Positions 1 through 51,236 of a stretch of DNA of 51,236 nucleotides are shown here, one piece after another. The notes below the pieces were generated by a model that did no database searches, was not told the DNA's origin, and saw only the letters and a list, made by a program, of their open reading frames with translations. Made by a program: the position numbers and the translations under genes. The DNA is from Prevotella sp. (GTDB lineage: Bacteria > Bacteroidota > Bacteroidia > Bacteroidales > Bacteroidaceae). Each line of letters opens with the position of its first letter. Positions within the stretch are counted from its first letter, which is position 1. Location of the stretch: positions 1 to 51,236 of the forward strand of contig JAFPZD010000202.1 in assembly GCA_017417465.1 (NCBI GenBank), given 5' to 3'.

Positions 1-100
1 AGAATCACTGAACTCGAAAATCAAGGGCTTCAGAGCACAGGTACATGGAGTAGCGGATGTCCCATTCTTCATGTATCGTTTGTGCACTATATTCGGATAG
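1..100 (+). pseudogene. 3' end of an ISL3-like transposase
   Basis: The second forward frame is open from the window edge to a TAG at 98-100 and reads as a typical C-terminus of an ISL3-type DDE transposase. The stretch SKIKGFRAQVHGVADVPFF matches the usual family ending (SFNxKIKxFRAxxxGVxDxxFFLFRL) as I remember it. Only about 32 codons are visible, so whether the transposase is intact lies outside the window. It ends about 30 bases before a frame that appears to have lost its start, which suggests the element landed in or next to that gene. Family call is from memory of the motif, not from a search. Confidence 0.6.
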
Positions 101-280
101 TTGTCACAGGGTGGTCATCCACGGAAGAATTGAACAGCGCCCAATTATTCTTTCTTCGCTTACCAATCTTCACCTCTATTTTGGAAGGAAAGCTATGACT
201 TAATCCTAAGAATTTGCAAAGATTGCGGGGACAACAATATTTTTATTGTAGAAGATGAGAGGTGTGAACCTTTTCCTGAA

Positions 281-958
281 ATGGCGTTCAAAATAAGACT
301 ACCGGTGGAATGTTCGTGGGATAACATTTCTCATGGCGGTATTATTTCAGATGTACTTTTCAACATGTTCAATAATAATTACTATGTCTTTGGAGACAGT
401 GGCTTTTGGGGGAAATGGTGCGACTATGATAATGACTACATTGATTATGAAGCTTTTACTTTTGCATCTCCGATGTCGTCAGTCACGGCTTACAAGAATT
501 ATTTCTCTATCTCAAAACAAGAATTTAAGGGCCGAAGCTCCGTTCCAGGAAATTTGAGAGTTGGGTTTTGGAATAATATCAAATGGGAAAATGCACCTCA
601 AATGATATATTTCTGTTTTGGCAAAAAAAGGACTGATTCTTTTAGAAACTTTTTGATGTCAGCGATTAATAATACTATTTGTACTAAAGGACAGAAAGCA
701 AAAAAAGAGACCGTCATGACAGATTGCAACACCTCATGTTTTTATATTGAGTATGACATCAATAACAGCACGGTAGTCAGGGAAATAGGAACAGATGAAA
801 ACAATAAAGTTGTCACAAAAGGACCGTATAAAAATAATCTGGGATTTTGGATTGACAACGACCTGACACTTCAAGAGTATAAGGAAAGATTTGACATACA
901 CTCTATAGGAAAAGAAACATTTGACAAATTGTGGGAAAGTCCTATGAGTCTTATATAA
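281..958 (+). CDS. Hypothetical protein, probably 5'-truncated by the adjacent IS
   Basis: 225 residues from the first ATG. The same frame stays open upstream to 134 and reads like normal protein (YDLILRICKDCGDNNIFIVE), but has no ATG, GTG or TTG start, so the original gene probably began further left and was cut by the insertion sequence at 1-100. The protein is soluble-looking, rich in Asn, Asp, Phe and Trp, with no signal peptide or membrane segment. I do not recognise a family. Its size, AT-rich composition and position beside other small immunity-like genes suggest a polymorphic-toxin immunity protein, but this is inference. It may no longer be expressed from its own start. Confidence 0.55.
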   Translation: MAFKIRLPVECSWDNISHGGIISDVLFNMFNNNYYVFGDSGFWGKWCDYDNDYIDYEAFTFASPMSSVTAYKNYFSISKQEFKGRSSVPGNLRVGFWNNIKWENAPQMIYFCFGKKRTDSFRNFLMSAINNTICTKGQKAKKETVMTDCNTSCFYIEYDINNSTVVREIGTDENNKVVTKGPYKNNLGFWIDNDLTLQEYKERFDIHSIGKETFDKLWESPMSLI

Positions 959-977
959 AACATCCGAAAATCACGGG

Positions 978-1095
978 GTTTTTGATTCTGTCTGCAATAC
1001 GATGGATATTTTTCCGTTAATAATATGAGAACGAGAACTGTTTGTTTGGAATTGGACGCTGGGCCTCACCAATTATCACATGTTAGTGGCCTTCC
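978..1095. repeat. Two dispersed repeat segments shared with 4414-4481 and 6326-6374
   Basis: The gap 959-1202 holds no gene but is built from two pieces found elsewhere in the window. The part at 978-1044 (starting GGTTTTTGATTCTG) matches 4414-4481, both including CCGTTA followed by TTAATATGAG or AATATGAG. The part at 1046-1095 (TTGGAATTGGACGC) matches 6326-6374. A short third echo of GTTTTTGATTCT lies near 4548. The pieces are diverged, so they look like old mobile-element or gene debris rather than active elements. Confidence 0.6.
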
Positions 1096-1202
1096 CTACT
1101 CAATCGTCTGTAAACTAAAGAAATCATGACAGAATTAAAAACCTCTTACCATGATTCCACGGAATTTAGCTCCATATACCGGATTTTAAAAATATAATAA
1201 GT

Positions 1203-1688
1203 ATGAACAAATTAAGATTAAAGGATAATTCCGATTATGAAATCATAAAGAGTTGGTGCCTGACAATATATGATTATTTGATGTCCATAGATTCTGCCTA
1301 TACAAGTATTGTATATCACGAATATGGCTTTATGAGTATTATACGCAAAGCTGATAAAACCCGCAACTTGAAATTGATTAAAGCCTTATATAAAGAAACC
1401 AATTTGTATATCCGAGAAGATTTGCTTACTTCAAAGGAAATGACAGAATTGAATCAATTGTTAAAAGAGAAGTTCGGTCACAACATTGCAGATGAGATTG
1501 ACCGAGAGACTGCTCTTATAGAGAAAATCATCAAGCGAGGGAACATACGCAATGACAGAGAATTTGAAATGGTGAAGCGGCGTGAAGAAGAAATATACGC
1601 CGATGAAAGCCAAAACGAGTATGCAGAAACCCTTCGAAAGTTGATGGGCGATTATGAATGTCCTCAGCTGTCCGTTCGGTCGGATTAA
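1203..1688 (+). CDS. Small hypothetical protein, possible immunity protein
   Basis: 161 residues, mostly helical by eye, highly charged toward the C-terminus (repeated Arg/Glu between residues 100 and 135), with no signal peptide or membrane segment, so cytoplasmic. The A/T-rich leader before the ATG has no clear Shine-Dalgarno, as is usual in Bacteroidales. No family recognised with confidence; the context with two other small immunity-like genes suggests a role against a toxin. The last five codons and the stop lie inside a perfect 30-base palindrome (1672-1701), so the present C-terminus (LSVRSD) may come from that element rather than from the ancestral gene. Confidence 0.6.
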   Translation: MNKLRLKDNSDYEIIKSWCLTIYDYLMSIDSAYTSIVYHEYGFMSIIRKADKTRNLKLIKALYKETNLYIREDLLTSKEMTELNQLLKEKFGHNIADEIDRETALIEKIIKRGNIRNDREFEMVKRREEEIYADESQNEYAETLRKLMGDYECPQLSVRSD

Positions 1689-1701
1689 TCCGACCGAACG
1701 G
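1672..1701. repeat. Perfect 30-base palindrome, left boundary of gene cassette
   Basis: Arms CCGTTCGGTCGGATT and its exact complement with no spacer. It contains the stop codon of the preceding gene and is followed by GTAAAGAAAAG, not a T run, so it is not a canonical terminator. A related copy lies at 2973-3006, and the two enclose a two-gene unit. Confidence 0.8.
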
Positions 1702-1726
1702 GTAAAGAAAAGAGCAGTTTTATAAA

Positions 1727-2473
1727 ATGATTGTATTATTAGATTATATAGGTAAAAGAAAGATAAAGCTTTCTGCGCAAAAAGTAAGTGAATATGCTTT
1801 TCGCACAGAAGTCAAGGTTGTATTACCATGGTGTCAGTTGAAGACAGACCTCAATATCAGCCATGAGGAGTTAGAGACCACGGAACAGGCATTACGTTCG
1901 CTATTGGAAAAGTGTTTAAGAGAAGAAGAAGGGAAAACTAAATTGTTTCTTGCTGACGGTTCTCTTGCCGTCGACATTGCTTTGTCCTTCACAGGTTCTC
2001 TGGTATTACATTTCCATATAGCAGATGAAATATGGGAATGTCTGTTCGACTTGAATTCAGATGTGACTTGCCTTCAAGAGATTCTTGACCATATATGTGC
2101 CTTGAAAAAACAAAGTTTTAGGACACAGCAGGAAGTATTTCCAGATTATTATAATTCCCTGGTGTATGCTCTCAGTACTGAAAATGTACACGAGGATTAT
2201 TCAAATATTGTATTTGAATGTCAGGATGATTTGGGCAAGATAAATGTAGCGTATCATTTTCAAGCTTGGAATGACGAGCTAAAAGAATACAGAAATGGTT
2301 TTAATTCCCTTGTTAAAAATGGCGTATCCTTTAAGTTCGTTCCTTTAAGTGAATTTATAAGTTTGAGCTTTGAAAGGAAAGCCAATGACGATTCTTTTGT
2401 GCTAACAGGAGAAATGGAAGAACATAGCAGGAACTCTTGCATATTAAAGATAAAATCTGATGTTAAATTATGA
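1727..2473 (+). CDS. Putative immunity protein with two WapI-immunity-like halves
   Basis: 248 residues, no signal peptide, cytoplasmic. Residues about 1-125 and 150-245 look like two related beta-rich halves; each has a strand-rich stretch with a loop of the type 'F L ... L ... LxLxFEF/LHFHI', which recalls the fold seen in WapI-family immunity proteins. This resemblance is weak and from memory. The gene starts 26 bases after the palindrome at 1672-1701 and overlaps the next gene by four bases (ATGA), so the two are co-translated. Composition is AT-rich compared with the GC-rich core genes after 3000, which fits horizontal gain. Confidence 0.55.
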   Translation: MIVLLDYIGKRKIKLSAQKVSEYAFRTEVKVVLPWCQLKTDLNISHEELETTEQALRSLLEKCLREEEGKTKLFLADGSLAVDIALSFTGSLVLHFHIADEIWECLFDLNSDVTCLQEILDHICALKKQSFRTQQEVFPDYYNSLVYALSTENVHEDYSNIVFECQDDLGKINVAYHFQAWNDELKEYRNGFNSLVKNGVSFKFVPLSEFISLSFERKANDDSFVLTGEMEEHSRNSCILKIKSDVKL

Positions 2474-2955
2474 AAAGAGTGATAATAAAGAAAGGGAACA
2501 TCTTCAGCGTTGTTATTGAAAACTCTTACAAAGTGTATCTACAGTACGTAGCTGATGACATGACTCAATTGAACAGCAGGGTTGTCCGTGTATTCAAACA
2601 GCATTACTCTTTAAAAGAGAATCCAAGTATGGATGAAATAGTTAAAGACGAAATGGATTTCTATGCTCATACTATGCTTCGCTTGGCTGTTTGGGACGAT
2701 GTATTTATAAAAGTCGGTACACATAAAGACATCGGTGATGCACAAAACTTAATGTTCCGACAAACAGGGGACATTGACCTTTCCAAAATAACTAGGTCAT
2801 ATAAATGGTATATCTGGAAAATCAACAAGCCAATGATTTTTATTGGTCAGTTAACAGAACAATACAAAGATTATGAGCTAGGATCTATTTTTCCATATAA
2901 ATATATTATGGACAGGATAAAAATTGGAAAGTATTTGCATAAGACAGTTGAATAA
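2470..2955 (+). CDS. Putative immunity protein, Imm26-like
   Basis: 161 residues, cytoplasmic. It begins with a 'kKGNIFSVxIxxxYKVYLQYV' type strand pattern and continues with the segment DEMDFYAHTMLRLAVWDD and a Trp-rich YKWYIWKIN, a pattern I associate with Imm26-like immunity proteins of Bacteroidales polymorphic toxin systems; a profile search would settle it. The start overlaps the stop of the upstream gene by four bases, so the pair forms one translational unit. The stop is followed after only 17 bases by the second palindrome. No toxin gene is adjacent, so it would be an orphan (acquired) immunity gene. Confidence 0.55.
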   Translation: MKRVIIKKGNIFSVVIENSYKVYLQYVADDMTQLNSRVVRVFKQHYSLKENPSMDEIVKDEMDFYAHTMLRLAVWDDVFIKVGTHKDIGDAQNLMFRQTGDIDLSKITRSYKWYIWKINKPMIFIGQLTEQYKDYELGSIFPYKYIMDRIKIGKYLHKTVE

Positions 2956-2972
2956 TCAATGGACCCGAATCC

Positions 2973-3006
2973 CCGTTCGGTTGGATTTGTAAATCCGACT
3001 GAACGG
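2973..3006. repeat. Near-perfect palindrome, right boundary of gene cassette
   Basis: Arms CCGTTCGGTTGGATTT and AAATCCGACTGAACGG around a two-base centre, with two mismatches between the arms. It is clearly related to 1672-1701 (shared CCGTTCGGTYGGATT). The base after it begins the remnant of a permease gene, and base composition changes sharply at this point. Confidence 0.75.
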
Positions 3007-3007
3007 A

Positions 3008-3106
3008 GTGCTGACGTGGACCCATGCCGTGGCCGTCGTCCTCGTCTTCATCGGCGTGTCGCTGGTCACGAAGTCCAAGAGCCGGAAGGACATTGAGGCT
3101 CAATAA
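3008..3106 (+). pseudogene. C-terminal remnant of a DMT/EamA family permease
   Basis: The forward frame through 3008-3106 reads as a last membrane helix and charged tail (AVAVVLVFIGVSLVTKSKSR, then a stop at 3104-3106). A helix ending 'GV.LV' followed by a basic tail is the usual end of EamA/DMT exporters. Nothing of the other nine helices is present to the left; the AT-rich cassette begins at the palindrome directly before it. The remnant has GC-rich codon use like the core genes, so it belongs to the host chromosome and marks the insertion or deletion point. Confidence 0.6.
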
Positions 3107-3158
3107 TCATGCTACCGGGCATTACCGTGAGACGCCCTCCGCGGCAACCCCGCAAAAG

Positions 3159-3198
3159 AAAACTGCTCAGCTTCCCAATCGGGAGTCTGAGCAGTTTT
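3159..3198 (-). terminator. Rho-independent terminator of the outer-membrane protein gene
   Basis: A 12-base perfect stem (AAAACTGCTCAG with its complement) with a further TCCC/GGGA pairing inside the loop. On the minus strand it is followed by TTTTCTTTT. It lies 18 bases after the stop of the minus-strand gene ending at 3216. Confidence 0.8.
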
Positions 3199-3215
3199 GT
3201 TATCTGTCAATCGCC

Positions 3216-3758
3216 TTAGAAGTTGTAGTACAGACCGAAGGTCAGGTCAGCACCGCTGAGGTTAAGGCCAAACTTACTGATATTGTTGTCGTCGCCATCA
3301 GGGTTGTACTGGTCCCAGCCGATGAAACCGACGTGAGAGACAAAGCTCAACTTATCGGTCAGGTTCACAGCCACACCGGGCTTGAAGCCCACTGCAAGCT
3401 CCGTCCAGTCAGCATCAGAGGCGCTGATGAAGTCGACACCACCGTCAACGAAAAGGTTCACCTTGCCCAGGTTGGCAAACGTGTAACGGGCATAGGGAGC
3501 AAAGACGAAAGCGCTCTCGCTGACACCGTTGACACCTTTGAACTTGTCGCTCTCATAACCAATCACTGTACCAACGGCCCACTCATCACTGATGCTATAG
3601 CCAATCTCGGGCATGATCTTAAAGACTGTCTCGTTCTTGTCACCGGCCAGCTTCTGGCTGTTCCAAGCCTCAAAAGCAAAGCTACCACCAAGATAAACCT
3701 GTGCGTTCATGCTCACTGCGACGAATGCAGCTGCGATTGTCATCAAAATCTTTTTCAT
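3216..3758 (-). CDS. Small outer-membrane beta-barrel protein
   Basis: 180 residues. Residues 1-19 (MKKILMTIAAAFVAVSMNA) form a signal peptide cut before QVYLGG. The rest alternates polar and hydrophobic residues in about eight strands with short turns, many aromatic girdle residues, and ends in LTFGLYYNF, the terminal Phe signature recognised by the BAM machinery. This is the OmpX/opacity or 'porin family' barrel size class found in many Bacteroidales. No OmpA peptidoglycan-binding domain is present. Function is not deducible beyond an outer-membrane barrel. It is monocistronic, with a TACCTTTG promoter about 90 bases upstream and its own terminator. Confidence 0.8.
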   Translation of the reverse strand: MKKILMTIAAAFVAVSMNAQVYLGGSFAFEAWNSQKLAGDKNETVFKIMPEIGYSISDEWAVGTVIGYESDKFKGVNGVSESAFVFAPYARYTFANLGKVNLFVDGGVDFISASDADWTELAVGFKPGVAVNLTDKLSFVSHVGFIGWDQYNPDGDDNNISKFGLNLSGADLTFGLYYNF

Positions 3759-3847
3759 TTTGTCTTACTCTATTTTTTTAAAATTAGACATTGCCACTAT
3801 TATATATTATATTGTGGCGTTAACTATTTGGTTTCTTAAAACCGCTG

Positions 3848-3855
3848 CAAAGGTA
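3848..3855 (-). promoter_or_regulatory. -7 element (TACCTTTG) of the barrel protein gene
   Basis: Minus-strand TACCTTTG followed by CAGCGG, the Bacteroidetes housekeeping -7 box. It gives a leader of roughly 80 bases before the start at 3758. A clear -33 TTTG at the usual distance is not obvious. Confidence 0.65.
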
Positions 3856-4024
3856 CGCCAAAGTTTGGAAACCGCATAACTTTATACAAGTTTCTTGCAT
3901 TTTCCGGCTATTTTCTTGATTTAGCTTGCTTATGTGGCCTAATTATATAATTTTGTATAATTAATAAGGATGATTCGCCTCTTTTTTAGTAAACGTGCAA
4001 CAACAGTATAAAAAAAACAGACAC

Positions 4025-4063
4025 AAAGAGCCGCAGCCGGAGATGTTCCGGCTGCGGTTCTTT
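4025..4063 (-). terminator. Terminator after the dockerin fragment
   Basis: Long GC-rich stem, AAAGAGCCGCAGCCGGA paired with TCCGGCTGCGGTTCTTT, followed on the minus strand by a T-rich run (TGTTTTTTTT after a short spacer). It sits just after the stop of the dockerin fragment and is probably the original terminator of that gene. Confidence 0.75.
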
Positions 4064-4084
4064 GGTTAACGGATCGTGACGGGC

Positions 4085-4393
4085 TTATTCGCCTACTGCG
4101 GACTCGGTTGCCTCGCCCTGTGCGCCGGCCATGATGTTGGTAATGGCAATGATGTCGCCAGTACCCACTTCACCGTCGCCGTTGATGTCGCACTGCTCAA
4201 GGGTGAGCGAAGCATCGGTCGAGGCCATGAAGTTGGTGATGGCAATGATGTCGCCAATACCCACCTGGCCGTCGCTGTTGACGTCGCCCTCGATAGCGTC
4301 GGCAATGTCCTTAGGCAGGAACTTCACGGCATGGAGCACCACGTCGGCGCCGCTTCCTGATGTGCCGTCGCCGTCGAAGCTGGTGTTAACCAC
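4085..4393 (-). pseudogene. Dockerin-type C-terminal gene fragment
   Basis: About 100 codons ending in two type I dockerin-like EF-hand repeats (GDVNSDGQVGIGDIIAITNF and DINGDGEVGTGDIIAITNIM). The segment GADVVLHAVKFLP just before them is identical to the one near residue 950 of the secreted protein at 9771-12890, so this is the tail of a paralogue. No signal peptide or upstream body remains: the frame can be followed to about 4453 (through RIKNLSLRFNRVV) and then meets a stop inside a dispersed repeat. The apparent start is a GTG with no leader. I read it as a truncated remnant that kept its terminator. Confidence 0.7.
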
Positions 4394-4413
4394 ACGGTTG
4401 AATCGGAGGGACA

Positions 4414-4481
4414 GGTTTTTGATTCTGCCTACACTATAATGAATAATTATCCGTTATTAATATGAGGACGGGAGCTGTTTA
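4414..4481. repeat. Second copy of dispersed repeat (see 978-1044)
   Basis: Begins GGTTTTTGATTCTG and ends GGAGCTGTTT; aligns along about 67 bases with 978-1044. It joins the dockerin fragment on its left. A third short match, GTTTTTGATTCT preceded by GGAATCAAAGGGAACA, lies at 4536-4560, and forms an imperfect inverted repeat with itself (GAATCAAA ... TTTGATTC), as the end of an IS or MITE might. Confidence 0.55.
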
Positions 4482-4710
4482 TTCTTTTATGCCAAGAATC
4501 TGAAGAGTGCAGAGCGGTACAGGCATCTATCATGGAATCAAAGGGAACAGTTTTTGATTCTACTGTAATAAGTGAAATGTAAACTTAAATAAGCGATGAG
4601 TCCATAAAAAAACGGCAAAACGTATCGGAATGTGCAGATTCATTTGTAGTTTTGAGGCTTGGCCTTGAAAGTAGGCTGCATGTAGGAAATACAAAATAAA
4701 TCGTAATTTG

Positions 4711-4742
4711 TTTGGTGTTTCGCTCGATAAGCAGTACCTTTG
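4711..4742 (+). promoter_or_regulatory. Orphan consensus promoter
   Basis: TTTG at 4711-4714, a 20-base spacer and TACCTTTG at 4735-4742: a full match to the Bacteroidetes promoter pattern. No open reading frame follows for more than 1.6 kb on this strand, so it probably drives an RNA or is left over from a lost gene. Confidence 0.65.
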
Positions 4743-4748
4743 CACCCG

Positions 4749-4875
4749 AATACTTATAAGTTGAAGCAACCGCTGCTTTCTTGAAAGTCTCTCGAATTAG
4801 CCATTCACCAAGACATTCGCAAGAAAAGACGACAGCCTGCTCACGGCTCCAACGGAGTCGTGAGCATTTGTATTA
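4749..4875 (+). ncRNA. Candidate small RNA or leader
   Basis: A transcript from the promoter at 4711-4742 would start near 4749 and run into a strong hairpin at about 4838-4867 (TGCTCACGGCTCC and GGAGTCGTGAGCA around AAC, one G-T pair), followed by TTTGTATT. The tail is less T-rich than a textbook terminator. There is no reading frame of note inside. It could be a small RNA of ~125 nt or the attenuator leader of a deleted gene. No known RNA family recognised with confidence. Confidence 0.4.
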
Positions 4876-5320
4876 ATCACTGGGACGGTTTTTGCGTCCT
4901 TGCGGTAGTAAGCGAGCAGGGGCTCGAGCGCTGTCAATACTTCTTTAATGAGTACGAGTTCTCTTCTGCATTCGCTGCTCCATTAAGTAACAGAATGAAT
5001 AATAGTTAATTGTTCAACCCTTCATTTTAGGTGTATGTAGCTATGTGTTAGAGAGATACGGTGAAGGGTTGGTTTGGACGCCTTGCCACTCGATAATCGC
5101 TTGTTTCTGACACACGTAAGTCATAGGTTTACGACATGGAAACGGCATAGTTGCGACATGAAACTGCTCTAATCAAGGCAAACGTGCAATGCTTTTCGTC
5201 GCCATGAAATCATACCCAGCCTGCGGTGTTTTATGACTCAGTGCTAGAGGCAAAATTTGCGTGACTTGGAGTCTGATTTTTTCTGCGATTGTATTGTACT
5301 GAAATACAGGACAATATGTT
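4876..5320. other. Intergenic stretch without a gene
   Basis: No supported reading frame. It contains a degenerate copy of the REP-like loop (TTGCGTCCTTGCGGTAGTAAG, near 4890-4910; compare 13012-13055) and an inverted pair, CAACCCTTCA near 5009 and TGAAGGGTTG near 5063, which can fold into a long-looped hairpin. Otherwise nothing recognisable. Confidence 0.5.
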
Positions 5321-5408
5321 GCTGACGTTCGTCAGCAGATTTGCCGACCTTCGTCAGCAGATTTGCCGACCTTCGTCAGCAGATTTGCTGACCTTCGTCA
5401 GCAGATGA
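5321..5408. repeat. Four tandem copies of a 22-base repeat
   Basis: Units at 5321-5342, 5343-5364, 5365-5386 and 5387-5408, each close to GCCGACCTTCGTCAGCAGATTT. The first unit carries a perfect small stem, CTGACG-TT-CGTCAG. There is no spacer between units, so this is a tandem array, not a CRISPR. Confidence 0.85.
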
Positions 5409-5435
5409 TAGTATTGCTATTGGGGGCGCAATTCC

Positions 5436-6025
5436 GCCAGAGTAGGGGCAGGCCCATTGCCGAGCAAGCTCGCCTACCCATAGCCTTTATGCCAGCCCGA
5501 TGCCCCCCAAAGGGGCAGTGTCGCCGCGAATGTAGAAATTACACTGGCCCTGACGGGCCATCGGGCTGGCACAAAGGCTACGGGTAGGCGAGCTTGCTCG
5601 GGAATGGGCCTGCCCCTACTTGTGGCGGCATCGCCTGTCCCTTGACACTGGCCCTGACGGGCCAACGGGCTGGCACAAAGGCTACGGGTAGGCGAGCTTG
5701 CTCGGGAATGGGCCTGCCCCTACACTGGCGGCCTGCCCCTACTTGCGGCGGCATCGTCTGTTCCGCCGATGCGTTGTTGCGGATAGGCGCTTGCGCCTAG
5801 GATGTTGTTTTTGCTCTTTCTCTTTCTATAAAATTGTTTTTGTTGTTTGTGTTGTCTTAAAAGAATAAGGTGGCGGCATCGCCTGTCCCCTGACACTGGC
5901 CCTGACGGGCCATCGGGCTGGCACGGGGCCTGCCCCTACACTGGCGGAATTGCCCCTACACTGACGACCTGCCCCTACAGGCGGAATTGCCCGTACACTG
6001 GCGGAATTGCCCGTAGATAGTGACA
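5436..6025. repeat. Cluster of GC-rich palindromic repeats
   Basis: The segment from 5440 to 5505 (GGGGCAGGCCCATTGCCGAG ... GCCAGCCCGATG) recurs in inverted orientation at about 5566-5620 and again at 5667-5725. Each copy includes the small palindrome CGAGCTTGCTCG and the pair CCCTGACGGGCC. From 5923 to 6020 a shorter unit around CTGGCGGAATTGCCC is repeated four or five times. The open frames here are all in repeat sequence and do not look coding. The stretch 6025-6130 holds nothing recognisable. Confidence 0.75.
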
Positions 6026-6187
6026 TTTTTAATTGGTGGTACAAGAGCAGTGTTGGCAAGATGGCTATGGTCACACTGGCCTGACGGACCAACAAATCAT
6101 TCACCGCAACTAGCTTTCAATGAGATATTTACGTAAGAAGTGAAGGGTTTTGGAATACAGATCATCTTCGGTATTAGCTGCTCATTA

Positions 6188-6345
6188 TCAGCGTTTATGG
6201 CGATGGAAGAGATCGCCGAGGCCGTTGAAGTCGCACTTCATGATGAGTCCGATGCCCTGCGTGTTGAGCGAAGAGCGGGTGAAGTAGCGGTCGCAAATCA
6301 CGGGGACATTGTCCGTGATGTTATGTTGGAATTGGACGCCGGCCC
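6188..6345 (-). pseudogene. Unidentified degraded coding remnant
   Basis: The minus strand reads about 50 codons of normal-looking protein (VICDRYFTRSSLNTQGIGLI, then MKCDFNGLGDLFHRHKR and a stop at 6188-6190) with GC-rich codon use. Upstream the frame breaks within the repeat shared with 1046-1095. I do not recognise the family. It is probably the 3' end of a lost gene. Confidence 0.35.
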
Positions 6346-6374
6346 GCGCCAATTATCATGAGTTAGTGGTCTTC
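6326..6374. repeat. Second copy of dispersed repeat (see 1046-1095)
   Basis: TTGGAATTGGACGCCGGCCC through AGTTAGTGGTCTTCGC aligns with 1046-1095 with scattered substitutions. Confidence 0.6.
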
Positions 6375-6415
6375 GCGCTATTGTGAAAAAACCGTAAAAA
6401 GCGGAGTGGCAATGC

Positions 6416-6444
6416 TTTGCTAACCATTTTATTTTATACCTTTG
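6416..6444 (+). promoter_or_regulatory. Promoter of the 981-residue secreted protein
   Basis: TTTG at 6416-6419 and TACCTTTG at 6437-6444, spacer 17 bases (slightly short). The leader to the ATG at 6492 is about 40 bases and A-rich. Confidence 0.65.
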
Positions 6445-6491
6445 CAGCGCAAATGCAAATCATATCAATAAATTACTAAAACAAACAAATT

Positions 6492-9437
6492 ATGAGGTTT
6501 TTTACTAAGAGTGTGCTTCTTGCCCTTCTTATCATGATGGGCGGAGCAAAAGTAAGTGCTCTGGAGACTTATGATTTCCAAGAGCTTTGTATGAAACTTG
6601 GCAAGGGTGGCCCCTGGGCCGTTAACGACGGAGGCGACGCCGGCTTTACCCTTGGAACAGAGGAAGCGCCAGTTGTGATGCACTATCTTGGCGACTACAC
6701 CGATCAGGGCTTCACCTGGAACCAGCGTTTCGCCTATGAGTATGTTGACGGTCGTGGCAAGTTCACGATGCGCAACAAGAGTAACAAGAAGGACAAGAAC
6801 TGCGGCATGTTCTCGTGGGACTACGCCCACAACTTCTCAATTCTCGGCCTGAAGGACGGCGACAAGGTGACCATCACCATTCCTACTGGCACCGTAACGT
6901 TCGTATCGGAGACAGCAGAGGGTGTCAGTGAGGGTGACGCCGTTACATCGGACCAGGCCTACACCATCACAACCACCGAGGAGTCGACACGCCTTGACAT
7001 CCAGATGGCTTCTGCCACGCTGATTGCCAAAATCGTCATTGAGCCTTACGGTGTGGAGACCATACCAACAATCAAGCTTAACAAGGAGACGCTGGCCCTC
7101 ATCCCTGGTGCCGCAGCGAAGCTCACCGCCTCTGTTGACCCCGCAGGAATCGCCACACAATGGAAGAGTGACAACGAGGCCGTGGCAACCATAGCCGACG
7201 ACGGCACCGTGACCGCCATTGCAGCCGGCACTGCCACTATCACGAACTCATGGGCTTCGGAGGTCAGCGACGCTACCGCCGAGGATGCCTGTGTCGTCAC
7301 CGTGGCCGATGTAGACCTGAGCAAGTATAAGATTGTAAGAGCCTACGACTTCACTACGATGGGCGACGTGACATTGGAATTACAAGAAGATGCTGCCGGT
7401 GCCATCTGGAACGATGCGAACTCAAAGCCCAACGACGTGTTCTTCTGCACCAACGAGGGTCTTGAGCAGATTGCCGTGCAGGCTGCCGTGTCAAGCAACA
7501 AGGGTTGGTCGATTGTCGACGGTCAGGGTCTGTTCCTTGCCTCTGGTGCTGGCCGTTGCGCTGCCGTGGCAGACATCAAGACCGGCCAGATTGTGGAGTT
7601 CATTTATACTGGTGATGGCTTCTACACCCGTAGCGACGACGACGGCATCGAGAAGACCGCCCTCAACGAGAGTGTTGGCCGCGCCATCTATCAGGCCGAC
7701 GAGGATGGCATGATTGGCTTCGAGCTTGTCAAGGGCAATGCCGTTAAGCAAATCAACATCTATGAGTTTGACTACACCAATTATATTGTGAACGCTGACC
7801 TGACAGGTGAGGGCGGCTTCGACGCAACCGGCACTAAAGGCATTGACGGCTCAGGCATCGTGAAGTGCGGCAACAATGCCCAGTTCGACTTCAGCCAGAC
7901 CATCAAAGGACTGCCCGCCGGTAAGTATCTGCTCACCGCACAGGCTGCTTACCGCTACGGCGGAAGCGAAGCTGACGAGGCTGCCGCCATTGCAGCCGGA
8001 ACAGAGACCAAGCTTGCATCACTCTATGCAACCGTCGACGCCAAGACGGTCAGCACGCCCGTCCAGAACCGCTACGACGGCGCATCCGAAACCGACCTTG
8101 CCGGCAGTGGCACAGCCATCGTTAACGATCTGTATGTGCCCAACTCATCTGCTGCTGTCCAGGCCTGGTTCAATGCCGGCAAGTATGTCAACGAAGTGGA
8201 GTTCAACCTGCCTGCTGACGGCGACGTGAAGATTGGCATCGCCAAGACCGCACAGCCTGTGAATGGCGACTACACCGTCATTGGTCCCTGGACCCTGACA
8301 CGTATTGGCGAGGCCGAGGAAGAGCCCGTCGTCGAGGACGGCAGCTACGTGTTCGTGGCTTCCGAGTGGATTGCCGGCGACGCTGGCCGTATCAGCCCCG
8401 ACAATGTTGTGTTCAATGCTGACAACACCATCACCGTGAGCCAGACCGGCACGAACAACGTAGCACTCCTTTTCCGCTCAGAGAACGTCTACACCGTGAA
8501 GGCCGAAAAGCGCTACTTCGTCATCAAGGGTACGGGTCTGTCGACTGCCGAGGGCGACAGCTACCTGTGGTGGCTGAACAACACCAACGACGGCTCGCAG
8601 ATTGAGCCCACCGACATCTACGAGGAGGATGGTCAGACCGTCTTTGCCTGGGACTGCGCTACGATTTCCATCGGCGGACAGCTGGGTCTTTCCGACACCG
8701 AGTTCAAGGATGAAGGCGGCTGGAGCACCACGTTCGGCCTGACGCTGGCCGACCAGGAGGTTCCTGCAGTCATCAGCTACATCGGCTTCGAAGAGGCCGT
8801 TGCCAACCCCGTCGAGGAGTTTGTGTATGAGTTCGTAGCTTCGGAATGGCCCGCAGGCGATCCTGGCCGCATCTCGCCCAACAACGTCGTTGTCGATGAG
8901 GCAGCAAACACTATCACCGTCAATGCTACTGGTGACAACAACGTGGCACTGAACTTCAAGACCGACAAGATCTACTACCTGCCGGAGCCTGTGAAGTACT
9001 TCGTCATTGTGGCCACTGGCCTGAGCACTGAGGAAGGCAAGAGCTACCTGTGGTGGCTTAACGCCAAGAACAACGGCGGACAGGTGCCTCCCACCGACAT
9101 CGTCAGCGGCGAGCAGACAACCTTCGTCTGGGACATCACAGCCGACGACACCTTCGCCAGTGGCTTCAGCGCCGATGGCAAGACCTATCTTGACGGCACG
9201 GGTGCCAGCACCTGGGGCTGGACGACCACCTTCGGTCTGACGCTGGCCGACGCAAACGTTCCTGCCGTCATCAGCTATATTGGCTATGAGACTGAGGACT
9301 CTCCCGTCGTCACTGCCATCAACAGCACGCGCAGCAACACGACCGTGAGCCACGCCATCTACAACCTCGCCGGCCAGCGCGTGATGAATGCCCAGAAGGG
9401 CCTCTACATCATCAACGGCAAGAAGGTGATGTTTTAG
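6492..9437 (+). CDS. Secreted multidomain protein with YDF module and Big_2 domain
   Basis: 981 residues. A signal peptide covers residues 1-23 (MRFFTKSVLLALLIMMGGAK...). Residues 26-186 form a beta-rich 'YDF' module (ETYDF ... NQRFAYE ... FSILGLKDGDKVTIT) that recurs in the proteins at 36073 and 37194. Residues 192-272 are a bacterial Ig-like Big_2 domain (ATQWKSDNEAVATIADDGTV). Two repeats of about 150 residues follow near 625-775 and 780-945, each with ASEW.AGD.GRISP, SYLWWLN and TTFGLTLAD. The protein ends with YNLAGQRVMNAQKGLYIING, the short C-terminal motif common on secreted Prevotella/Bacteroides proteins. No catalytic domain is visible; surface binding or adhesion is likely but unproven. 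Function unknown. Confidence 0.8.
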   Translation: MRFFTKSVLLALLIMMGGAKVSALETYDFQELCMKLGKGGPWAVNDGGDAGFTLGTEEAPVVMHYLGDYTDQGFTWNQRFAYEYVDGRGKFTMRNKSNKKDKNCGMFSWDYAHNFSILGLKDGDKVTITIPTGTVTFVSETAEGVSEGDAVTSDQAYTITTTEESTRLDIQMASATLIAKIVIEPYGVETIPTIKLNKETLALIPGAAAKLTASVDPAGIATQWKSDNEAVATIADDGTVTAIAAGTATITNSWASEVSDATAEDACVVTVADVDLSKYKIVRAYDFTTMGDVTLELQEDAAGAIWNDANSKPNDVFFCTNEGLEQIAVQAAVSSNKGWSIVDGQGLFLASGAGRCAAVADIKTGQIVEFIYTGDGFYTRSDDDGIEKTALNESVGRAIYQADEDGMIGFELVKGNAVKQINIYEFDYTNYIVNADLTGEGGFDATGTKGIDGSGIVKCGNNAQFDFSQTIKGLPAGKYLLTAQAAYRYGGSEADEAAAIAAGTETKLASLYATVDAKTVSTPVQNRYDGASETDLAGSGTAIVNDLYVPNSSAAVQAWFNAGKYVNEVEFNLPADGDVKIGIAKTAQPVNGDYTVIGPWTLTRIGEAEEEPVVEDGSYVFVASEWIAGDAGRISPDNVVFNADNTITVSQTGTNNVALLFRSENVYTVKAEKRYFVIKGTGLSTAEGDSYLWWLNNTNDGSQIEPTDIYEEDGQTVFAWDCATISIGGQLGLSDTEFKDEGGWSTTFGLTLADQEVPAVISYIGFEEAVANPVEEFVYEFVASEWPAGDPGRISPNNVVVDEAANTITVNATGDNNVALNFKTDKIYYLPEPVKYFVIVATGLSTEEGKSYLWWLNAKNNGGQVPPTDIVSGEQTTFVWDITADDTFASGFSADGKTYLDGTGASTWGWTTTFGLTLADANVPAVISYIGYETEDSPVVTAINSTRSNTTVSHAIYNLAGQRVMNAQKGLYIINGKKVMF

Positions 9438-9551
9438 GAGTAAAGGAGATGAGGAGATGTGGAGGTAAAGTAGAACAGTCCCCCATCCATTGCGCTCCTT
9501 TTGCTAAAAGACAAAAAAGAAACTAAGTAAAGCCGAAAGGCAATAGGCAAG

Positions 9552-9589
9552 AACACGGCACGAGGGATGACCTCTGCCGTGTTTTTTTT
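9552..9589 (+). terminator. Terminator after the 981-residue protein gene
   Basis: Stem AACACGGCA / TGCCGTGTT followed by a run of eight T. It lies about 115 bases after the stop. The intervening sequence (9438-9480) has G-rich 'ggagatgaggagatgtgg' mini-repeats ending in GGAGGTAAAGTAGAACAGTC, a motif that recurs around 45205-45272. Confidence 0.75.
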
Positions 9590-9676
9590 GTGAAGTCCGC
9601 GCCGAGAAGTCTTGGGGTCTGCTCGGAGAAGTCTTCAACCGACTTTTTGGGCTAATCCGAAAAAAGCACCCGAAAA

Positions 9677-9708
9677 TTTGGTGGTGTGGAATAAATGTAG
9701 TAACTTTG
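9677..9708 (+). promoter_or_regulatory. Promoter of the dockerin-bearing secreted protein
   Basis: TTTG at 9677-9680, a 20-base spacer and TAACTTTG at 9701-9708, followed by CAGGC. The leader to 9771 is about 55 bases. Confidence 0.7.
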
Positions 9709-9770
9709 CAGGCAGATAGCGAGAACATAAAACAACACTTCTATTATTAACCAATTAAAACAAAACAGTT

Positions 9771-12700
9771 ATGAACAAAATCCTACGTTTTTCACTCATC
9801 ACCCTGCTGATGATGCTGTGCGGGACGACGTTTGCCCTAGAGAAAACCTTTTCGGCATCCGAGATTAGTGGGGCAGCTACCGAGGCTATTACCATTAATG
9901 GTGTAACCTTCGAGGCTGCAAAGAATACCGGCTCGAATGCTCCGCAATTCGTTGCTAGTGGCCAAGACTTCCGCATCTATGCCAAGGGGACACTATCCGT
10001 CTCTACCACTGGCACTATCACAAAGATGGTCTTTAACATTTCGGCTCAAGGCCTGAAGCGCCTGGCTCCCATCACTGCTTCAACCGGCACTATCGCCGAG
10101 CAAGCTTCAGGTGACGCCATCGTCACCTGGACGGGAGAGGCAGAATCAGTTACTCTCACCGTTGGCGACAAAGCTAACTACGGAACTGACGGAGATAGTA
10201 AGGCTGGGCAGCTTGATTTCTCCAGCGTTACCATCACCTACGACTATAATGGAACCATTGTGGAGAAGGTTGCCACACCCGTCATCAGCCCTGATGGTGG
10301 TGAGTTCGACGAGAGCGTAGAGGTGACGCTAAGCTGCGCCACTGAGGGTGCCACCATTATGTATTGCCTGGCCAACGATTGGGAGGCGTACACTGGGCCC
10401 ATCACGCTGACTGAGACGACCATCGTGAGAGCCTACGCTGTTTGCGACGGCATGGAGAACAGTGAGACCGTAAGTGCAGAGTTCACGAAGAAGGAGCAAG
10501 AGGGCCAGCTGGTAACCTTCGACTTCAACAAGGACTACAAGACGCTGTTCCCAACCATTAAGGGCGAATCAAGCGGTAATTCCAATGCTGGTGACATTAC
10601 CGAGGAAGTGACCGCCACTGTCGGTGACGTTAGCGTCACCGTGTCTCCAGCTACTGGAAACACGCCCAACCGTATCTGGTCGTCAGATCCTCGTCTGCGC
10701 ATGTATTCTGGCACGCTGACGTTTGCGTCAACTGGCGATAACATCACCAAGATTGAATTTACCCAAACCACAAATAAAGCTCGCATTTCCGATGACAACA
10801 CAGCTGAACCTGGAGACCTGACCAAGACCAATCAGCAAAACAACGGCACCGTCACCTGGACTGGTAACTCTAAGAGCGTGGTTATCAACATTGCCGGCAA
10901 CACACAGTACTCAATGGCTGTCGTGACCTTAGGCGAGGTAAAGGAGCAGGTTGCTGCTCCCGTGTTCACCCCCGACGGTGGTGAGTTTACGGACAGCGTC
11001 GACGTGACTCTGACCTGCGCCACTGAGGGCGCCACCATCATGTATTGTGTGGCAAATGATTGGGAGGTGTACACCGAGCCCATCAGACTGAAAGAGACCA
11101 CCGTTCTGGGAGCCTACGCCGTCTGCGACGGTATGGTGGACAGCGAGACCGTACGTGTCACGTTCACCAAGAAAGAAGTGGTGCCCGAGCCTGAAACCAT
11201 TAGCGTAGCTGAGGCTCTTGAAATTATCGACGGCATGGAGGACAAAGCCATCGCAACGGAAGCCAGCCTTATCGAGGGCTACGTTGTCAGCATCAGCGAT
11301 ATTAACACGACAACCTTTGGAAACGCCACTTACGTGATTGCCGACGAGCCAGGTGCCACTGAGAACACGCTGACCGTCTATCGCGGCTTCTACCTCGACA
11401 ATGCGAAGTTCACCGATGCTGATCAGCTTTGCGTTGGCAACAAGGTGGTCGTCAACGGCAAGTTGCAGCGCTACGTTGATAATAGTGGAAAGATGATACC
11501 AGAGGTGTCACAGGGCAACTATCTTGTCTCCATCGAGGTGACTGGCAATGAGCCTGCCGACCAGGAAGTGGCCAGCATTGCTGAGTTCAACGCCCTTGAG
11601 AAAGGCTCAAAGGCCCTGCTGACGCTCAACAACGAGGTCCAGGTGGTGTTCTCGCAGAAGGCTGAAGATGGAAAAGAGTGGGTCATCGTTCAGGACAACC
11701 AAAAGAGCCGCGTGGTATTCTACAACACCGGTCTGTTTGAGAAGGTGCAAGCCAACGACATGCTCACTGGCAGCATCGCTGGTATTCACGAGGTGTACTT
11801 TGGCATGAACGAGTTCACCGCCTACAGCAAGACCACCCTTGCCAACGTCAACGCCGTGGCTGGCAACGCCATCAAGGTTGACGCTCTCGCCAATGTGGCT
11901 GCAGCCTGGGATCCATACAAGATTCTGAAGCTCTGCAAGATTTCAAAGGTTACCTACACCAGCGAAAACAATCATTTCTATGCTACCGACGGCAGTGACA
12001 AGACCCTGGAGATTCGCGACAACTTTAGGGTGGGCTACACCCTGCCCGAGCTGCAGGAAGGCCAGTCGCTGAACATCACTGGTATCGTTGTTCCCTACGT
12101 GGCCAACAACAGCACCGATACGATTTACCAGATTGCGCCCATCTCGCAGGAGGCCATTGAGGTAGTCTATCCTCCCTACTACAAGCAGTTTGCTGAGACC
12201 GAGGTATTCATTCCTACCGCTGAGGCACTGGCCGAGGCTATGACGCCTGAGGCAGCATGGGTAGAATGGGGTGGCACGCGTACCGACAACAAGACGCTGC
12301 ACATCAATCCCTACACCGACGAGGAAGAAGTTCAGAAGAACGCTCCTGGTATTGGTCTGAAGTCTGGCAACAGCGCCAAGTCGTTCTCCGTCAGTATTCA
12401 GGGCGTCGAGGCAGTCTGGGCTTATGGCTCGTCAACAGGCAGTGCCCAGCGCACGCTGCGCGTCACCGCTACCGACGAAAGTGGCCAGAGCGTTACGGCC
12501 CAGGAGACCACAGACGGCCAGACAGCTACTATCAAAGTCAATGGACTGAATCCCCAGTATCGCTATCACGTTGTGTTCTCCGGTCTTGACGGCGACGGTT
12601 CAGAAGGCAAGGGTGCCGACGTGGTGCTCCACGCTGTGAAGTTCCTCCCCATCGCCCCCATCGAGGCTAAGCCTGGCGACGTCAACAGCGATGGTGAGGT

Positions 12701-12890
12701 CGGCATTGGCGACATCGTGGCCATTACGAACGTCATGGCTGGTATCTTCCAAGAGGGTATGGACGAAGAAGCCATCAATGCACTCAAAGCACGCGCCGAT
12801 GTCAATGGCGACGGCAACGTAGGTATTGGCGACATCGTAGCCATCACTAACATCATGGCTGGCATCGAAAGCTCAACTACTGAGCCTTAA
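9771..12890 (+). CDS. Secreted multidomain protein with chitobiase-C-like repeats and dockerin
   Basis: 1039 residues with a signal peptide (1-22). After a first beta domain (about 25-160), residues 166-240 and 393-467 are repeats of the chitobiase/beta-hexosaminidase C-terminal type (PVISPDGGEF ... ATEGATIMYC). Residues 476-590 look like a DUF5689/OB-fold domain (IEGYVVSISDINTTTFGNAT), followed by two further OB-like segments (about 600-690 and 710-810). The end has two dockerin type I-like calcium loops (DVNSDGEVGIGDIVAITNVM, DVNGDGNVGIGDIVAITNIM). No catalytic domain is evident, so it may be a surface-binding or scaffold-attached protein. In Bacteroidales such dockerins occur without a known cellulosome; no cohesin is seen here. 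A truncated paralogue lies at 4085-4393. Confidence 0.8.
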   Translation: MNKILRFSLITLLMMLCGTTFALEKTFSASEISGAATEAITINGVTFEAAKNTGSNAPQFVASGQDFRIYAKGTLSVSTTGTITKMVFNISAQGLKRLAPITASTGTIAEQASGDAIVTWTGEAESVTLTVGDKANYGTDGDSKAGQLDFSSVTITYDYNGTIVEKVATPVISPDGGEFDESVEVTLSCATEGATIMYCLANDWEAYTGPITLTETTIVRAYAVCDGMENSETVSAEFTKKEQEGQLVTFDFNKDYKTLFPTIKGESSGNSNAGDITEEVTATVGDVSVTVSPATGNTPNRIWSSDPRLRMYSGTLTFASTGDNITKIEFTQTTNKARISDDNTAEPGDLTKTNQQNNGTVTWTGNSKSVVINIAGNTQYSMAVVTLGEVKEQVAAPVFTPDGGEFTDSVDVTLTCATEGATIMYCVANDWEVYTEPIRLKETTVLGAYAVCDGMVDSETVRVTFTKKEVVPEPETISVAEALEIIDGMEDKAIATEASLIEGYVVSISDINTTTFGNATYVIADEPGATENTLTVYRGFYLDNAKFTDADQLCVGNKVVVNGKLQRYVDNSGKMIPEVSQGNYLVSIEVTGNEPADQEVASIAEFNALEKGSKALLTLNNEVQVVFSQKAEDGKEWVIVQDNQKSRVVFYNTGLFEKVQANDMLTGSIAGIHEVYFGMNEFTAYSKTTLANVNAVAGNAIKVDALANVAAAWDPYKILKLCKISKVTYTSENNHFYATDGSDKTLEIRDNFRVGYTLPELQEGQSLNITGIVVPYVANNSTDTIYQIAPISQEAIEVVYPPYYKQFAETEVFIPTAEALAEAMTPEAAWVEWGGTRTDNKTLHINPYTDEEEVQKNAPGIGLKSGNSAKSFSVSIQGVEAVWAYGSSTGSAQRTLRVTATDESGQSVTAQETTDGQTATIKVNGLNPQYRYHVVFSGLDGDGSEGKGADVVLHAVKFLPIAPIEAKPGDVNSDGEVGIGDIVAITNVMAGIFQEGMDEEAINALKARADVNGDGNVGIGDIVAITNIMAGIESSTTEP

Positions 12891-12944
12891 GAGGAAGAGC
12901 AGTCCGTCATCAACTAACGTGCTGACGACCTGACACAACTGAAG

Positions 12945-12979
12945 TTCCCGCCGCCCTCAGTTCTTGAGGACGGCGGGAA
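12945..12979 (+). terminator. Terminator after the dockerin protein gene
   Basis: Long stem TTCCCGCCGCCCTCA with TGAGGACGGCGGGAA and loop GTTCT, followed by TTTCTATTCT. Confidence 0.8.
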
Positions 12980-13011
12980 TTTCTATTCTCACCTCGCAAT
13001 GACAAAGCTTT

Positions 13012-13055
13012 AACAACGAATTCTTGCGTCCCTTCGGTAGCAAGAATTCGTTGTT
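13012..13055. repeat. REP-like hairpin, copy 1
   Basis: Perfect 16-base arms AACAACGAATTCTTGC and complement around the loop GTCCCTTCGGTA. The same arms and loop occur at 16185-16228. The flank TTAAGAGGTCGTAGGG on the right of this copy matches, inverted, the flank on the left of the other copy. The stretch 13056-13190 holds nothing else recognisable. Confidence 0.85.
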
Positions 13056-13190
13056 TTAAGAGGTCGTAGGGATTGGAAACTTGAGTGACTATTAACCATT
13101 GGGAATTACGGGACAGATTCCCTAAATGCGTTGCCGCTCACCTCCCAAAGGTTGTATCCATTGCTCTGCCTGCTTTACTCAAGATACATC

Positions 13191-13853
13191 CTATACAATT
13201 AATTGAGATAACAGTTGGATGTGACGGCCTTCCACACGGATGGCGCCTTCCTGCTTCAATTCATTCAGACATCGCAACAGGGAGTATTTCTGAATACCGA
13301 AATGGTCGGCAAGCTCTTGTCTCGACATAGAGAGAAGAACGTCTTTTGATTGTTGCTTTCTACTCTGCTCCATCAGGAAGAGACATACTTTTTCGCGTAC
13401 GCTCATGGAGAGCATGCGCACCTTCTTGGTTAACTGGGAAATGATATTAGAGAGCAACTGAATGTAATTCTGCATCAGCCGCTGGTCGATATGCATCATT
13501 TTCTCAAGGTCTGCTAACGATAGGCGCAAGACATTGGTTGCGGTCATGGCTTCGACGGTCACGGGATAATGGTTGTCAGCAGCAAAGAGAAAGGCAGGAG
13601 CCAACAGTGTGCCAGTCTGATGGGCAGCCATTCGGACAACATTTCCTGACGGACCTGTAACGTATGCCACCATTTCACCGCTGATGATGATGTCGGCAAA
13701 TTGGCAAAAAGAGCCTGCGCTAACCCAAATCTGGCCTTTGTGACAGCGGATTATTCGATAACGAACAGTGTGCATCAAAGCAATGATCTCTGACGCTTCC
13801 AAGTCTCGGAATAACGGGCATTGTTTCAGCCCTTGTAAGGTGTCAATATCCAT
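13191..13853 (-). CDS. Crp/Fnr family transcriptional regulator
   Basis: 220 residues. Residues about 10-125 form the cyclic-nucleotide-binding-like beta roll (GEMVAYVTGPSGNVVRMAAH), joined by the long dimer helix (about 126-150) to a Crp-type winged helix at 155-215 (LLSMSRQELADHFGIQKYSLL is the recognition helix region). There is no Cys cluster as in Fnr for an iron-sulfur centre. It is transcribed away from nrfHA, and the shared intergenic region has a near-perfect dyad, so it very likely controls nrfHA and perhaps itself. Related regulators in Bacteroidetes (HcpR-type) respond to nitrosative stress and control hcp and nrf genes; that this is an HcpR orthologue is inference. Confidence 0.85.
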   Translation of the reverse strand: MDIDTLQGLKQCPLFRDLEASEIIALMHTVRYRIIRCHKGQIWVSAGSFCQFADIIISGEMVAYVTGPSGNVVRMAAHQTGTLLAPAFLFAADNHYPVTVEAMTATNVLRLSLADLEKMMHIDQRLMQNYIQLLSNIISQLTKKVRMLSMSVREKVCLFLMEQSRKQQSKDVLLSMSRQELADHFGIQKYSLLRCLNELKQEGAIRVEGRHIQLLSQLIV

Positions 13854-13861
13854 AGTGAGAG

Positions 13862-13869
13862 CAAAATTA
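13862..13869 (-). promoter_or_regulatory. -7 element of the Crp/Fnr gene
   Basis: Minus-strand TAATTTTG, matching TAnnTTTG, only 8 bases upstream of the ATG, so the transcript would be leaderless or nearly so. Confidence 0.55.
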
Positions 13870-13918
13870 GCACTTTTGGGTGAATAATTCTTAAAATTAA
13901 CAGACTTTATAGGTGATT

Positions 13919-13934
13919 GGTAACAAATGTTACC
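13919..13934. promoter_or_regulatory. Candidate Crp/Fnr operator between regulator and nrfHA
   Basis: GGTAACAAATGTTACC, a dyad GGTAACA-AA-TGTTACC with perfect seven-base arms, the typical size for a Crp/Fnr dimer. Its centre is about 42-44 bases before the inferred nrfH transcript start, the place used by class II activators. Confidence 0.7.
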
Positions 13935-13956
13935 ACTTTATATCCCCATAAATGAT

Positions 13957-13964
13957 TATATTTG
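13957..13964 (+). promoter_or_regulatory. -7 element of nrfHA
   Basis: TATATTTG matches TAnnTTTG. The -33 region is occupied by the operator flank (no TTTG), as expected for an activator-dependent promoter. nrfH starts 24 bases further on. Confidence 0.65.
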
Positions 13965-13988
13965 TCCCCAAAATAGGATATTACACGT

Positions 13989-14597
13989 ATGAACTGGAAA
14001 AAGATATTAACATTCAAAGATCTATTTTCCTATCGCCAAAAGATAGGCCTGCTGGTTGCGGCAGGCGTGGTTTGCGGACTTGGCGGACTGTTTATGTATC
14101 TGCTTCGAGCGCACACCTATTTCGTGGGTGACAATCCATCTGCCTGTGTCAACTGCCACATCATGACACCTTACTATGCTACGTGGAGCCATTCTTCTCA
14201 CGGAAGAGACGCCACATGTAACGATTGCCATGTGCCCCACCAGAACCTTGCACTGAAGTACGGCTTCAAGGCGATGGACGGACTGAAACACACGGCTTAT
14301 TTTGTAACCCATGCCGAGCGACAGGCACCGATGGCCGAGACGCTGACAGGACAGGTAGTGATGGACAACTGCATACGTTGTCACACCCAACTGAATCAGG
14401 AGTTCGTGAAGACAGGTCGCATGGGATATATGCAGCAGCAGGCTCAGGGCGGCAAGGTGTGCTGGGACTGCCATCGCAACGTACCTCATGGCGGTATGAA
14501 CTCGCTGATGGCCACGCCTAACGCTGAAGGGGTGACACCGCTGCCCCCATCGCCGGTACCCGAGTGGCTGCAAAAGGCTTTGAAGATGAAAGATTAA
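13989..14597 (+). CDS. nrfH: Cytochrome c nitrite reductase small subunit NrfH
   Basis: 202 residues, NapC/NirT family. One N-terminal membrane anchor (about 18-39, GLLVAAGVVCGLGGLFMYLL) holds a periplasmic tetrahaem domain. Haem motifs: CVNCH at 53-57, CNDCH at 77-81, CIRCH at 128-132 and CWDCH at 158-162. NrfH takes electrons from menaquinol and passes them to NrfA for six-electron reduction of nitrite to ammonium. It is a little longer than the usual 150-190 residues because of a Pro-rich tail (TPLPPSPVPEW). nrfA starts 17 bases after its stop, and the promoter with operator lies just upstream. Confidence 0.95.
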   Translation: MNWKKILTFKDLFSYRQKIGLLVAAGVVCGLGGLFMYLLRAHTYFVGDNPSACVNCHIMTPYYATWSHSSHGRDATCNDCHVPHQNLALKYGFKAMDGLKHTAYFVTHAERQAPMAETLTGQVVMDNCIRCHTQLNQEFVKTGRMGYMQQQAQGGKVCWDCHRNVPHGGMNSLMATPNAEGVTPLPPSPVPEWLQKALKMKD

Positions 14598-14614
14598 AAA
14601 AAACAAATACTATT

Positions 14615-16147
14615 ATGGCAAAGAAATTAAAGAGTTGGCAGGGTTGGATTCTCTTCGGAGTGTCTATGGCAGTTGTCTTCGTACTGGGACTGCTCGTTTC
14701 CTCATTGATGGAACGCCGTGCCGAAGTAGCGAGTGTGTTTAATAACAAGCGTACTGTGTTTACGGACAGTATCGTGGCACAGAACGAGAAGTTCAAGGCC
14801 GACTATCCGCGTGAGTACGAGACGTGGGCGATGACTGAGGACACCACGTTCAAGTCGAAGTATAACTCGTCGCAAGAGGTTGATGTGCTCGAACAGCGTC
14901 CTGAGATGGTAGTGCTGTGGGCTGGCTATGCCTTCTCACGCCACTACAACACGCCGCGAGGACACAAGCACGCCTTGGAGGATATGCGCAAGATTCTGCG
15001 CACAGGTAATCCAGGCATCGATGGCGACGGTGACATGCAGCCCGCTACCTGCTGGACCTGTAAGGGACCCGATGTGCCTCGCATGATGCGTGAGCTGAGC
15101 GACTCGAAGTCTGTCTTCGATCCCGCCAACTTCTACGCCAAGAAGTGGAGCGAGCTGGGCGCCGAAGAGATGAACACCATTGGATGCTCTGACTGTCACG
15201 ATGCCACGACGATGGATCTGCGTCCTGCCCGTCCTGCACTCTATGAGGCATTCGCCCGCAGAGGTCTCGACGTGAAGAAGCAGAGCCATCAGGAGATGCG
15301 CTCGCTGGTATGCGCCCAGTGCCACGTGGAGTACTACTTCATCAAGCCTGACGATCCCAACAACCCTGGCAAGGCCAACTACCTGATGTTCCCACAGGAT
15401 AAGGGCTTGACCTGTGAGGCTGCTGAGGAATACTACGACGAGATAGGGTTCTACGACTATATCCATCCGCTGTCGAAGACTCCGATTCTGAAGGCCCAAC
15501 ATCCAGGCTATGAGATGTCGAAGCAGGGCATCCATGCCCAGCGTGGTGTGTCGTGTGCCGATTGTCACATGCCATACAAACAGGAAGGCGGTGTGAAGTT
15601 CTCTGACCACCAGATTATGTCGCCACTGGCCAAGATTGACCGTACCTGTCAGACCTGTCACCGTCAGGATGCAGAGACACTGCGCCAAAATGTCTATGAG
15701 CGTCAGGAGAAGTGCAACGAGGTACGCAACCGTGCCGAACAGGAACTGGCACGCGCCCATTTCGAGGCTAAGTACATTATCGACAAGGGTGCCACTGAGG
15801 CTGAGATGAAGCCTATCCAGGCGCTGTTGCGCAAGAGCCAGTGGCGCTGGGACTATGCCATCGCCTCGCATGGCGCCACCTTCCATGCGCCACAGGAGGT
15901 AACTCGTCTGCTCTCACATTCAGTCGACTATGCCCAGCAGGCCCGCTTGCTCATTGCCCGTGTAGCCGCCAAACAGGGACTCGTGGGTGACATCCCTGTG
16001 CCCGACTACTCTACAAAGGCAAAAGCTCAGGCAGCCATCGGACTTGACATGCAGAAGCTGAACGACAAGAAGCAGCGCTTCATGCAGGAGATAGTACCTA
16101 AGTGGATTGAAGAGGCTAAGAAGAACGGTACACTTATTGAAATCTGA
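14615..16147 (+). CDS. nrfA: Cytochrome c nitrite reductase catalytic subunit NrfA
   Basis: 510 residues from the ATG at 14615; a longer frame exists but its extra start overlaps nrfH and lacks a leader. An N-terminal hydrophobic segment (about 10-30) is a signal anchor. The catalytic haem is bound by CWTCK at 146-150, with lysine as the distal ligand as in NrfA; the other four haems use CSDCH (191-195), CAQCH (233-237), CADCH (314-318) and CQTCH (345-349). Reduces nitrite to ammonium in the periplasm, as respiratory or detoxifying electron sink. The order nrfHA followed by ResB and CcsA assembly genes is common in Bacteroidetes. Confidence 0.95.
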   Translation: MAKKLKSWQGWILFGVSMAVVFVLGLLVSSLMERRAEVASVFNNKRTVFTDSIVAQNEKFKADYPREYETWAMTEDTTFKSKYNSSQEVDVLEQRPEMVVLWAGYAFSRHYNTPRGHKHALEDMRKILRTGNPGIDGDGDMQPATCWTCKGPDVPRMMRELSDSKSVFDPANFYAKKWSELGAEEMNTIGCSDCHDATTMDLRPARPALYEAFARRGLDVKKQSHQEMRSLVCAQCHVEYYFIKPDDPNNPGKANYLMFPQDKGLTCEAAEEYYDEIGFYDYIHPLSKTPILKAQHPGYEMSKQGIHAQRGVSCADCHMPYKQEGGVKFSDHQIMSPLAKIDRTCQTCHRQDAETLRQNVYERQEKCNEVRNRAEQELARAHFEAKYIIDKGATEAEMKPIQALLRKSQWRWDYAIASHGATFHAPQEVTRLLSHSVDYAQQARLLIARVAAKQGLVGDIPVPDYSTKAKAQAAIGLDMQKLNDKKQRFMQEIVPKWIEEAKKNGTLIEI

Positions 16148-16184
16148 CAAAGAGCTCAAGTTGTCCACCCCTAAGACCTCTTAA

Positions 16185-16228
16185 AACAACGAATTCTTGC
16201 GTCCCTTCGGTAGCAAGAATTCGTTGTT
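16185..16228. repeat. REP-like hairpin, copy 2
   Basis: Same arms and loop as 13012-13055. It lies 37 bases after nrfA and may also end the nrfHA transcript, though no T run follows. Confidence 0.85.
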
Positions 16229-16300
16229 AAAGAGAAAAGCGTGGGAAAGTTCAATACCTAAAAATAATGTGAGGGATGGTTTTTCTGAGCCTTCCCTCTC

Positions 16301-16327
16301 TTGTTTGCATTTTTTTTCGTACCTTTG
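16301..16327 (+). promoter_or_regulatory. Promoter of the ResB-CcsA operon
   Basis: TTG at 16301-16303 and TACCTTTG at 16320-16327 followed by CAGCC; spacing is a little short (16 bases). Confidence 0.55.
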
Positions 16328-16336
16328 CAGCCGACA

Positions 16337-16365
16337 GTAGAGACGCCACAATGAGACGTCTCTAC
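16337..16365 (+). other. Hairpin in the leader of resB
   Basis: GTAGAGACG and CGTCTCTAC, nine perfect pairs around an 11-base loop, placed 10 bases after the -7 box and about 35 bases before the start. No gene-specific role can be deduced. Confidence 0.5.
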
Positions 16366-16399
16366 ACAAACGCTAAATTATATAGAATAAAAAAATGAG

Positions 16400-17299
16400 A
16401 TGGTGTGGAAGAAACCATATAGTATGAAAGAGGGCTTTCTCATTGGTGGAGGCCTTATTGTCGCAGGACTGATGCTCGAACTGAGCGTTGGCCCTGTCGT
16501 CTGGGATGCCTTCCGCTGGCCCGTCAACGGCATTGTGTTGGCAGGATTCCTTATGCTTATTGCCATCATTTTCTTGCTGAGAAAGAAAGTGTATGGTTTC
16601 CAGTTCATCGGTACTCACAAGGCCGCCATACCTGCTCTGGTGTATGCCGTCGTACTGACCATCATCATGGGATTGACACGGCAGTCAGCGGATGGCATGT
16701 GGCTGAACAATATGCTTTCGTTCTGGCCCTTCGTCCTCATCTACGTCTATATCGCAGTCATTCTTGGGCAAATCACCATCCGACGAATTCTCAACTTTCG
16801 ACTCTCAACGCTCAACATAAAAAGGGATGTTCCTTTCCTGCTGAACCATCTTGGTCTGTTTTTGGCAATGACTACCGCTACGCTGGGCAATGCCGACATG
16901 CAGCGTCTGAAGATGATTACGGTGAAGGGGGAGTCAGAGTGGCGTGCTCTTACCCCAGAGCAGCAGATTGTTGAGATGCCCATTGCCATCGAGCTGAAGG
17001 ATTTCATCATGGAGACCTACGACGACGGCTCGCCCCGTCGCTTTGCCTCAGACATTCAGATTCTGACGAAGACAGGCAAGAACATCCGCACCACCGTCGA
17101 GGTGAATAAACCCGTGGAGGTGGATGGCTGGAAGATTTACCAGTATGGTTATGACACACAGATGGGCGCCATGAGCCAGACAAGCATCCTTGAACTGGTA
17201 AGCGACCCGTGGTTGCCATTGGTCTATACGGGCATCTATATGATGCTGGGTGGAGCTGTGTGTATGTTTGTGTTTGGCAATAAAAGGAAACGCGTATGA
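16400..17299 (+). CDS. Cytochrome c biogenesis protein, ResB-like
   Basis: 299 residues with membrane segments near 12-30, 42-60, 75-92, 107-124, 145-160 and 274-292, and a periplasmic domain between about 165 and 270 (WKIYQYGYDTQMG is typical of ResB/Ccs1). With CcsA it forms the system II synthase that carries haem across the membrane and attaches it to apocytochromes, needed here for NrfH and NrfA. It is shorter than many ResB proteins. Residues 130-140 (ILNFRLSTLNI) are encoded by heptad mini-repeats (CTCTCAA type) and look like an insert before DVPFLLNHLGLF. The stop overlaps the start of ccsA by four bases. A start at 16424 is also possible. Confidence 0.8.
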   Translation: MVWKKPYSMKEGFLIGGGLIVAGLMLELSVGPVVWDAFRWPVNGIVLAGFLMLIAIIFLLRKKVYGFQFIGTHKAAIPALVYAVVLTIIMGLTRQSADGMWLNNMLSFWPFVLIYVYIAVILGQITIRRILNFRLSTLNIKRDVPFLLNHLGLFLAMTTATLGNADMQRLKMITVKGESEWRALTPEQQIVEMPIAIELKDFIMETYDDGSPRRFASDIQILTKTGKNIRTTVEVNKPVEVDGWKIYQYGYDTQMGAMSQTSILELVSDPWLPLVYTGIYMMLGGAVCMFVFGNKRKRV

Positions 17300-18111
17300 C
17301 TTGGGACAGCTTTATATATTTCGCTTTGGCAGCGGCGTTGCTCTGGGTATCAGGAGCCTGGGCTGCATGGAAGAGCAAAACGACTGTAGCCTATACGACC
17401 ACAGTTCTTGGTCTATTGGTGTTCTTCGCTTTCATCCTGTCGATGTGGGTATCGTTAGAGCGTCCGCCATTAAGAACGATGGGCGAGACGCGCCTCTGGT
17501 ATTCGTTCTTCCTGCCTCTGGTGGGTCTCGTCGTCTATTCCCGTTGGCATTACAAATGGATACTCTCGTTCTCCACCCTCCTGTCTATAGTATTTATCTG
17601 TGTCAACCTCTTCAAGCCAGAGATTCATTCCAAGACACTGATGCCTGCCCTGCAGAGTCCGTGGTTCGCCCCTCACGTCATCGTCTATATGTTTGCCTAC
17701 GCCGTGCTAGGCGCAGCGACGGTGATGGCCTTGTATCTGCTGTTCTTTAGGAAGAAGTCCAACACCGAAGAACAATCACCCCTCCTTTTCGAGGGGATGG
17801 GGGAAGCCCTCGACAACCTCGTCTACGTAGGTCTCGCATTTATGACCATCGGCATGCTCTTCGGCGCACTTTGGGCTAAGGAAGCGTGGGGGCACTATTG
17901 GTCGTGGGATCCCAAGGAGACGTGGGCTGCCATCACCTGGTTTGCCTATCTTGTATACGTACACTACAGGCAGATACCTACTCACCGGCCAAAGCTAGCT
18001 CTTTGGATACTGCTCATCTCATTCGTACTGTTACAGATGTGCTGGTGGGGCATCAACTACCTGCCCGCAGCCCAAGGCTCCAGCGTACATGTCTATAGCA
18101 CGCCATCGTAA
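17296..18111 (+). CDS. ccsA: Cytochrome c biogenesis protein CcsA/ResC
   Basis: 271 residues, about eight membrane helices. The haem-handling WWD signature is WGHYWSWDPKETWAAITW at 198-215, flanked by conserved histidines (His127 in FAPHVIVYM and His265 in SVHVYS). It is the haem-transfer core of system II cytochrome c maturation, paired with ResB by translational overlap. Between helices, residues 157-170 (NTEEQSPLLFEGMG) come from DNA of the type ACCCCTCC...GAGGGGATGGGGG, the kind of sequence usually found between genes in this group, and look like a tolerated in-frame insert in a cytoplasmic loop. Confidence 0.88.
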   Translation: MTWDSFIYFALAAALLWVSGAWAAWKSKTTVAYTTTVLGLLVFFAFILSMWVSLERPPLRTMGETRLWYSFFLPLVGLVVYSRWHYKWILSFSTLLSIVFICVNLFKPEIHSKTLMPALQSPWFAPHVIVYMFAYAVLGAATVMALYLLFFRKKSNTEEQSPLLFEGMGEALDNLVYVGLAFMTIGMLFGALWAKEAWGHYWSWDPKETWAAITWFAYLVYVHYRQIPTHRPKLALWILLISFVLLQMCWWGINYLPAAQGSSVHVYSTPS

Positions 18112-18192
18112 ACTGTCAGTTCACACGGATGAGTGATGACCAGTGACGGAGCGTGTGATCAGGAAGCTGCTGGAGAAATACAAGACGTACAG

Positions 18193-21100
18193 TTAATTGG
18201 TGGGCTGGGAGGAGGCTTCCCTCTTCGTGCCCTGCTGATACTGCTTAGGTGAGATGCCAAACTGCTGCTTGAAAACCTTGGTAAAGTAATGCGGCTCGCT
18301 GATTCCCACCTTGTAAGCCACCTCGGCGACGGTAATAGTCTCCTCGCGTAGCAACTCTGCCGCTCGATCCATGCGTACCTTGCGAACATAGTCGGCAGGT
18401 GTCATGCCTGTTAGCGACTTCACCTTGCGATAGAACACACTGCGTCCATAGCCCATGGCCTGGGCGGCATCGTCGACAGAGAGTGATGTGTTGCTGATGT
18501 GCTCGTAAAGCCAATGGTTGAAGGCGTCGAGCATCTTTTTGTCGCGCTCGTCAACAATGATTTCGGGTGGTGCCGTCGGCCTTTCAGGCAGTGCATCGGC
18601 GTAGCTCTGCCGCAGTTTGTCGCGCTGCTCAATGAGCTGTCGGCAGGTAGCAATAAGCAGCTGCTCGTCGAAGGGTTTCGTCAGATAAGCGTCGGCCCCT
18701 CCCTCAATGCCTTTGAGTCGCTTGTCGTCAGCAACGAGAGCGGTAAGCAAGATGACGGGTATGTCCTGCGTAGCAGCATCACTGCGGATGCGGCGAGTCA
18801 TCTCGAAGCCATCCATGACGGGCATCATCACATCGCTCACCACTAGGTCGGGGCGCTGGCGACTTATAACGTCGAGGGCACTGACACCGTCCATAGCCAC
18901 CTGCACCTCAAAGTAATGTCCCAACAGATGGCGCAGGAAGTCGGCCACGTCGGCATCGTCCTCGACAACGAGTACGCGACGATTGTTCAGTGGCTCGCCC
19001 ATCAGTCCCTTATAGTCGAGTTGGTTCTGGCGCACGTCGGCATGCTTCACGAGTTCCGAACCTTTCAGGAAGTCTTCTGCTGCATACGTCTCCTTACTCG
19101 TAGGCAGGGTAATAGTAAAGACGGAGCCTTTCGGCTCGTTCTCCCTAAAGGCGATGGTGCCGTGGTGAACGTCGACCAGAGCCTTCGTCAGGTGCAGGCC
19201 TATCCCGATGCTGTCGGCAGCGAAAGCACTCTGCATGAATCGCTGGAACAGTTCGCCCTGCTTCTCCTTTGGAATGCCAACACCTGTGTCGGAGACGGAA
19301 ATCGTGCATTGCGAATCGTCAATGCGGAGATGGACGGCAACGCTGCCTCCCGTAGGCGTATACTTGAAAGCATTTGAAAGGAGGTTGAACATCATCTTGT
19401 CAACGTGCTGTCGGTCGAAGAACATGCTGAAGGTCTTCACCGTAGGCGTGAAGGTAAAGGTGATTCCTTTCTGTTTGGCCATGTCGGTGAAGTTCTGGAA
19501 AATATCTCTGACGAAAGCTACAATGTCACCTTCCTCAAGTGCAAGGCGTAACTTGTTGTTCTGCATTTTGCGGAACTCTAGTAGCTGGTTGATGAGTCGC
19601 ATCATCCGATCAGTGCTTTTGCGCATGGCAGCGACAGGCTGGCGCATCTCACTTGGGATGTTTTTCATCGCGCCCATACTGTCCATTGCTCCGCGTATGA
19701 TGGTGAGAGGTGTACGGAACTCGTGCGAGATGTTGGTGAAGAACTGCAGCTTGTACTCTGTCAGTTGCTGCTCGATGCTGATGCGTCGCCTCAACCTATA
19801 AACGGTGAGCAGCTGCCTGTAGACAATGAGTGCGACGACAAGAGCTACTGCACAATAGGCTATCCAAGCCCACCAGGTGCGCCACCATGGTGGGGTGACG
19901 ACGACAGACAGCAGTCGCTCAACGGTGCCCCCCTGCTGATTGTCGAAGGCTTTGACGTGGAACAAGTATTTTCCTGGCGGCAGGTTGGGGTAAGTAGCGA
20001 AGCTGTAGGTCGTCACTTCACTCCAGTGGCTGTCGTACCCCTCCATCCAATAAGTGTAGCGTGTAGTTGTGCTACTGTAGTTGAATGTTGAGAACCGCAG
20101 CGTCAGCGAGTTCTGTCGATGGCTCAGACGAACCTCATTGACATCGTCGGGCGAAAGGCTAATCAGCCGGTTTGGGCCTTGCATGCTGACCGACTCGCCA
20201 TTCACCAGCAGATCAGTGAAGTGGAGGGTAGATGGCTGAGGGTTGAGTTTTGAATTTTGAGGGTTGAGGGTTGGGTTAGCGCGAAGGTGAGAGGGGGTGA
20301 AGACGACAATTCCCTCGTTGGTGCCGAAGGCGAGGCGTCCATCTGGCAGCTTACATACGCAGTTGTCGGCATAATAGTTCTGTAGGGGGTTGTGCTCGTT
20401 GATGACGTAGTAGCATTTGCCATTGTCTGGTGCATAGACGGTGATGCCGCGCTTGGTGGCAATCCACAGGTGAGCGTCGTCAGAAGCAGTAATGGACTGT
20501 ATCTCGTTGGCTATTAAGCCGTCGGAGGTCGTCACGCGCGAGAATGTAGCGCCATTGTCATCAGAGCAGTAGAGCCCGTCGCCATCGGTGCCTATCCATA
20601 GGCGATGGCAGTTATCCTCATAGAAACAGTTCATGTCAGAGCGCACGGTCTGAAGATGCTGACGATAGGCAGTGCTATCGCTTAAGAGTTCATCGGGGCG
20701 GAAGGAGAAAAGTCCCTGCCGGGTGCCTACCCATAGTCGCCCGTCGTTAGCCTGGACGATGAACTTTGGCGAGCATGCTTGCGGAAGAAAATGGCGATGG
20801 TTGTCGCTGGCGAGGTCAAGTCGCCCTTCGTCGCATCCCATCCAGAGATTGCCCTCGCGGTCGCACAACATAGAGAGGATGTTGTTCGACGAGGGTGACG
20901 CAGCATCCGTAGGGTCACTGCGATGCCATTGCCCGTCAGGCGACCTATACCCCTGCTGACGAGAACCTATCCATAGTCGGCCATCATTGTCATAGCACAT
21001 CGTGTGCATGTCGGTGTGAGCCATGATCTGCCTGAGATTCAGCTCCTCGTCCGCCTCATAGACGTCGCCCTTCGTGTTTGCCACGAGGAGCGTGCTGTCG

Positions 21101-21993
21101 GAACTCCACTTCATGAGGTGAACCTGGTTGGCACGCAGCTCACGCCTGTCAGGCTGCAGTAGGAAGGCATCACCGTCGTCGTGTGCCGTGGAAAGACACA
21201 CGACGCCATGGTACTCGTCGGCGGCCCATAGATTGTCGCCGCTATCGAGACAGATGTCAACGATGTAGTCGGTGGAGATGAGCCCCGACTGCTGCGTGAT
21301 GTGCTGCTGAAGTCCCGAGCGCCGGTCGTAGAGGGTGATGCCACAGCCATTGGTGGATACCCAGATGAGTTGGCGTCGGTCAGAGGTCATCACCTTATAT
21401 TTATGGCTTGAGATAAGTGGAAAGAGGAGCGGGTCAAAGACGTCGAGCTGGATGACCTCCCCTGTCAGGCGGTCGATGAACCACAACCGTCCATGCGTGT
21501 CGATGACGACGATGTTTCCCAGATTGTCGTTGATGCAGGAGCCCCCTGAGCTGAGAATGCTGCTGAAGGGTCGGAGCAGGGCAGAGTCGACGTTGACGTG
21601 TCGTGCCTGATCATAGAGTTGCTGCCGCTCCTCAGCAGGGAGAGGCAGAAAGGCGTTTTGCTGAACGTCGAAAACAGCGAATACCGATCCTTTTTTCCGC
21701 ACCAGTACGCGTCCTCCGCTCAGGGCATAGCAAATCTCAATGTGGTTGTTGCCTAGGTCGTCATCATCGGTGCCCACCCTGTTCTGGAACGACGTGAAGA
21801 AGTAGCCGTCGTAGCGGTAGAGGCCATTGGGTGTGGTCATCCAGATGTAGCCCTTGCTGTCCTGGATGATGCTCCGCACATTATCGTCCGGCAAGCCGTT
21901 GGCGGTGTTGAGCTTGCGAGAGTAGATATCAATGGCACTGGCACTGAGATTGGCGAAGAGTGCGCAGAAAATCAGAATAGTCTTAGGTTTCAT
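18193..21993 (-). CDS. Hybrid two-component system sensor/regulator (HTCS)
   Basis: 1266 residues from the ATG at 21993; a longer in-frame start at 22131 lies upstream of the promoter, so it is rejected. Order: signal peptide (MKPKTILIFCALFANLSASA), two beta-propeller sensor halves made of Reg_prop repeats (about 25-600), Y_Y_Y domain (about 640-700), membrane helix (about 707-728), histidine kinase with His757 in ISHEFRTPL, ATPase boxes (LLSNAFKYT near 871; DTGVGIP at 902-908), receiver with Asp1054 (VVSDVMM), and AraC-type HTH (about 1160-1255). HTCS proteins sense oligosaccharides in the periplasm and bind DNA in the cytoplasm. Its position beside pectin genes points to rhamnogalacturonan fragments. 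Residues 574-590 (NPTLNPQNSKLNPQPST) are a heptad-repeat insert between propeller and Y_Y_Y. Confidence 0.93.
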   Translation of the reverse strand: MKPKTILIFCALFANLSASAIDIYSRKLNTANGLPDDNVRSIIQDSKGYIWMTTPNGLYRYDGYFFTSFQNRVGTDDDDLGNNHIEICYALSGGRVLVRKKGSVFAVFDVQQNAFLPLPAEERQQLYDQARHVNVDSALLRPFSSILSSGGSCINDNLGNIVVIDTHGRLWFIDRLTGEVIQLDVFDPLLFPLISSHKYKVMTSDRRQLIWVSTNGCGITLYDRRSGLQQHITQQSGLISTDYIVDICLDSGDNLWAADEYHGVVCLSTAHDDGDAFLLQPDRRELRANQVHLMKWSSDSTLLVANTKGDVYEADEELNLRQIMAHTDMHTMCYDNDGRLWIGSRQQGYRSPDGQWHRSDPTDAASPSSNNILSMLCDREGNLWMGCDEGRLDLASDNHRHFLPQACSPKFIVQANDGRLWVGTRQGLFSFRPDELLSDSTAYRQHLQTVRSDMNCFYEDNCHRLWIGTDGDGLYCSDDNGATFSRVTTSDGLIANEIQSITASDDAHLWIATKRGITVYAPDNGKCYYVINEHNPLQNYYADNCVCKLPDGRLAFGTNEGIVVFTPSHLRANPTLNPQNSKLNPQPSTLHFTDLLVNGESVSMQGPNRLISLSPDDVNEVRLSHRQNSLTLRFSTFNYSSTTTRYTYWMEGYDSHWSEVTTYSFATYPNLPPGKYLFHVKAFDNQQGGTVERLLSVVVTPPWWRTWWAWIAYCAVALVVALIVYRQLLTVYRLRRRISIEQQLTEYKLQFFTNISHEFRTPLTIIRGAMDSMGAMKNIPSEMRQPVAAMRKSTDRMMRLINQLLEFRKMQNNKLRLALEEGDIVAFVRDIFQNFTDMAKQKGITFTFTPTVKTFSMFFDRQHVDKMMFNLLSNAFKYTPTGGSVAVHLRIDDSQCTISVSDTGVGIPKEKQGELFQRFMQSAFAADSIGIGLHLTKALVDVHHGTIAFRENEPKGSVFTITLPTSKETYAAEDFLKGSELVKHADVRQNQLDYKGLMGEPLNNRRVLVVEDDADVADFLRHLLGHYFEVQVAMDGVSALDVISRQRPDLVVSDVMMPVMDGFEMTRRIRSDAATQDIPVILLTALVADDKRLKGIEGGADAYLTKPFDEQLLIATCRQLIEQRDKLRQSYADALPERPTAPPEIIVDERDKKMLDAFNHWLYEHISNTSLSVDDAAQAMGYGRSVFYRKVKSLTGMTPADYVRKVRMDRAAELLREETITVAEVAYKVGISEPHYFTKVFKQQFGISPKQYQQGTKREASSQPTN

Positions 21994-22001
21994 CTTGAGC
22001 G

Positions 22002-22009
22002 CAAAGGTA
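22002..22009 (-). promoter_or_regulatory. -7 element of the HTCS gene
   Basis: Minus-strand TACCTTTG followed by CGCTCAAG and then the ATG: only 8 bases separate box and start, so the mRNA is probably leaderless. This also fixes the start codon. Confidence 0.65.
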
Positions 22010-22063
22010 GTGTTTTTTTCTCTAAAAGCCAAGCCAAAAAGGTAGAATTGCACAAAAATGCAC

Positions 22064-22085
22064 ACTTTTGTACGTTTTCGTACTT
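22064..22085 (+). promoter_or_regulatory. Candidate HTCS operator, copy A
   Basis: TTTTGTACGTTTTCGTAC. The TACG at 22071-22074 begins 34 bases before the -7 box at 22105. Related motifs sit at 27868-27885 and 30955-30970 before the other operons of this locus. Confidence 0.4.
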
Positions 22086-22104
22086 TTTTTGCCCCTTTTT
22101 CACT

Positions 22105-22112
22105 TACCTTTG
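22105..22112 (+). promoter_or_regulatory. -7 element of the GH106-GH2 operon
   Basis: TACCTTTG followed by CACTC. The start at 22136 is 23 bases further on, which rejects the longer frame that begins at 22058. No -33 TTTG at normal spacing, fitting a regulated promoter. Confidence 0.65.
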
Positions 22113-22135
22113 CACTCAGAATTACAAACAAGCCA

Positions 22136-25100
22136 ATGACAAAGCATTATTTTCACATTGCACAGACCCTGACGCTCACAGTACTTCTTCTGACAGCCTG
22201 TGGCGTGAAAAAGCAGACAGCAGTACAGCAGTTGTACTATGGCTTCGACCATCCTCAAGACTCAGCGCGCACGAAAGTGTGGTGGTTCTTTGGCGAGACG
22301 GAGACCACACGCGAAGGTATTACCGCTGACCTTGAAGCTTTCCGACGAGAGGGTGTCGGCGGAGTGGTATACTACGACCAAGTACACGGCAAAGGCGAGG
22401 GAGCCAGCAAGGTATTCTCGGCAGAGTGGTGGCAGGAGGTAACATTCGCCGCGCAGGAAGCTCACCGGCTTGGGCTGAGTTTCGAAGTCAACATAGGCAA
22501 TGGATATGTGGCCGGGGGGCAATGGATAACGCCCGATAAGAGTATGAAGCGGTTGGCAATGACCGAGGCGCTAACGAATAACGGGTGTACACGTCTCCCC
22601 TTGCCACGCTGTCCTGGAGACTGGCATGAGGATGTTGCTGTGTTGGCCGTACCCTACCACGAAGACCGGCTAGGCGATTCACGACTGCTGGGCATTGAGT
22701 CTTCACAAACGACAGACACCCTCATTGTCTTCGACTTCGGGCGACCTTTCACCGCACGTAGCATTACATACGAGACTAAGCCTCAAGGCAAGGCTCGCAC
22801 CTCGTCAATGCAGGTACCACCTTCGCACATACCGCTGGCTCAACCCGACCCTACGCGCTTTTATGGCTGTGGATTTCGCGAATTACCAGACATTGGAGTG
22901 CTGGAGGCTTCCGACGACGGGGTCGACTATCGGCCAGTTTGCAAGCTGCGGCCCAAATACCAGAATTTAGGTGGACTACGTCAGCAGACCATAGCCTTCC
23001 CTACTACATGCGCCCGCTATTTCCGCATCGCTCTTGTCAGCACAGCGTACAAAGTCAGCAATGTGGTCATTTCCGCACGTGCCTGTTTGGACGAATGGGA
23101 GGAAAAGGCAAGCCTTGTCTCAGAGTTCATCACTGATGACACCACACCTTTATACAAAAGAGAAGAGTATCTGTCTGTAGACAGTATCATCGACGTCACG
23201 AACAAGATGAGTCCAGACGGTCAACTGACGTGGAATGATGCCCCAGCCGGACAGTGGCTCATCATGCGCTTTGTAGCTGTCAGCACCGGAGCAAGGACAA
23301 AACACGGACGTGACGACGCCTTAGGACTCGAGTGCGACAAACTTTCTGTCGAAGGTGCAAGATTGCATTGGGCAAGCTACACCAAGCCGCTCATCGATTC
23401 CATCCGTGCTGCTGGAGGACAGATTGAGGGCATCTGTATGGACAGTCACGAAGCTGGTCCACAGAACTGGACGCACAACATGCCTGAGCAATTCAAACGT
23501 CTGCGTGGATATGACATAATCAACTATCTGCCGACGATTGCAGGAGGACTAATAGTCAGTTCGACCGAGGATGGGAGTCGATCATTATACGACCTTCGTC
23601 GCACCATCAGCGATCTGATTACCACAAACTACTACGGTGAGTTCCAGCGGCTCTGTCATCAAGAAAGTCTCACACTAACCGCACAGGCCATCGGCGGAGC
23701 ACTCTGCATGGCTGGCGACAACATTGAGGTGAAGCGGCTTATAGACAAACCCCAAGGTGAGTTTTGGGGCTATCAGACAGAGGGCAATTACGACATCAAA
23801 GATTGCTCGAGCGCAGCCCATGTCTATGGTAAGCAGATAGCGTCTGGAGAGGCTTTCACCGACATTACCTACAAACACGCCCTCAGCGACATCAAGAATC
23901 TGGCCGACTATGCCTACGCTTTTGGCATCAACGAGTTCGTGGTATGCGCGGCAGCCTATCAGCCCTATCGAATTGAGAATGGAGATTCCGTATTAAACCG
24001 TGTTGAACCGTGGCTCAAACCATCTGACAATAAATCTCAAACCTCAAACCTCAAATCTCAAATCAAAATCAATACCGCCAACGGTCGCCAATACGTGCTG
24101 AACCGTATAAACACCCAATGGGCTATGAGCCACGACTTCTGGGACTATCAGGCTCGATCGTCGTGGATGCTGCGACAGGGGAGGCCCGTCAGCGACCTCT
24201 GTCTCTACCTTGGCGACAACGTTCCAAAGCGTATACTGGGACACCTGTTGCCTCCCATCCCCCAGGGCTACAACTACGATGCGTTCACCACTGACGTGCT
24301 ACTCCACAGGATGAGCGTCAAAGACGGACGCATCACGCTGCCCGACGGCGTTAGCTATTCAATGCTACTGCTCCCTGCCGATGAAGTCCTCACACCTGAC
24401 GCCCGCCAAAAGATTGAGGAGATGCAGGCACAGGGGGCCACAGTGTGGGATCCTCACAATGGCGTGACGCTCAGCGAAGCCCTCAGCGCCGCCTCAATGA
24501 CAGCAGATGTCCAAGCGCCAGTAGCAAAAGGTCTCTACATGGCACACCGTCGAACGGGAACCGCAGACATCTACTTCCTCAACAACCATACAGACACAGA
24601 GATGACAGGACCGTTCGTATTCCATGCTTCTGCCCCCTACGTCGAGCTATGGCATCCCGTAACCGGTCAAAAGACAGCCCTTATGGCAAATCGCCAAGAT
24701 GACCACACAACCGTCAGTCTTACCCTGGCACCACGCGAGTCCTACTTCATCGTGTTCCTCCCCTCGCCTTCCACCTCCCACCCTTCACCCTCCACCTCCC
24801 ACCCCGCGCCTTCCGGTCGGGTGGGCGGCATATTTGCCGCCACTTCCTTCCCTCCCCCTTCACCCCTCCCCCCTTCCCCCCTCACGCTCACTGCTCCGTG
24901 GATGGTAAAGTTCGACCCTGCCTGCGGCGGGCCTGCCGAGGCGGTACGCTTCGAACAACTGACCGACTGGTCAAAGCATCCCGACCAGCGCATCCGCTAC
25001 TATTCAGGCACAGCAACCTACACCAACACCTTCACCTTGCAGAGAAAGGGACACTATCTGCTGGCTATCGACAAACCCGGAAGCGTGGCGCAGGTGGTCG

Positions 25101-25345
25101 TCAACGGTCAGGAGGTCGCTACACTCTGGTGCGCGCCGTGGGTAGCCGACATCAGCCCCTATATAAAGAAAGGGGTTAACCTGTTGGAGATTCGCGTAGC
25201 CAACAGCCTGTGGAACCGCCTCGTAGGCGATGCCAGCAAGCCTCAAAGTGAACGACTCATGCTACAGACAACACCACTCGCCGAGGCCGACGATGAGTTG
25301 GTGCCGTCGGGGTTGATGGGGACCGTAAGAATAGTGAAACAATAG
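22136..25345 (+). CDS. Glycoside hydrolase family 106-like alpha-L-rhamnosidase, lipoprotein
   Basis: 1069 residues. Lipoprotein signal with lipobox LLLTAC, Cys22. The body fits GH106: early motif ITADLEAFRREGVGGVVYYD, then CMDSHEAGPQNW near 435-446 and KPQGEFWGYQTEGNYD near 538-553; Glu439 and Glu542 are the likely catalytic acids by motif position. A C-terminal jelly-roll (about 955-1065, GSVAQVVVNGQEVATLWCAP) follows. Such enzymes remove terminal alpha-L-rhamnose from rhamnogalacturonans. Two in-frame inserts look like intergenic mini-repeats: about residues 631-645 (KSQTSNLKSQIK) and a ~42-residue Pro/Ser-rich stretch encoded at 24761-24887. First gene of an operon with GH2, 25 bases apart. 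Confidence 0.85.
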   Translation: MTKHYFHIAQTLTLTVLLLTACGVKKQTAVQQLYYGFDHPQDSARTKVWWFFGETETTREGITADLEAFRREGVGGVVYYDQVHGKGEGASKVFSAEWWQEVTFAAQEAHRLGLSFEVNIGNGYVAGGQWITPDKSMKRLAMTEALTNNGCTRLPLPRCPGDWHEDVAVLAVPYHEDRLGDSRLLGIESSQTTDTLIVFDFGRPFTARSITYETKPQGKARTSSMQVPPSHIPLAQPDPTRFYGCGFRELPDIGVLEASDDGVDYRPVCKLRPKYQNLGGLRQQTIAFPTTCARYFRIALVSTAYKVSNVVISARACLDEWEEKASLVSEFITDDTTPLYKREEYLSVDSIIDVTNKMSPDGQLTWNDAPAGQWLIMRFVAVSTGARTKHGRDDALGLECDKLSVEGARLHWASYTKPLIDSIRAAGGQIEGICMDSHEAGPQNWTHNMPEQFKRLRGYDIINYLPTIAGGLIVSSTEDGSRSLYDLRRTISDLITTNYYGEFQRLCHQESLTLTAQAIGGALCMAGDNIEVKRLIDKPQGEFWGYQTEGNYDIKDCSSAAHVYGKQIASGEAFTDITYKHALSDIKNLADYAYAFGINEFVVCAAAYQPYRIENGDSVLNRVEPWLKPSDNKSQTSNLKSQIKINTANGRQYVLNRINTQWAMSHDFWDYQARSSWMLRQGRPVSDLCLYLGDNVPKRILGHLLPPIPQGYNYDAFTTDVLLHRMSVKDGRITLPDGVSYSMLLLPADEVLTPDARQKIEEMQAQGATVWDPHNGVTLSEALSAASMTADVQAPVAKGLYMAHRRTGTADIYFLNNHTDTEMTGPFVFHASAPYVELWHPVTGQKTALMANRQDDHTTVSLTLAPRESYFIVFLPSPSTSHPSPSTSHPAPSGRVGGIFAATSFPPPSPLPPSPLTLTAPWMVKFDPACGGPAEAVRFEQLTDWSKHPDQRIRYYSGTATYTNTFTLQRKGHYLLAIDKPGSVAQVVVNGQEVATLWCAPWVADISPYIKKGVNLLEIRVANSLWNRLVGDASKPQSERLMLQTTPLAEADDELVPSGLMGTVRIVKQ

Positions 25346-25370
25346 TAACCCCCAAGACAGTTTAAGAGAG

Positions 25371-27839
25371 ATGAAAAAGTGTAAACTGACCATCGCAGCC
25401 CTGATCATCGCAGCAACGATGCTCGCTGAGGGTGAACGAACCGACATCCTGTTCAACTTCGACTGGAAGTTTCAGTTAGGTGAGACGACAAATGCAGAAA
25501 GTCCACAGTTAGACGACAGCCACTGGCGAAGCTTAGACCTGCCGCACGACTTCCAGATAGAGTTGCCGTGGGAAGAGAAAGCCAGCCGCGGACGGGGGTT
25601 CAAGGACATGGCAACAGGATGGTATCGCAAGACCTTCGATGCCGACCCCGCATGGAAAGGCCGACGAGCGATACTCGATTTCGAGGGTATCATGCTACAC
25701 GGCGACGCCTATCTCAACGGACAGAAGATTGGGGGAACTGACTACGGCTACCTGGGATTTGAGGCAGACGTGACAAAACTGATCCGATACAACCAAAAGA
25801 ACGTTTTGGCCGTGCACTGTTCAACAGGCGAGAACGACAATTCGCGATGGTACACAGGAGGAGGGCTCTTCCGCGACATTCACCTTATTCTGAAGGATTC
25901 CGTCAGCATTGCCAGGCACGGCATTTACATAAAGGCCTACCCGCGCGCGGCGGTGCCGATTCGCGATGCGAAGAACACCTCCCAACGATCCCAAGGAGGG
26001 GAAACTGCTACCGTTGCAGTGCAGGTGGAAGTGGAGGGCATCAGGAACAAGAAGTACAACCTGACAATAGAGGCCAAAATCTATGACCCTGAGGGCCAGC
26101 AGGTAGGGCAAACCAGCATGGCAGCACCCAAGGACAACAAACAGCCGACCGTAGAAGTACAGCTGCCTCAAGTAGCTGTCAGCAATCCGCAGCTATGGTC
26201 GACCGAGCAGCCCAAACTCTACACAGCTGAGGTGGCCTTGATACGCGACGGGAAAACGGTCGACAAACTGAGCGAGCGGTTCGGCATACGTACCGTAGAG
26301 TTCTCGAAGGAGTTCGGACTAAAGCTGAACGGCAAGAAAATCTTCCTACAAGGAGCTGCCAACCACCACGACCTGGGGGCAGTAGGTGCCGCTGCCTACG
26401 AAGCAGGTATCGAGCGCATGATGGACAGGCTGAAGGAGTTCGGCTTCAACCACATTCGCACCTCACACAATCCCTATAGTGAAGCCTTCCTACGACTGGC
26501 CGACGAAAAGGGAATCCTTATCGTCGACGAGCTCTACGACAAATGGAGCAACACATTGGCATGGGCTGGACGTCGGCCCTGGACAGAGATGTGGTGGGAG
26601 AACCTCATGGAGTGGGTCAAGCGTGACCGCAACCACCCCTCGGTTATCATGTGGAGCCTCGGCAACGAACTTCAATTCCAGGAAGAGCGCTGCGGATTCC
26701 CCACGCGCGACTGGGGTGTGACCACCTACGACATCATGAACACCCTTGTTAAGCGCCTCGACCCCACGCGTAAGACCACCGTGGCCATGTACCCAGCTCG
26801 TGCGGGGGGCATCGTCAAGCACAGTGCTGAATACCACATTGAGGAGAACATCGTGCCCCCGGAGTTAGCACAGCACACCGAGGTATCCAGTTTCAACTAT
26901 TGTTGGGAGGACTACCAGAAGTACCTTCAGAAAGCCCCCGACATGATTATCTATCAGAGTGAAGCCACCACCAACGAACTTTCAGCGCCCTTCTTCGGAA
27001 TGGACCGTGACCACATGGTGGGTTTGGCCTACTGGGGTGCCATTGAGTACTGGGGCGAATCGAACATCTGGCCCAAGAAGGGCTGGGACTACAGCTTCTT
27101 CCGCCATTCCTTGGAGCCCAACCCTCAGGCTTACCTTATCAAGAGTATTTTCAAACCCGAAGAACCAATGGTCCACATTGGCATTGCCGGCAAGGTGGAC
27201 ACCCTCTGGTGGAACGACATCGTTGTCGGACAGACACGCGTCAGCAGCCACTGGCAACTGCCCGTTGGAGAAGTAACGAGAACAGTGGCAGGAGATAAAC
27301 GCACGGTTTATACCTACACCAACGCCGACGAGGTAGAACTGTTGGTGAACGGCAAGAGCATCGGTGTAAAGAAGAATAGCAACGTTAAAAAGCCTAATGT
27401 CATTACTTGGAAAGGCGTCGCCTACGAACCGGGAAGCATCCTGGCCATCGCCCGCCGCGACGGGAAAGAAGTAGCGCGCCATGAACTGACGACGCCTGGC
27501 AAGGCCATCCGACTGCGCATGGAACTTGAGAACGCCAGTTGGAAGGCGGACGGCATGGATCTGCAGTATGTCCGCGTCTATGCCATCGACCACAAGGGGC
27601 GCGTTGTGCCGTCCCATAAGGGAAGCGTGTGCTTCAGTGTCGACGGCCCTGCACGTATCATTGCCGTAGACAATGGCGACCATTCCTCCGACCAGCTCTT
27701 TGCTGGAGACACCGTGGAGTTGTACGACGGTTTTGCCATGGCCATTGTCCGTTCCACCCGTTCGGAGGGTACTGTGCGCATCGCGGCCACTGTGGACGGA
27801 TTGAAGGGCGTAACAAAAACATGCACTACAGGGCAATAA
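25371..27839 (+). CDS. Glycoside hydrolase family 2, probable beta-galactosidase
   Basis: 822 residues with a signal peptide (about 1-20). Sugar-binding domain (about 25-175), Ig-like immunoglobulin domain (about 215-310), TIM barrel (about 315-600) and C-terminal beta domains (DUF4982-like about 625-690; last domain 705-815). The acid/base is Glu433 in WSLGNEL and the nucleophile Glu531 in IYQSEATT. The motif NHHDLGAVGAA is typical of secreted Bacteroidales GH2 beta-galactosidases. In this locus it would remove galactose side chains from rhamnogalacturonan I. Residues about 203-211 (TSQRSQGGE) are encoded by ACCTCCCAACGATCCCAAGG, again resembling an intergenic repeat. Confidence 0.88.
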   Translation: MKKCKLTIAALIIAATMLAEGERTDILFNFDWKFQLGETTNAESPQLDDSHWRSLDLPHDFQIELPWEEKASRGRGFKDMATGWYRKTFDADPAWKGRRAILDFEGIMLHGDAYLNGQKIGGTDYGYLGFEADVTKLIRYNQKNVLAVHCSTGENDNSRWYTGGGLFRDIHLILKDSVSIARHGIYIKAYPRAAVPIRDAKNTSQRSQGGETATVAVQVEVEGIRNKKYNLTIEAKIYDPEGQQVGQTSMAAPKDNKQPTVEVQLPQVAVSNPQLWSTEQPKLYTAEVALIRDGKTVDKLSERFGIRTVEFSKEFGLKLNGKKIFLQGAANHHDLGAVGAAAYEAGIERMMDRLKEFGFNHIRTSHNPYSEAFLRLADEKGILIVDELYDKWSNTLAWAGRRPWTEMWWENLMEWVKRDRNHPSVIMWSLGNELQFQEERCGFPTRDWGVTTYDIMNTLVKRLDPTRKTTVAMYPARAGGIVKHSAEYHIEENIVPPELAQHTEVSSFNYCWEDYQKYLQKAPDMIIYQSEATTNELSAPFFGMDRDHMVGLAYWGAIEYWGESNIWPKKGWDYSFFRHSLEPNPQAYLIKSIFKPEEPMVHIGIAGKVDTLWWNDIVVGQTRVSSHWQLPVGEVTRTVAGDKRTVYTYTNADEVELLVNGKSIGVKKNSNVKKPNVITWKGVAYEPGSILAIARRDGKEVARHELTTPGKAIRLRMELENASWKADGMDLQYVRVYAIDHKGRVVPSHKGSVCFSVDGPARIIAVDNGDHSSDQLFAGDTVELYDGFAMAIVRSTRSEGTVRIAATVDGLKGVTKTCTTGQ

Positions 27840-27867
27840 AGAGCATTGCTGTACAATTATATCCTTT

Positions 27868-27885
27868 TTTGTACGATTCCATCCC
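27868..27885 (+). promoter_or_regulatory. Candidate HTCS operator, copy B
   Basis: TTTTGTACGATTCCATCC; the TACG at 27872-27875 begins 35 bases before the -7 box at 27907, the same place as copy A. Confidence 0.4.
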
Positions 27886-27906
27886 TTTTCATTGCGTCAC
27901 TCACCG

Positions 27907-27914
27907 TAATTTTG
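27907..27914 (+). promoter_or_regulatory. -7 element of the CBM-like protein gene
   Basis: TAATTTTG followed by CGCC. Leader of about 50 bases to the ATG at 27971. Confidence 0.6.
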
Positions 27915-27970
27915 CGCCGAGAAATCAACAACGCAACTGAATTGTATAACAAAAAAACAACAAGTATCGT

Positions 27971-30835
27971 ATGAAAAAGAGAGTGTTTCTACTTATGATC
28001 GTAGTGGCTGCTGTCATAGGCATGCAGGCTCAGGATTACTACTACACCCACACTGCACGCTTCAAGGCTCAAGGTGAGAATCAGGTGATTAACGGCAACT
28101 TCGAACAGTTCTTCGAAGGTTGGACAAATGAGACTGGCGGTGAGGTGAACACCGACGTCTGGGCAGTGGAGCCACAAGGAGGGCCTAACGGTGAGAACGC
28201 CGTCATCGCACTCCAGGCAGGCGACCTCGACGGTGGTGCCCTCGCCCAGCTGTGGACACTCGACCCGGGGTTGTACATCGTCTCCTATTATATTAAAGCA
28301 GAGAGTACTCAAAGCACATCGCTGACGTGGGGCGCTGCCAACTATCTGAACATCTACCTAAACAGCGACGGCACAATGAGCTACGGCAGCAACTCCGTGA
28401 CGGTGACAGCCGCCGAACCCTTCGGCACCGACTGGACACAAGTGGTGTGCATGGCACAAGTGGAGCCCAACCAGCAATTGGTGTTCTTGACCGGCCAGAT
28501 GGGTACCGGCACCATGATTGCCAATATTGAGGTGCGCCAGGCCACCGAGGTCTACGATGTCCGTCTGGCTCAACGCCAAGTAGACTTCGCAGAGAAGCTT
28601 CTCGCCGAGGAAAGCCTGTCGGAAGGCAGGGACGAGGTGATTGGTGCTCTCGAGGGCATGATTAAGCCCGCCATTGCCGATAATGGCCAGAATGAGGACT
28701 TCGCTACGATGGAGTCGCTGATGGAATTGTTTGAGAAAGAGGTGTTCACACCATTCCTTGACGCCAACGGCACGCAACTTGTCGGCAGGACGCTGACCGA
28801 CTGGTCGGAATGGGGCGGTGCCAACTATAACAGCATGACGAACCGCGGCACATGGACCTTCGAGGGTGGACGCTGGGGCTTCTTCCCCAACGATGCCTTC
28901 GCCGTGAGCAGCGGCACAACGACGCTGGAGTTCAACCCTGGCGATGGCTATATTGCCACGGCTGGCATCCAAACGGGCCAGCCCGCACTGAACGTCGGTG
29001 TACGCACCCTTGCCGGTGCTCTTGACGATATTGGCCCTGGCAAGTACATGTTCTCGATAGAGGCTCAGGCCGTTGCCGCGTCGAACCGCGCGAACCCCTA
29101 CGGTGCTAATCATTCCATCGCCATCGTCGGCCCCAACATCTACGTTGGTGAGGATAACGAGGTACTGGAAAACGACACACTGAACGGCTATTTCTGGAAA
29201 ACTTACTATAAGATTGCAGAGATTAAAGATGGCGAGGAGCTGAAGGTGGGCTTCCACTTCCCCGTGCTGGAGGGTTCTACTGGCGGTCGCTACAGCCTGC
29301 GCAACCCTCAGGTGCGACTGCTGGGCGTCACTGCTGACGAGGCAGAGTTCAACCGTCTGAAGAATGCTTTTATGGTGCAGCAGTACAACCTGAGCCTTCG
29401 CCTGACGACTTACCCTGAGGAACTGAAGGACTATCCTTGGGATCAGGACGTGCTGACGGCTGTTGTTGAGCAGGCCCGCGCCGTCTACGAAGCTTCGCTT
29501 CAGATTATCGATGCCAACGGCAATGTGCTTCAGCGGGACATGGTGAACGAGGAGCAGACGCAGAAGCTGCTTGACGAGGTGAACAATCTGGGCCGTGCAC
29601 GCAGTACGGTACTTACCAGCAACGCTCCCATCATCGCCCTGCGCGAAGCTGTGGAGGGTGCAAAAGTTTCACTTGCGAACCCCGCCAACAGTGCCGCCCC
29701 TGCGAGCTATCGTAGTGCTCTGGAACAGGCCGTAGCCACTGGCGAAGCCCTACTTGCCAACATCACGTCGGAGAACCAGGGAGAGCTCTTCACAGAGACA
29801 GCTAACAATATCCTGAAGCTGCAAGAGGAGTTCGAGGCAACAGCAGCCTCACGCAACAACCCGACGAACATCCTTATTGCCAATGCTGACTTCTCAGAGT
29901 TCGGTGCGAACAGCAACATCACGGCCGGTGGTGAGAACAAGAGCTGGCAGTGGACTATCGGAGATGGCATGGGCCGCTGGGAAATCCGCGACAACGAGAC
30001 GCTGGAACAGGGTCATGGCGCTACCTGCTGGCGAGGCACAACGGCAGGCCCCAACGGCCGCGTACTGCAAACGGCCGAGCTGACCTATGAGGGCCTGTAT
30101 GAATATCGCGCAAAAGCTTACATCTCAGAGGAGCGCGTTAACGAGCTGGTGGCTGCTGCCAAGCTCATAATGGACGCCAGTGAGATGCCCATCGACACGA
30201 TTTACAAGCCAGGCATCCGACTCTTCTTCGGCCAGGAGGGTGCTCCCGACTCAGTAACCATCTCTAAGTGCTACATGGGCGTGAAGGACGACGGCACCTA
30301 CTTTGCGCGCACAGCCGACGGCAAGCAGTATCCCGGTCAGGTCTACGCCACCTACTCCGTGTTCTTCAACAAACAGGGTGCCGCAGCCGCGAAGGTGGAG
30401 TTTGGTTTGGAAGCATTCGGCAACAGTGCCACCGCTGGTGCGAACGGTTTCGGTTTCGGTATGAACGAGATTCGCTTCTTGGGTAACGAGGCTCAGTATC
30501 TGGCCGACACAAAGGCTGAGATGGACAACCTGGTGGCAAGCGTCAACGGCGCTATTGGCAGCGTGGACAACTACTGGGCAGTGAAGGTTCGTCGCTACAT
30601 TGAGGATGCTGCCACCGCAACGACAGCGAAGGAGATGCAGAATGTGATCCATAGCCTGAAGGAAGTTGCAGCACGCGCTGGCATCGAGCTACCCAACGTT
30701 GAGGGCATCTACGAAATTGTACAATATGACAATTTACAATTAAACAATTGCCACCGTCTCGTCATCCGCAACGGGAAAGTGACCATCGACGGTCGCTACG
30801 ACCTGATGGGAAGAAAGTTGAATGTTGAGAATTGA
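27971..30835 (+). CDS. Secreted protein with carbohydrate-binding-like domains
   Basis: 954 residues. Signal peptide MKKRVFLLMIVVAAVIGMQA then QDYYY. Residues about 35-190 read like a CBM4/9-type jelly roll (VINGNFEQFFEGW ... LDPGLYIVSYYIKAE), and a second such domain starts near 640 (ILIANADFSEFGANSN). A third beta domain (about 265-450) and two helical linkers (about 450-560 and 560-635, FIVAR-like with repeated 'LxxAvxxgeall') lie between. No catalytic motif. It probably binds polysaccharide at the cell surface, perhaps replacing the missing SusD-like function, but this is inference. The C-terminus (EIVQYDNLQLNNCHRLVIRN ... LMGRKLNVEN) is encoded partly by CAATTTA-type heptads, so the usual C-terminal motif looks rebuilt or eroded. 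Confidence 0.7.
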   Translation: MKKRVFLLMIVVAAVIGMQAQDYYYTHTARFKAQGENQVINGNFEQFFEGWTNETGGEVNTDVWAVEPQGGPNGENAVIALQAGDLDGGALAQLWTLDPGLYIVSYYIKAESTQSTSLTWGAANYLNIYLNSDGTMSYGSNSVTVTAAEPFGTDWTQVVCMAQVEPNQQLVFLTGQMGTGTMIANIEVRQATEVYDVRLAQRQVDFAEKLLAEESLSEGRDEVIGALEGMIKPAIADNGQNEDFATMESLMELFEKEVFTPFLDANGTQLVGRTLTDWSEWGGANYNSMTNRGTWTFEGGRWGFFPNDAFAVSSGTTTLEFNPGDGYIATAGIQTGQPALNVGVRTLAGALDDIGPGKYMFSIEAQAVAASNRANPYGANHSIAIVGPNIYVGEDNEVLENDTLNGYFWKTYYKIAEIKDGEELKVGFHFPVLEGSTGGRYSLRNPQVRLLGVTADEAEFNRLKNAFMVQQYNLSLRLTTYPEELKDYPWDQDVLTAVVEQARAVYEASLQIIDANGNVLQRDMVNEEQTQKLLDEVNNLGRARSTVLTSNAPIIALREAVEGAKVSLANPANSAAPASYRSALEQAVATGEALLANITSENQGELFTETANNILKLQEEFEATAASRNNPTNILIANADFSEFGANSNITAGGENKSWQWTIGDGMGRWEIRDNETLEQGHGATCWRGTTAGPNGRVLQTAELTYEGLYEYRAKAYISEERVNELVAAAKLIMDASEMPIDTIYKPGIRLFFGQEGAPDSVTISKCYMGVKDDGTYFARTADGKQYPGQVYATYSVFFNKQGAAAAKVEFGLEAFGNSATAGANGFGFGMNEIRFLGNEAQYLADTKAEMDNLVASVNGAIGSVDNYWAVKVRRYIEDAATATTAKEMQNVIHSLKEVAARAGIELPNVEGIYEIVQYDNLQLNNCHRLVIRNGKVTIDGRYDLMGRKLNVEN

Positions 30836-30840
30836 ACATT

Positions 30841-30862
30841 CTTACGTCCCGCTGGTAGCAAG
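30841..30862. repeat. Degenerate REP-like loop
   Basis: CTTACGTCCCGCTGGTAGCAAG resembles CTTGCGTCCCTTCGGTAGCAAG of the elements at 13012 and 16185, but the outer arms are lost. Confidence 0.45.
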
Positions 30863-30902
30863 CGCTTCGACTGAGCGGAACGGTGACCATATCACAGTAA
30901 GG

Positions 30903-30940
30903 AAACAGGCAGGGAAGAAAAAAGCCCTGCCTGTTTTTTT
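30903..30940 (+). terminator. Terminator after the CBM-like protein gene
   Basis: Stem AAACAGGCAGGG / CCCTGCCTGTTT with a ten-base A/G loop and a T run. Confidence 0.88.
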
Positions 30941-30954
30941 GTAGAATCGAACAA

Positions 30955-30970
30955 AATGATACGTTTTTGC
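30955..30970 (+). promoter_or_regulatory. Candidate HTCS operator, copy C
   Basis: AATGATACGTTTTTGC; the TACG at 30960-30963 begins 45 bases before the -7 box at 31005, one helical turn further than in copies A and B. Confidence 0.35.
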
Positions 30971-31004
30971 ACAAAAACACCCGTTTTTGGTGTCAGAAAG
31001 CATG

Positions 31005-31012
31005 TACTTTTG
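31005..31012 (+). promoter_or_regulatory. -7 element of the PL11 operon
   Basis: TACTTTTG followed by CAACAG. The start at 31089 is about 75 bases further on. Confidence 0.55.
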
Positions 31013-31088
31013 CAACAGAAAACTCGCGATGCGCTGAGCATTAAGCACTGGACATCGAGAATTGAACATAATTATATTTATATCGAAA

Positions 31089-33506
31089 ATGAAAAAACTA
31101 CTTACCCTGACAATTGGGCTTACAGGCCTCCTGGCACTGCCGATGGAAAGTGAAGCCCAGAGAGAGAACCTTGACCGTGGCGTCGTGGCCATCAAAAATG
31201 GCGCCACAACTTTTGTAAGCTGGCGCGTCCAGCCTACTGATAATGACAACACAAGTTTTGACCTGTTGCGCGATGGCACTGTGGTAAATGAGGGGCTGAC
31301 GGTGAGCAACGTAAGCATCAGCGGCGGCAGCGACGACAGCCAGTGGCAGGTGGTTGTGAAGGAGAACGGCAACGAGGTGGAGACGACGCCTGCTGTCACG
31401 CGATGGAGCAAGATCTTTAAGCATGTCACGCTGGACCGCCCCACCTCTCAACCCGGCTACCACTACTTCCCCAACGACTGCTCGGTGGCCGACCTCGACG
31501 GTGACGGCGAGCTGGAACTGGTCATCAAATGGGATCCGTCGAACAATCAGGACAATTCGAAAAGCGGCAAGACAGGTAATGTCTACTTGGACGCCTACAA
31601 ACTGGACGGAACGAAGTTGTGGCGCATCGACCTGGGTCAGAACATCCGCGCCGGTGCACACTATACGCAGTTTCTGGTCTACGACTTCAACGGCGACGGA
31701 CGTGCAGAACTGATCTGCAAAACGGCGCAAGGAACGATTGACGGTACTGGCAGCTATGTCAACAAGGTTGCTGACGACAATAAGATTTCGTCGGCGAGCA
31801 ACAGCCTGAAGTACGCTAACTCCAATGGCTACATCCTCAGCGGTGCCGAATACCTGACAGTGTTCGAGGGCACAACGGGCCGCGCACTGCACACCATCTG
31901 GTACAACCCCAACCGTGGCTGTACCACGGGAGAAGTGAAGGCTCCGTCGGGAAGTGAGCTGAACACGCTGTGGGGCGACAACTACGGCAACCGCTGTGAC
32001 CGCTATCTGGCCTGCGTGGCTCATCTCGACGGCGAAACGGGTCCTGCCTCGGCCGTGATGTGCCGCGGCTACTACACCCGCGCCTACCTGTGGGCCGTCG
32101 ACTTCGATGGTTCGAAGCTGTCGACGCGCTGGCTCCACGCCTCCGTCAGTCCCTCGACGGTGGAAGTGACCGACGGCAGCGGTAATACGACGACGCAGAC
32201 CTATACGACCAACACCTCAGGCATCTCGAGCGGCACCAATGATGTGCATTTCTACTGCACGGCCTACGGACAGGGTTGTCACTCGCTGGCTGTAGGCGAC
32301 GTTGACGGCGACGGCTGCGATGAAATCATCTATGGCTCGGCAGCCATTGATCACGACGGCCAGCTGCTCCACACGACGGGCCTTGGTCATGGTGATGCTC
32401 TGCACCTGAGCGACCTGATGCCCGACCATCCGGGTCTTGAGGTGATGATGGTCCACGAGGAAGCCCCCTTCGGATGGAGCGTCCGCGACGCCGCTACTGG
32501 CGAGCTGCTTATTCACCACACGGGTGCTGAAGACACCGGTCGTGGCCTGGCTGCCGACATCTTGGGCGACCACCGCGGCTTTGAATACTGGCATAGCGAC
32601 GACTTCAACAGTAATCAGAACATCTACTCGAGTCAGGACAAGGTGGTGGGACATTACACCACAAACTACCCATTCTACAACTTCCGTATCTACTGGGATG
32701 GAGACGACCTCGACGAGATCTTCGACAAGGGGGCCGTCAACAACGGCAAGTGGAGCCGACTGCTCACTTGCGGCAACTACGGCAATTCGGTGACCTACGG
32801 TACCAAAGCCAATCCACTGCTCATAGCCGACATCATTGGGGACTGGCGAGAGGAAATCATCATGTTCGACAAGAACGACTCTGCATCTATAAACATCTTC
32901 TCCACGACCACGGCAACGAAGATGCGTGTTCCGGCACTGATGAGCGACCATATCTACCGCATGTCGGTGGCATGGCAGAACGTCGGCTACAACCAGCCGC
33001 CACACCTGGGCTACTACTTGCCCGACCTCGTGGCCACACGCTTCGAGTGCATCAGCATAGGGCAGAAAGAGCAGGAGGCAACGGTGGGACTTCCCATCGA
33101 CGACATTACCTGTCGTATGAAGAACTGCACGACGGCCTTGTTACAACACGTTAACCTGAACGGCGAACGCATCAAGAGTTACGCTGCGCCCGACGGATTC
33201 ACCTTCGCTGCCAATACAACAGAGCATACCTTCACGCTGAGCGGTACACCGCAGCAGGCCGGCGACTACGAGTTCATCGTCAGGTCGAGCGGAGACGTCA
33301 GCGGTAACACCATCACCGACACGCTGCGCCTCCGCGTCAGCGACGCCAGTGGCATCACTAACATGGCCTCAACGCAATACACAACAGTCTACACGCAACA
33401 GGTCTACGACCTGCAGGGCCGGCAGCGTTCACTGCCCAATGCTAAACGGCATGCGCTGAATATCATTCGTCGCGGAAGCGAAGTGAGAAAACAGATAACG
33501 AAATGA
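31089..33506 (+). CDS. Rhamnogalacturonan lyase, polysaccharide lyase family 11
   Basis: 805 residues from the ATG at 31089, which precedes a signal peptide (MKKLLTLTIGLTGLLALPME, cut after SEA). The mature part begins RENLDRGVVAIKNG, the standard PL11 N-terminus, followed by a beta-propeller with calcium-binding loops (VADLDGDGELELVIKWDPSN, VYDFNGDGRAELICKTAQGT, VGDVDGDGCDEIIYGS). It cleaves the rhamnose-galacturonic acid backbone of rhamnogalacturonan I by beta-elimination. The C-terminal part (about 650-775) is an Ig-like domain, then a degenerate secreted-protein tail (QVYDLQGRQRS). The stop overlaps the next gene by four bases. Confidence 0.92.
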   Translation: MKKLLTLTIGLTGLLALPMESEAQRENLDRGVVAIKNGATTFVSWRVQPTDNDNTSFDLLRDGTVVNEGLTVSNVSISGGSDDSQWQVVVKENGNEVETTPAVTRWSKIFKHVTLDRPTSQPGYHYFPNDCSVADLDGDGELELVIKWDPSNNQDNSKSGKTGNVYLDAYKLDGTKLWRIDLGQNIRAGAHYTQFLVYDFNGDGRAELICKTAQGTIDGTGSYVNKVADDNKISSASNSLKYANSNGYILSGAEYLTVFEGTTGRALHTIWYNPNRGCTTGEVKAPSGSELNTLWGDNYGNRCDRYLACVAHLDGETGPASAVMCRGYYTRAYLWAVDFDGSKLSTRWLHASVSPSTVEVTDGSGNTTTQTYTTNTSGISSGTNDVHFYCTAYGQGCHSLAVGDVDGDGCDEIIYGSAAIDHDGQLLHTTGLGHGDALHLSDLMPDHPGLEVMMVHEEAPFGWSVRDAATGELLIHHTGAEDTGRGLAADILGDHRGFEYWHSDDFNSNQNIYSSQDKVVGHYTTNYPFYNFRIYWDGDDLDEIFDKGAVNNGKWSRLLTCGNYGNSVTYGTKANPLLIADIIGDWREEIIMFDKNDSASINIFSTTTATKMRVPALMSDHIYRMSVAWQNVGYNQPPHLGYYLPDLVATRFECISIGQKEQEATVGLPIDDITCRMKNCTTALLQHVNLNGERIKSYAAPDGFTFAANTTEHTFTLSGTPQQAGDYEFIVRSSGDVSGNTITDTLRLRVSDASGITNMASTQYTTVYTQQVYDLQGRQRSLPNAKRHALNIIRRGSEVRKQITK

Positions 33507-36058
33507 AGAGAATAGTTTTTTCTTTTATAGTTTTAGTGTGCTGTGTCTGGGCGCAAGGCGGCGCCCAGACATACCAGAGCATCCGCCCAGGAGCGACATG
33601 GCTCGACATCAGCGGAAAGCCCATACAAGCTCACAGCCCGCAGATATTCTGGCACGACGGAGTCTACTATTGGTACGGCGAGAACAAAGAGCACACAACG
33701 CTCGGCGCAAACGTCTGGACATGGGGCATCCGCGCATACCGATCCACAGACCTGTATAATTGGGAGGATATGGGCCTCATCATCGAGCCTGACACGGTGA
33801 ACCCGCTATCGCCACTTCACTACTCGCAAACGCTCGACCGGCCGCATATATTATATAATAAAGGGACGCGTAAGTGGGTGTGCTGGATCAAGTCGATGGA
33901 CACCGACGGCTACTTCGTCATACTACAGGCCGACAGCTTCGAGGGTCCCTACGCCATCGTGAAAAGCCTGAAGCCGGAAGGCTTCGGCGTAGGCGACTTT
34001 GATATGTGGGCCGACCCGCAGACAGGACGTGGCTATGTGTGGTTCGAGCGGCCACACTGGGAGATGATTTGTGCCGAACTGACCGACGACTACTTAGGCA
34101 CCAATGGCAAATACTCGGAGCACTTCATCGGCTTACGGCCGCCCTACACCCGCGAGGCACCGGCGCACTTCTACTATAACGGTCGTCACTACATGTTCAC
34201 CAGCGGCACCACGGGCTACGTGCCCAACCCCACAAGGGTGTGCGTCTTCGACGACCCACACGGTGAATACGTTGACCTGGGCAACCCCCACATCAACGAC
34301 AAGTACGAAGATTCGTTCTGCTCGCAGATAGCCAGCGTCATTCAGATTCAGAACTATTGTAACAATATTTCTCAATCCGCAATCATCGCGCTGGCCGACC
34401 GCTGGCTGCCGCAGTTTGCAAACAGCGATGTCTCCGTGCGTACTGTAAAGGCATACGCCGAGCGTTACAAAGACCACAAGCCTTTCGAACGCGACTTCTC
34501 CACCCCGCAGACCAAGGACAAGACAGGCATGAAACGCACCAAGTGGGACACCACCCAGGACGCGCGCTACGTCTTCCTCCCTGTCAGCTTCGATGAGCAG
34601 GGGAAGCCCACCATTGAGTGGAGGGACGAGTGGAAACTGTCAGAAGAGATTGCACCTATCGTGGCGCCGTTCACCATGCCGCAATTGCAACGACCAGCTA
34701 TCAATAAAGGTAAGAAGATTCAGGTAACGATGACACGAAGCGGAGTGTCGACCAAAGCCATTCAGATGGCTATCGACCGAATGTCGAAGCAGGGTGGGGG
34801 CACGGTCGTCATTCCCGCTGGTCACTGGCTGTCGGGGCGCATCGAGCTGAAGTCTGGCGTAGAATTGCACCTCAGCGAGGGCTGCGAACTGCACTTCAGC
34901 GGCGAGGTCAAGGACTACTTGCCCGTAGTGTTCACCCGCGACGAGGGTTTTGAGATTATGTCACTCGGCGCATTCATCTACGCCAACGGGGCCCGCAACA
35001 TTGCCGTCACTGGCAGCGGTCGTATCGTGGGGCCGTCCACCGACTGCGAGATTTACCGCCTGAACCACGAGCGCGCCATCAACATCGAGAAGATTGTCAC
35101 CCCCGACATGCCCATCACCGAGCGCATCTTCGACGGCAAGCAGAAGAATGGCGAGGTGTTCCTGCCAAAGTCCATTGCCCCCATCAACTGCAGCAACGTG
35201 CTCATCGAAGGAATCACCATCGACCAGGGACTCTACTGGAACGTTGTGCCACAGTATTGCGACAGCGTGATCATCCGTGGCGTCACCGTCAACAGCTATG
35301 GTCACGGACGCACCGACGGCATCGACGTAGAGTCAAGTCGCAACGTGCTCATTGAGTACTGCACGCTGGACTGTCAGGATGACTGCTACACCATGAAGAG
35401 TGGGCGTAACGTGGAAGGGATGCGTGTAGGACGCCCAACGGAGAACGTCGTCATTCGCTACTGCCGGGCACTGCGCGGCGCTGGCGGACTGGTGTGCGGC
35501 ACGGAGGTGGCCGGCGGTGTGCGTAACGTCTACATGCACGACTGCGTCTTCGACGGAACCGACCAGGCTTTCCGCTTCAAGACGCTGCGACCACGTGGCG
35601 GTGGCATCGAGAACATCCGTGCCGAGCGTGTGCGCTGCAAAGTGAAGGACTACGTCTTCTACTGCGACATGCTGGGCTCACTGAAGTGGGGCGGCGACCT
35701 GGCCAGGCGATTCCCAGCACCCGCCATCAACGATTGCACCCCCGACTTCCGCTCTATCACCATCAGCGACGTTATTGTCGACAGCTGTAGCCAGCTCGTA
35801 CATGCCATCGGTCTGCCCGAGCGTCCGCTGCGCAACGTGCTGCTGAAAGGTTTCCGCGGACATGCCGACAAGTTCATGCGACTGCGCGACGTCCACGCAA
35901 TGGTGCTCAGCGACATCGACATGACCATCGACGACGACCAGGCACGCATTGACGGCAGCGAGGGCATCATGCTCCTCAACACCCGCGTCAACGGCAAGGA
36001 GCCACGCCATATCACCTACGAGGGCGAATTATCAACTCAACTTATCATAACTCACTAA
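33503..36058 (+). CDS. Fusion of GH43-like and GH28 (polygalacturonase-type) domains
   Basis: 851 residues with a signal peptide (about 1-21). Residues about 25-380 are a five-bladed GH43-like domain near subfamily 34 (QAHSPQIFWHDGVYYWYGEN, LDRPHILYN, GVGDFDMWADP, IALADRWLP). Residues about 405-845 are a GH28 right-handed beta-helix: TDGID at 604-608, QDD at 625-627, GGLVCGTE at 661-668 in place of the usual GHG-like motif, and RFKT at 691-694. The first part would cut galactose or arabinose side chains, the second would hydrolyse galacturonic-acid linkages. Start overlaps the PL11 stop (ATGA). The usual Asp base position of GH43 is not obvious at the N-terminus, as in other subfamily 34-like members. 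Confidence 0.85.
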   Translation: MKRIVFSFIVLVCCVWAQGGAQTYQSIRPGATWLDISGKPIQAHSPQIFWHDGVYYWYGENKEHTTLGANVWTWGIRAYRSTDLYNWEDMGLIIEPDTVNPLSPLHYSQTLDRPHILYNKGTRKWVCWIKSMDTDGYFVILQADSFEGPYAIVKSLKPEGFGVGDFDMWADPQTGRGYVWFERPHWEMICAELTDDYLGTNGKYSEHFIGLRPPYTREAPAHFYYNGRHYMFTSGTTGYVPNPTRVCVFDDPHGEYVDLGNPHINDKYEDSFCSQIASVIQIQNYCNNISQSAIIALADRWLPQFANSDVSVRTVKAYAERYKDHKPFERDFSTPQTKDKTGMKRTKWDTTQDARYVFLPVSFDEQGKPTIEWRDEWKLSEEIAPIVAPFTMPQLQRPAINKGKKIQVTMTRSGVSTKAIQMAIDRMSKQGGGTVVIPAGHWLSGRIELKSGVELHLSEGCELHFSGEVKDYLPVVFTRDEGFEIMSLGAFIYANGARNIAVTGSGRIVGPSTDCEIYRLNHERAINIEKIVTPDMPITERIFDGKQKNGEVFLPKSIAPINCSNVLIEGITIDQGLYWNVVPQYCDSVIIRGVTVNSYGHGRTDGIDVESSRNVLIEYCTLDCQDDCYTMKSGRNVEGMRVGRPTENVVIRYCRALRGAGGLVCGTEVAGGVRNVYMHDCVFDGTDQAFRFKTLRPRGGGIENIRAERVRCKVKDYVFYCDMLGSLKWGGDLARRFPAPAINDCTPDFRSITISDVIVDSCSQLVHAIGLPERPLRNVLLKGFRGHADKFMRLRDVHAMVLSDIDMTIDDDQARIDGSEGIMLLNTRVNGKEPRHITYEGELSTQLIITH

Positions 36059-36072
36059 CAAAACAAAAAAGT

Positions 36073-37158
36073 ATGAAAACAAAGAAAATCTATGGCGCAC
36101 TGCTTTGCGCAGTAATGATCTCGACCAGCGCTATGGCTGAGTCGAAAGTGTATGACTTCGTCGTTGCCGAAGAAGGCACCGTACAACTGCCCGACTGGGG
36201 CGAGGAAGTGACCAGTGGCGGCGTGGCTCTGAACCTGCTGGCAGCAGGAAGCGAGACCTTCGACAACCGTTTTGCCGTAGGTCCCACCAGCCGCAACAAC
36301 GAGAGTGGCAACTGCTTTAAGTTCCGCACCGCCGGCGACTGGCGCGGACTCTGGTCGCAGTACAGTGACCGCAACATCTCAATCCTCGACCTGAAGAAGG
36401 GCGACAAGGTGACCTTCACCATCAGTAAGGAAGACCAGACCCTGAAACTGGTGGGCGGTGCCGTCGTTGTCAGCGGACAGGCCATCACTGTCCAGGCCGA
36501 TGGTAACCTCGACTTCGTCACCACTGGTAGCGTCTACATCGAGAGCATTGAGATTGAAGAAGGCGACGGAACCGTGCCTGAAGATCCGGTCGTTGAGGGC
36601 GAAAAGACCTACGACTTTGTGCTGGCTCCCGCTGGCAGCATTGTCCTGCCCGACTGGGGTGCAGAGGTCACCAGCGGCGATGTCACGCTGAACATGGTGG
36701 CCCTGGGAAGTAACAACTTCGACAACCGCTTTGCTGTTGGTCCCATCAGCCGCAACAACGAGAGTGGCAACTGCTTTAAGTTCCGCACCGCCGGCGACTG
36801 GCGCGGCCTCTGGTCGCAGTACAGTGACCGCAACATCTCTATCCTCAACCTGAAAGAGGGCGACAAAGTGACCTTTGTCATCAGCAAGGAAGACCAGACC
36901 CTGAAGTTCGTTGACGGAGATGTCGTCGTGAGCGGCCAGGAGTACACTGTGGAGGCTGACGGCAACCTCGACTTCGTCACCACCGGCAGCGTCTACATCG
37001 AGAGCATCACCATCAATCCCGCTCAGACAACTACTGCCATCAGCAGCATCAACGCCCAGAGTGCCGACAATGCCTACTACAACCTGCAGGGCATCCGCGT
37101 GGCTCAGCCCACACGCGGCCTCTACATCGTCAACGGAAAGAAGGTCGTGGTGAAATAA
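36073..37158 (+). CDS. Secreted protein with two tandem YDF modules
   Basis: 361 residues. Signal peptide MKTKKIYGALLCAVMISTSAMA. Two repeats (about 25-168 and 177-318) share long identical stretches, for example FDNRFAVGP.SRNNESGNCF and AGDWRGLWSQYSDRNISIL, and the DNA copies are offset by 459 bases with near-identical blocks, so the duplication is recent or under gene conversion. The tail (YNLQGIRVAQPTRGLYIVNG) is the common secreted-protein ending. No catalytic residues evident; a small beta-sandwich binding module is likely. It follows the GH43-GH28 gene after 14 bases, in the same operon. Confidence 0.75.
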   Translation: MKTKKIYGALLCAVMISTSAMAESKVYDFVVAEEGTVQLPDWGEEVTSGGVALNLLAAGSETFDNRFAVGPTSRNNESGNCFKFRTAGDWRGLWSQYSDRNISILDLKKGDKVTFTISKEDQTLKLVGGAVVVSGQAITVQADGNLDFVTTGSVYIESIEIEEGDGTVPEDPVVEGEKTYDFVLAPAGSIVLPDWGAEVTSGDVTLNMVALGSNNFDNRFAVGPISRNNESGNCFKFRTAGDWRGLWSQYSDRNISILNLKEGDKVTFVISKEDQTLKFVDGDVVVSGQEYTVEADGNLDFVTTGSVYIESITINPAQTTTAISSINAQSADNAYYNLQGIRVAQPTRGLYIVNGKKVVVK

Positions 37159-37193
37159 ACAGTAATAATAACAACTATTAAAATACTAAAGCA

Positions 37194-38840
37194 ATGAAAA
37201 CAACACTTAGAAAAATCGCACTCTGCACCCTCGCCATGCTCGCGCTGGGAGGGATCAGAATGAGTGCAGCAACGGAGACGTATGACTTTGAGGCTGCCGC
37301 CAACGAATTATCTGACGCAAGTGAATACTATCCCACTTACGACGGCACTCGCATTTTTAACGTACAGAACCCGAGTTGGATTAATATCGAAAAGATGACA
37401 TTCACCCAGATAGAACTCAATGGCCGTTTTGCAGCCGAGGCGCGCTCAGCCAATGGCTTCAATCTGAGAAAGGCAGGTGGCGAATGGAATGGTTTGAACT
37501 CTGGATATGCTGCCGAACGCTACTTTTCTATTCTGAACCTTCAAGTAGGAGAGATTGTAACCATCACCTACAATCAGGGCGAGCTGAAAGTCTATAGTCG
37601 TGATGGCAGTGCCAACATCGGCCTTGCCGATGCCGAAACCATCGTCTCTGGCACACCGTACACCGTGACTGAAGCTGGGCGTCTGGACATCAAGACTGGC
37701 ACTTATAAGGTGAACATCAAGAAAGTTGTCATTGAGAAGCCAACTGCCTCTGTTCCCGTAACTATCAATATCATTTCTAATGCTACTACCGAGGAATACG
37801 ATTTCCAGGCATTGGGTCAGGCACAAACAGCAGAGGGAACCACCGATGTCACTTTCGGCACTGAAGTTCTTACTTCACCTGCATCCATCAAGCAGATTTC
37901 CTTTGGGGACGAGACATTCGACAATCGTTTTGCCGGTAACCGCGACTGGGCTATCCGCAAGCATGCTAATTCAGCGTACTGCGGTCTGTACAATAAAAAC
38001 GGTTATAGCGGTCGCTACTTGGCTATCTGCAATCTGAAGGCAGGCGACAAGGTGAGCATCAAGTTTATATGTGACAGCGAACAGTCGTTAATCTTCAAAA
38101 ATGCTATTGTTGAAGGAGTAAGTGCAAATGAAGAAGTTATCAGCGAACAAGTCTATGTGGTAAAAACTGCAGGTGCGTTGATTCTGGACGAAGGTTCGAA
38201 CACAGCTAACAAGCGCGTATATATTTATAAGGTGACAATCAAATCTGCAGAAGTTCTTGAAGGCGACTATATCGGTACCACCCTGGTTAGCGACAAGGCC
38301 TTGGACTTCTCTGAGGTTGAAGGCATCACTGCCTATGTGGCAACAGCAGCAAGCGCAGGCAGCGTGACATTCAGCCCCGTGACCAAGGTTGCAGCCAACA
38401 CTCCGCTCTATATTAAGGCAAATGAAACAAGTGGTGCTGTCCTCAACGTGAATGTTCCCGTACTCAACGGCGAAGCAGAGATCATCACTACCAACCTGCT
38501 GAAGGGTTCTGCCACGACAGCAACTTCCTTGCAGTCTACCACTGACACAAAGTACTACGTCTTTGGCGTACTGAACAACGAGGCAGGTTTCTATCCTGTG
38601 AGCACAACGTCGACACTGACCAGTGCAGCCGGCAAGGCTTACCTTGAGCTGACCGCCGATCAGGCTGCCGCTTCTGCCCGCCTCAACATGAACTTCGAGG
38701 ATAGCGAGACTACTGCCATCGTGAGCACCAAGAGCGTCGCTGTCGAGGACGATGCCTGGTACACTCTGCAAGGCGTGCGCGTGACAGTTCCCACTAAGGG
38801 CATCTATGTGAAGAACGGTAAGAAAGTAATGGTTAAATAA
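37194..38840 (+). CDS. Secreted protein with two diverged YDF modules
   Basis: 548 residues. Signal peptide ending near MSAATE. Module one (about 28-190) has ETYDF ... LNGRFAAEAR ... RYFSILNLQVGEIVTITY; module two (about 199-350) has EEYDF ... DNRFAGNRDWAIRK ... RYLAICNLKAGDKVSIKF. A third beta domain (about 350-510) precedes the tail WYTLQGVRVTVPTKGIYVKN. It lies 35 bases after the previous gene and shares its architecture. Presumed to bind polysaccharide or the cell surface; function unknown. Confidence 0.75.
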   Translation: MKTTLRKIALCTLAMLALGGIRMSAATETYDFEAAANELSDASEYYPTYDGTRIFNVQNPSWINIEKMTFTQIELNGRFAAEARSANGFNLRKAGGEWNGLNSGYAAERYFSILNLQVGEIVTITYNQGELKVYSRDGSANIGLADAETIVSGTPYTVTEAGRLDIKTGTYKVNIKKVVIEKPTASVPVTINIISNATTEEYDFQALGQAQTAEGTTDVTFGTEVLTSPASIKQISFGDETFDNRFAGNRDWAIRKHANSAYCGLYNKNGYSGRYLAICNLKAGDKVSIKFICDSEQSLIFKNAIVEGVSANEEVISEQVYVVKTAGALILDEGSNTANKRVYIYKVTIKSAEVLEGDYIGTTLVSDKALDFSEVEGITAYVATAASAGSVTFSPVTKVAANTPLYIKANETSGAVLNVNVPVLNGEAEIITTNLLKGSATTATSLQSTTDTKYYVFGVLNNEAGFYPVSTTSTLTSAAGKAYLELTADQAAASARLNMNFEDSETTAIVSTKSVAVEDDAWYTLQGVRVTVPTKGIYVKNGKKVMVK

Positions 38841-38860
38841 CAAGGAGGAGACAACAAACT

Positions 38861-39037
38861 ATGACAAAGAAAGCATATCAGCAGCCCCTTATGGAGCAGA
38901 CCTTTATCAGCTGTTCAACACTCATACAGGCCTCACTTCAAGAAAGTCTAATGAGCGAAGAAGTCAGTGACGATTCTGGATTCCAACAGTACAGCCGCGG
39001 CAATAGTATTTGGTTCGACGATGAGGATGAGGAATAG
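38861..39037 (+). CDS. Small acidic-tailed protein (58 residues)
   Basis: ATG at 38861 preceded by AAGGAGGAGA, an unusually good Shine-Dalgarno for this group, and only 20 bases after the previous stop. It encodes MTKKAYQQPLMEQTFISCST..., continuing to an acidic end (SIWFDDEDEE) and TAG at 39035-39037. Similar short proteins with a KKxYxxP-like start and a W/DDE-rich end are frequent in Prevotella and Bacteroides near secreted proteins, but I know of no assigned function. There is one Cys and no signal peptide or membrane helix. Last gene of the PL11 operon, before a hairpin. Confidence 0.65.
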   Translation: MTKKAYQQPLMEQTFISCSTLIQASLQESLMSEEVSDDSGFQQYSRGNSIWFDDEDEE

Positions 39038-39075
39038 TCACCGACAGAAATGACCGCCTCACCACCCTAAAGCCA

Positions 39076-39111
39076 GCGGGGAGTTAAGCTCATCAGAGCT
39101 CGACTCCCCGC
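39076..39111. terminator. Terminator-like hairpin after the pectin operon
   Basis: GCGGGGAGT and ACTCCCCGC with an inner GAGCTC-type pairing (AGCTC ... GAGCT). No T run follows on the plus strand, so it may be a weak or bidirectional terminator. From here to lpxA (39112-39272) nothing else is seen except a short repeat TGCTACCAGCAAA. Confidence 0.55.
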
Positions 39112-39272
39112 CTGTAGTATTAGTTGCTTGAAGAGACCAGACAGATTACTCTGAGATTGCTACCAGCAAAGCCGAAGAATGCTACCAGCAAACTCGGAGG
39201 CCTGTCTTTATCCCAGAACGGTCATTGGCTATCCCGTCATGCCCGCGCAGAGGTTCCCCCTTGCATTATTAT

Positions 39273-40055
39273 CTACAGCTTCGAGATGATGCCAAGCTCG
39301 GAAGAGCGCAGGAAATGGATGATGTTCTGAATCTCAGGACTGTCGGGCACCTGCTGCTCAATCTGGTTCGTGGCGTCGAAGACGGACGTCTGTCCCATGA
39401 ACACCAAGCGGTAGGCATTGGCGATGTGCTTCAGTATCTTCTCGTCGACACCATAGTAGTGGCCCATGGTGTAGTTCACACCACCATACTCTGAACGCTT
39501 CGTACATATAATATAAGGTGGGACATCCTTCGAGAACGTGGTGCCGGCCTGAATCATGGCTCCCTCGCCGACGCGTGTCTTGGCATTGGCGATCACGCTG
39601 GACGAGAAAATAACGCCATCCTGAATATGGCAGTCGCCAGCAATCTTCGTGCCATAGCCGAAGACGCAGCGGTTGCCCACCACGGTGTCGTGACTGATGT
39701 GAGCACCCTCCATGAGCACGTTGTCGTTGCCGACGATGGTCTTTCCGCCACGGTGGGTGGCACGATTGATAACGACGTTCTCACGAATGATGTTGTTGTC
39801 GCCAATGATGCACTCCGACTTCTCACCACGGAAGTCGAAGTCCTGTGGCAGGGCACCAATCACGGAGCCTTGATGCACCTTGTTGCGACTGCCCATGCGG
39901 GTGCCATCGAGGATGGAGACGAAGGGGAAGATGATGCAGTTGTCGCCTATCTCTACGTCGTCCTCTATATACACGAAGGGGAATATTTTACAGTTGTTGC
40001 CGATCTTCGCCTTGGGCGAGATCTCGGCTCGTGGACTTATTTCGCTGTTTGACAT
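39273..40055 (-). CDS. LpxA-like acyltransferase (left-handed beta-helix)
   Basis: 260 residues, the length of LpxA. Hexapeptide repeats cover residues 1-180 (GNNCKIFPFVYIEDDVEIGD), and the motif GALPQDFDFRGE and catalytic HISHD (His122, equivalent to E. coli His125) are present. The C-terminal helical part ends LRSSELGIISK as in LpxA. Family role: transfer of a hydroxyacyl chain from ACP to UDP-GlcNAc, first step of lipid A synthesis. The conserved VHQFxxIG segment is replaced by VIANAKTRVG (about 154-163), and the usual G(V/I)NIxGLxRRG is GGVNYTMGHYYG. It lies outside the usual lpxD-lpxC/fabZ-lpxA cluster. It may be a paralogue with altered substrate rather than the housekeeping enzyme. Confidence 0.75.
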   Translation of the reverse strand: MSNSEISPRAEISPKAKIGNNCKIFPFVYIEDDVEIGDNCIIFPFVSILDGTRMGSRNKVHQGSVIGALPQDFDFRGEKSECIIGDNNIIRENVVINRATHRGGKTIVGNDNVLMEGAHISHDTVVGNRCVFGYGTKIAGDCHIQDGVIFSSSVIANAKTRVGEGAMIQAGTTFSKDVPPYIICTKRSEYGGVNYTMGHYYGVDEKILKHIANAYRLVFMGQTSVFDATNQIEQQVPDSPEIQNIIHFLRSSELGIISKL

Positions 40056-40084
40056 AATACCTTTATTTAATAAATGTTGGTTGC

Positions 40085-40412
40085 AGACATGGTGGATGTT
40101 TTTTTAAGACATAGTAGTGGATGCTTTTTAAGACACAGTAGTGGATGTTTTTTAAGACACAGTAACATAATAACAAAATAGTAACATATTTTTTTTAGTA
40201 ACATATTCTTTTAATAACATATTCTTTTTTGATAACTTGTTATTTGCAAATTTGTTGTTGTTTACTTTGTCTTCAAACCACAAATATTATTTTGTTACTT
40301 TGTAGTTTTGTTACTGTGTTACTTTGTTACTGTGTCTTTAAATATTATTTTGTTACTCTGTTACTGTGTCTTTAAAACATACTCTGTTACTGTGTCCTCA
40401 AAACATACTTTG
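40085..40412. repeat. AT-rich intergenic region of short direct and inverted repeats
   Basis: About 330 bases between lpxA and the efflux operon with no reading frame. Three copies of GTGGATG(C/T)TTTTTAAGACA occupy the left side; the right side repeats TTTTGTTACTNTGTTACTGTGTCTTTAAA in fragments. The left element AAGACACAGTAACA is the complement of the right TGTTACTGTGTCTT, so the region can fold on itself. Confidence 0.7.
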
Positions 40413-40414
40413 TC

Positions 40415-41848
40415 TTAACGGCTACCGCCTCCCAAAGCCTGATAGAGGTTTACTACGGCCTGCATCTTCGAGAAGTCGTCGGCGACCTTCGAGATACGGG
40501 CATTGAGCAGCGATGACTGTGCCTGGATGACCTCCAGGTAGTTGCTACCCTTACTGCGATAGAGCTGTTTCGTGTCCTCCACGTTCTGGGTGAGCACCTC
40601 CACCTGACGGGCTTCGAGCTGACTCTTTTCGTCGCTGGCATTATAGAGCAGCAGCGCGTTCGACACCTCGTTGCCAGCCTTCAGGATGAGATTCTGCCAG
40701 GTGTTGAAGGCTTGCTCCTGCTTTGCCTTGGCGACCCTCAGCCCTGCGACGATCTGTCCATGTGCAAAGATGGGCTGCGTCAGTGAACCGACAGCCGAAA
40801 GGAGCCATTCGCCAGGATTGACGATGGCCGATCCCAAAGAGTTAGTAAACATTGCCGTTCCTGTCACGTTGATGCTCGGATAGAAGCGCGAGCGGGCAGT
40901 CTCCACGTCGTAGAAACACTGTGCCAGCGCCATCTCAGCGGCATGAACGTCAGCACGGTTCGACAGCAGCTGAATACCTACGCCAGCCGCAAACTTCGAT
41001 GGCAGCGACTGGTTATAGAACTTGCCGCGAGGAATCTGGTGTCCGGCCTCGTTAAGGAGCAGCGACATGGCATTCTCCATCTCGCGAATCTGGCGACGCA
41101 GGTCTACGGCCTGTGCCTGCACGCTGTAGTAGCTGGCCTCAGCACTCTGCACGCTGGTCGAGCGTGCCATGCCCAGGTTCTTCTGCAGCTTCATCATTTC
41201 CCATGTCTCCTTCGTCAGTTCCTCCATATCGTTAAGGATGTCGACCTGTTCGTCGAGCATCATCAGCGTGTAGTAGAGGTTGGCGACGCCACTGACGATG
41301 GCGGTCTGCACTGCCACCTGATAGTCTTTCGTGGCCAAGAGCTGCACCTGTGCCGACCGTTTCTGCGACAAGATGTTACCAAAGAGGTCCACGTTCCACG
41401 AAGCCGAGATGGGCAGCTGATAGGTTTTCGATGTCGACATGCCGTCCATCATCACGCGACTCAGCGTGCCGCTGGGAGCGATGGCCACAGATGGCAGGAA
41501 GGCGAGCTTCGCCACCTTGAGCATGTCCTCCATCATCTTCACGTTGAGGGCAGCATTGCGCAGGTCGGTATTGTTGGTGATGGCCTTTTCGATGAGCGCC
41601 TGCAACTGCGGATCCGTAAAGACCTCACGCCACGGCAGCTCACCAAAGTTCTCGTCGCTGTTCACCTGCAGGGTGTCGGTCCCCACGACGATGTCGCGTA
41701 TCAGCCCTGTGGTGTTCACGTCGTCAGGCCGCTCATACTTGTTGTAAAGTCCGCAACCGCTGAGCAGCAAAAGGCCTACCCCCACCCCTCCCCAAGTGAG
41801 GGGCTTCATTATAGTTCTGAAAAAGTGCCTTATACTCATATCATTCAT
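40415..41848 (-). CDS. RND efflux outer-membrane factor (TolC/OprM/NodT type)
   Basis: 477 residues, lipoprotein with LLLLSGC (Cys32 from this start). Two repeats of the outer-membrane efflux protein family give the strand-plus-coiled-coil trimer that forms the exit channel (ISASWNVDLFGNILSQKRSA and PIFAHGQIVAGLRVAKAKQE are typical). Last gene of the adaptor-pump-channel operon. The start of the signal peptide (MKPLTWGGVGVG, from 41809) is encoded by CTCACTTGGGGAGGGGTGGG, a sequence of the intergenic G/C-rich repeat type that also occurs at 41881-41912 just upstream; true start may be 41848 or 41809. Confidence 0.88.
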   Translation of the reverse strand: MNDMSIRHFFRTIMKPLTWGGVGVGLLLLSGCGLYNKYERPDDVNTTGLIRDIVVGTDTLQVNSDENFGELPWREVFTDPQLQALIEKAITNNTDLRNAALNVKMMEDMLKVAKLAFLPSVAIAPSGTLSRVMMDGMSTSKTYQLPISASWNVDLFGNILSQKRSAQVQLLATKDYQVAVQTAIVSGVANLYYTLMMLDEQVDILNDMEELTKETWEMMKLQKNLGMARSTSVQSAEASYYSVQAQAVDLRRQIREMENAMSLLLNEAGHQIPRGKFYNQSLPSKFAAGVGIQLLSNRADVHAAEMALAQCFYDVETARSRFYPSINVTGTAMFTNSLGSAIVNPGEWLLSAVGSLTQPIFAHGQIVAGLRVAKAKQEQAFNTWQNLILKAGNEVSNALLLYNASDEKSQLEARQVEVLTQNVEDTKQLYRSKGSNYLEVIQAQSSLLNARISKVADDFSKMQAVVNLYQALGGGSR

Positions 41849-41914
41849 ATCTGTTTTCTGATTGTCATTATCTATCTTAACATCCCTCCCTTGGGGAGGG
41901 CTTGGGTGGGCTTT

Positions 41915-44900
41915 TTATTTCTCAGGTATGTATTCTACAGGGCGCTTTGCATACTGCTGCAACTCAGTGACCACATCCGGATTCACGTCGTCGCCCTCGA
42001 ACTTCATCGGGCTGAACTTCTCCTGCAGTGTCTGGAAGATGACGAAAAGTGTCGGCACAACGAAGATCTGACACAGCGTACCGATGAGCATACCGCCGAT
42101 GGCAGCGGCACCCAGCGTTTGGTTACCATTCTTACCAACGCCCGAGGCGAACATCATAGGCAGCAGACCGATAATCATGGCCAGCGACGTCATCAGGATG
42201 GGGCGCAGACGGGCAGCGGCACCAAGGGTGGCAGACCATGAGATGGCCATACCCGTCCGTCGGCGTTCGAGTGCGAACTGCACAATCAGGATGGCGTTCT
42301 TGGCCAGCAGACCTATCAGCATGATGAGCGATATCTGCATGTAGATGTCGTTCGAGTGTCCGAAGAGCATTGTGAACAGGAAGCAGCCAGCCAGTCCGAA
42401 GGGCACCGACAGGATGACGGCCCATGGCAGGATGTACGACTCGTACTGTGCCGAGAGGATCAGGTAGATAAACATGAAGCACAGCAGGAAGATAATCCAC
42501 GTCGAGTTGGTGGCCTTCGCCTCCTCACGCGTCAGTCCGCTGTAGTCGTAGGTGTAGCCCGTAGGCAGCACGTCGGCAGCCACCTCCTGGGCAGCCTTCA
42601 GCGCCTCACCCGTCGAGTAACCTTCGGCCACCGTTGCCGTCACGTTGATGCTGGTGAACATATTGAAACGGTTGATGTTCGACGGGCCGTAGACGCGCTC
42701 CAGACGGCAGAACTCCTGAATGGGCGACATACCTGCGGGCGTGCGTACGTAGATATTATTGAGCGACTCGGGCGTCATACGGGTGGTATAGTCGCCCTGC
42801 ACCATCACACGGTAGAGCTTACCGTAGGCATTGAAGTTCGAGGCGTAGAGTCCACCGTAGTAGCCCTGCAGGGTGGTGAGCACCGTCCTCGGCGAGATGC
42901 CGCTCTGCTTACACTTGGCCACGTCGACGTGAATCATGTACTGCGGATAGGACGGGTCGTACGATGTCATGGCCATCTGAATCTCAGGCCGCTTGTTCAG
43001 CTCGGCCAGGTAGTCCTGAACGATGCCGAAGAAGTGGTTCAGGTCGCCACCCGTACGGTCCTGCATCACCATCGACACACCGCTGTTGGCCGAGAAGCCA
43101 GGAATCATAGGCGGTGCGAACGCCAGTATCTTGGCATCCTTGATGTGGGCCGTCTTGATATAGATCTGCGCCAGCACGCCATTGGCATCCAGCGGATTCA
43201 GGAAGAAGCGGTAGATGCCGTCGCCCTGCCACAGTCCGCTGAGCTTCCACCAGAAGCCCTTTTGGCGCTCGCCGAACGGTTTGAGCTTGATGACGAACGT
43301 TGCCTGGTCACTACCAGCACCAGCAATGAAGTTGTAACCCTGAATCTGCTCACGGCTCAGGATGGCAGGGTCGGCAGCGAGGATGCTGTCCACCTCGTTG
43401 ATGATCTTCGTGGTGCGTGCCACAGAGGTAGCTGGCGGCATGGAGATGGTGCAGAAGAGCGTACCCGTGTCCTCGTCGGGCACCAGGCCTGTCTTCGTCG
43501 TCGACATGGTGAGCACCAGCACGGCGATACCCACAACGACGGCAACGCCGATGGCAATGGGCTTGCGCACCAGCTTCTCCACGCGTTTCTTGTACTTGCC
43601 AAGCACCTTGTCGTAGGCCGTGTTGAACGACTCATGGAAGCGGTCAATGCGGCTCATCTTGCGCTCCGACCCATCCTCGTTCTTCGGCTTCAGGAAGATG
43701 GCACAAAGGGCTGGCGACAGCGTCAGGGCGTTCAAGGCAGAGATAAAGATTGAGACGGCCATCGTCACACCAAACTCACGGTAGAACGTACCCGTCGTAC
43801 CACCAAGGAACGACACGGGGATGAACACCGACGCCATCACCAGCGTGATGGAGATGATGGCACCCGAAATCTCGTTCATGGCATCGATAGAGGCTGTCAG
43901 CGCACTCTTGTAGCCCTGGTCGAGCTTGGCATGCACGGCCTCGACCACCACGATGGCGTCGTCCACCACGATGGCGATGGCCAGCAGCAGAGCCGACAGC
44001 GTCAGCAGGTTGATACTGAAGCCAAACATCTTCAGGAAGAAGAATGTACCGATGAGCGACACAGGGACGGCAATCATCGGGATGAGCGTCGAGCGCCAGT
44101 CCTGCAGGAAGACGTACACCACGATGAACACCAGGATGAGCGTCATCAGCAGCGTGAAGACCACCTCCTCGATAGAGGCATAGAGGAACTCCGTGACGTC
44201 GTAGTTAATCTTGTACTTCATGCCCGGCGGGAACAGTTTGGCCTGCTCCTCCAGCTCCTTCTTCACCTGCTTAGCAATCTCGTTGGCGTTCGAACCAGCA
44301 ATCTGCTGCACCATACCCATGATCGAGGGAATGTTGTTGTTCTTCATCGCCACTGAGTACTGCAGGCCGCCCAGCTCAATCTTGGCCACATCCTTCAGGC
44401 GCAGCGTCTGGCCGTTGGCATCGCTCGTGATGATGATGTTGCCAAACTCCTCAGCCGTCTTCAGGCGACCCGTGTAGCGCATGGCATACTCGTAGGCCAC
44501 GTCGGCACGCTCACCAAACGTACCAGGGGCGGCCTCGACGTTCTGCTCAGCCAGCACGCTGGTGATGTCGGTAGGCATCAGCCCGTACTGCTTCATGATG
44601 TCGGGCTTCAGCCAGATACGCATCGAGTAGGTCTTCACACCTGGCGACTGCACGTCGCCAACGCCCTCGATACGCTTCAGGGCAGGCACCACGTTGATGT
44701 TACTGTAGTTGTTCAGGAACTCGTCGTCGTAACGGCCGTCAGAAGTCAGCGTGTACATCATCACCTGACTGGTCTGGCGCTTCATCACCGTTACACCGAT
44801 CTGCGTCACCTCGGCAGGTAGCAGCGACTGTGCCTGCGAGACGCGGTTCTGCACGTTGACGGCACACATGTCAGGGTTCATGCCCTGACGGAACAGAATA

Positions 44901-45172
44901 CTGATGTTGGCCGAGCCTGAAGAGGCCGACGAACTCATGTATTCCATGCCTTCCACACCGTTGATACTCTCTTCCAGCGGTGCCAGCACGGAGTTTTTCA
45001 CCGTCTCGGCATCAGCACCTGGATAGCTGGTGAACACCACCACCGTTGGCGGTGCAATGTCCGGATACTGCTCAATAGGCAGCGTAGCCAGTCCGATAAA
45101 ACCCAATATGACGATGAGCACTGATATCACCGTCGAGAGTACGGGTCTCTTTATAAAGTTTGTAAAAGTCAT
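41915..45172 (-). CDS. RND efflux pump inner-membrane transporter (AcrB/HAE1)
   Basis: 1085 residues, normal for hydrophobe/amphiphile RND pumps. Twelve membrane helices in two halves with large periplasmic loops. N-terminus MTFTNFIKRPVLSTVISVLI; the proton-relay pair Asp404-Asp405 lies in LLLAIAIVVDDAIVVVEAV, and GFSINLLTLSALLLAI precedes it. It exports drugs, bile acids or other amphiphiles using the proton gradient, with the adaptor at 45680-46861 and the channel at 40415-41848. The gap to the adaptor gene (507 bases) is unusual for this operon and contains a four-helix-bundle gene between repeats. Confidence 0.93.
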   Translation of the reverse strand: MTFTNFIKRPVLSTVISVLIVILGFIGLATLPIEQYPDIAPPTVVVFTSYPGADAETVKNSVLAPLEESINGVEGMEYMSSSASSGSANISILFRQGMNPDMCAVNVQNRVSQAQSLLPAEVTQIGVTVMKRQTSQVMMYTLTSDGRYDDEFLNNYSNINVVPALKRIEGVGDVQSPGVKTYSMRIWLKPDIMKQYGLMPTDITSVLAEQNVEAAPGTFGERADVAYEYAMRYTGRLKTAEEFGNIIITSDANGQTLRLKDVAKIELGGLQYSVAMKNNNIPSIMGMVQQIAGSNANEIAKQVKKELEEQAKLFPPGMKYKINYDVTEFLYASIEEVVFTLLMTLILVFIVVYVFLQDWRSTLIPMIAVPVSLIGTFFFLKMFGFSINLLTLSALLLAIAIVVDDAIVVVEAVHAKLDQGYKSALTASIDAMNEISGAIISITLVMASVFIPVSFLGGTTGTFYREFGVTMAVSIFISALNALTLSPALCAIFLKPKNEDGSERKMSRIDRFHESFNTAYDKVLGKYKKRVEKLVRKPIAIGVAVVVGIAVLVLTMSTTKTGLVPDEDTGTLFCTISMPPATSVARTTKIINEVDSILAADPAILSREQIQGYNFIAGAGSDQATFVIKLKPFGERQKGFWWKLSGLWQGDGIYRFFLNPLDANGVLAQIYIKTAHIKDAKILAFAPPMIPGFSANSGVSMVMQDRTGGDLNHFFGIVQDYLAELNKRPEIQMAMTSYDPSYPQYMIHVDVAKCKQSGISPRTVLTTLQGYYGGLYASNFNAYGKLYRVMVQGDYTTRMTPESLNNIYVRTPAGMSPIQEFCRLERVYGPSNINRFNMFTSINVTATVAEGYSTGEALKAAQEVAADVLPTGYTYDYSGLTREEAKATNSTWIIFLLCFMFIYLILSAQYESYILPWAVILSVPFGLAGCFLFTMLFGHSNDIYMQISLIMLIGLLAKNAILIVQFALERRRTGMAISWSATLGAAARLRPILMTSLAMIIGLLPMMFASGVGKNGNQTLGAAAIGGMLIGTLCQIFVVPTLFVIFQTLQEKFSPMKFEGDDVNPDVVTELQQYAKRPVEYIPEK

Positions 45173-45204
45173 TGTTCTTTTTTTAGGAGGTGAGGAGTTG
45201 AGGA

Positions 45205-45272
45205 GTTGAGGAGGTAAAGTAGGATAGTCTTACTATAAAAAGTTGAGGAGGTAAAGTAGGATAGTCTTACTA
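45205..45272. repeat. Two direct copies of a 31-base repeat
   Basis: 45205-45235 and 45242-45272 both read GTTGAGGAGGTAAAGTAGGATAGTCTTACTA. The second covers the stop codon of the four-helix-bundle gene. The first 23 bases recur inverted at 45642-45664 with one mismatch, just before that gene's start. Confidence 0.88.
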
Positions 45273-45638
45273 CAGAATATTCCTTTCTTTTAGGCCTCTG
45301 TAATAGCTATTCAACAGCCTGCTGGATTCCTCAATACTCACGTTCAATATATTATAGGTTTCTTCATTGATGTAGTTCAGGTCATGGGCCAGGAGTATGT
45401 AGTAACGACATTCTTCCAGACTACCTTGAGAGATATTCAAAAACCTAAGCTTTTCTTGTAAGCTAGTTCTGCGATAGCCCTCGGCAATATTGGCAGCAAT
45501 AGAAACAGCAGCACGCTGGAACTGAGAGCAGAGTCCAAAGCGCTCATAGTTTGGGAACGTAGCACAAACCTGGTAAGTCTGCACTACAAAAGCATGAGCT
45601 TTTTGCCATGCATAAACCTCTTTAAAACTCTGCGTCAT
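45270..45638 (-). CDS. Four-helix-bundle protein (S23/TIGR02436 type)
   Basis: 122 residues, all helical. Motifs VYAWQKAHAFVVQTYQVCATFP, then QFQRAAVSIAANIAEGYRR and LRFLNISQGSLEECRYYILL are diagnostic for the 23S rRNA intervening-sequence-like/four-helix-bundle family, which also includes the Avd proteins of retroelements. Members form ring-like pentamers with a basic channel and may bind nucleic acid. Its role here is unknown. It is inserted, same orientation, between the adaptor and pump genes of the efflux operon, and sits between inverted repeats, so it looks like a moved cassette. No reverse transcriptase is present. Confidence 0.85.
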   Translation of the reverse strand: MTQSFKEVYAWQKAHAFVVQTYQVCATFPNYERFGLCSQFQRAAVSIAANIAEGYRRTSLQEKLRFLNISQGSLEECRYYILLAHDLNYINEETYNILNVSIEESSRLLNSYYRGLKERNIL

Positions 45639-45641
45639 AGT

Positions 45642-45664
45642 CTATTCTACTTTACCTCCTCAAC
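45642..45664. repeat. Inverted partner of the repeats at 45205-45272
   Basis: CTATTCTACTTTACCTCCTC followed by AAC; its complement matches the first 23 bases of the repeats at 45205 and 45242 with one mismatch. Confidence 0.8.
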
Positions 45665-45679
45665 TCCACATCTACTCAA

Positions 45680-46861
45680 CTACTTACTTTTCATCGCCCC
45701 AACGATGTCGCCAGCCGTCATGGCCTTGGCCTGTTCGTTGATTTTCTCCTGATAGCGCTCAGGGGTGATGGGAACGATCTCCATCTGGTCGGAGAGCTTC
45801 GTGACGCCGTTGGTGACATACTTGTCGCCCTGGTTCAGACCGCTGGTCACGATGTAGTTGTTGCCGTCGTTCTGGGGGTCGACAGTGATTTCGGTGTATA
45901 CCACGCGGTTGCTGTCGCCAAGGACGTAGACGAACTTCTTGTTCTGCACCTCCATCACCACCGACTGCGGGATGACGATCACGCCCTCGTTCGTGCGAGG
46001 AATGATGATGGTGCCACTACCACCACTCTTCAGCAGCTTGTCAGGATTGGGGAAGTGGGCTTTCAGCTGCACCGATCCAGTGGCCTGGTCGATGACGCCA
46101 CTGATAGCCACCACCGTGCCAGGATAGCCATACTCTGTGCCGTCGGCCAGCTGCAGCTTCACTGGTGGGAATGAGCTCACAGCGCCGTTCAGACCACCCT
46201 CGGCCTTTGCCAGCGTCAGCATGTCCTTCTCGGTCACTGAGAAGTAGACCTCCATCTTACTGATGTCCGACACGTGAGTCAGCACGTTCGAGCCACTCAC
46301 AAGCGCACCCACCTTGTAGGGCAGCGTGCCGATGACACCACGGGTAGGGCTCTTCACGTAGCAGAAGCTCAGCATCTCACGGGCCGAGGCCAGGGCTGCC
46401 TGTGCCTGAGCCAGACCGGCCTGCGCACTCTTGTAGGTGTTCTCGGCCGTCTGCAGCTCGTAGTCGCCCACCACGTTGTTGGCGTGCAGCTGCTGGGTGT
46501 TCTCAAACGTCAGCTTTGCCGTGTTCACCTGGCTCTGCGCCGTGTTGACGGCGGCCTGTGCCTGGCGCACGGAGGCCTGATAGGTCTCGTTGTCGATGAC
46601 GAAGAGCAGCTGGCCGGCATTGACCGTCTGGCCCTCCTTCACGCAAATCTTTGTCAGGAAGCCCGACGTCTTCGGACGAATCTCTACGTCCTGAATACCG
46701 TTGATCGTGGCCGGATACGTCGTCTGCATCGATGCAGAACTGGTCTCCACAGCCGTCACTGGGTACTCGTTGTCACCAAAATTTGGTCGTCCACCACCTC
46801 CGCCGCACGACAATAGTGCGGCAGCGACAGCTACGACCATCAGCAAATTGTTCAATTTCAT
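45680..46861 (-). CDS. RND efflux periplasmic adaptor (AcrA/MexA type)
   Basis: 393 residues. Lipoprotein signal with LLSC (Cys19) followed by a Gly run. Order: lipoyl half (RPKTSGFLTKICVKEGQTVN, about 60-95), alpha hairpin (about 95-165), second lipoyl half, beta-barrel and membrane-proximal domain. It links the inner-membrane pump to the outer-membrane channel. First gene of the operon, with the promoter at 46931. Confidence 0.92.
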   Translation of the reverse strand: MKLNNLLMVVAVAAALLSCGGGGGRPNFGDNEYPVTAVETSSASMQTTYPATINGIQDVEIRPKTSGFLTKICVKEGQTVNAGQLLFVIDNETYQASVRQAQAAVNTAQSQVNTAKLTFENTQQLHANNVVGDYELQTAENTYKSAQAGLAQAQAALASAREMLSFCYVKSPTRGVIGTLPYKVGALVSGSNVLTHVSDISKMEVYFSVTEKDMLTLAKAEGGLNGAVSSFPPVKLQLADGTEYGYPGTVVAISGVIDQATGSVQLKAHFPNPDKLLKSGGSGTIIIPRTNEGVIVIPQSVVMEVQNKKFVYVLGDSNRVVYTEITVDPQNDGNNYIVTSGLNQGDKYVTNGVTKLSDQMEIVPITPERYQEKINEQAKAMTAGDIVGAMKSK

Positions 46862-46930
46862 AGTTTCTCTCTTTTTACTTTTATTATTTCACAATTTTAA
46901 CTATTTAACTTTTCACTTTTTACCAAGCTG

Positions 46931-46938
46931 CAAAGGTA
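46931..46938 (-). promoter_or_regulatory. -7 element of the efflux operon
   Basis: Minus-strand TACCTTTG followed by CAGCTTGG; leader of about 60 A-rich bases. No obvious repressor site or tetR/marR gene nearby. Confidence 0.65.
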
Positions 46939-47116
46939 CAAAAATAATACGTAAGCGGCAACCCACTCACACCTTTTTTACGCTTTATTAGCATCTTTTC
47001 GGAGATAAAAAAACTACGCAGTCAAATTTGGGACACTCTAAACCCGAAATCGGTCAAGACGGTTCAACGATTCCCATACATCTTAGAACAAATGGACTCG
47101 TCTTACGTTTTTGGGG

Positions 47117-47245
47117 GACATCAAGACTTTTGGGTGGACAACGCTTTTTGGTAGACAACAAGACATCAAGACTTTTGGGGCGGACAACGTTTTTTTTGTA
47201 GGCAACAAGACATCAAGACTTTGGGGTGGACAACGTTACCTTTTC
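47117..47245. repeat. Three tandem ~46-base repeats
   Basis: Units begin at 47117, 47162 and 47209 with GACATCAAGACTTT followed by GGGGTGGACAACG-type sequence and AGACAACAA. The rest of the gap 46950-47260 has no gene; a forward frame through it continues against the sulfatase gene and is not credible. Confidence 0.75.
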
Positions 47246-47260
47246 CGCTGGAGGTCTAAC

Positions 47261-48859
47261 TTATCCCTCGTCAGGCCATGGGCACGGCTGTCCAGTGGCT
47301 TTCACCGTGGGGCGCTGGGCTTTCATGCGACGCAGGTGGCGCCCAAGCTTTCGCGACAGGCGGCGGACGACATCGGGGTGGTCAGCCGCCACGTTGTGGT
47401 GCTCGCCGATGTCTTGGCTGATGTCGTAGAGCTCCTTCGAGCAGTCCTTGTAATTATAGATAAACTTCCATCGGCCACTACGGATGGCACAGTTGAGGCT
47501 GATGCCTGGCCCCTCGTTGCCCCATACGTTGGGATAGTTCCACACCAGGTCGCGGCCCTTCGAGGGGTCGCCCGTCTGCCTCAGCAGGGGCATGAAGCTG
47601 CGCCCGTCGACCGTCTGTGGCACGCGCCAGTGGCTGATGCCAGCCATCTCGAGCAGCGTTGGGAAGAAGTCCTCGATGGTGATATAGCTGTCGCAACGCG
47701 ACTGCGGCTCCACCTGCCCTGGCCAGCGCACAATCATCGGCTCGCGGATGCCGCCTTCGAGCAGCGAGCCCTTGCCACTGCGCAGCGGTGCGTTCTGGGT
47801 GTAGAGGGGCTCGTCGCGCCAGTAGCTGCCTGTGGCATAGCCGCCGTTGTCGCTCATGAAGATGACGATGGTACGCTGCGTCTCGCCATTGGCATCGAGC
47901 CAGTGCAGTATGTCGCCGAGGCTGTGGTCCATGCCCTCCACCAGCGCAGCGTAGGCCGCCTCTTTCTCTGAGAGTCCACGGTCGCGATACTTCTGGTAGT
48001 AGCGCTGATCACGGTCGATGGGTACGTGGACGGCATAGTGCGACATGTAGAGGAAGAAGGGCTCCATCCCTCCAACCTCCCCCGACTGTGCGTGGCTTTT
48101 CCAGTCGTCGAGGGCAGCGAGACACTCGCGGGTGAGTGCCTCAGTGAGGAAGGTGCCCGTCTGCCAGTATTTCTCCAAGTGTGGCGTTGACATGGGCGAC
48201 GTCGGCTGGCCGTCGGCATCGTGGCCGTAGTTCAGCTCGCTGAGGTAGGTGGCAGGGCCTCCAGCGGCATGGCCGGCAATGTTGACGTCGAAGCCGAAAT
48301 GTTCAGGACGCTCGCCAGGCGTGCCGATGGCGCCCCAGTGGGCCTTGCCGCAGTGGATGGTGTGGTAGCCGTTGCTGTGCAGAATGTCGACGAACGAGCG
48401 TGCCACGAACGTGTTTGGCGTGCCAGCGGTCTGGCTGATGCCGTTCCAGTTCCAGCAGGGCGGCTGGAGGTCGGCATCGTCGATGTCGGTCGACGTGTCA
48501 CGATGCAGTGTCCAGTTAGTCACGCGGTGGCGTGCTGCATTGGCCCCCGTCAGCAGCGAGCAGCGGCTCGGCGAGCTGATGGCCGAGGCGTAGGCCTGCG
48601 TGAACAGCATGCCCTCGCTGGCCAGCCGCTCCATGGCGGGCGTCTCGTAGGTATCGTTCAGTGGTGTACGCCGTTCCCAGAAGGGCACCGAGGTGTCCTG
48701 CCACCCCATGTCGTCGACCATGAAGAGCACGATGTTCGCCCGCTCCTGCTGCTGGCCCACGCCCTCGCCCTGACGTCCACTCGCCATCGCCGTCGCCGCA
48801 GGCAGCAATGCCGTCAGCGCCACCGTTCCCACTACACGTATATCCTTCTCACCCTTCAT
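47261..48859 (-). CDS. Secreted sulfatase, Ser-type (arylsulfatase A-like)
   Basis: 532 residues with a hydrophobic N-terminus (about 8-27) acting as signal. Metal site begins NIVLFMVDDMGW (Asp49, Asp50). The modification motif is SSPSRCSLLTG with Ser95, so the formylglycine is made from serine by an anaerobic radical-SAM maturase (not in this window). Further family marks: HCGKAHWG, YAVHVPIDRDQRYYQ, IFMSDNGG, LLEGGIREPMIVRWPG. Removes sulfate esters from host or dietary glycans; substrate not deducible. Its start overlaps the end of the symporter gene by 11 bases, so the two are translated as a unit. Confidence 0.92.
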   Translation of the reverse strand: MKGEKDIRVVGTVALTALLPAATAMASGRQGEGVGQQQERANIVLFMVDDMGWQDTSVPFWERRTPLNDTYETPAMERLASEGMLFTQAYASAISSPSRCSLLTGANAARHRVTNWTLHRDTSTDIDDADLQPPCWNWNGISQTAGTPNTFVARSFVDILHSNGYHTIHCGKAHWGAIGTPGERPEHFGFDVNIAGHAAGGPATYLSELNYGHDADGQPTSPMSTPHLEKYWQTGTFLTEALTRECLAALDDWKSHAQSGEVGGMEPFFLYMSHYAVHVPIDRDQRYYQKYRDRGLSEKEAAYAALVEGMDHSLGDILHWLDANGETQRTIVIFMSDNGGYATGSYWRDEPLYTQNAPLRSGKGSLLEGGIREPMIVRWPGQVEPQSRCDSYITIEDFFPTLLEMAGISHWRVPQTVDGRSFMPLLRQTGDPSKGRDLVWNYPNVWGNEGPGISLNCAIRSGRWKFIYNYKDCSKELYDISQDIGEHHNVAADHPDVVRRLSRKLGRHLRRMKAQRPTVKATGQPCPWPDEG

Positions 48860-50213
48860 CTTTCATCTCCTCGTCCAGCCTGTTGTTCCACAAATACTTC
48901 CTTGTCTCTCGCGCCGCCACGCCGCTGAGCAGCAGCAGTGCGACGAGGTTAGGTATCGACATCAGGGCGTTCATGCAGTCGGCAATGTTCCAGATGATGT
49001 CGAGGCTGATGATGCTGCCAAAGAACAAGGCAAGGATATAGAGAATACGGTAGAAGCGCGTACCCGTATGCGTGCCCTCAATGTAGTCGACGGCGCTCTC
49101 GCCATAGTAGCTCCAGCCGAGGATGGTGCTGAAGGCAAAGGTAAAGATGCCGAAGGTCAGCAGCGGTGCCCCCACGTAGGGAATCTTGCTGAAGGCCACC
49201 TTCGTCAGCGCAGCACCGTCGGCATAGCTGATGTCGGGATAGGCCAGGATGCTGCTCACCAGCACGATGCCTGTCAGCGCACAGATGACCACCGTGTCCC
49301 AGAACGTGCCCGTGCTGCTGACAAGTGCCTGGCGCACAGGGTTGCGCGTCTGTGCGGCAGCTGCCACGATGGGTGCGCTACCCATACCGCTCTCGTTGCT
49401 GAACAGGCCGCGAGCAATGCCATAGCGCGCTGCCATCAGCACACTGCCGCCCACGAAGCCGCCACCTGCTGCCTCTGGTGTAAAGGCCGACATGGCGATG
49501 AGCCTGATGGCAGGCCACACAAAGTCGGCGTTCATCAGCAGGATGGCAAGGCAGCCCACCACGTAGATGACAGCCATGAACGGCACAAGGAACGTGCAGA
49601 CACGGGCGATGGCCTTCACACCGCCAAGAATGACCACGGCGGCCAGCACACTCACCAGCAGGCCCACCACCCATGTGGGCACGCCAAACGTCTCGTTGGC
49701 CAGCAGGGCGATGCTGTTTGCCTGCACCGTGCAGCCGATGCCGAACGATGCCAGTGCCGTGAAAACGGCGAAGAGCACGGCCAGCCACTTCATGCCCAGC
49801 CCTCGCTCCAGGGCGTACATCGGGCCGCCACACATGCGCCCGTCGGCTGTTTTGACGCGATATTTCACGGCCAGCAAACCCTCGGCATACTTCGTCGACA
49901 TGCCAAAAAGTCCCGTCAGCCAGCACCACAGCACGGCGCCAGGCCCGCCAAGGGCCACAGCCGTCGCAACGCCCACAATGTTTCCTGTACCGATAGTGGC
50001 GGCCAGTGCCGTCGCCAGTGCACCAAACTGGCTCACCTCGCCCGTGGCACCGTCGTCGCGCTTCACCGACAGCCGAATGCCTGTCAGCAGCTTACGCTGT
50101 GGGATGCGCAGCCGGAAGGTCAGAAACACGTGTGTGCCCAGCAGCAGCACTATCATCGGCCATCCCCAAAGGAACGACCCCAGCATGGCAAAAAAACCGT
50201 TGATTGCTTCCAT
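48849..50213 (-). CDS. Sodium:alanine/glycine symporter, AGCS family
   Basis: 454 residues, about ten to eleven membrane helices. AGCS signatures: GTGNIVGVATAVALGGPGAVLW near 94-115, MKWLAVLFAVFTALASFGIG, and FSNESGMGSAPIVAAAAQTRNP near 273-295. It imports alanine or glycine with sodium. First gene of a two-gene unit with the sulfatase; there is no obvious metabolic link between the two. Confidence 0.92.
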   Translation of the reverse strand: MEAINGFFAMLGSFLWGWPMIVLLLGTHVFLTFRLRIPQRKLLTGIRLSVKRDDGATGEVSQFGALATALAATIGTGNIVGVATAVALGGPGAVLWCWLTGLFGMSTKYAEGLLAVKYRVKTADGRMCGGPMYALERGLGMKWLAVLFAVFTALASFGIGCTVQANSIALLANETFGVPTWVVGLLVSVLAAVVILGGVKAIARVCTFLVPFMAVIYVVGCLAILLMNADFVWPAIRLIAMSAFTPEAAGGGFVGGSVLMAARYGIARGLFSNESGMGSAPIVAAAAQTRNPVRQALVSSTGTFWDTVVICALTGIVLVSSILAYPDISYADGAALTKVAFSKIPYVGAPLLTFGIFTFAFSTILGWSYYGESAVDYIEGTHTGTRFYRILYILALFFGSIISLDIIWNIADCMNALMSIPNLVALLLLSGVAARETRKYLWNNRLDEEMKDEG

Positions 50214-50308
50214 CTTCTTCTTTTAATTATTGGTGTGTGTGCGTGCGTGTACCATTTTTCTACTTTGCAATTTCTCCTAACTCTCATCTCCTCACCTCAA
50301 TTCACATG

Positions 50309-50316
50309 CAAAGGTA
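50309..50316 (-). promoter_or_regulatory. -7 element of the AGCS-sulfatase operon
   Basis: Minus-strand TACCTTTG followed by CATGTG; a leader of about 90 bases contains GTGTGTGCGTGCG and CTCATCTCCTCACCTCAA-type mini-repeats. Confidence 0.65.
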
Positions 50317-50550
50317 CAAAAAAAATCCTTTCAAACCAAATATTTAGAAAAATATCCCTGTTAAAGGACGTTAAGCATTTTGCAAGTCGTTGTATATTAG
50401 CCTGTTGCAAATCATTATTACGCATTTAATGTCGCTATTGCGCCTCTTGTCATAACGATGTTTTTAGGGAATGATATACAAGTTGACCTGGACTAATTAC
50501 TCCGCCCCCCTACATGGGATTGCCTTCTACACATATTTGTAAATGAAGTG

Positions 50551-50765
50551 GATGCCGTAGGCATCAGACAATGGTAGCCAGCCATTCATATGGCTGGTAT
50601 TTGAGGGTTGTAATGACGAGCGTGCCTTTAGGTACGCGACAACATTGCCTCTTTGTCGCGTACCTAAAGACACGCTTCTCCCGTCCCATCTTCTTCCCAG
50701 CCATTTCGCAACCCCTTACGGGGTAGCTGTATGGCTGGCTACGGAAATCTGATGCCTATGGCATC
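50551..50765. repeat. Large nested inverted repeat (MITE-like or structured RNA)
   Basis: Outer arms GATGCCGTAGGCATCAGA and TCTGATGCCTATGGCATC; next pair TAGCCAGCCAT / ATGGCTGGCTA; next GGGTTG / CAACCC; innermost 22-base arms with one mismatch at 50620-50641 (GCGTGCCTTTAGGTACGCGA...) and 50654-50675. The whole ~215 bases can fold into one long interrupted hairpin. No gene is inside. Confidence 0.75.
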
Positions 50766-51126
50766 GGTTGCCCAGAAACGTGTAGAAAGAGCGTACAAAA
50801 GGTCAACTGCTATATCAGTGCCGTTTTTATTGTTTTTCTGTTGTGCGTCCACACGTCTTAGTGCCCTTGTCTTTGCCACAAAGGGGCATAGTTGGAGGAA
50901 ACGGCGGATCGGAGGCGGCGAAGGGTAATTATTCAGGTCAGGAAAGGGCGTTTCCTGTTTGATTGAAAGGGGTTAGCGCAGTCAGAATGATGTAGGCAAG
51001 TTTAGTAAGATGGGACAAATGCGCACAGCGCACAGAGCACAGTTTTCTCCAAGAGCCATGCACAGAAGAAAGAAAAAAATATATAAATATTTTTTATTAA
51101 GTAGATGAACACAATTATTTTATAAA
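50766..51126. other. Intergenic stretch without a gene
   Basis: No supported reading frame, promoter or RNA. One short unlikely frame runs through the end of the hairpin element. Confidence 0.4.
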
Positions 51127-51196
51127 AACAACGAATTAAACGAATTAAACGAATTACAACGCGCAGCAATTCGTTTAATTCGTTAAATTCGTTGTT
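51127..51196. repeat. AT-rich palindromic element at the right edge
   Basis: Arms AACAACGAATTAAACGAATT... and ...AATTCGTTAAATTCGTTGTT around ACAACGCGCAGC. The arm start AACAACGAATT is the same as in the REP-like elements at 13012 and 16185, with the inner part replaced by repeated AAACGAATT units. Confidence 0.75.
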
Positions 51197-51236
51197 GGAA
51201 AAAGGATTATTTGTATAAACTAAATTTGAACAGTTA

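What the first reader, a model, noticed from the sequence alone, without database searches (positions are those of the whole stretch)
1672..3006. Palindrome-bounded two-gene cassette of probable immunity genes
Two overlapping small genes (1727-2473, 2470-2955) that look like polymorphic-toxin immunity proteins lie exactly between two related palindromes (perfect at 1672-1701, near-perfect at 2973-3006). Neither palindrome is followed by T runs, so they are not ordinary terminators. The right one abuts a truncated host permease. Bacteroidales are known to gather orphan immunity genes in acquired interbacterial defence clusters, including recombinase-associated ones with repeated intergenic sequences. 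This could be a small member of such a system with a distinct boundary palindrome.
Basis: partly seen in the sequence, partly recalled or inferred. Interest (0 to 1): 0.76.

Follow-up and report, generated by a model that had tools for sequence, protein, structure and literature searches.

The report
Orphan antidote genes beside dispersed hairpins
A gut-type bacterium carries a few borrowed genes, one of which looks like an antidote to rivals' toxins, and the mirror-image DNA beside them looks like a scattered repeat that also sits beside ordinary genes, so it is probably not a special boundary.

Summary
A perfect 30-nt palindrome (1672-1701) and a related 34-nt one (2973-3006) flank two coupled genes (1727-2473, 2470-2955). 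No T run follows either, and the right one abuts the last 32 codons of a permease.

The immunity reading is supported for 2470-2955: in two other genomes relatives (42-45% identical) lie directly downstream of RHS-type toxins with a GIY-YIG-like end, once as a tandem pair. For 1727-2473 no convincing relative was found, so its role rests on linkage. Both lie in a low-GC stretch (1-3006, 0.35-0.37; 0.53-0.54 beyond 6000) with two more small co-oriented genes and a transposase tail at the contig edge: probably part of an orphan-immunity island.

The special-boundary reading is not supported. The left palindrome lies inside that stretch, not at its edge. The palindrome core occurs in 36 of 284 genus genomes (backwards control 0 in every row shown), in part within a roughly 115-nt hairpin element, and beside unrelated genes. 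Strong hairpins are common in this window: 12, against 0.3 in shuffles. Most likely they act as RNA 3'-end hairpins of repeat origin.

The parts
2..100 (+). C-terminal tail of a transposase, cut by the contig edge
   Evidence: frame read; 78% identical over 32 aa to a Segatella copri transposase, 25 plasmid records match at E up to 1; no Pfam match at E 0.01
281..958 (+). Small low-GC gene (225 aa); its C-terminal part resembles a gene in the G514 cluster
   Evidence: 29% over 77 aa, E 3e-11 in a two-sequence comparison; GC 0.353; no Pfam/NCBIfam family
1203..1688 (+). Small low-GC gene (161 aa) whose stop codon lies inside the left palindrome
   Evidence: 11 of 398 genus genomes match, own included; five aligned relatives end 5-8 residues earlier
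1672..1701 (.). Left palindrome, perfect, 15-bp arms
1727..2473 (+). Gene of unknown family (248 aa), overlapping the next gene by ATGA; possible immunity gene by linkage only
   Evidence: 1 of 201 family genomes (own only); 2 of 398 genus genomes, own plus one marginal hit with a stop inside
2470..2955 (+). Predicted immunity gene against RHS toxins with a GIY-YIG-like C-terminus; orphan within this contig
   Evidence: 5 of 100 relatives' genomes match, own included; toxin next door in G252 and G253; alignment with 34 invariant columns
2973..3006 (+). Right palindrome, fully paired as + strand RNA through two G-U pairs
3008..3106 (+). Last 32 codons of a truncated permease
   Evidence: 66 of 149 genomes match, own included with a second place on contig C268

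Best explanation
The protein of 2470-2955 most likely binds and blocks the GIY-YIG-like nuclease end of RHS toxins delivered by neighbours; homology and position are shown, binding is inferred. No such toxin was recognised in the window's ORF lists, so it would act as an orphan antidote (inferred). Gene 1727-2473 is probably translated together with it (ATGA overlap) and may be a second antidote (weak inference). The palindromes are most likely compact copies of a palindromic repeat dispersed in the genus. In RNA they form hairpins at the 3' ends of 1203-1688 and of the gene pair, where they probably end or protect the transcripts (inferred). They mark where the repeat landed or DNA was rejoined, not a dedicated cassette boundary.
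For: Toxin neighbours: G252 has two tandem relatives right after a 2087-aa RHS protein, G253 one relative after an RHS-type frame. Low GC over 1-3006 with the change at the right palindrome. Four co-oriented genes at GC 0.337-0.364. Core in 36 of 284 genus genomes, up to 45 copies in one, backwards control 0 in the rows shown; 34 of 46 copies lie outside ORFs of 120 aa or more (mechanical ORFs); Tex, amidohydrolase, WYL, esterase, RhuM and symporter genes beside copies. Two full elements fold as one long hairpin, z -11.5 and -9.0, whose outer ends match the window arms. Both right-hand mismatches keep pairing only in + strand RNA. 8 of the 12 strong hairpins of the window lie within 250 nt 3' of a stop codon (my count).
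Against: The own genome holds only these two copies of the arm and one further, shorter core elsewhere, so it is not a high-copy repeat here. The window forms are compact with arms on both sides, whereas most copies have 8-10-bp arms. Two copies around one gene pair stay unexplained by this reading. No T run follows, so termination is not shown. The GIY-YIG match of the G252 toxin is below Pfam's cut-off. 12 of 46 copies fall inside ORFs of 120 aa or more.
Confidence: 0.6

Rival explanations
1. The palindromes are plain 3'-end hairpins that arose without the dispersed repeat and resemble each other by recent duplication.
For: Strong hairpins are common in the window (12 against 0.3), and an identical 38-nt pair lies at 13015-13052 and 16188-16225 around other genes. 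G253 has a 34-nt perfect palindrome of other sequence about 130 nt after its relative's stop codon.
Against: The 15-nt arm equals the outer end of the repeat in G616, G466 and G618 letter for letter.
Confidence: 0.2
2. The two palindromes are the ends of a mobile unit, 1672-3006, that moved as a piece.
For: Related palindromes at both ends in one genome that has no other copy of the arm; truncated permease at the right end.
Against: The left flank is also low-GC island DNA with a small gene ending in the palindrome, not the other part of the permease, so removing the unit would not restore the permease. No empty site was found in the loci looked at: none of 3 stretches around the outer-membrane gene and none of 14 permease loci from other genomes shows both genes.
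Confidence: 0.07
3. The palindromes are recombination sites of a rAID-like or integron-like array of antidote cassettes.
For: Co-oriented low-GC small genes; one palindrome after 1203-1688 and one after the next gene pair; the contig ends before a recombinase could be seen.
Against: No palindrome in the gap 959-1202. The core is absent from 3 of the 4 other genomes with a relative of 2470-2955. Copies elsewhere lie beside unrelated genes.
Confidence: 0.05
4. The junction at 3006 is an assembly error joining two genomes.
For: The draft has 278 contigs and 5.5% contamination, and GC changes at the junction.
Against: A repeat of about 34 nt is short for most assemblers (recalled, not tested).
Confidence: 0.05

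Closest known systems
RHS polymorphic toxin / immunity pairs
   Same: Relatives of 2470-2955 sit directly after RHS proteins with a GIY-YIG-like C-terminus
   Different: No toxin recognised beside it here; no Pfam or NCBIfam model names this immunity family
[quoted passage not shown]
   Same: Small co-oriented genes below 41% GC (criteria read in PMC12247911, section 28 and passages; values)
   Different: No recombinase seen, contig ends; palindrome in 1 of 2 gaps between successive transcription blocks
REP/BIME-type repetitive extragenic palindromes (abstract starts in listings)
   Same: Palindromic, mostly outside ORFs, dispersed, two palindromes in inverted order in the longer elements
   Different: Only two arm copies in this genome; transposase link not tested; compact form here
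Intrinsic terminator
   Same: Strong hairpin at the 3' end of genes
   Different: No T run

Membership tests
Immunity protein of RHS/GIY-YIG toxins | Relatives encoded next to the toxin | tested here: met
   G252 (two copies) and G253; G258 has only a fragment near an RHS-like frame, G205 a relative in a cluster with an RHS protein some 6 kb away
Immunity protein of RHS/GIY-YIG toxins | Protects cells from the toxin | not testable with these tools
   needs an experiment
rAID cluster | Two or more co-directional genes below 41% GC | tested here: met
   four genes, GC 0.337-0.364
rAID cluster | rAID tyrosine recombinase upstream | not testable with these tools
   the contig starts at base 1 inside a transposase gene
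rAID cluster | Conserved intergenic motifs | tested here: inconclusive
   palindrome after 1203-1688 and after 2955, none in 959-1202; published motifs not compared
REP-type repeat | Short dispersed extragenic palindromes | tested here: met
   36 of 284 genus genomes; 34 of 46 copies outside ORFs of 120 aa or more
REP-type repeat | High copy number within the genome | tested here: not met
   two sites in the own genome; one other genome has 45 core copies
REP-type repeat | Linked RAYT transposase | not tested
   no search for it was made
Intrinsic terminator | Hairpin followed by a T run | tested here: not met

The most novel reading that the evidence does not exclude
The compact 15-bp palindromes are active recombination sites by which these bacteria assemble arrays of antidote genes, in the manner of an integron, with the recombinase encoded beyond the contig end.
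Probability: 0.05. Interest if true: 0.65.

Novelty: new member of a known kind. Interest (0 to 1): 0.22.

Why it matters
It adds a protein family without a Pfam or NCBIfam model to the likely antidotes of RHS/GIY-YIG toxins and shows one member as an orphan. It is also a worked case in which two related palindromes around a gene pair need no special boundary function. The roughly 115-nt palindromic repeat of the genus may deserve its own description: three searches of the open-licence library (listings only) showed no paper on it, which is weak evidence that none exists.

Tried and rejected
Without result: Pfam and NCBIfam gave no family above cut-off for the four island genes; PHROGs gave one weak hit for 1203-1688 (E 0.045) and PADLOC none. 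Solved structures gave only matches with E 0.19-0.34 for the 2470-2955 alignment and for 1727-2473. Viral contigs: nothing for 2470-2955, its alignment, 1727-2473 or the palindrome pattern. Plasmids: nothing for 1727-2473 or 2470-2955; phages: nothing for 1727-2473 (2470-2955 was not searched there). ARAGORN found no tRNA in the window. The scan of the species-genome collection for the full palindrome gave one stretch, L058, beside a gene I read by eye as an acyl-CoA synthetase and after a short start that I recall as type I methylase-like. Empty site: in G233, whose outer-membrane protein is 80% identical, no permease match was found near it, nor in the G222 and G232 stretches; none of 14 other permease loci has that gene within its roughly 1.5-kb flanks. 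Paper passages on Bacteroides transcript ends did not settle termination without T runs (listing, passages). One toxin survey held no mention of GIY-YIG or DUF4304 in the text on hand. The second permease place in the own genome was fetched but not studied.

Limits. Neighbour genes of the repeat: 18 loci listed, one neighbour each of 10 scanned, 4 of the 10 without a family. The draft genome is 90.8% complete with 5.5% contamination. Genus and gene names not given by a call are by eye or recall.

Full report
Observation. The palindromes are there. The left one (1672-1701) is perfect with 15-bp arms; the right one (2973-3006) has two DNA mismatches that become G-U pairs in + strand RNA. Genes 1727-2473 and 2470-2955 overlap by ATGA and lie between them. 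No T run follows. The exact arm occurs in the own genome only here (3 matches). Chance does not explain hairpins of this strength (12 in the window, mean 0.3 in 20 shuffles), but the same count shows that strong hairpins are common here.

What the genes are. For 2470-2955, 5 of 100 genomes match, own included. In G252 two tandem copies follow a 2087-aa protein with SpvB, FG-GAP and RHS matches; in G253 one copy follows an RHS-type frame with a GIY-YIG match above cut-off, whereas the G252 GIY-YIG match is below it. The four full-length relatives aligned are 37-45% identical to the window protein, with 34 invariant columns. That is the usual position of an immunity gene (established for polymorphic toxins; recalled). 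In G205 the relative sits in a cluster with an RHS protein some 6 kb away, and in G258 only a fragment lies near an RHS-like frame whose match is below cut-off.

For 1727-2473 nothing convincing was found: own genome only in 201 family genomes, own plus one marginal hit with an internal stop in 398 genus genomes, nothing in plasmids, phages or viral contigs. For 1203-1688, 11 of 398 genomes match, own included. In G514 its relative lies in one cluster with a gene resembling 281-958 (29% over 77 aa) and a DUF4304-like protein just below cut-off; the latter is 55% identical to a protein in the G205 cluster that also holds a relative of 2470-2955. In G502, G548, G122 and G589 the relative of 1203-1688 has neighbours that do not look like a toxin (by eye). 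So the link of 1203-1688 to immunity is suggestive only.

The stretch. GC is 0.35-0.37 over 1-3006, 0.47-0.48 over 3007-5000 and 0.53-0.54 beyond 5000; in finer windows the rise falls at the right palindrome, with later low-GC dips near 3750-4050 and 4350-4800. To the right is the end of a permease (66 of 149 genomes match, own included); to the left the contig ends in a transposase tail. The left palindrome is inside the stretch and holds the stop codon of 1203-1688; five aligned relatives end 5-8 residues earlier. A clean cassette 1672-3006 inserted into the permease is therefore unlikely. I found no empty site: the three stretches around relatives of the next gene lack the permease, and 14 permease loci lack that gene.

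The palindromes elsewhere. CCGTTCGGTYGGATTN0-6AATCCRAC occurs in 4 of 398 genus genomes, own included. The core GTCGGATTN0-6AATCCGAC occurs in 36 of 284, own included, with the backwards control at 0 in the rows shown. The three genomes chosen hold 5, 7 and 4 cores; of the four genomes with relatives of 2470-2955, three hold none and one holds two. I read 47 distinct copies, the window's left one and L058 included: 29 have a second GGATT..AATCC and 26 a GCATT..AATGC within 140 nt. Of 46 copies (L058 left out), 34 lie outside ORFs of 120 aa or more and 12 inside. Two full elements fold as one long hairpin whose ends match the window arms. The compact window form would result if the middle of such a long palindrome were lost; this is inference. 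L058 and G311 (L119) also show compact forms. Of 10 neighbouring proteins scanned, 6 had a family, none an immunity family.

How it most likely works. The protein of 2470-2955 blocks a GIY-YIG-like toxin domain (inferred). The hairpins end or protect the transcripts before them: supported by place, by pairing kept in + strand RNA only, and by 8 of 12 strong hairpins in the window lying within 250 nt 3' of a stop codon (my count); not shown by experiment. An identical 38-nt pair lies around other genes at 13015-13052 and 16188-16225.

Against this reading. The repeat is rare in this genome, the compact form is unusual, and two copies around one gene pair remain a coincidence. A recombination role is not excluded because the contig ends; I rate it at 0.05.

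Verdict. The finding is real and its immunity part is probably right for one gene; its boundary part is better explained by a dispersed repeat acting as 3'-end hairpins. New member of a known kind, low interest.

Noticed in passing
window 13015-13052 and 16188-16225: Identical 38-nt hairpins in inverted orientation (by the flanks, by eye) around a Crp-like gene and genes read by eye as nrfH/nrfA.
   Followed up: partly
window 977-1094, 4414-4483, 6326-6374: A segment of 977-1094 recurs in two halves further right (81% and 84% identical); in the own genome these are the only three places.
   Followed up: partly
window 5319-5406 and 5434-5956: Tandem 22-nt units and long inverted and direct repeats in a GC-rich stretch.
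   Followed up: no
L034 1444-1576 (genome G618): Two identical copies of the palindrome core with their flanks in tandem, 57 nt apart.
   Followed up: no
L076 (genome G205) 1574-17028: RHS protein followed by a run of small genes and partial RHS-like frames, like an array of toxin tips and antidotes.
   Followed up: no
genome G460: 45 copies of the palindrome core, far more than in the other genomes shown.
   Followed up: no
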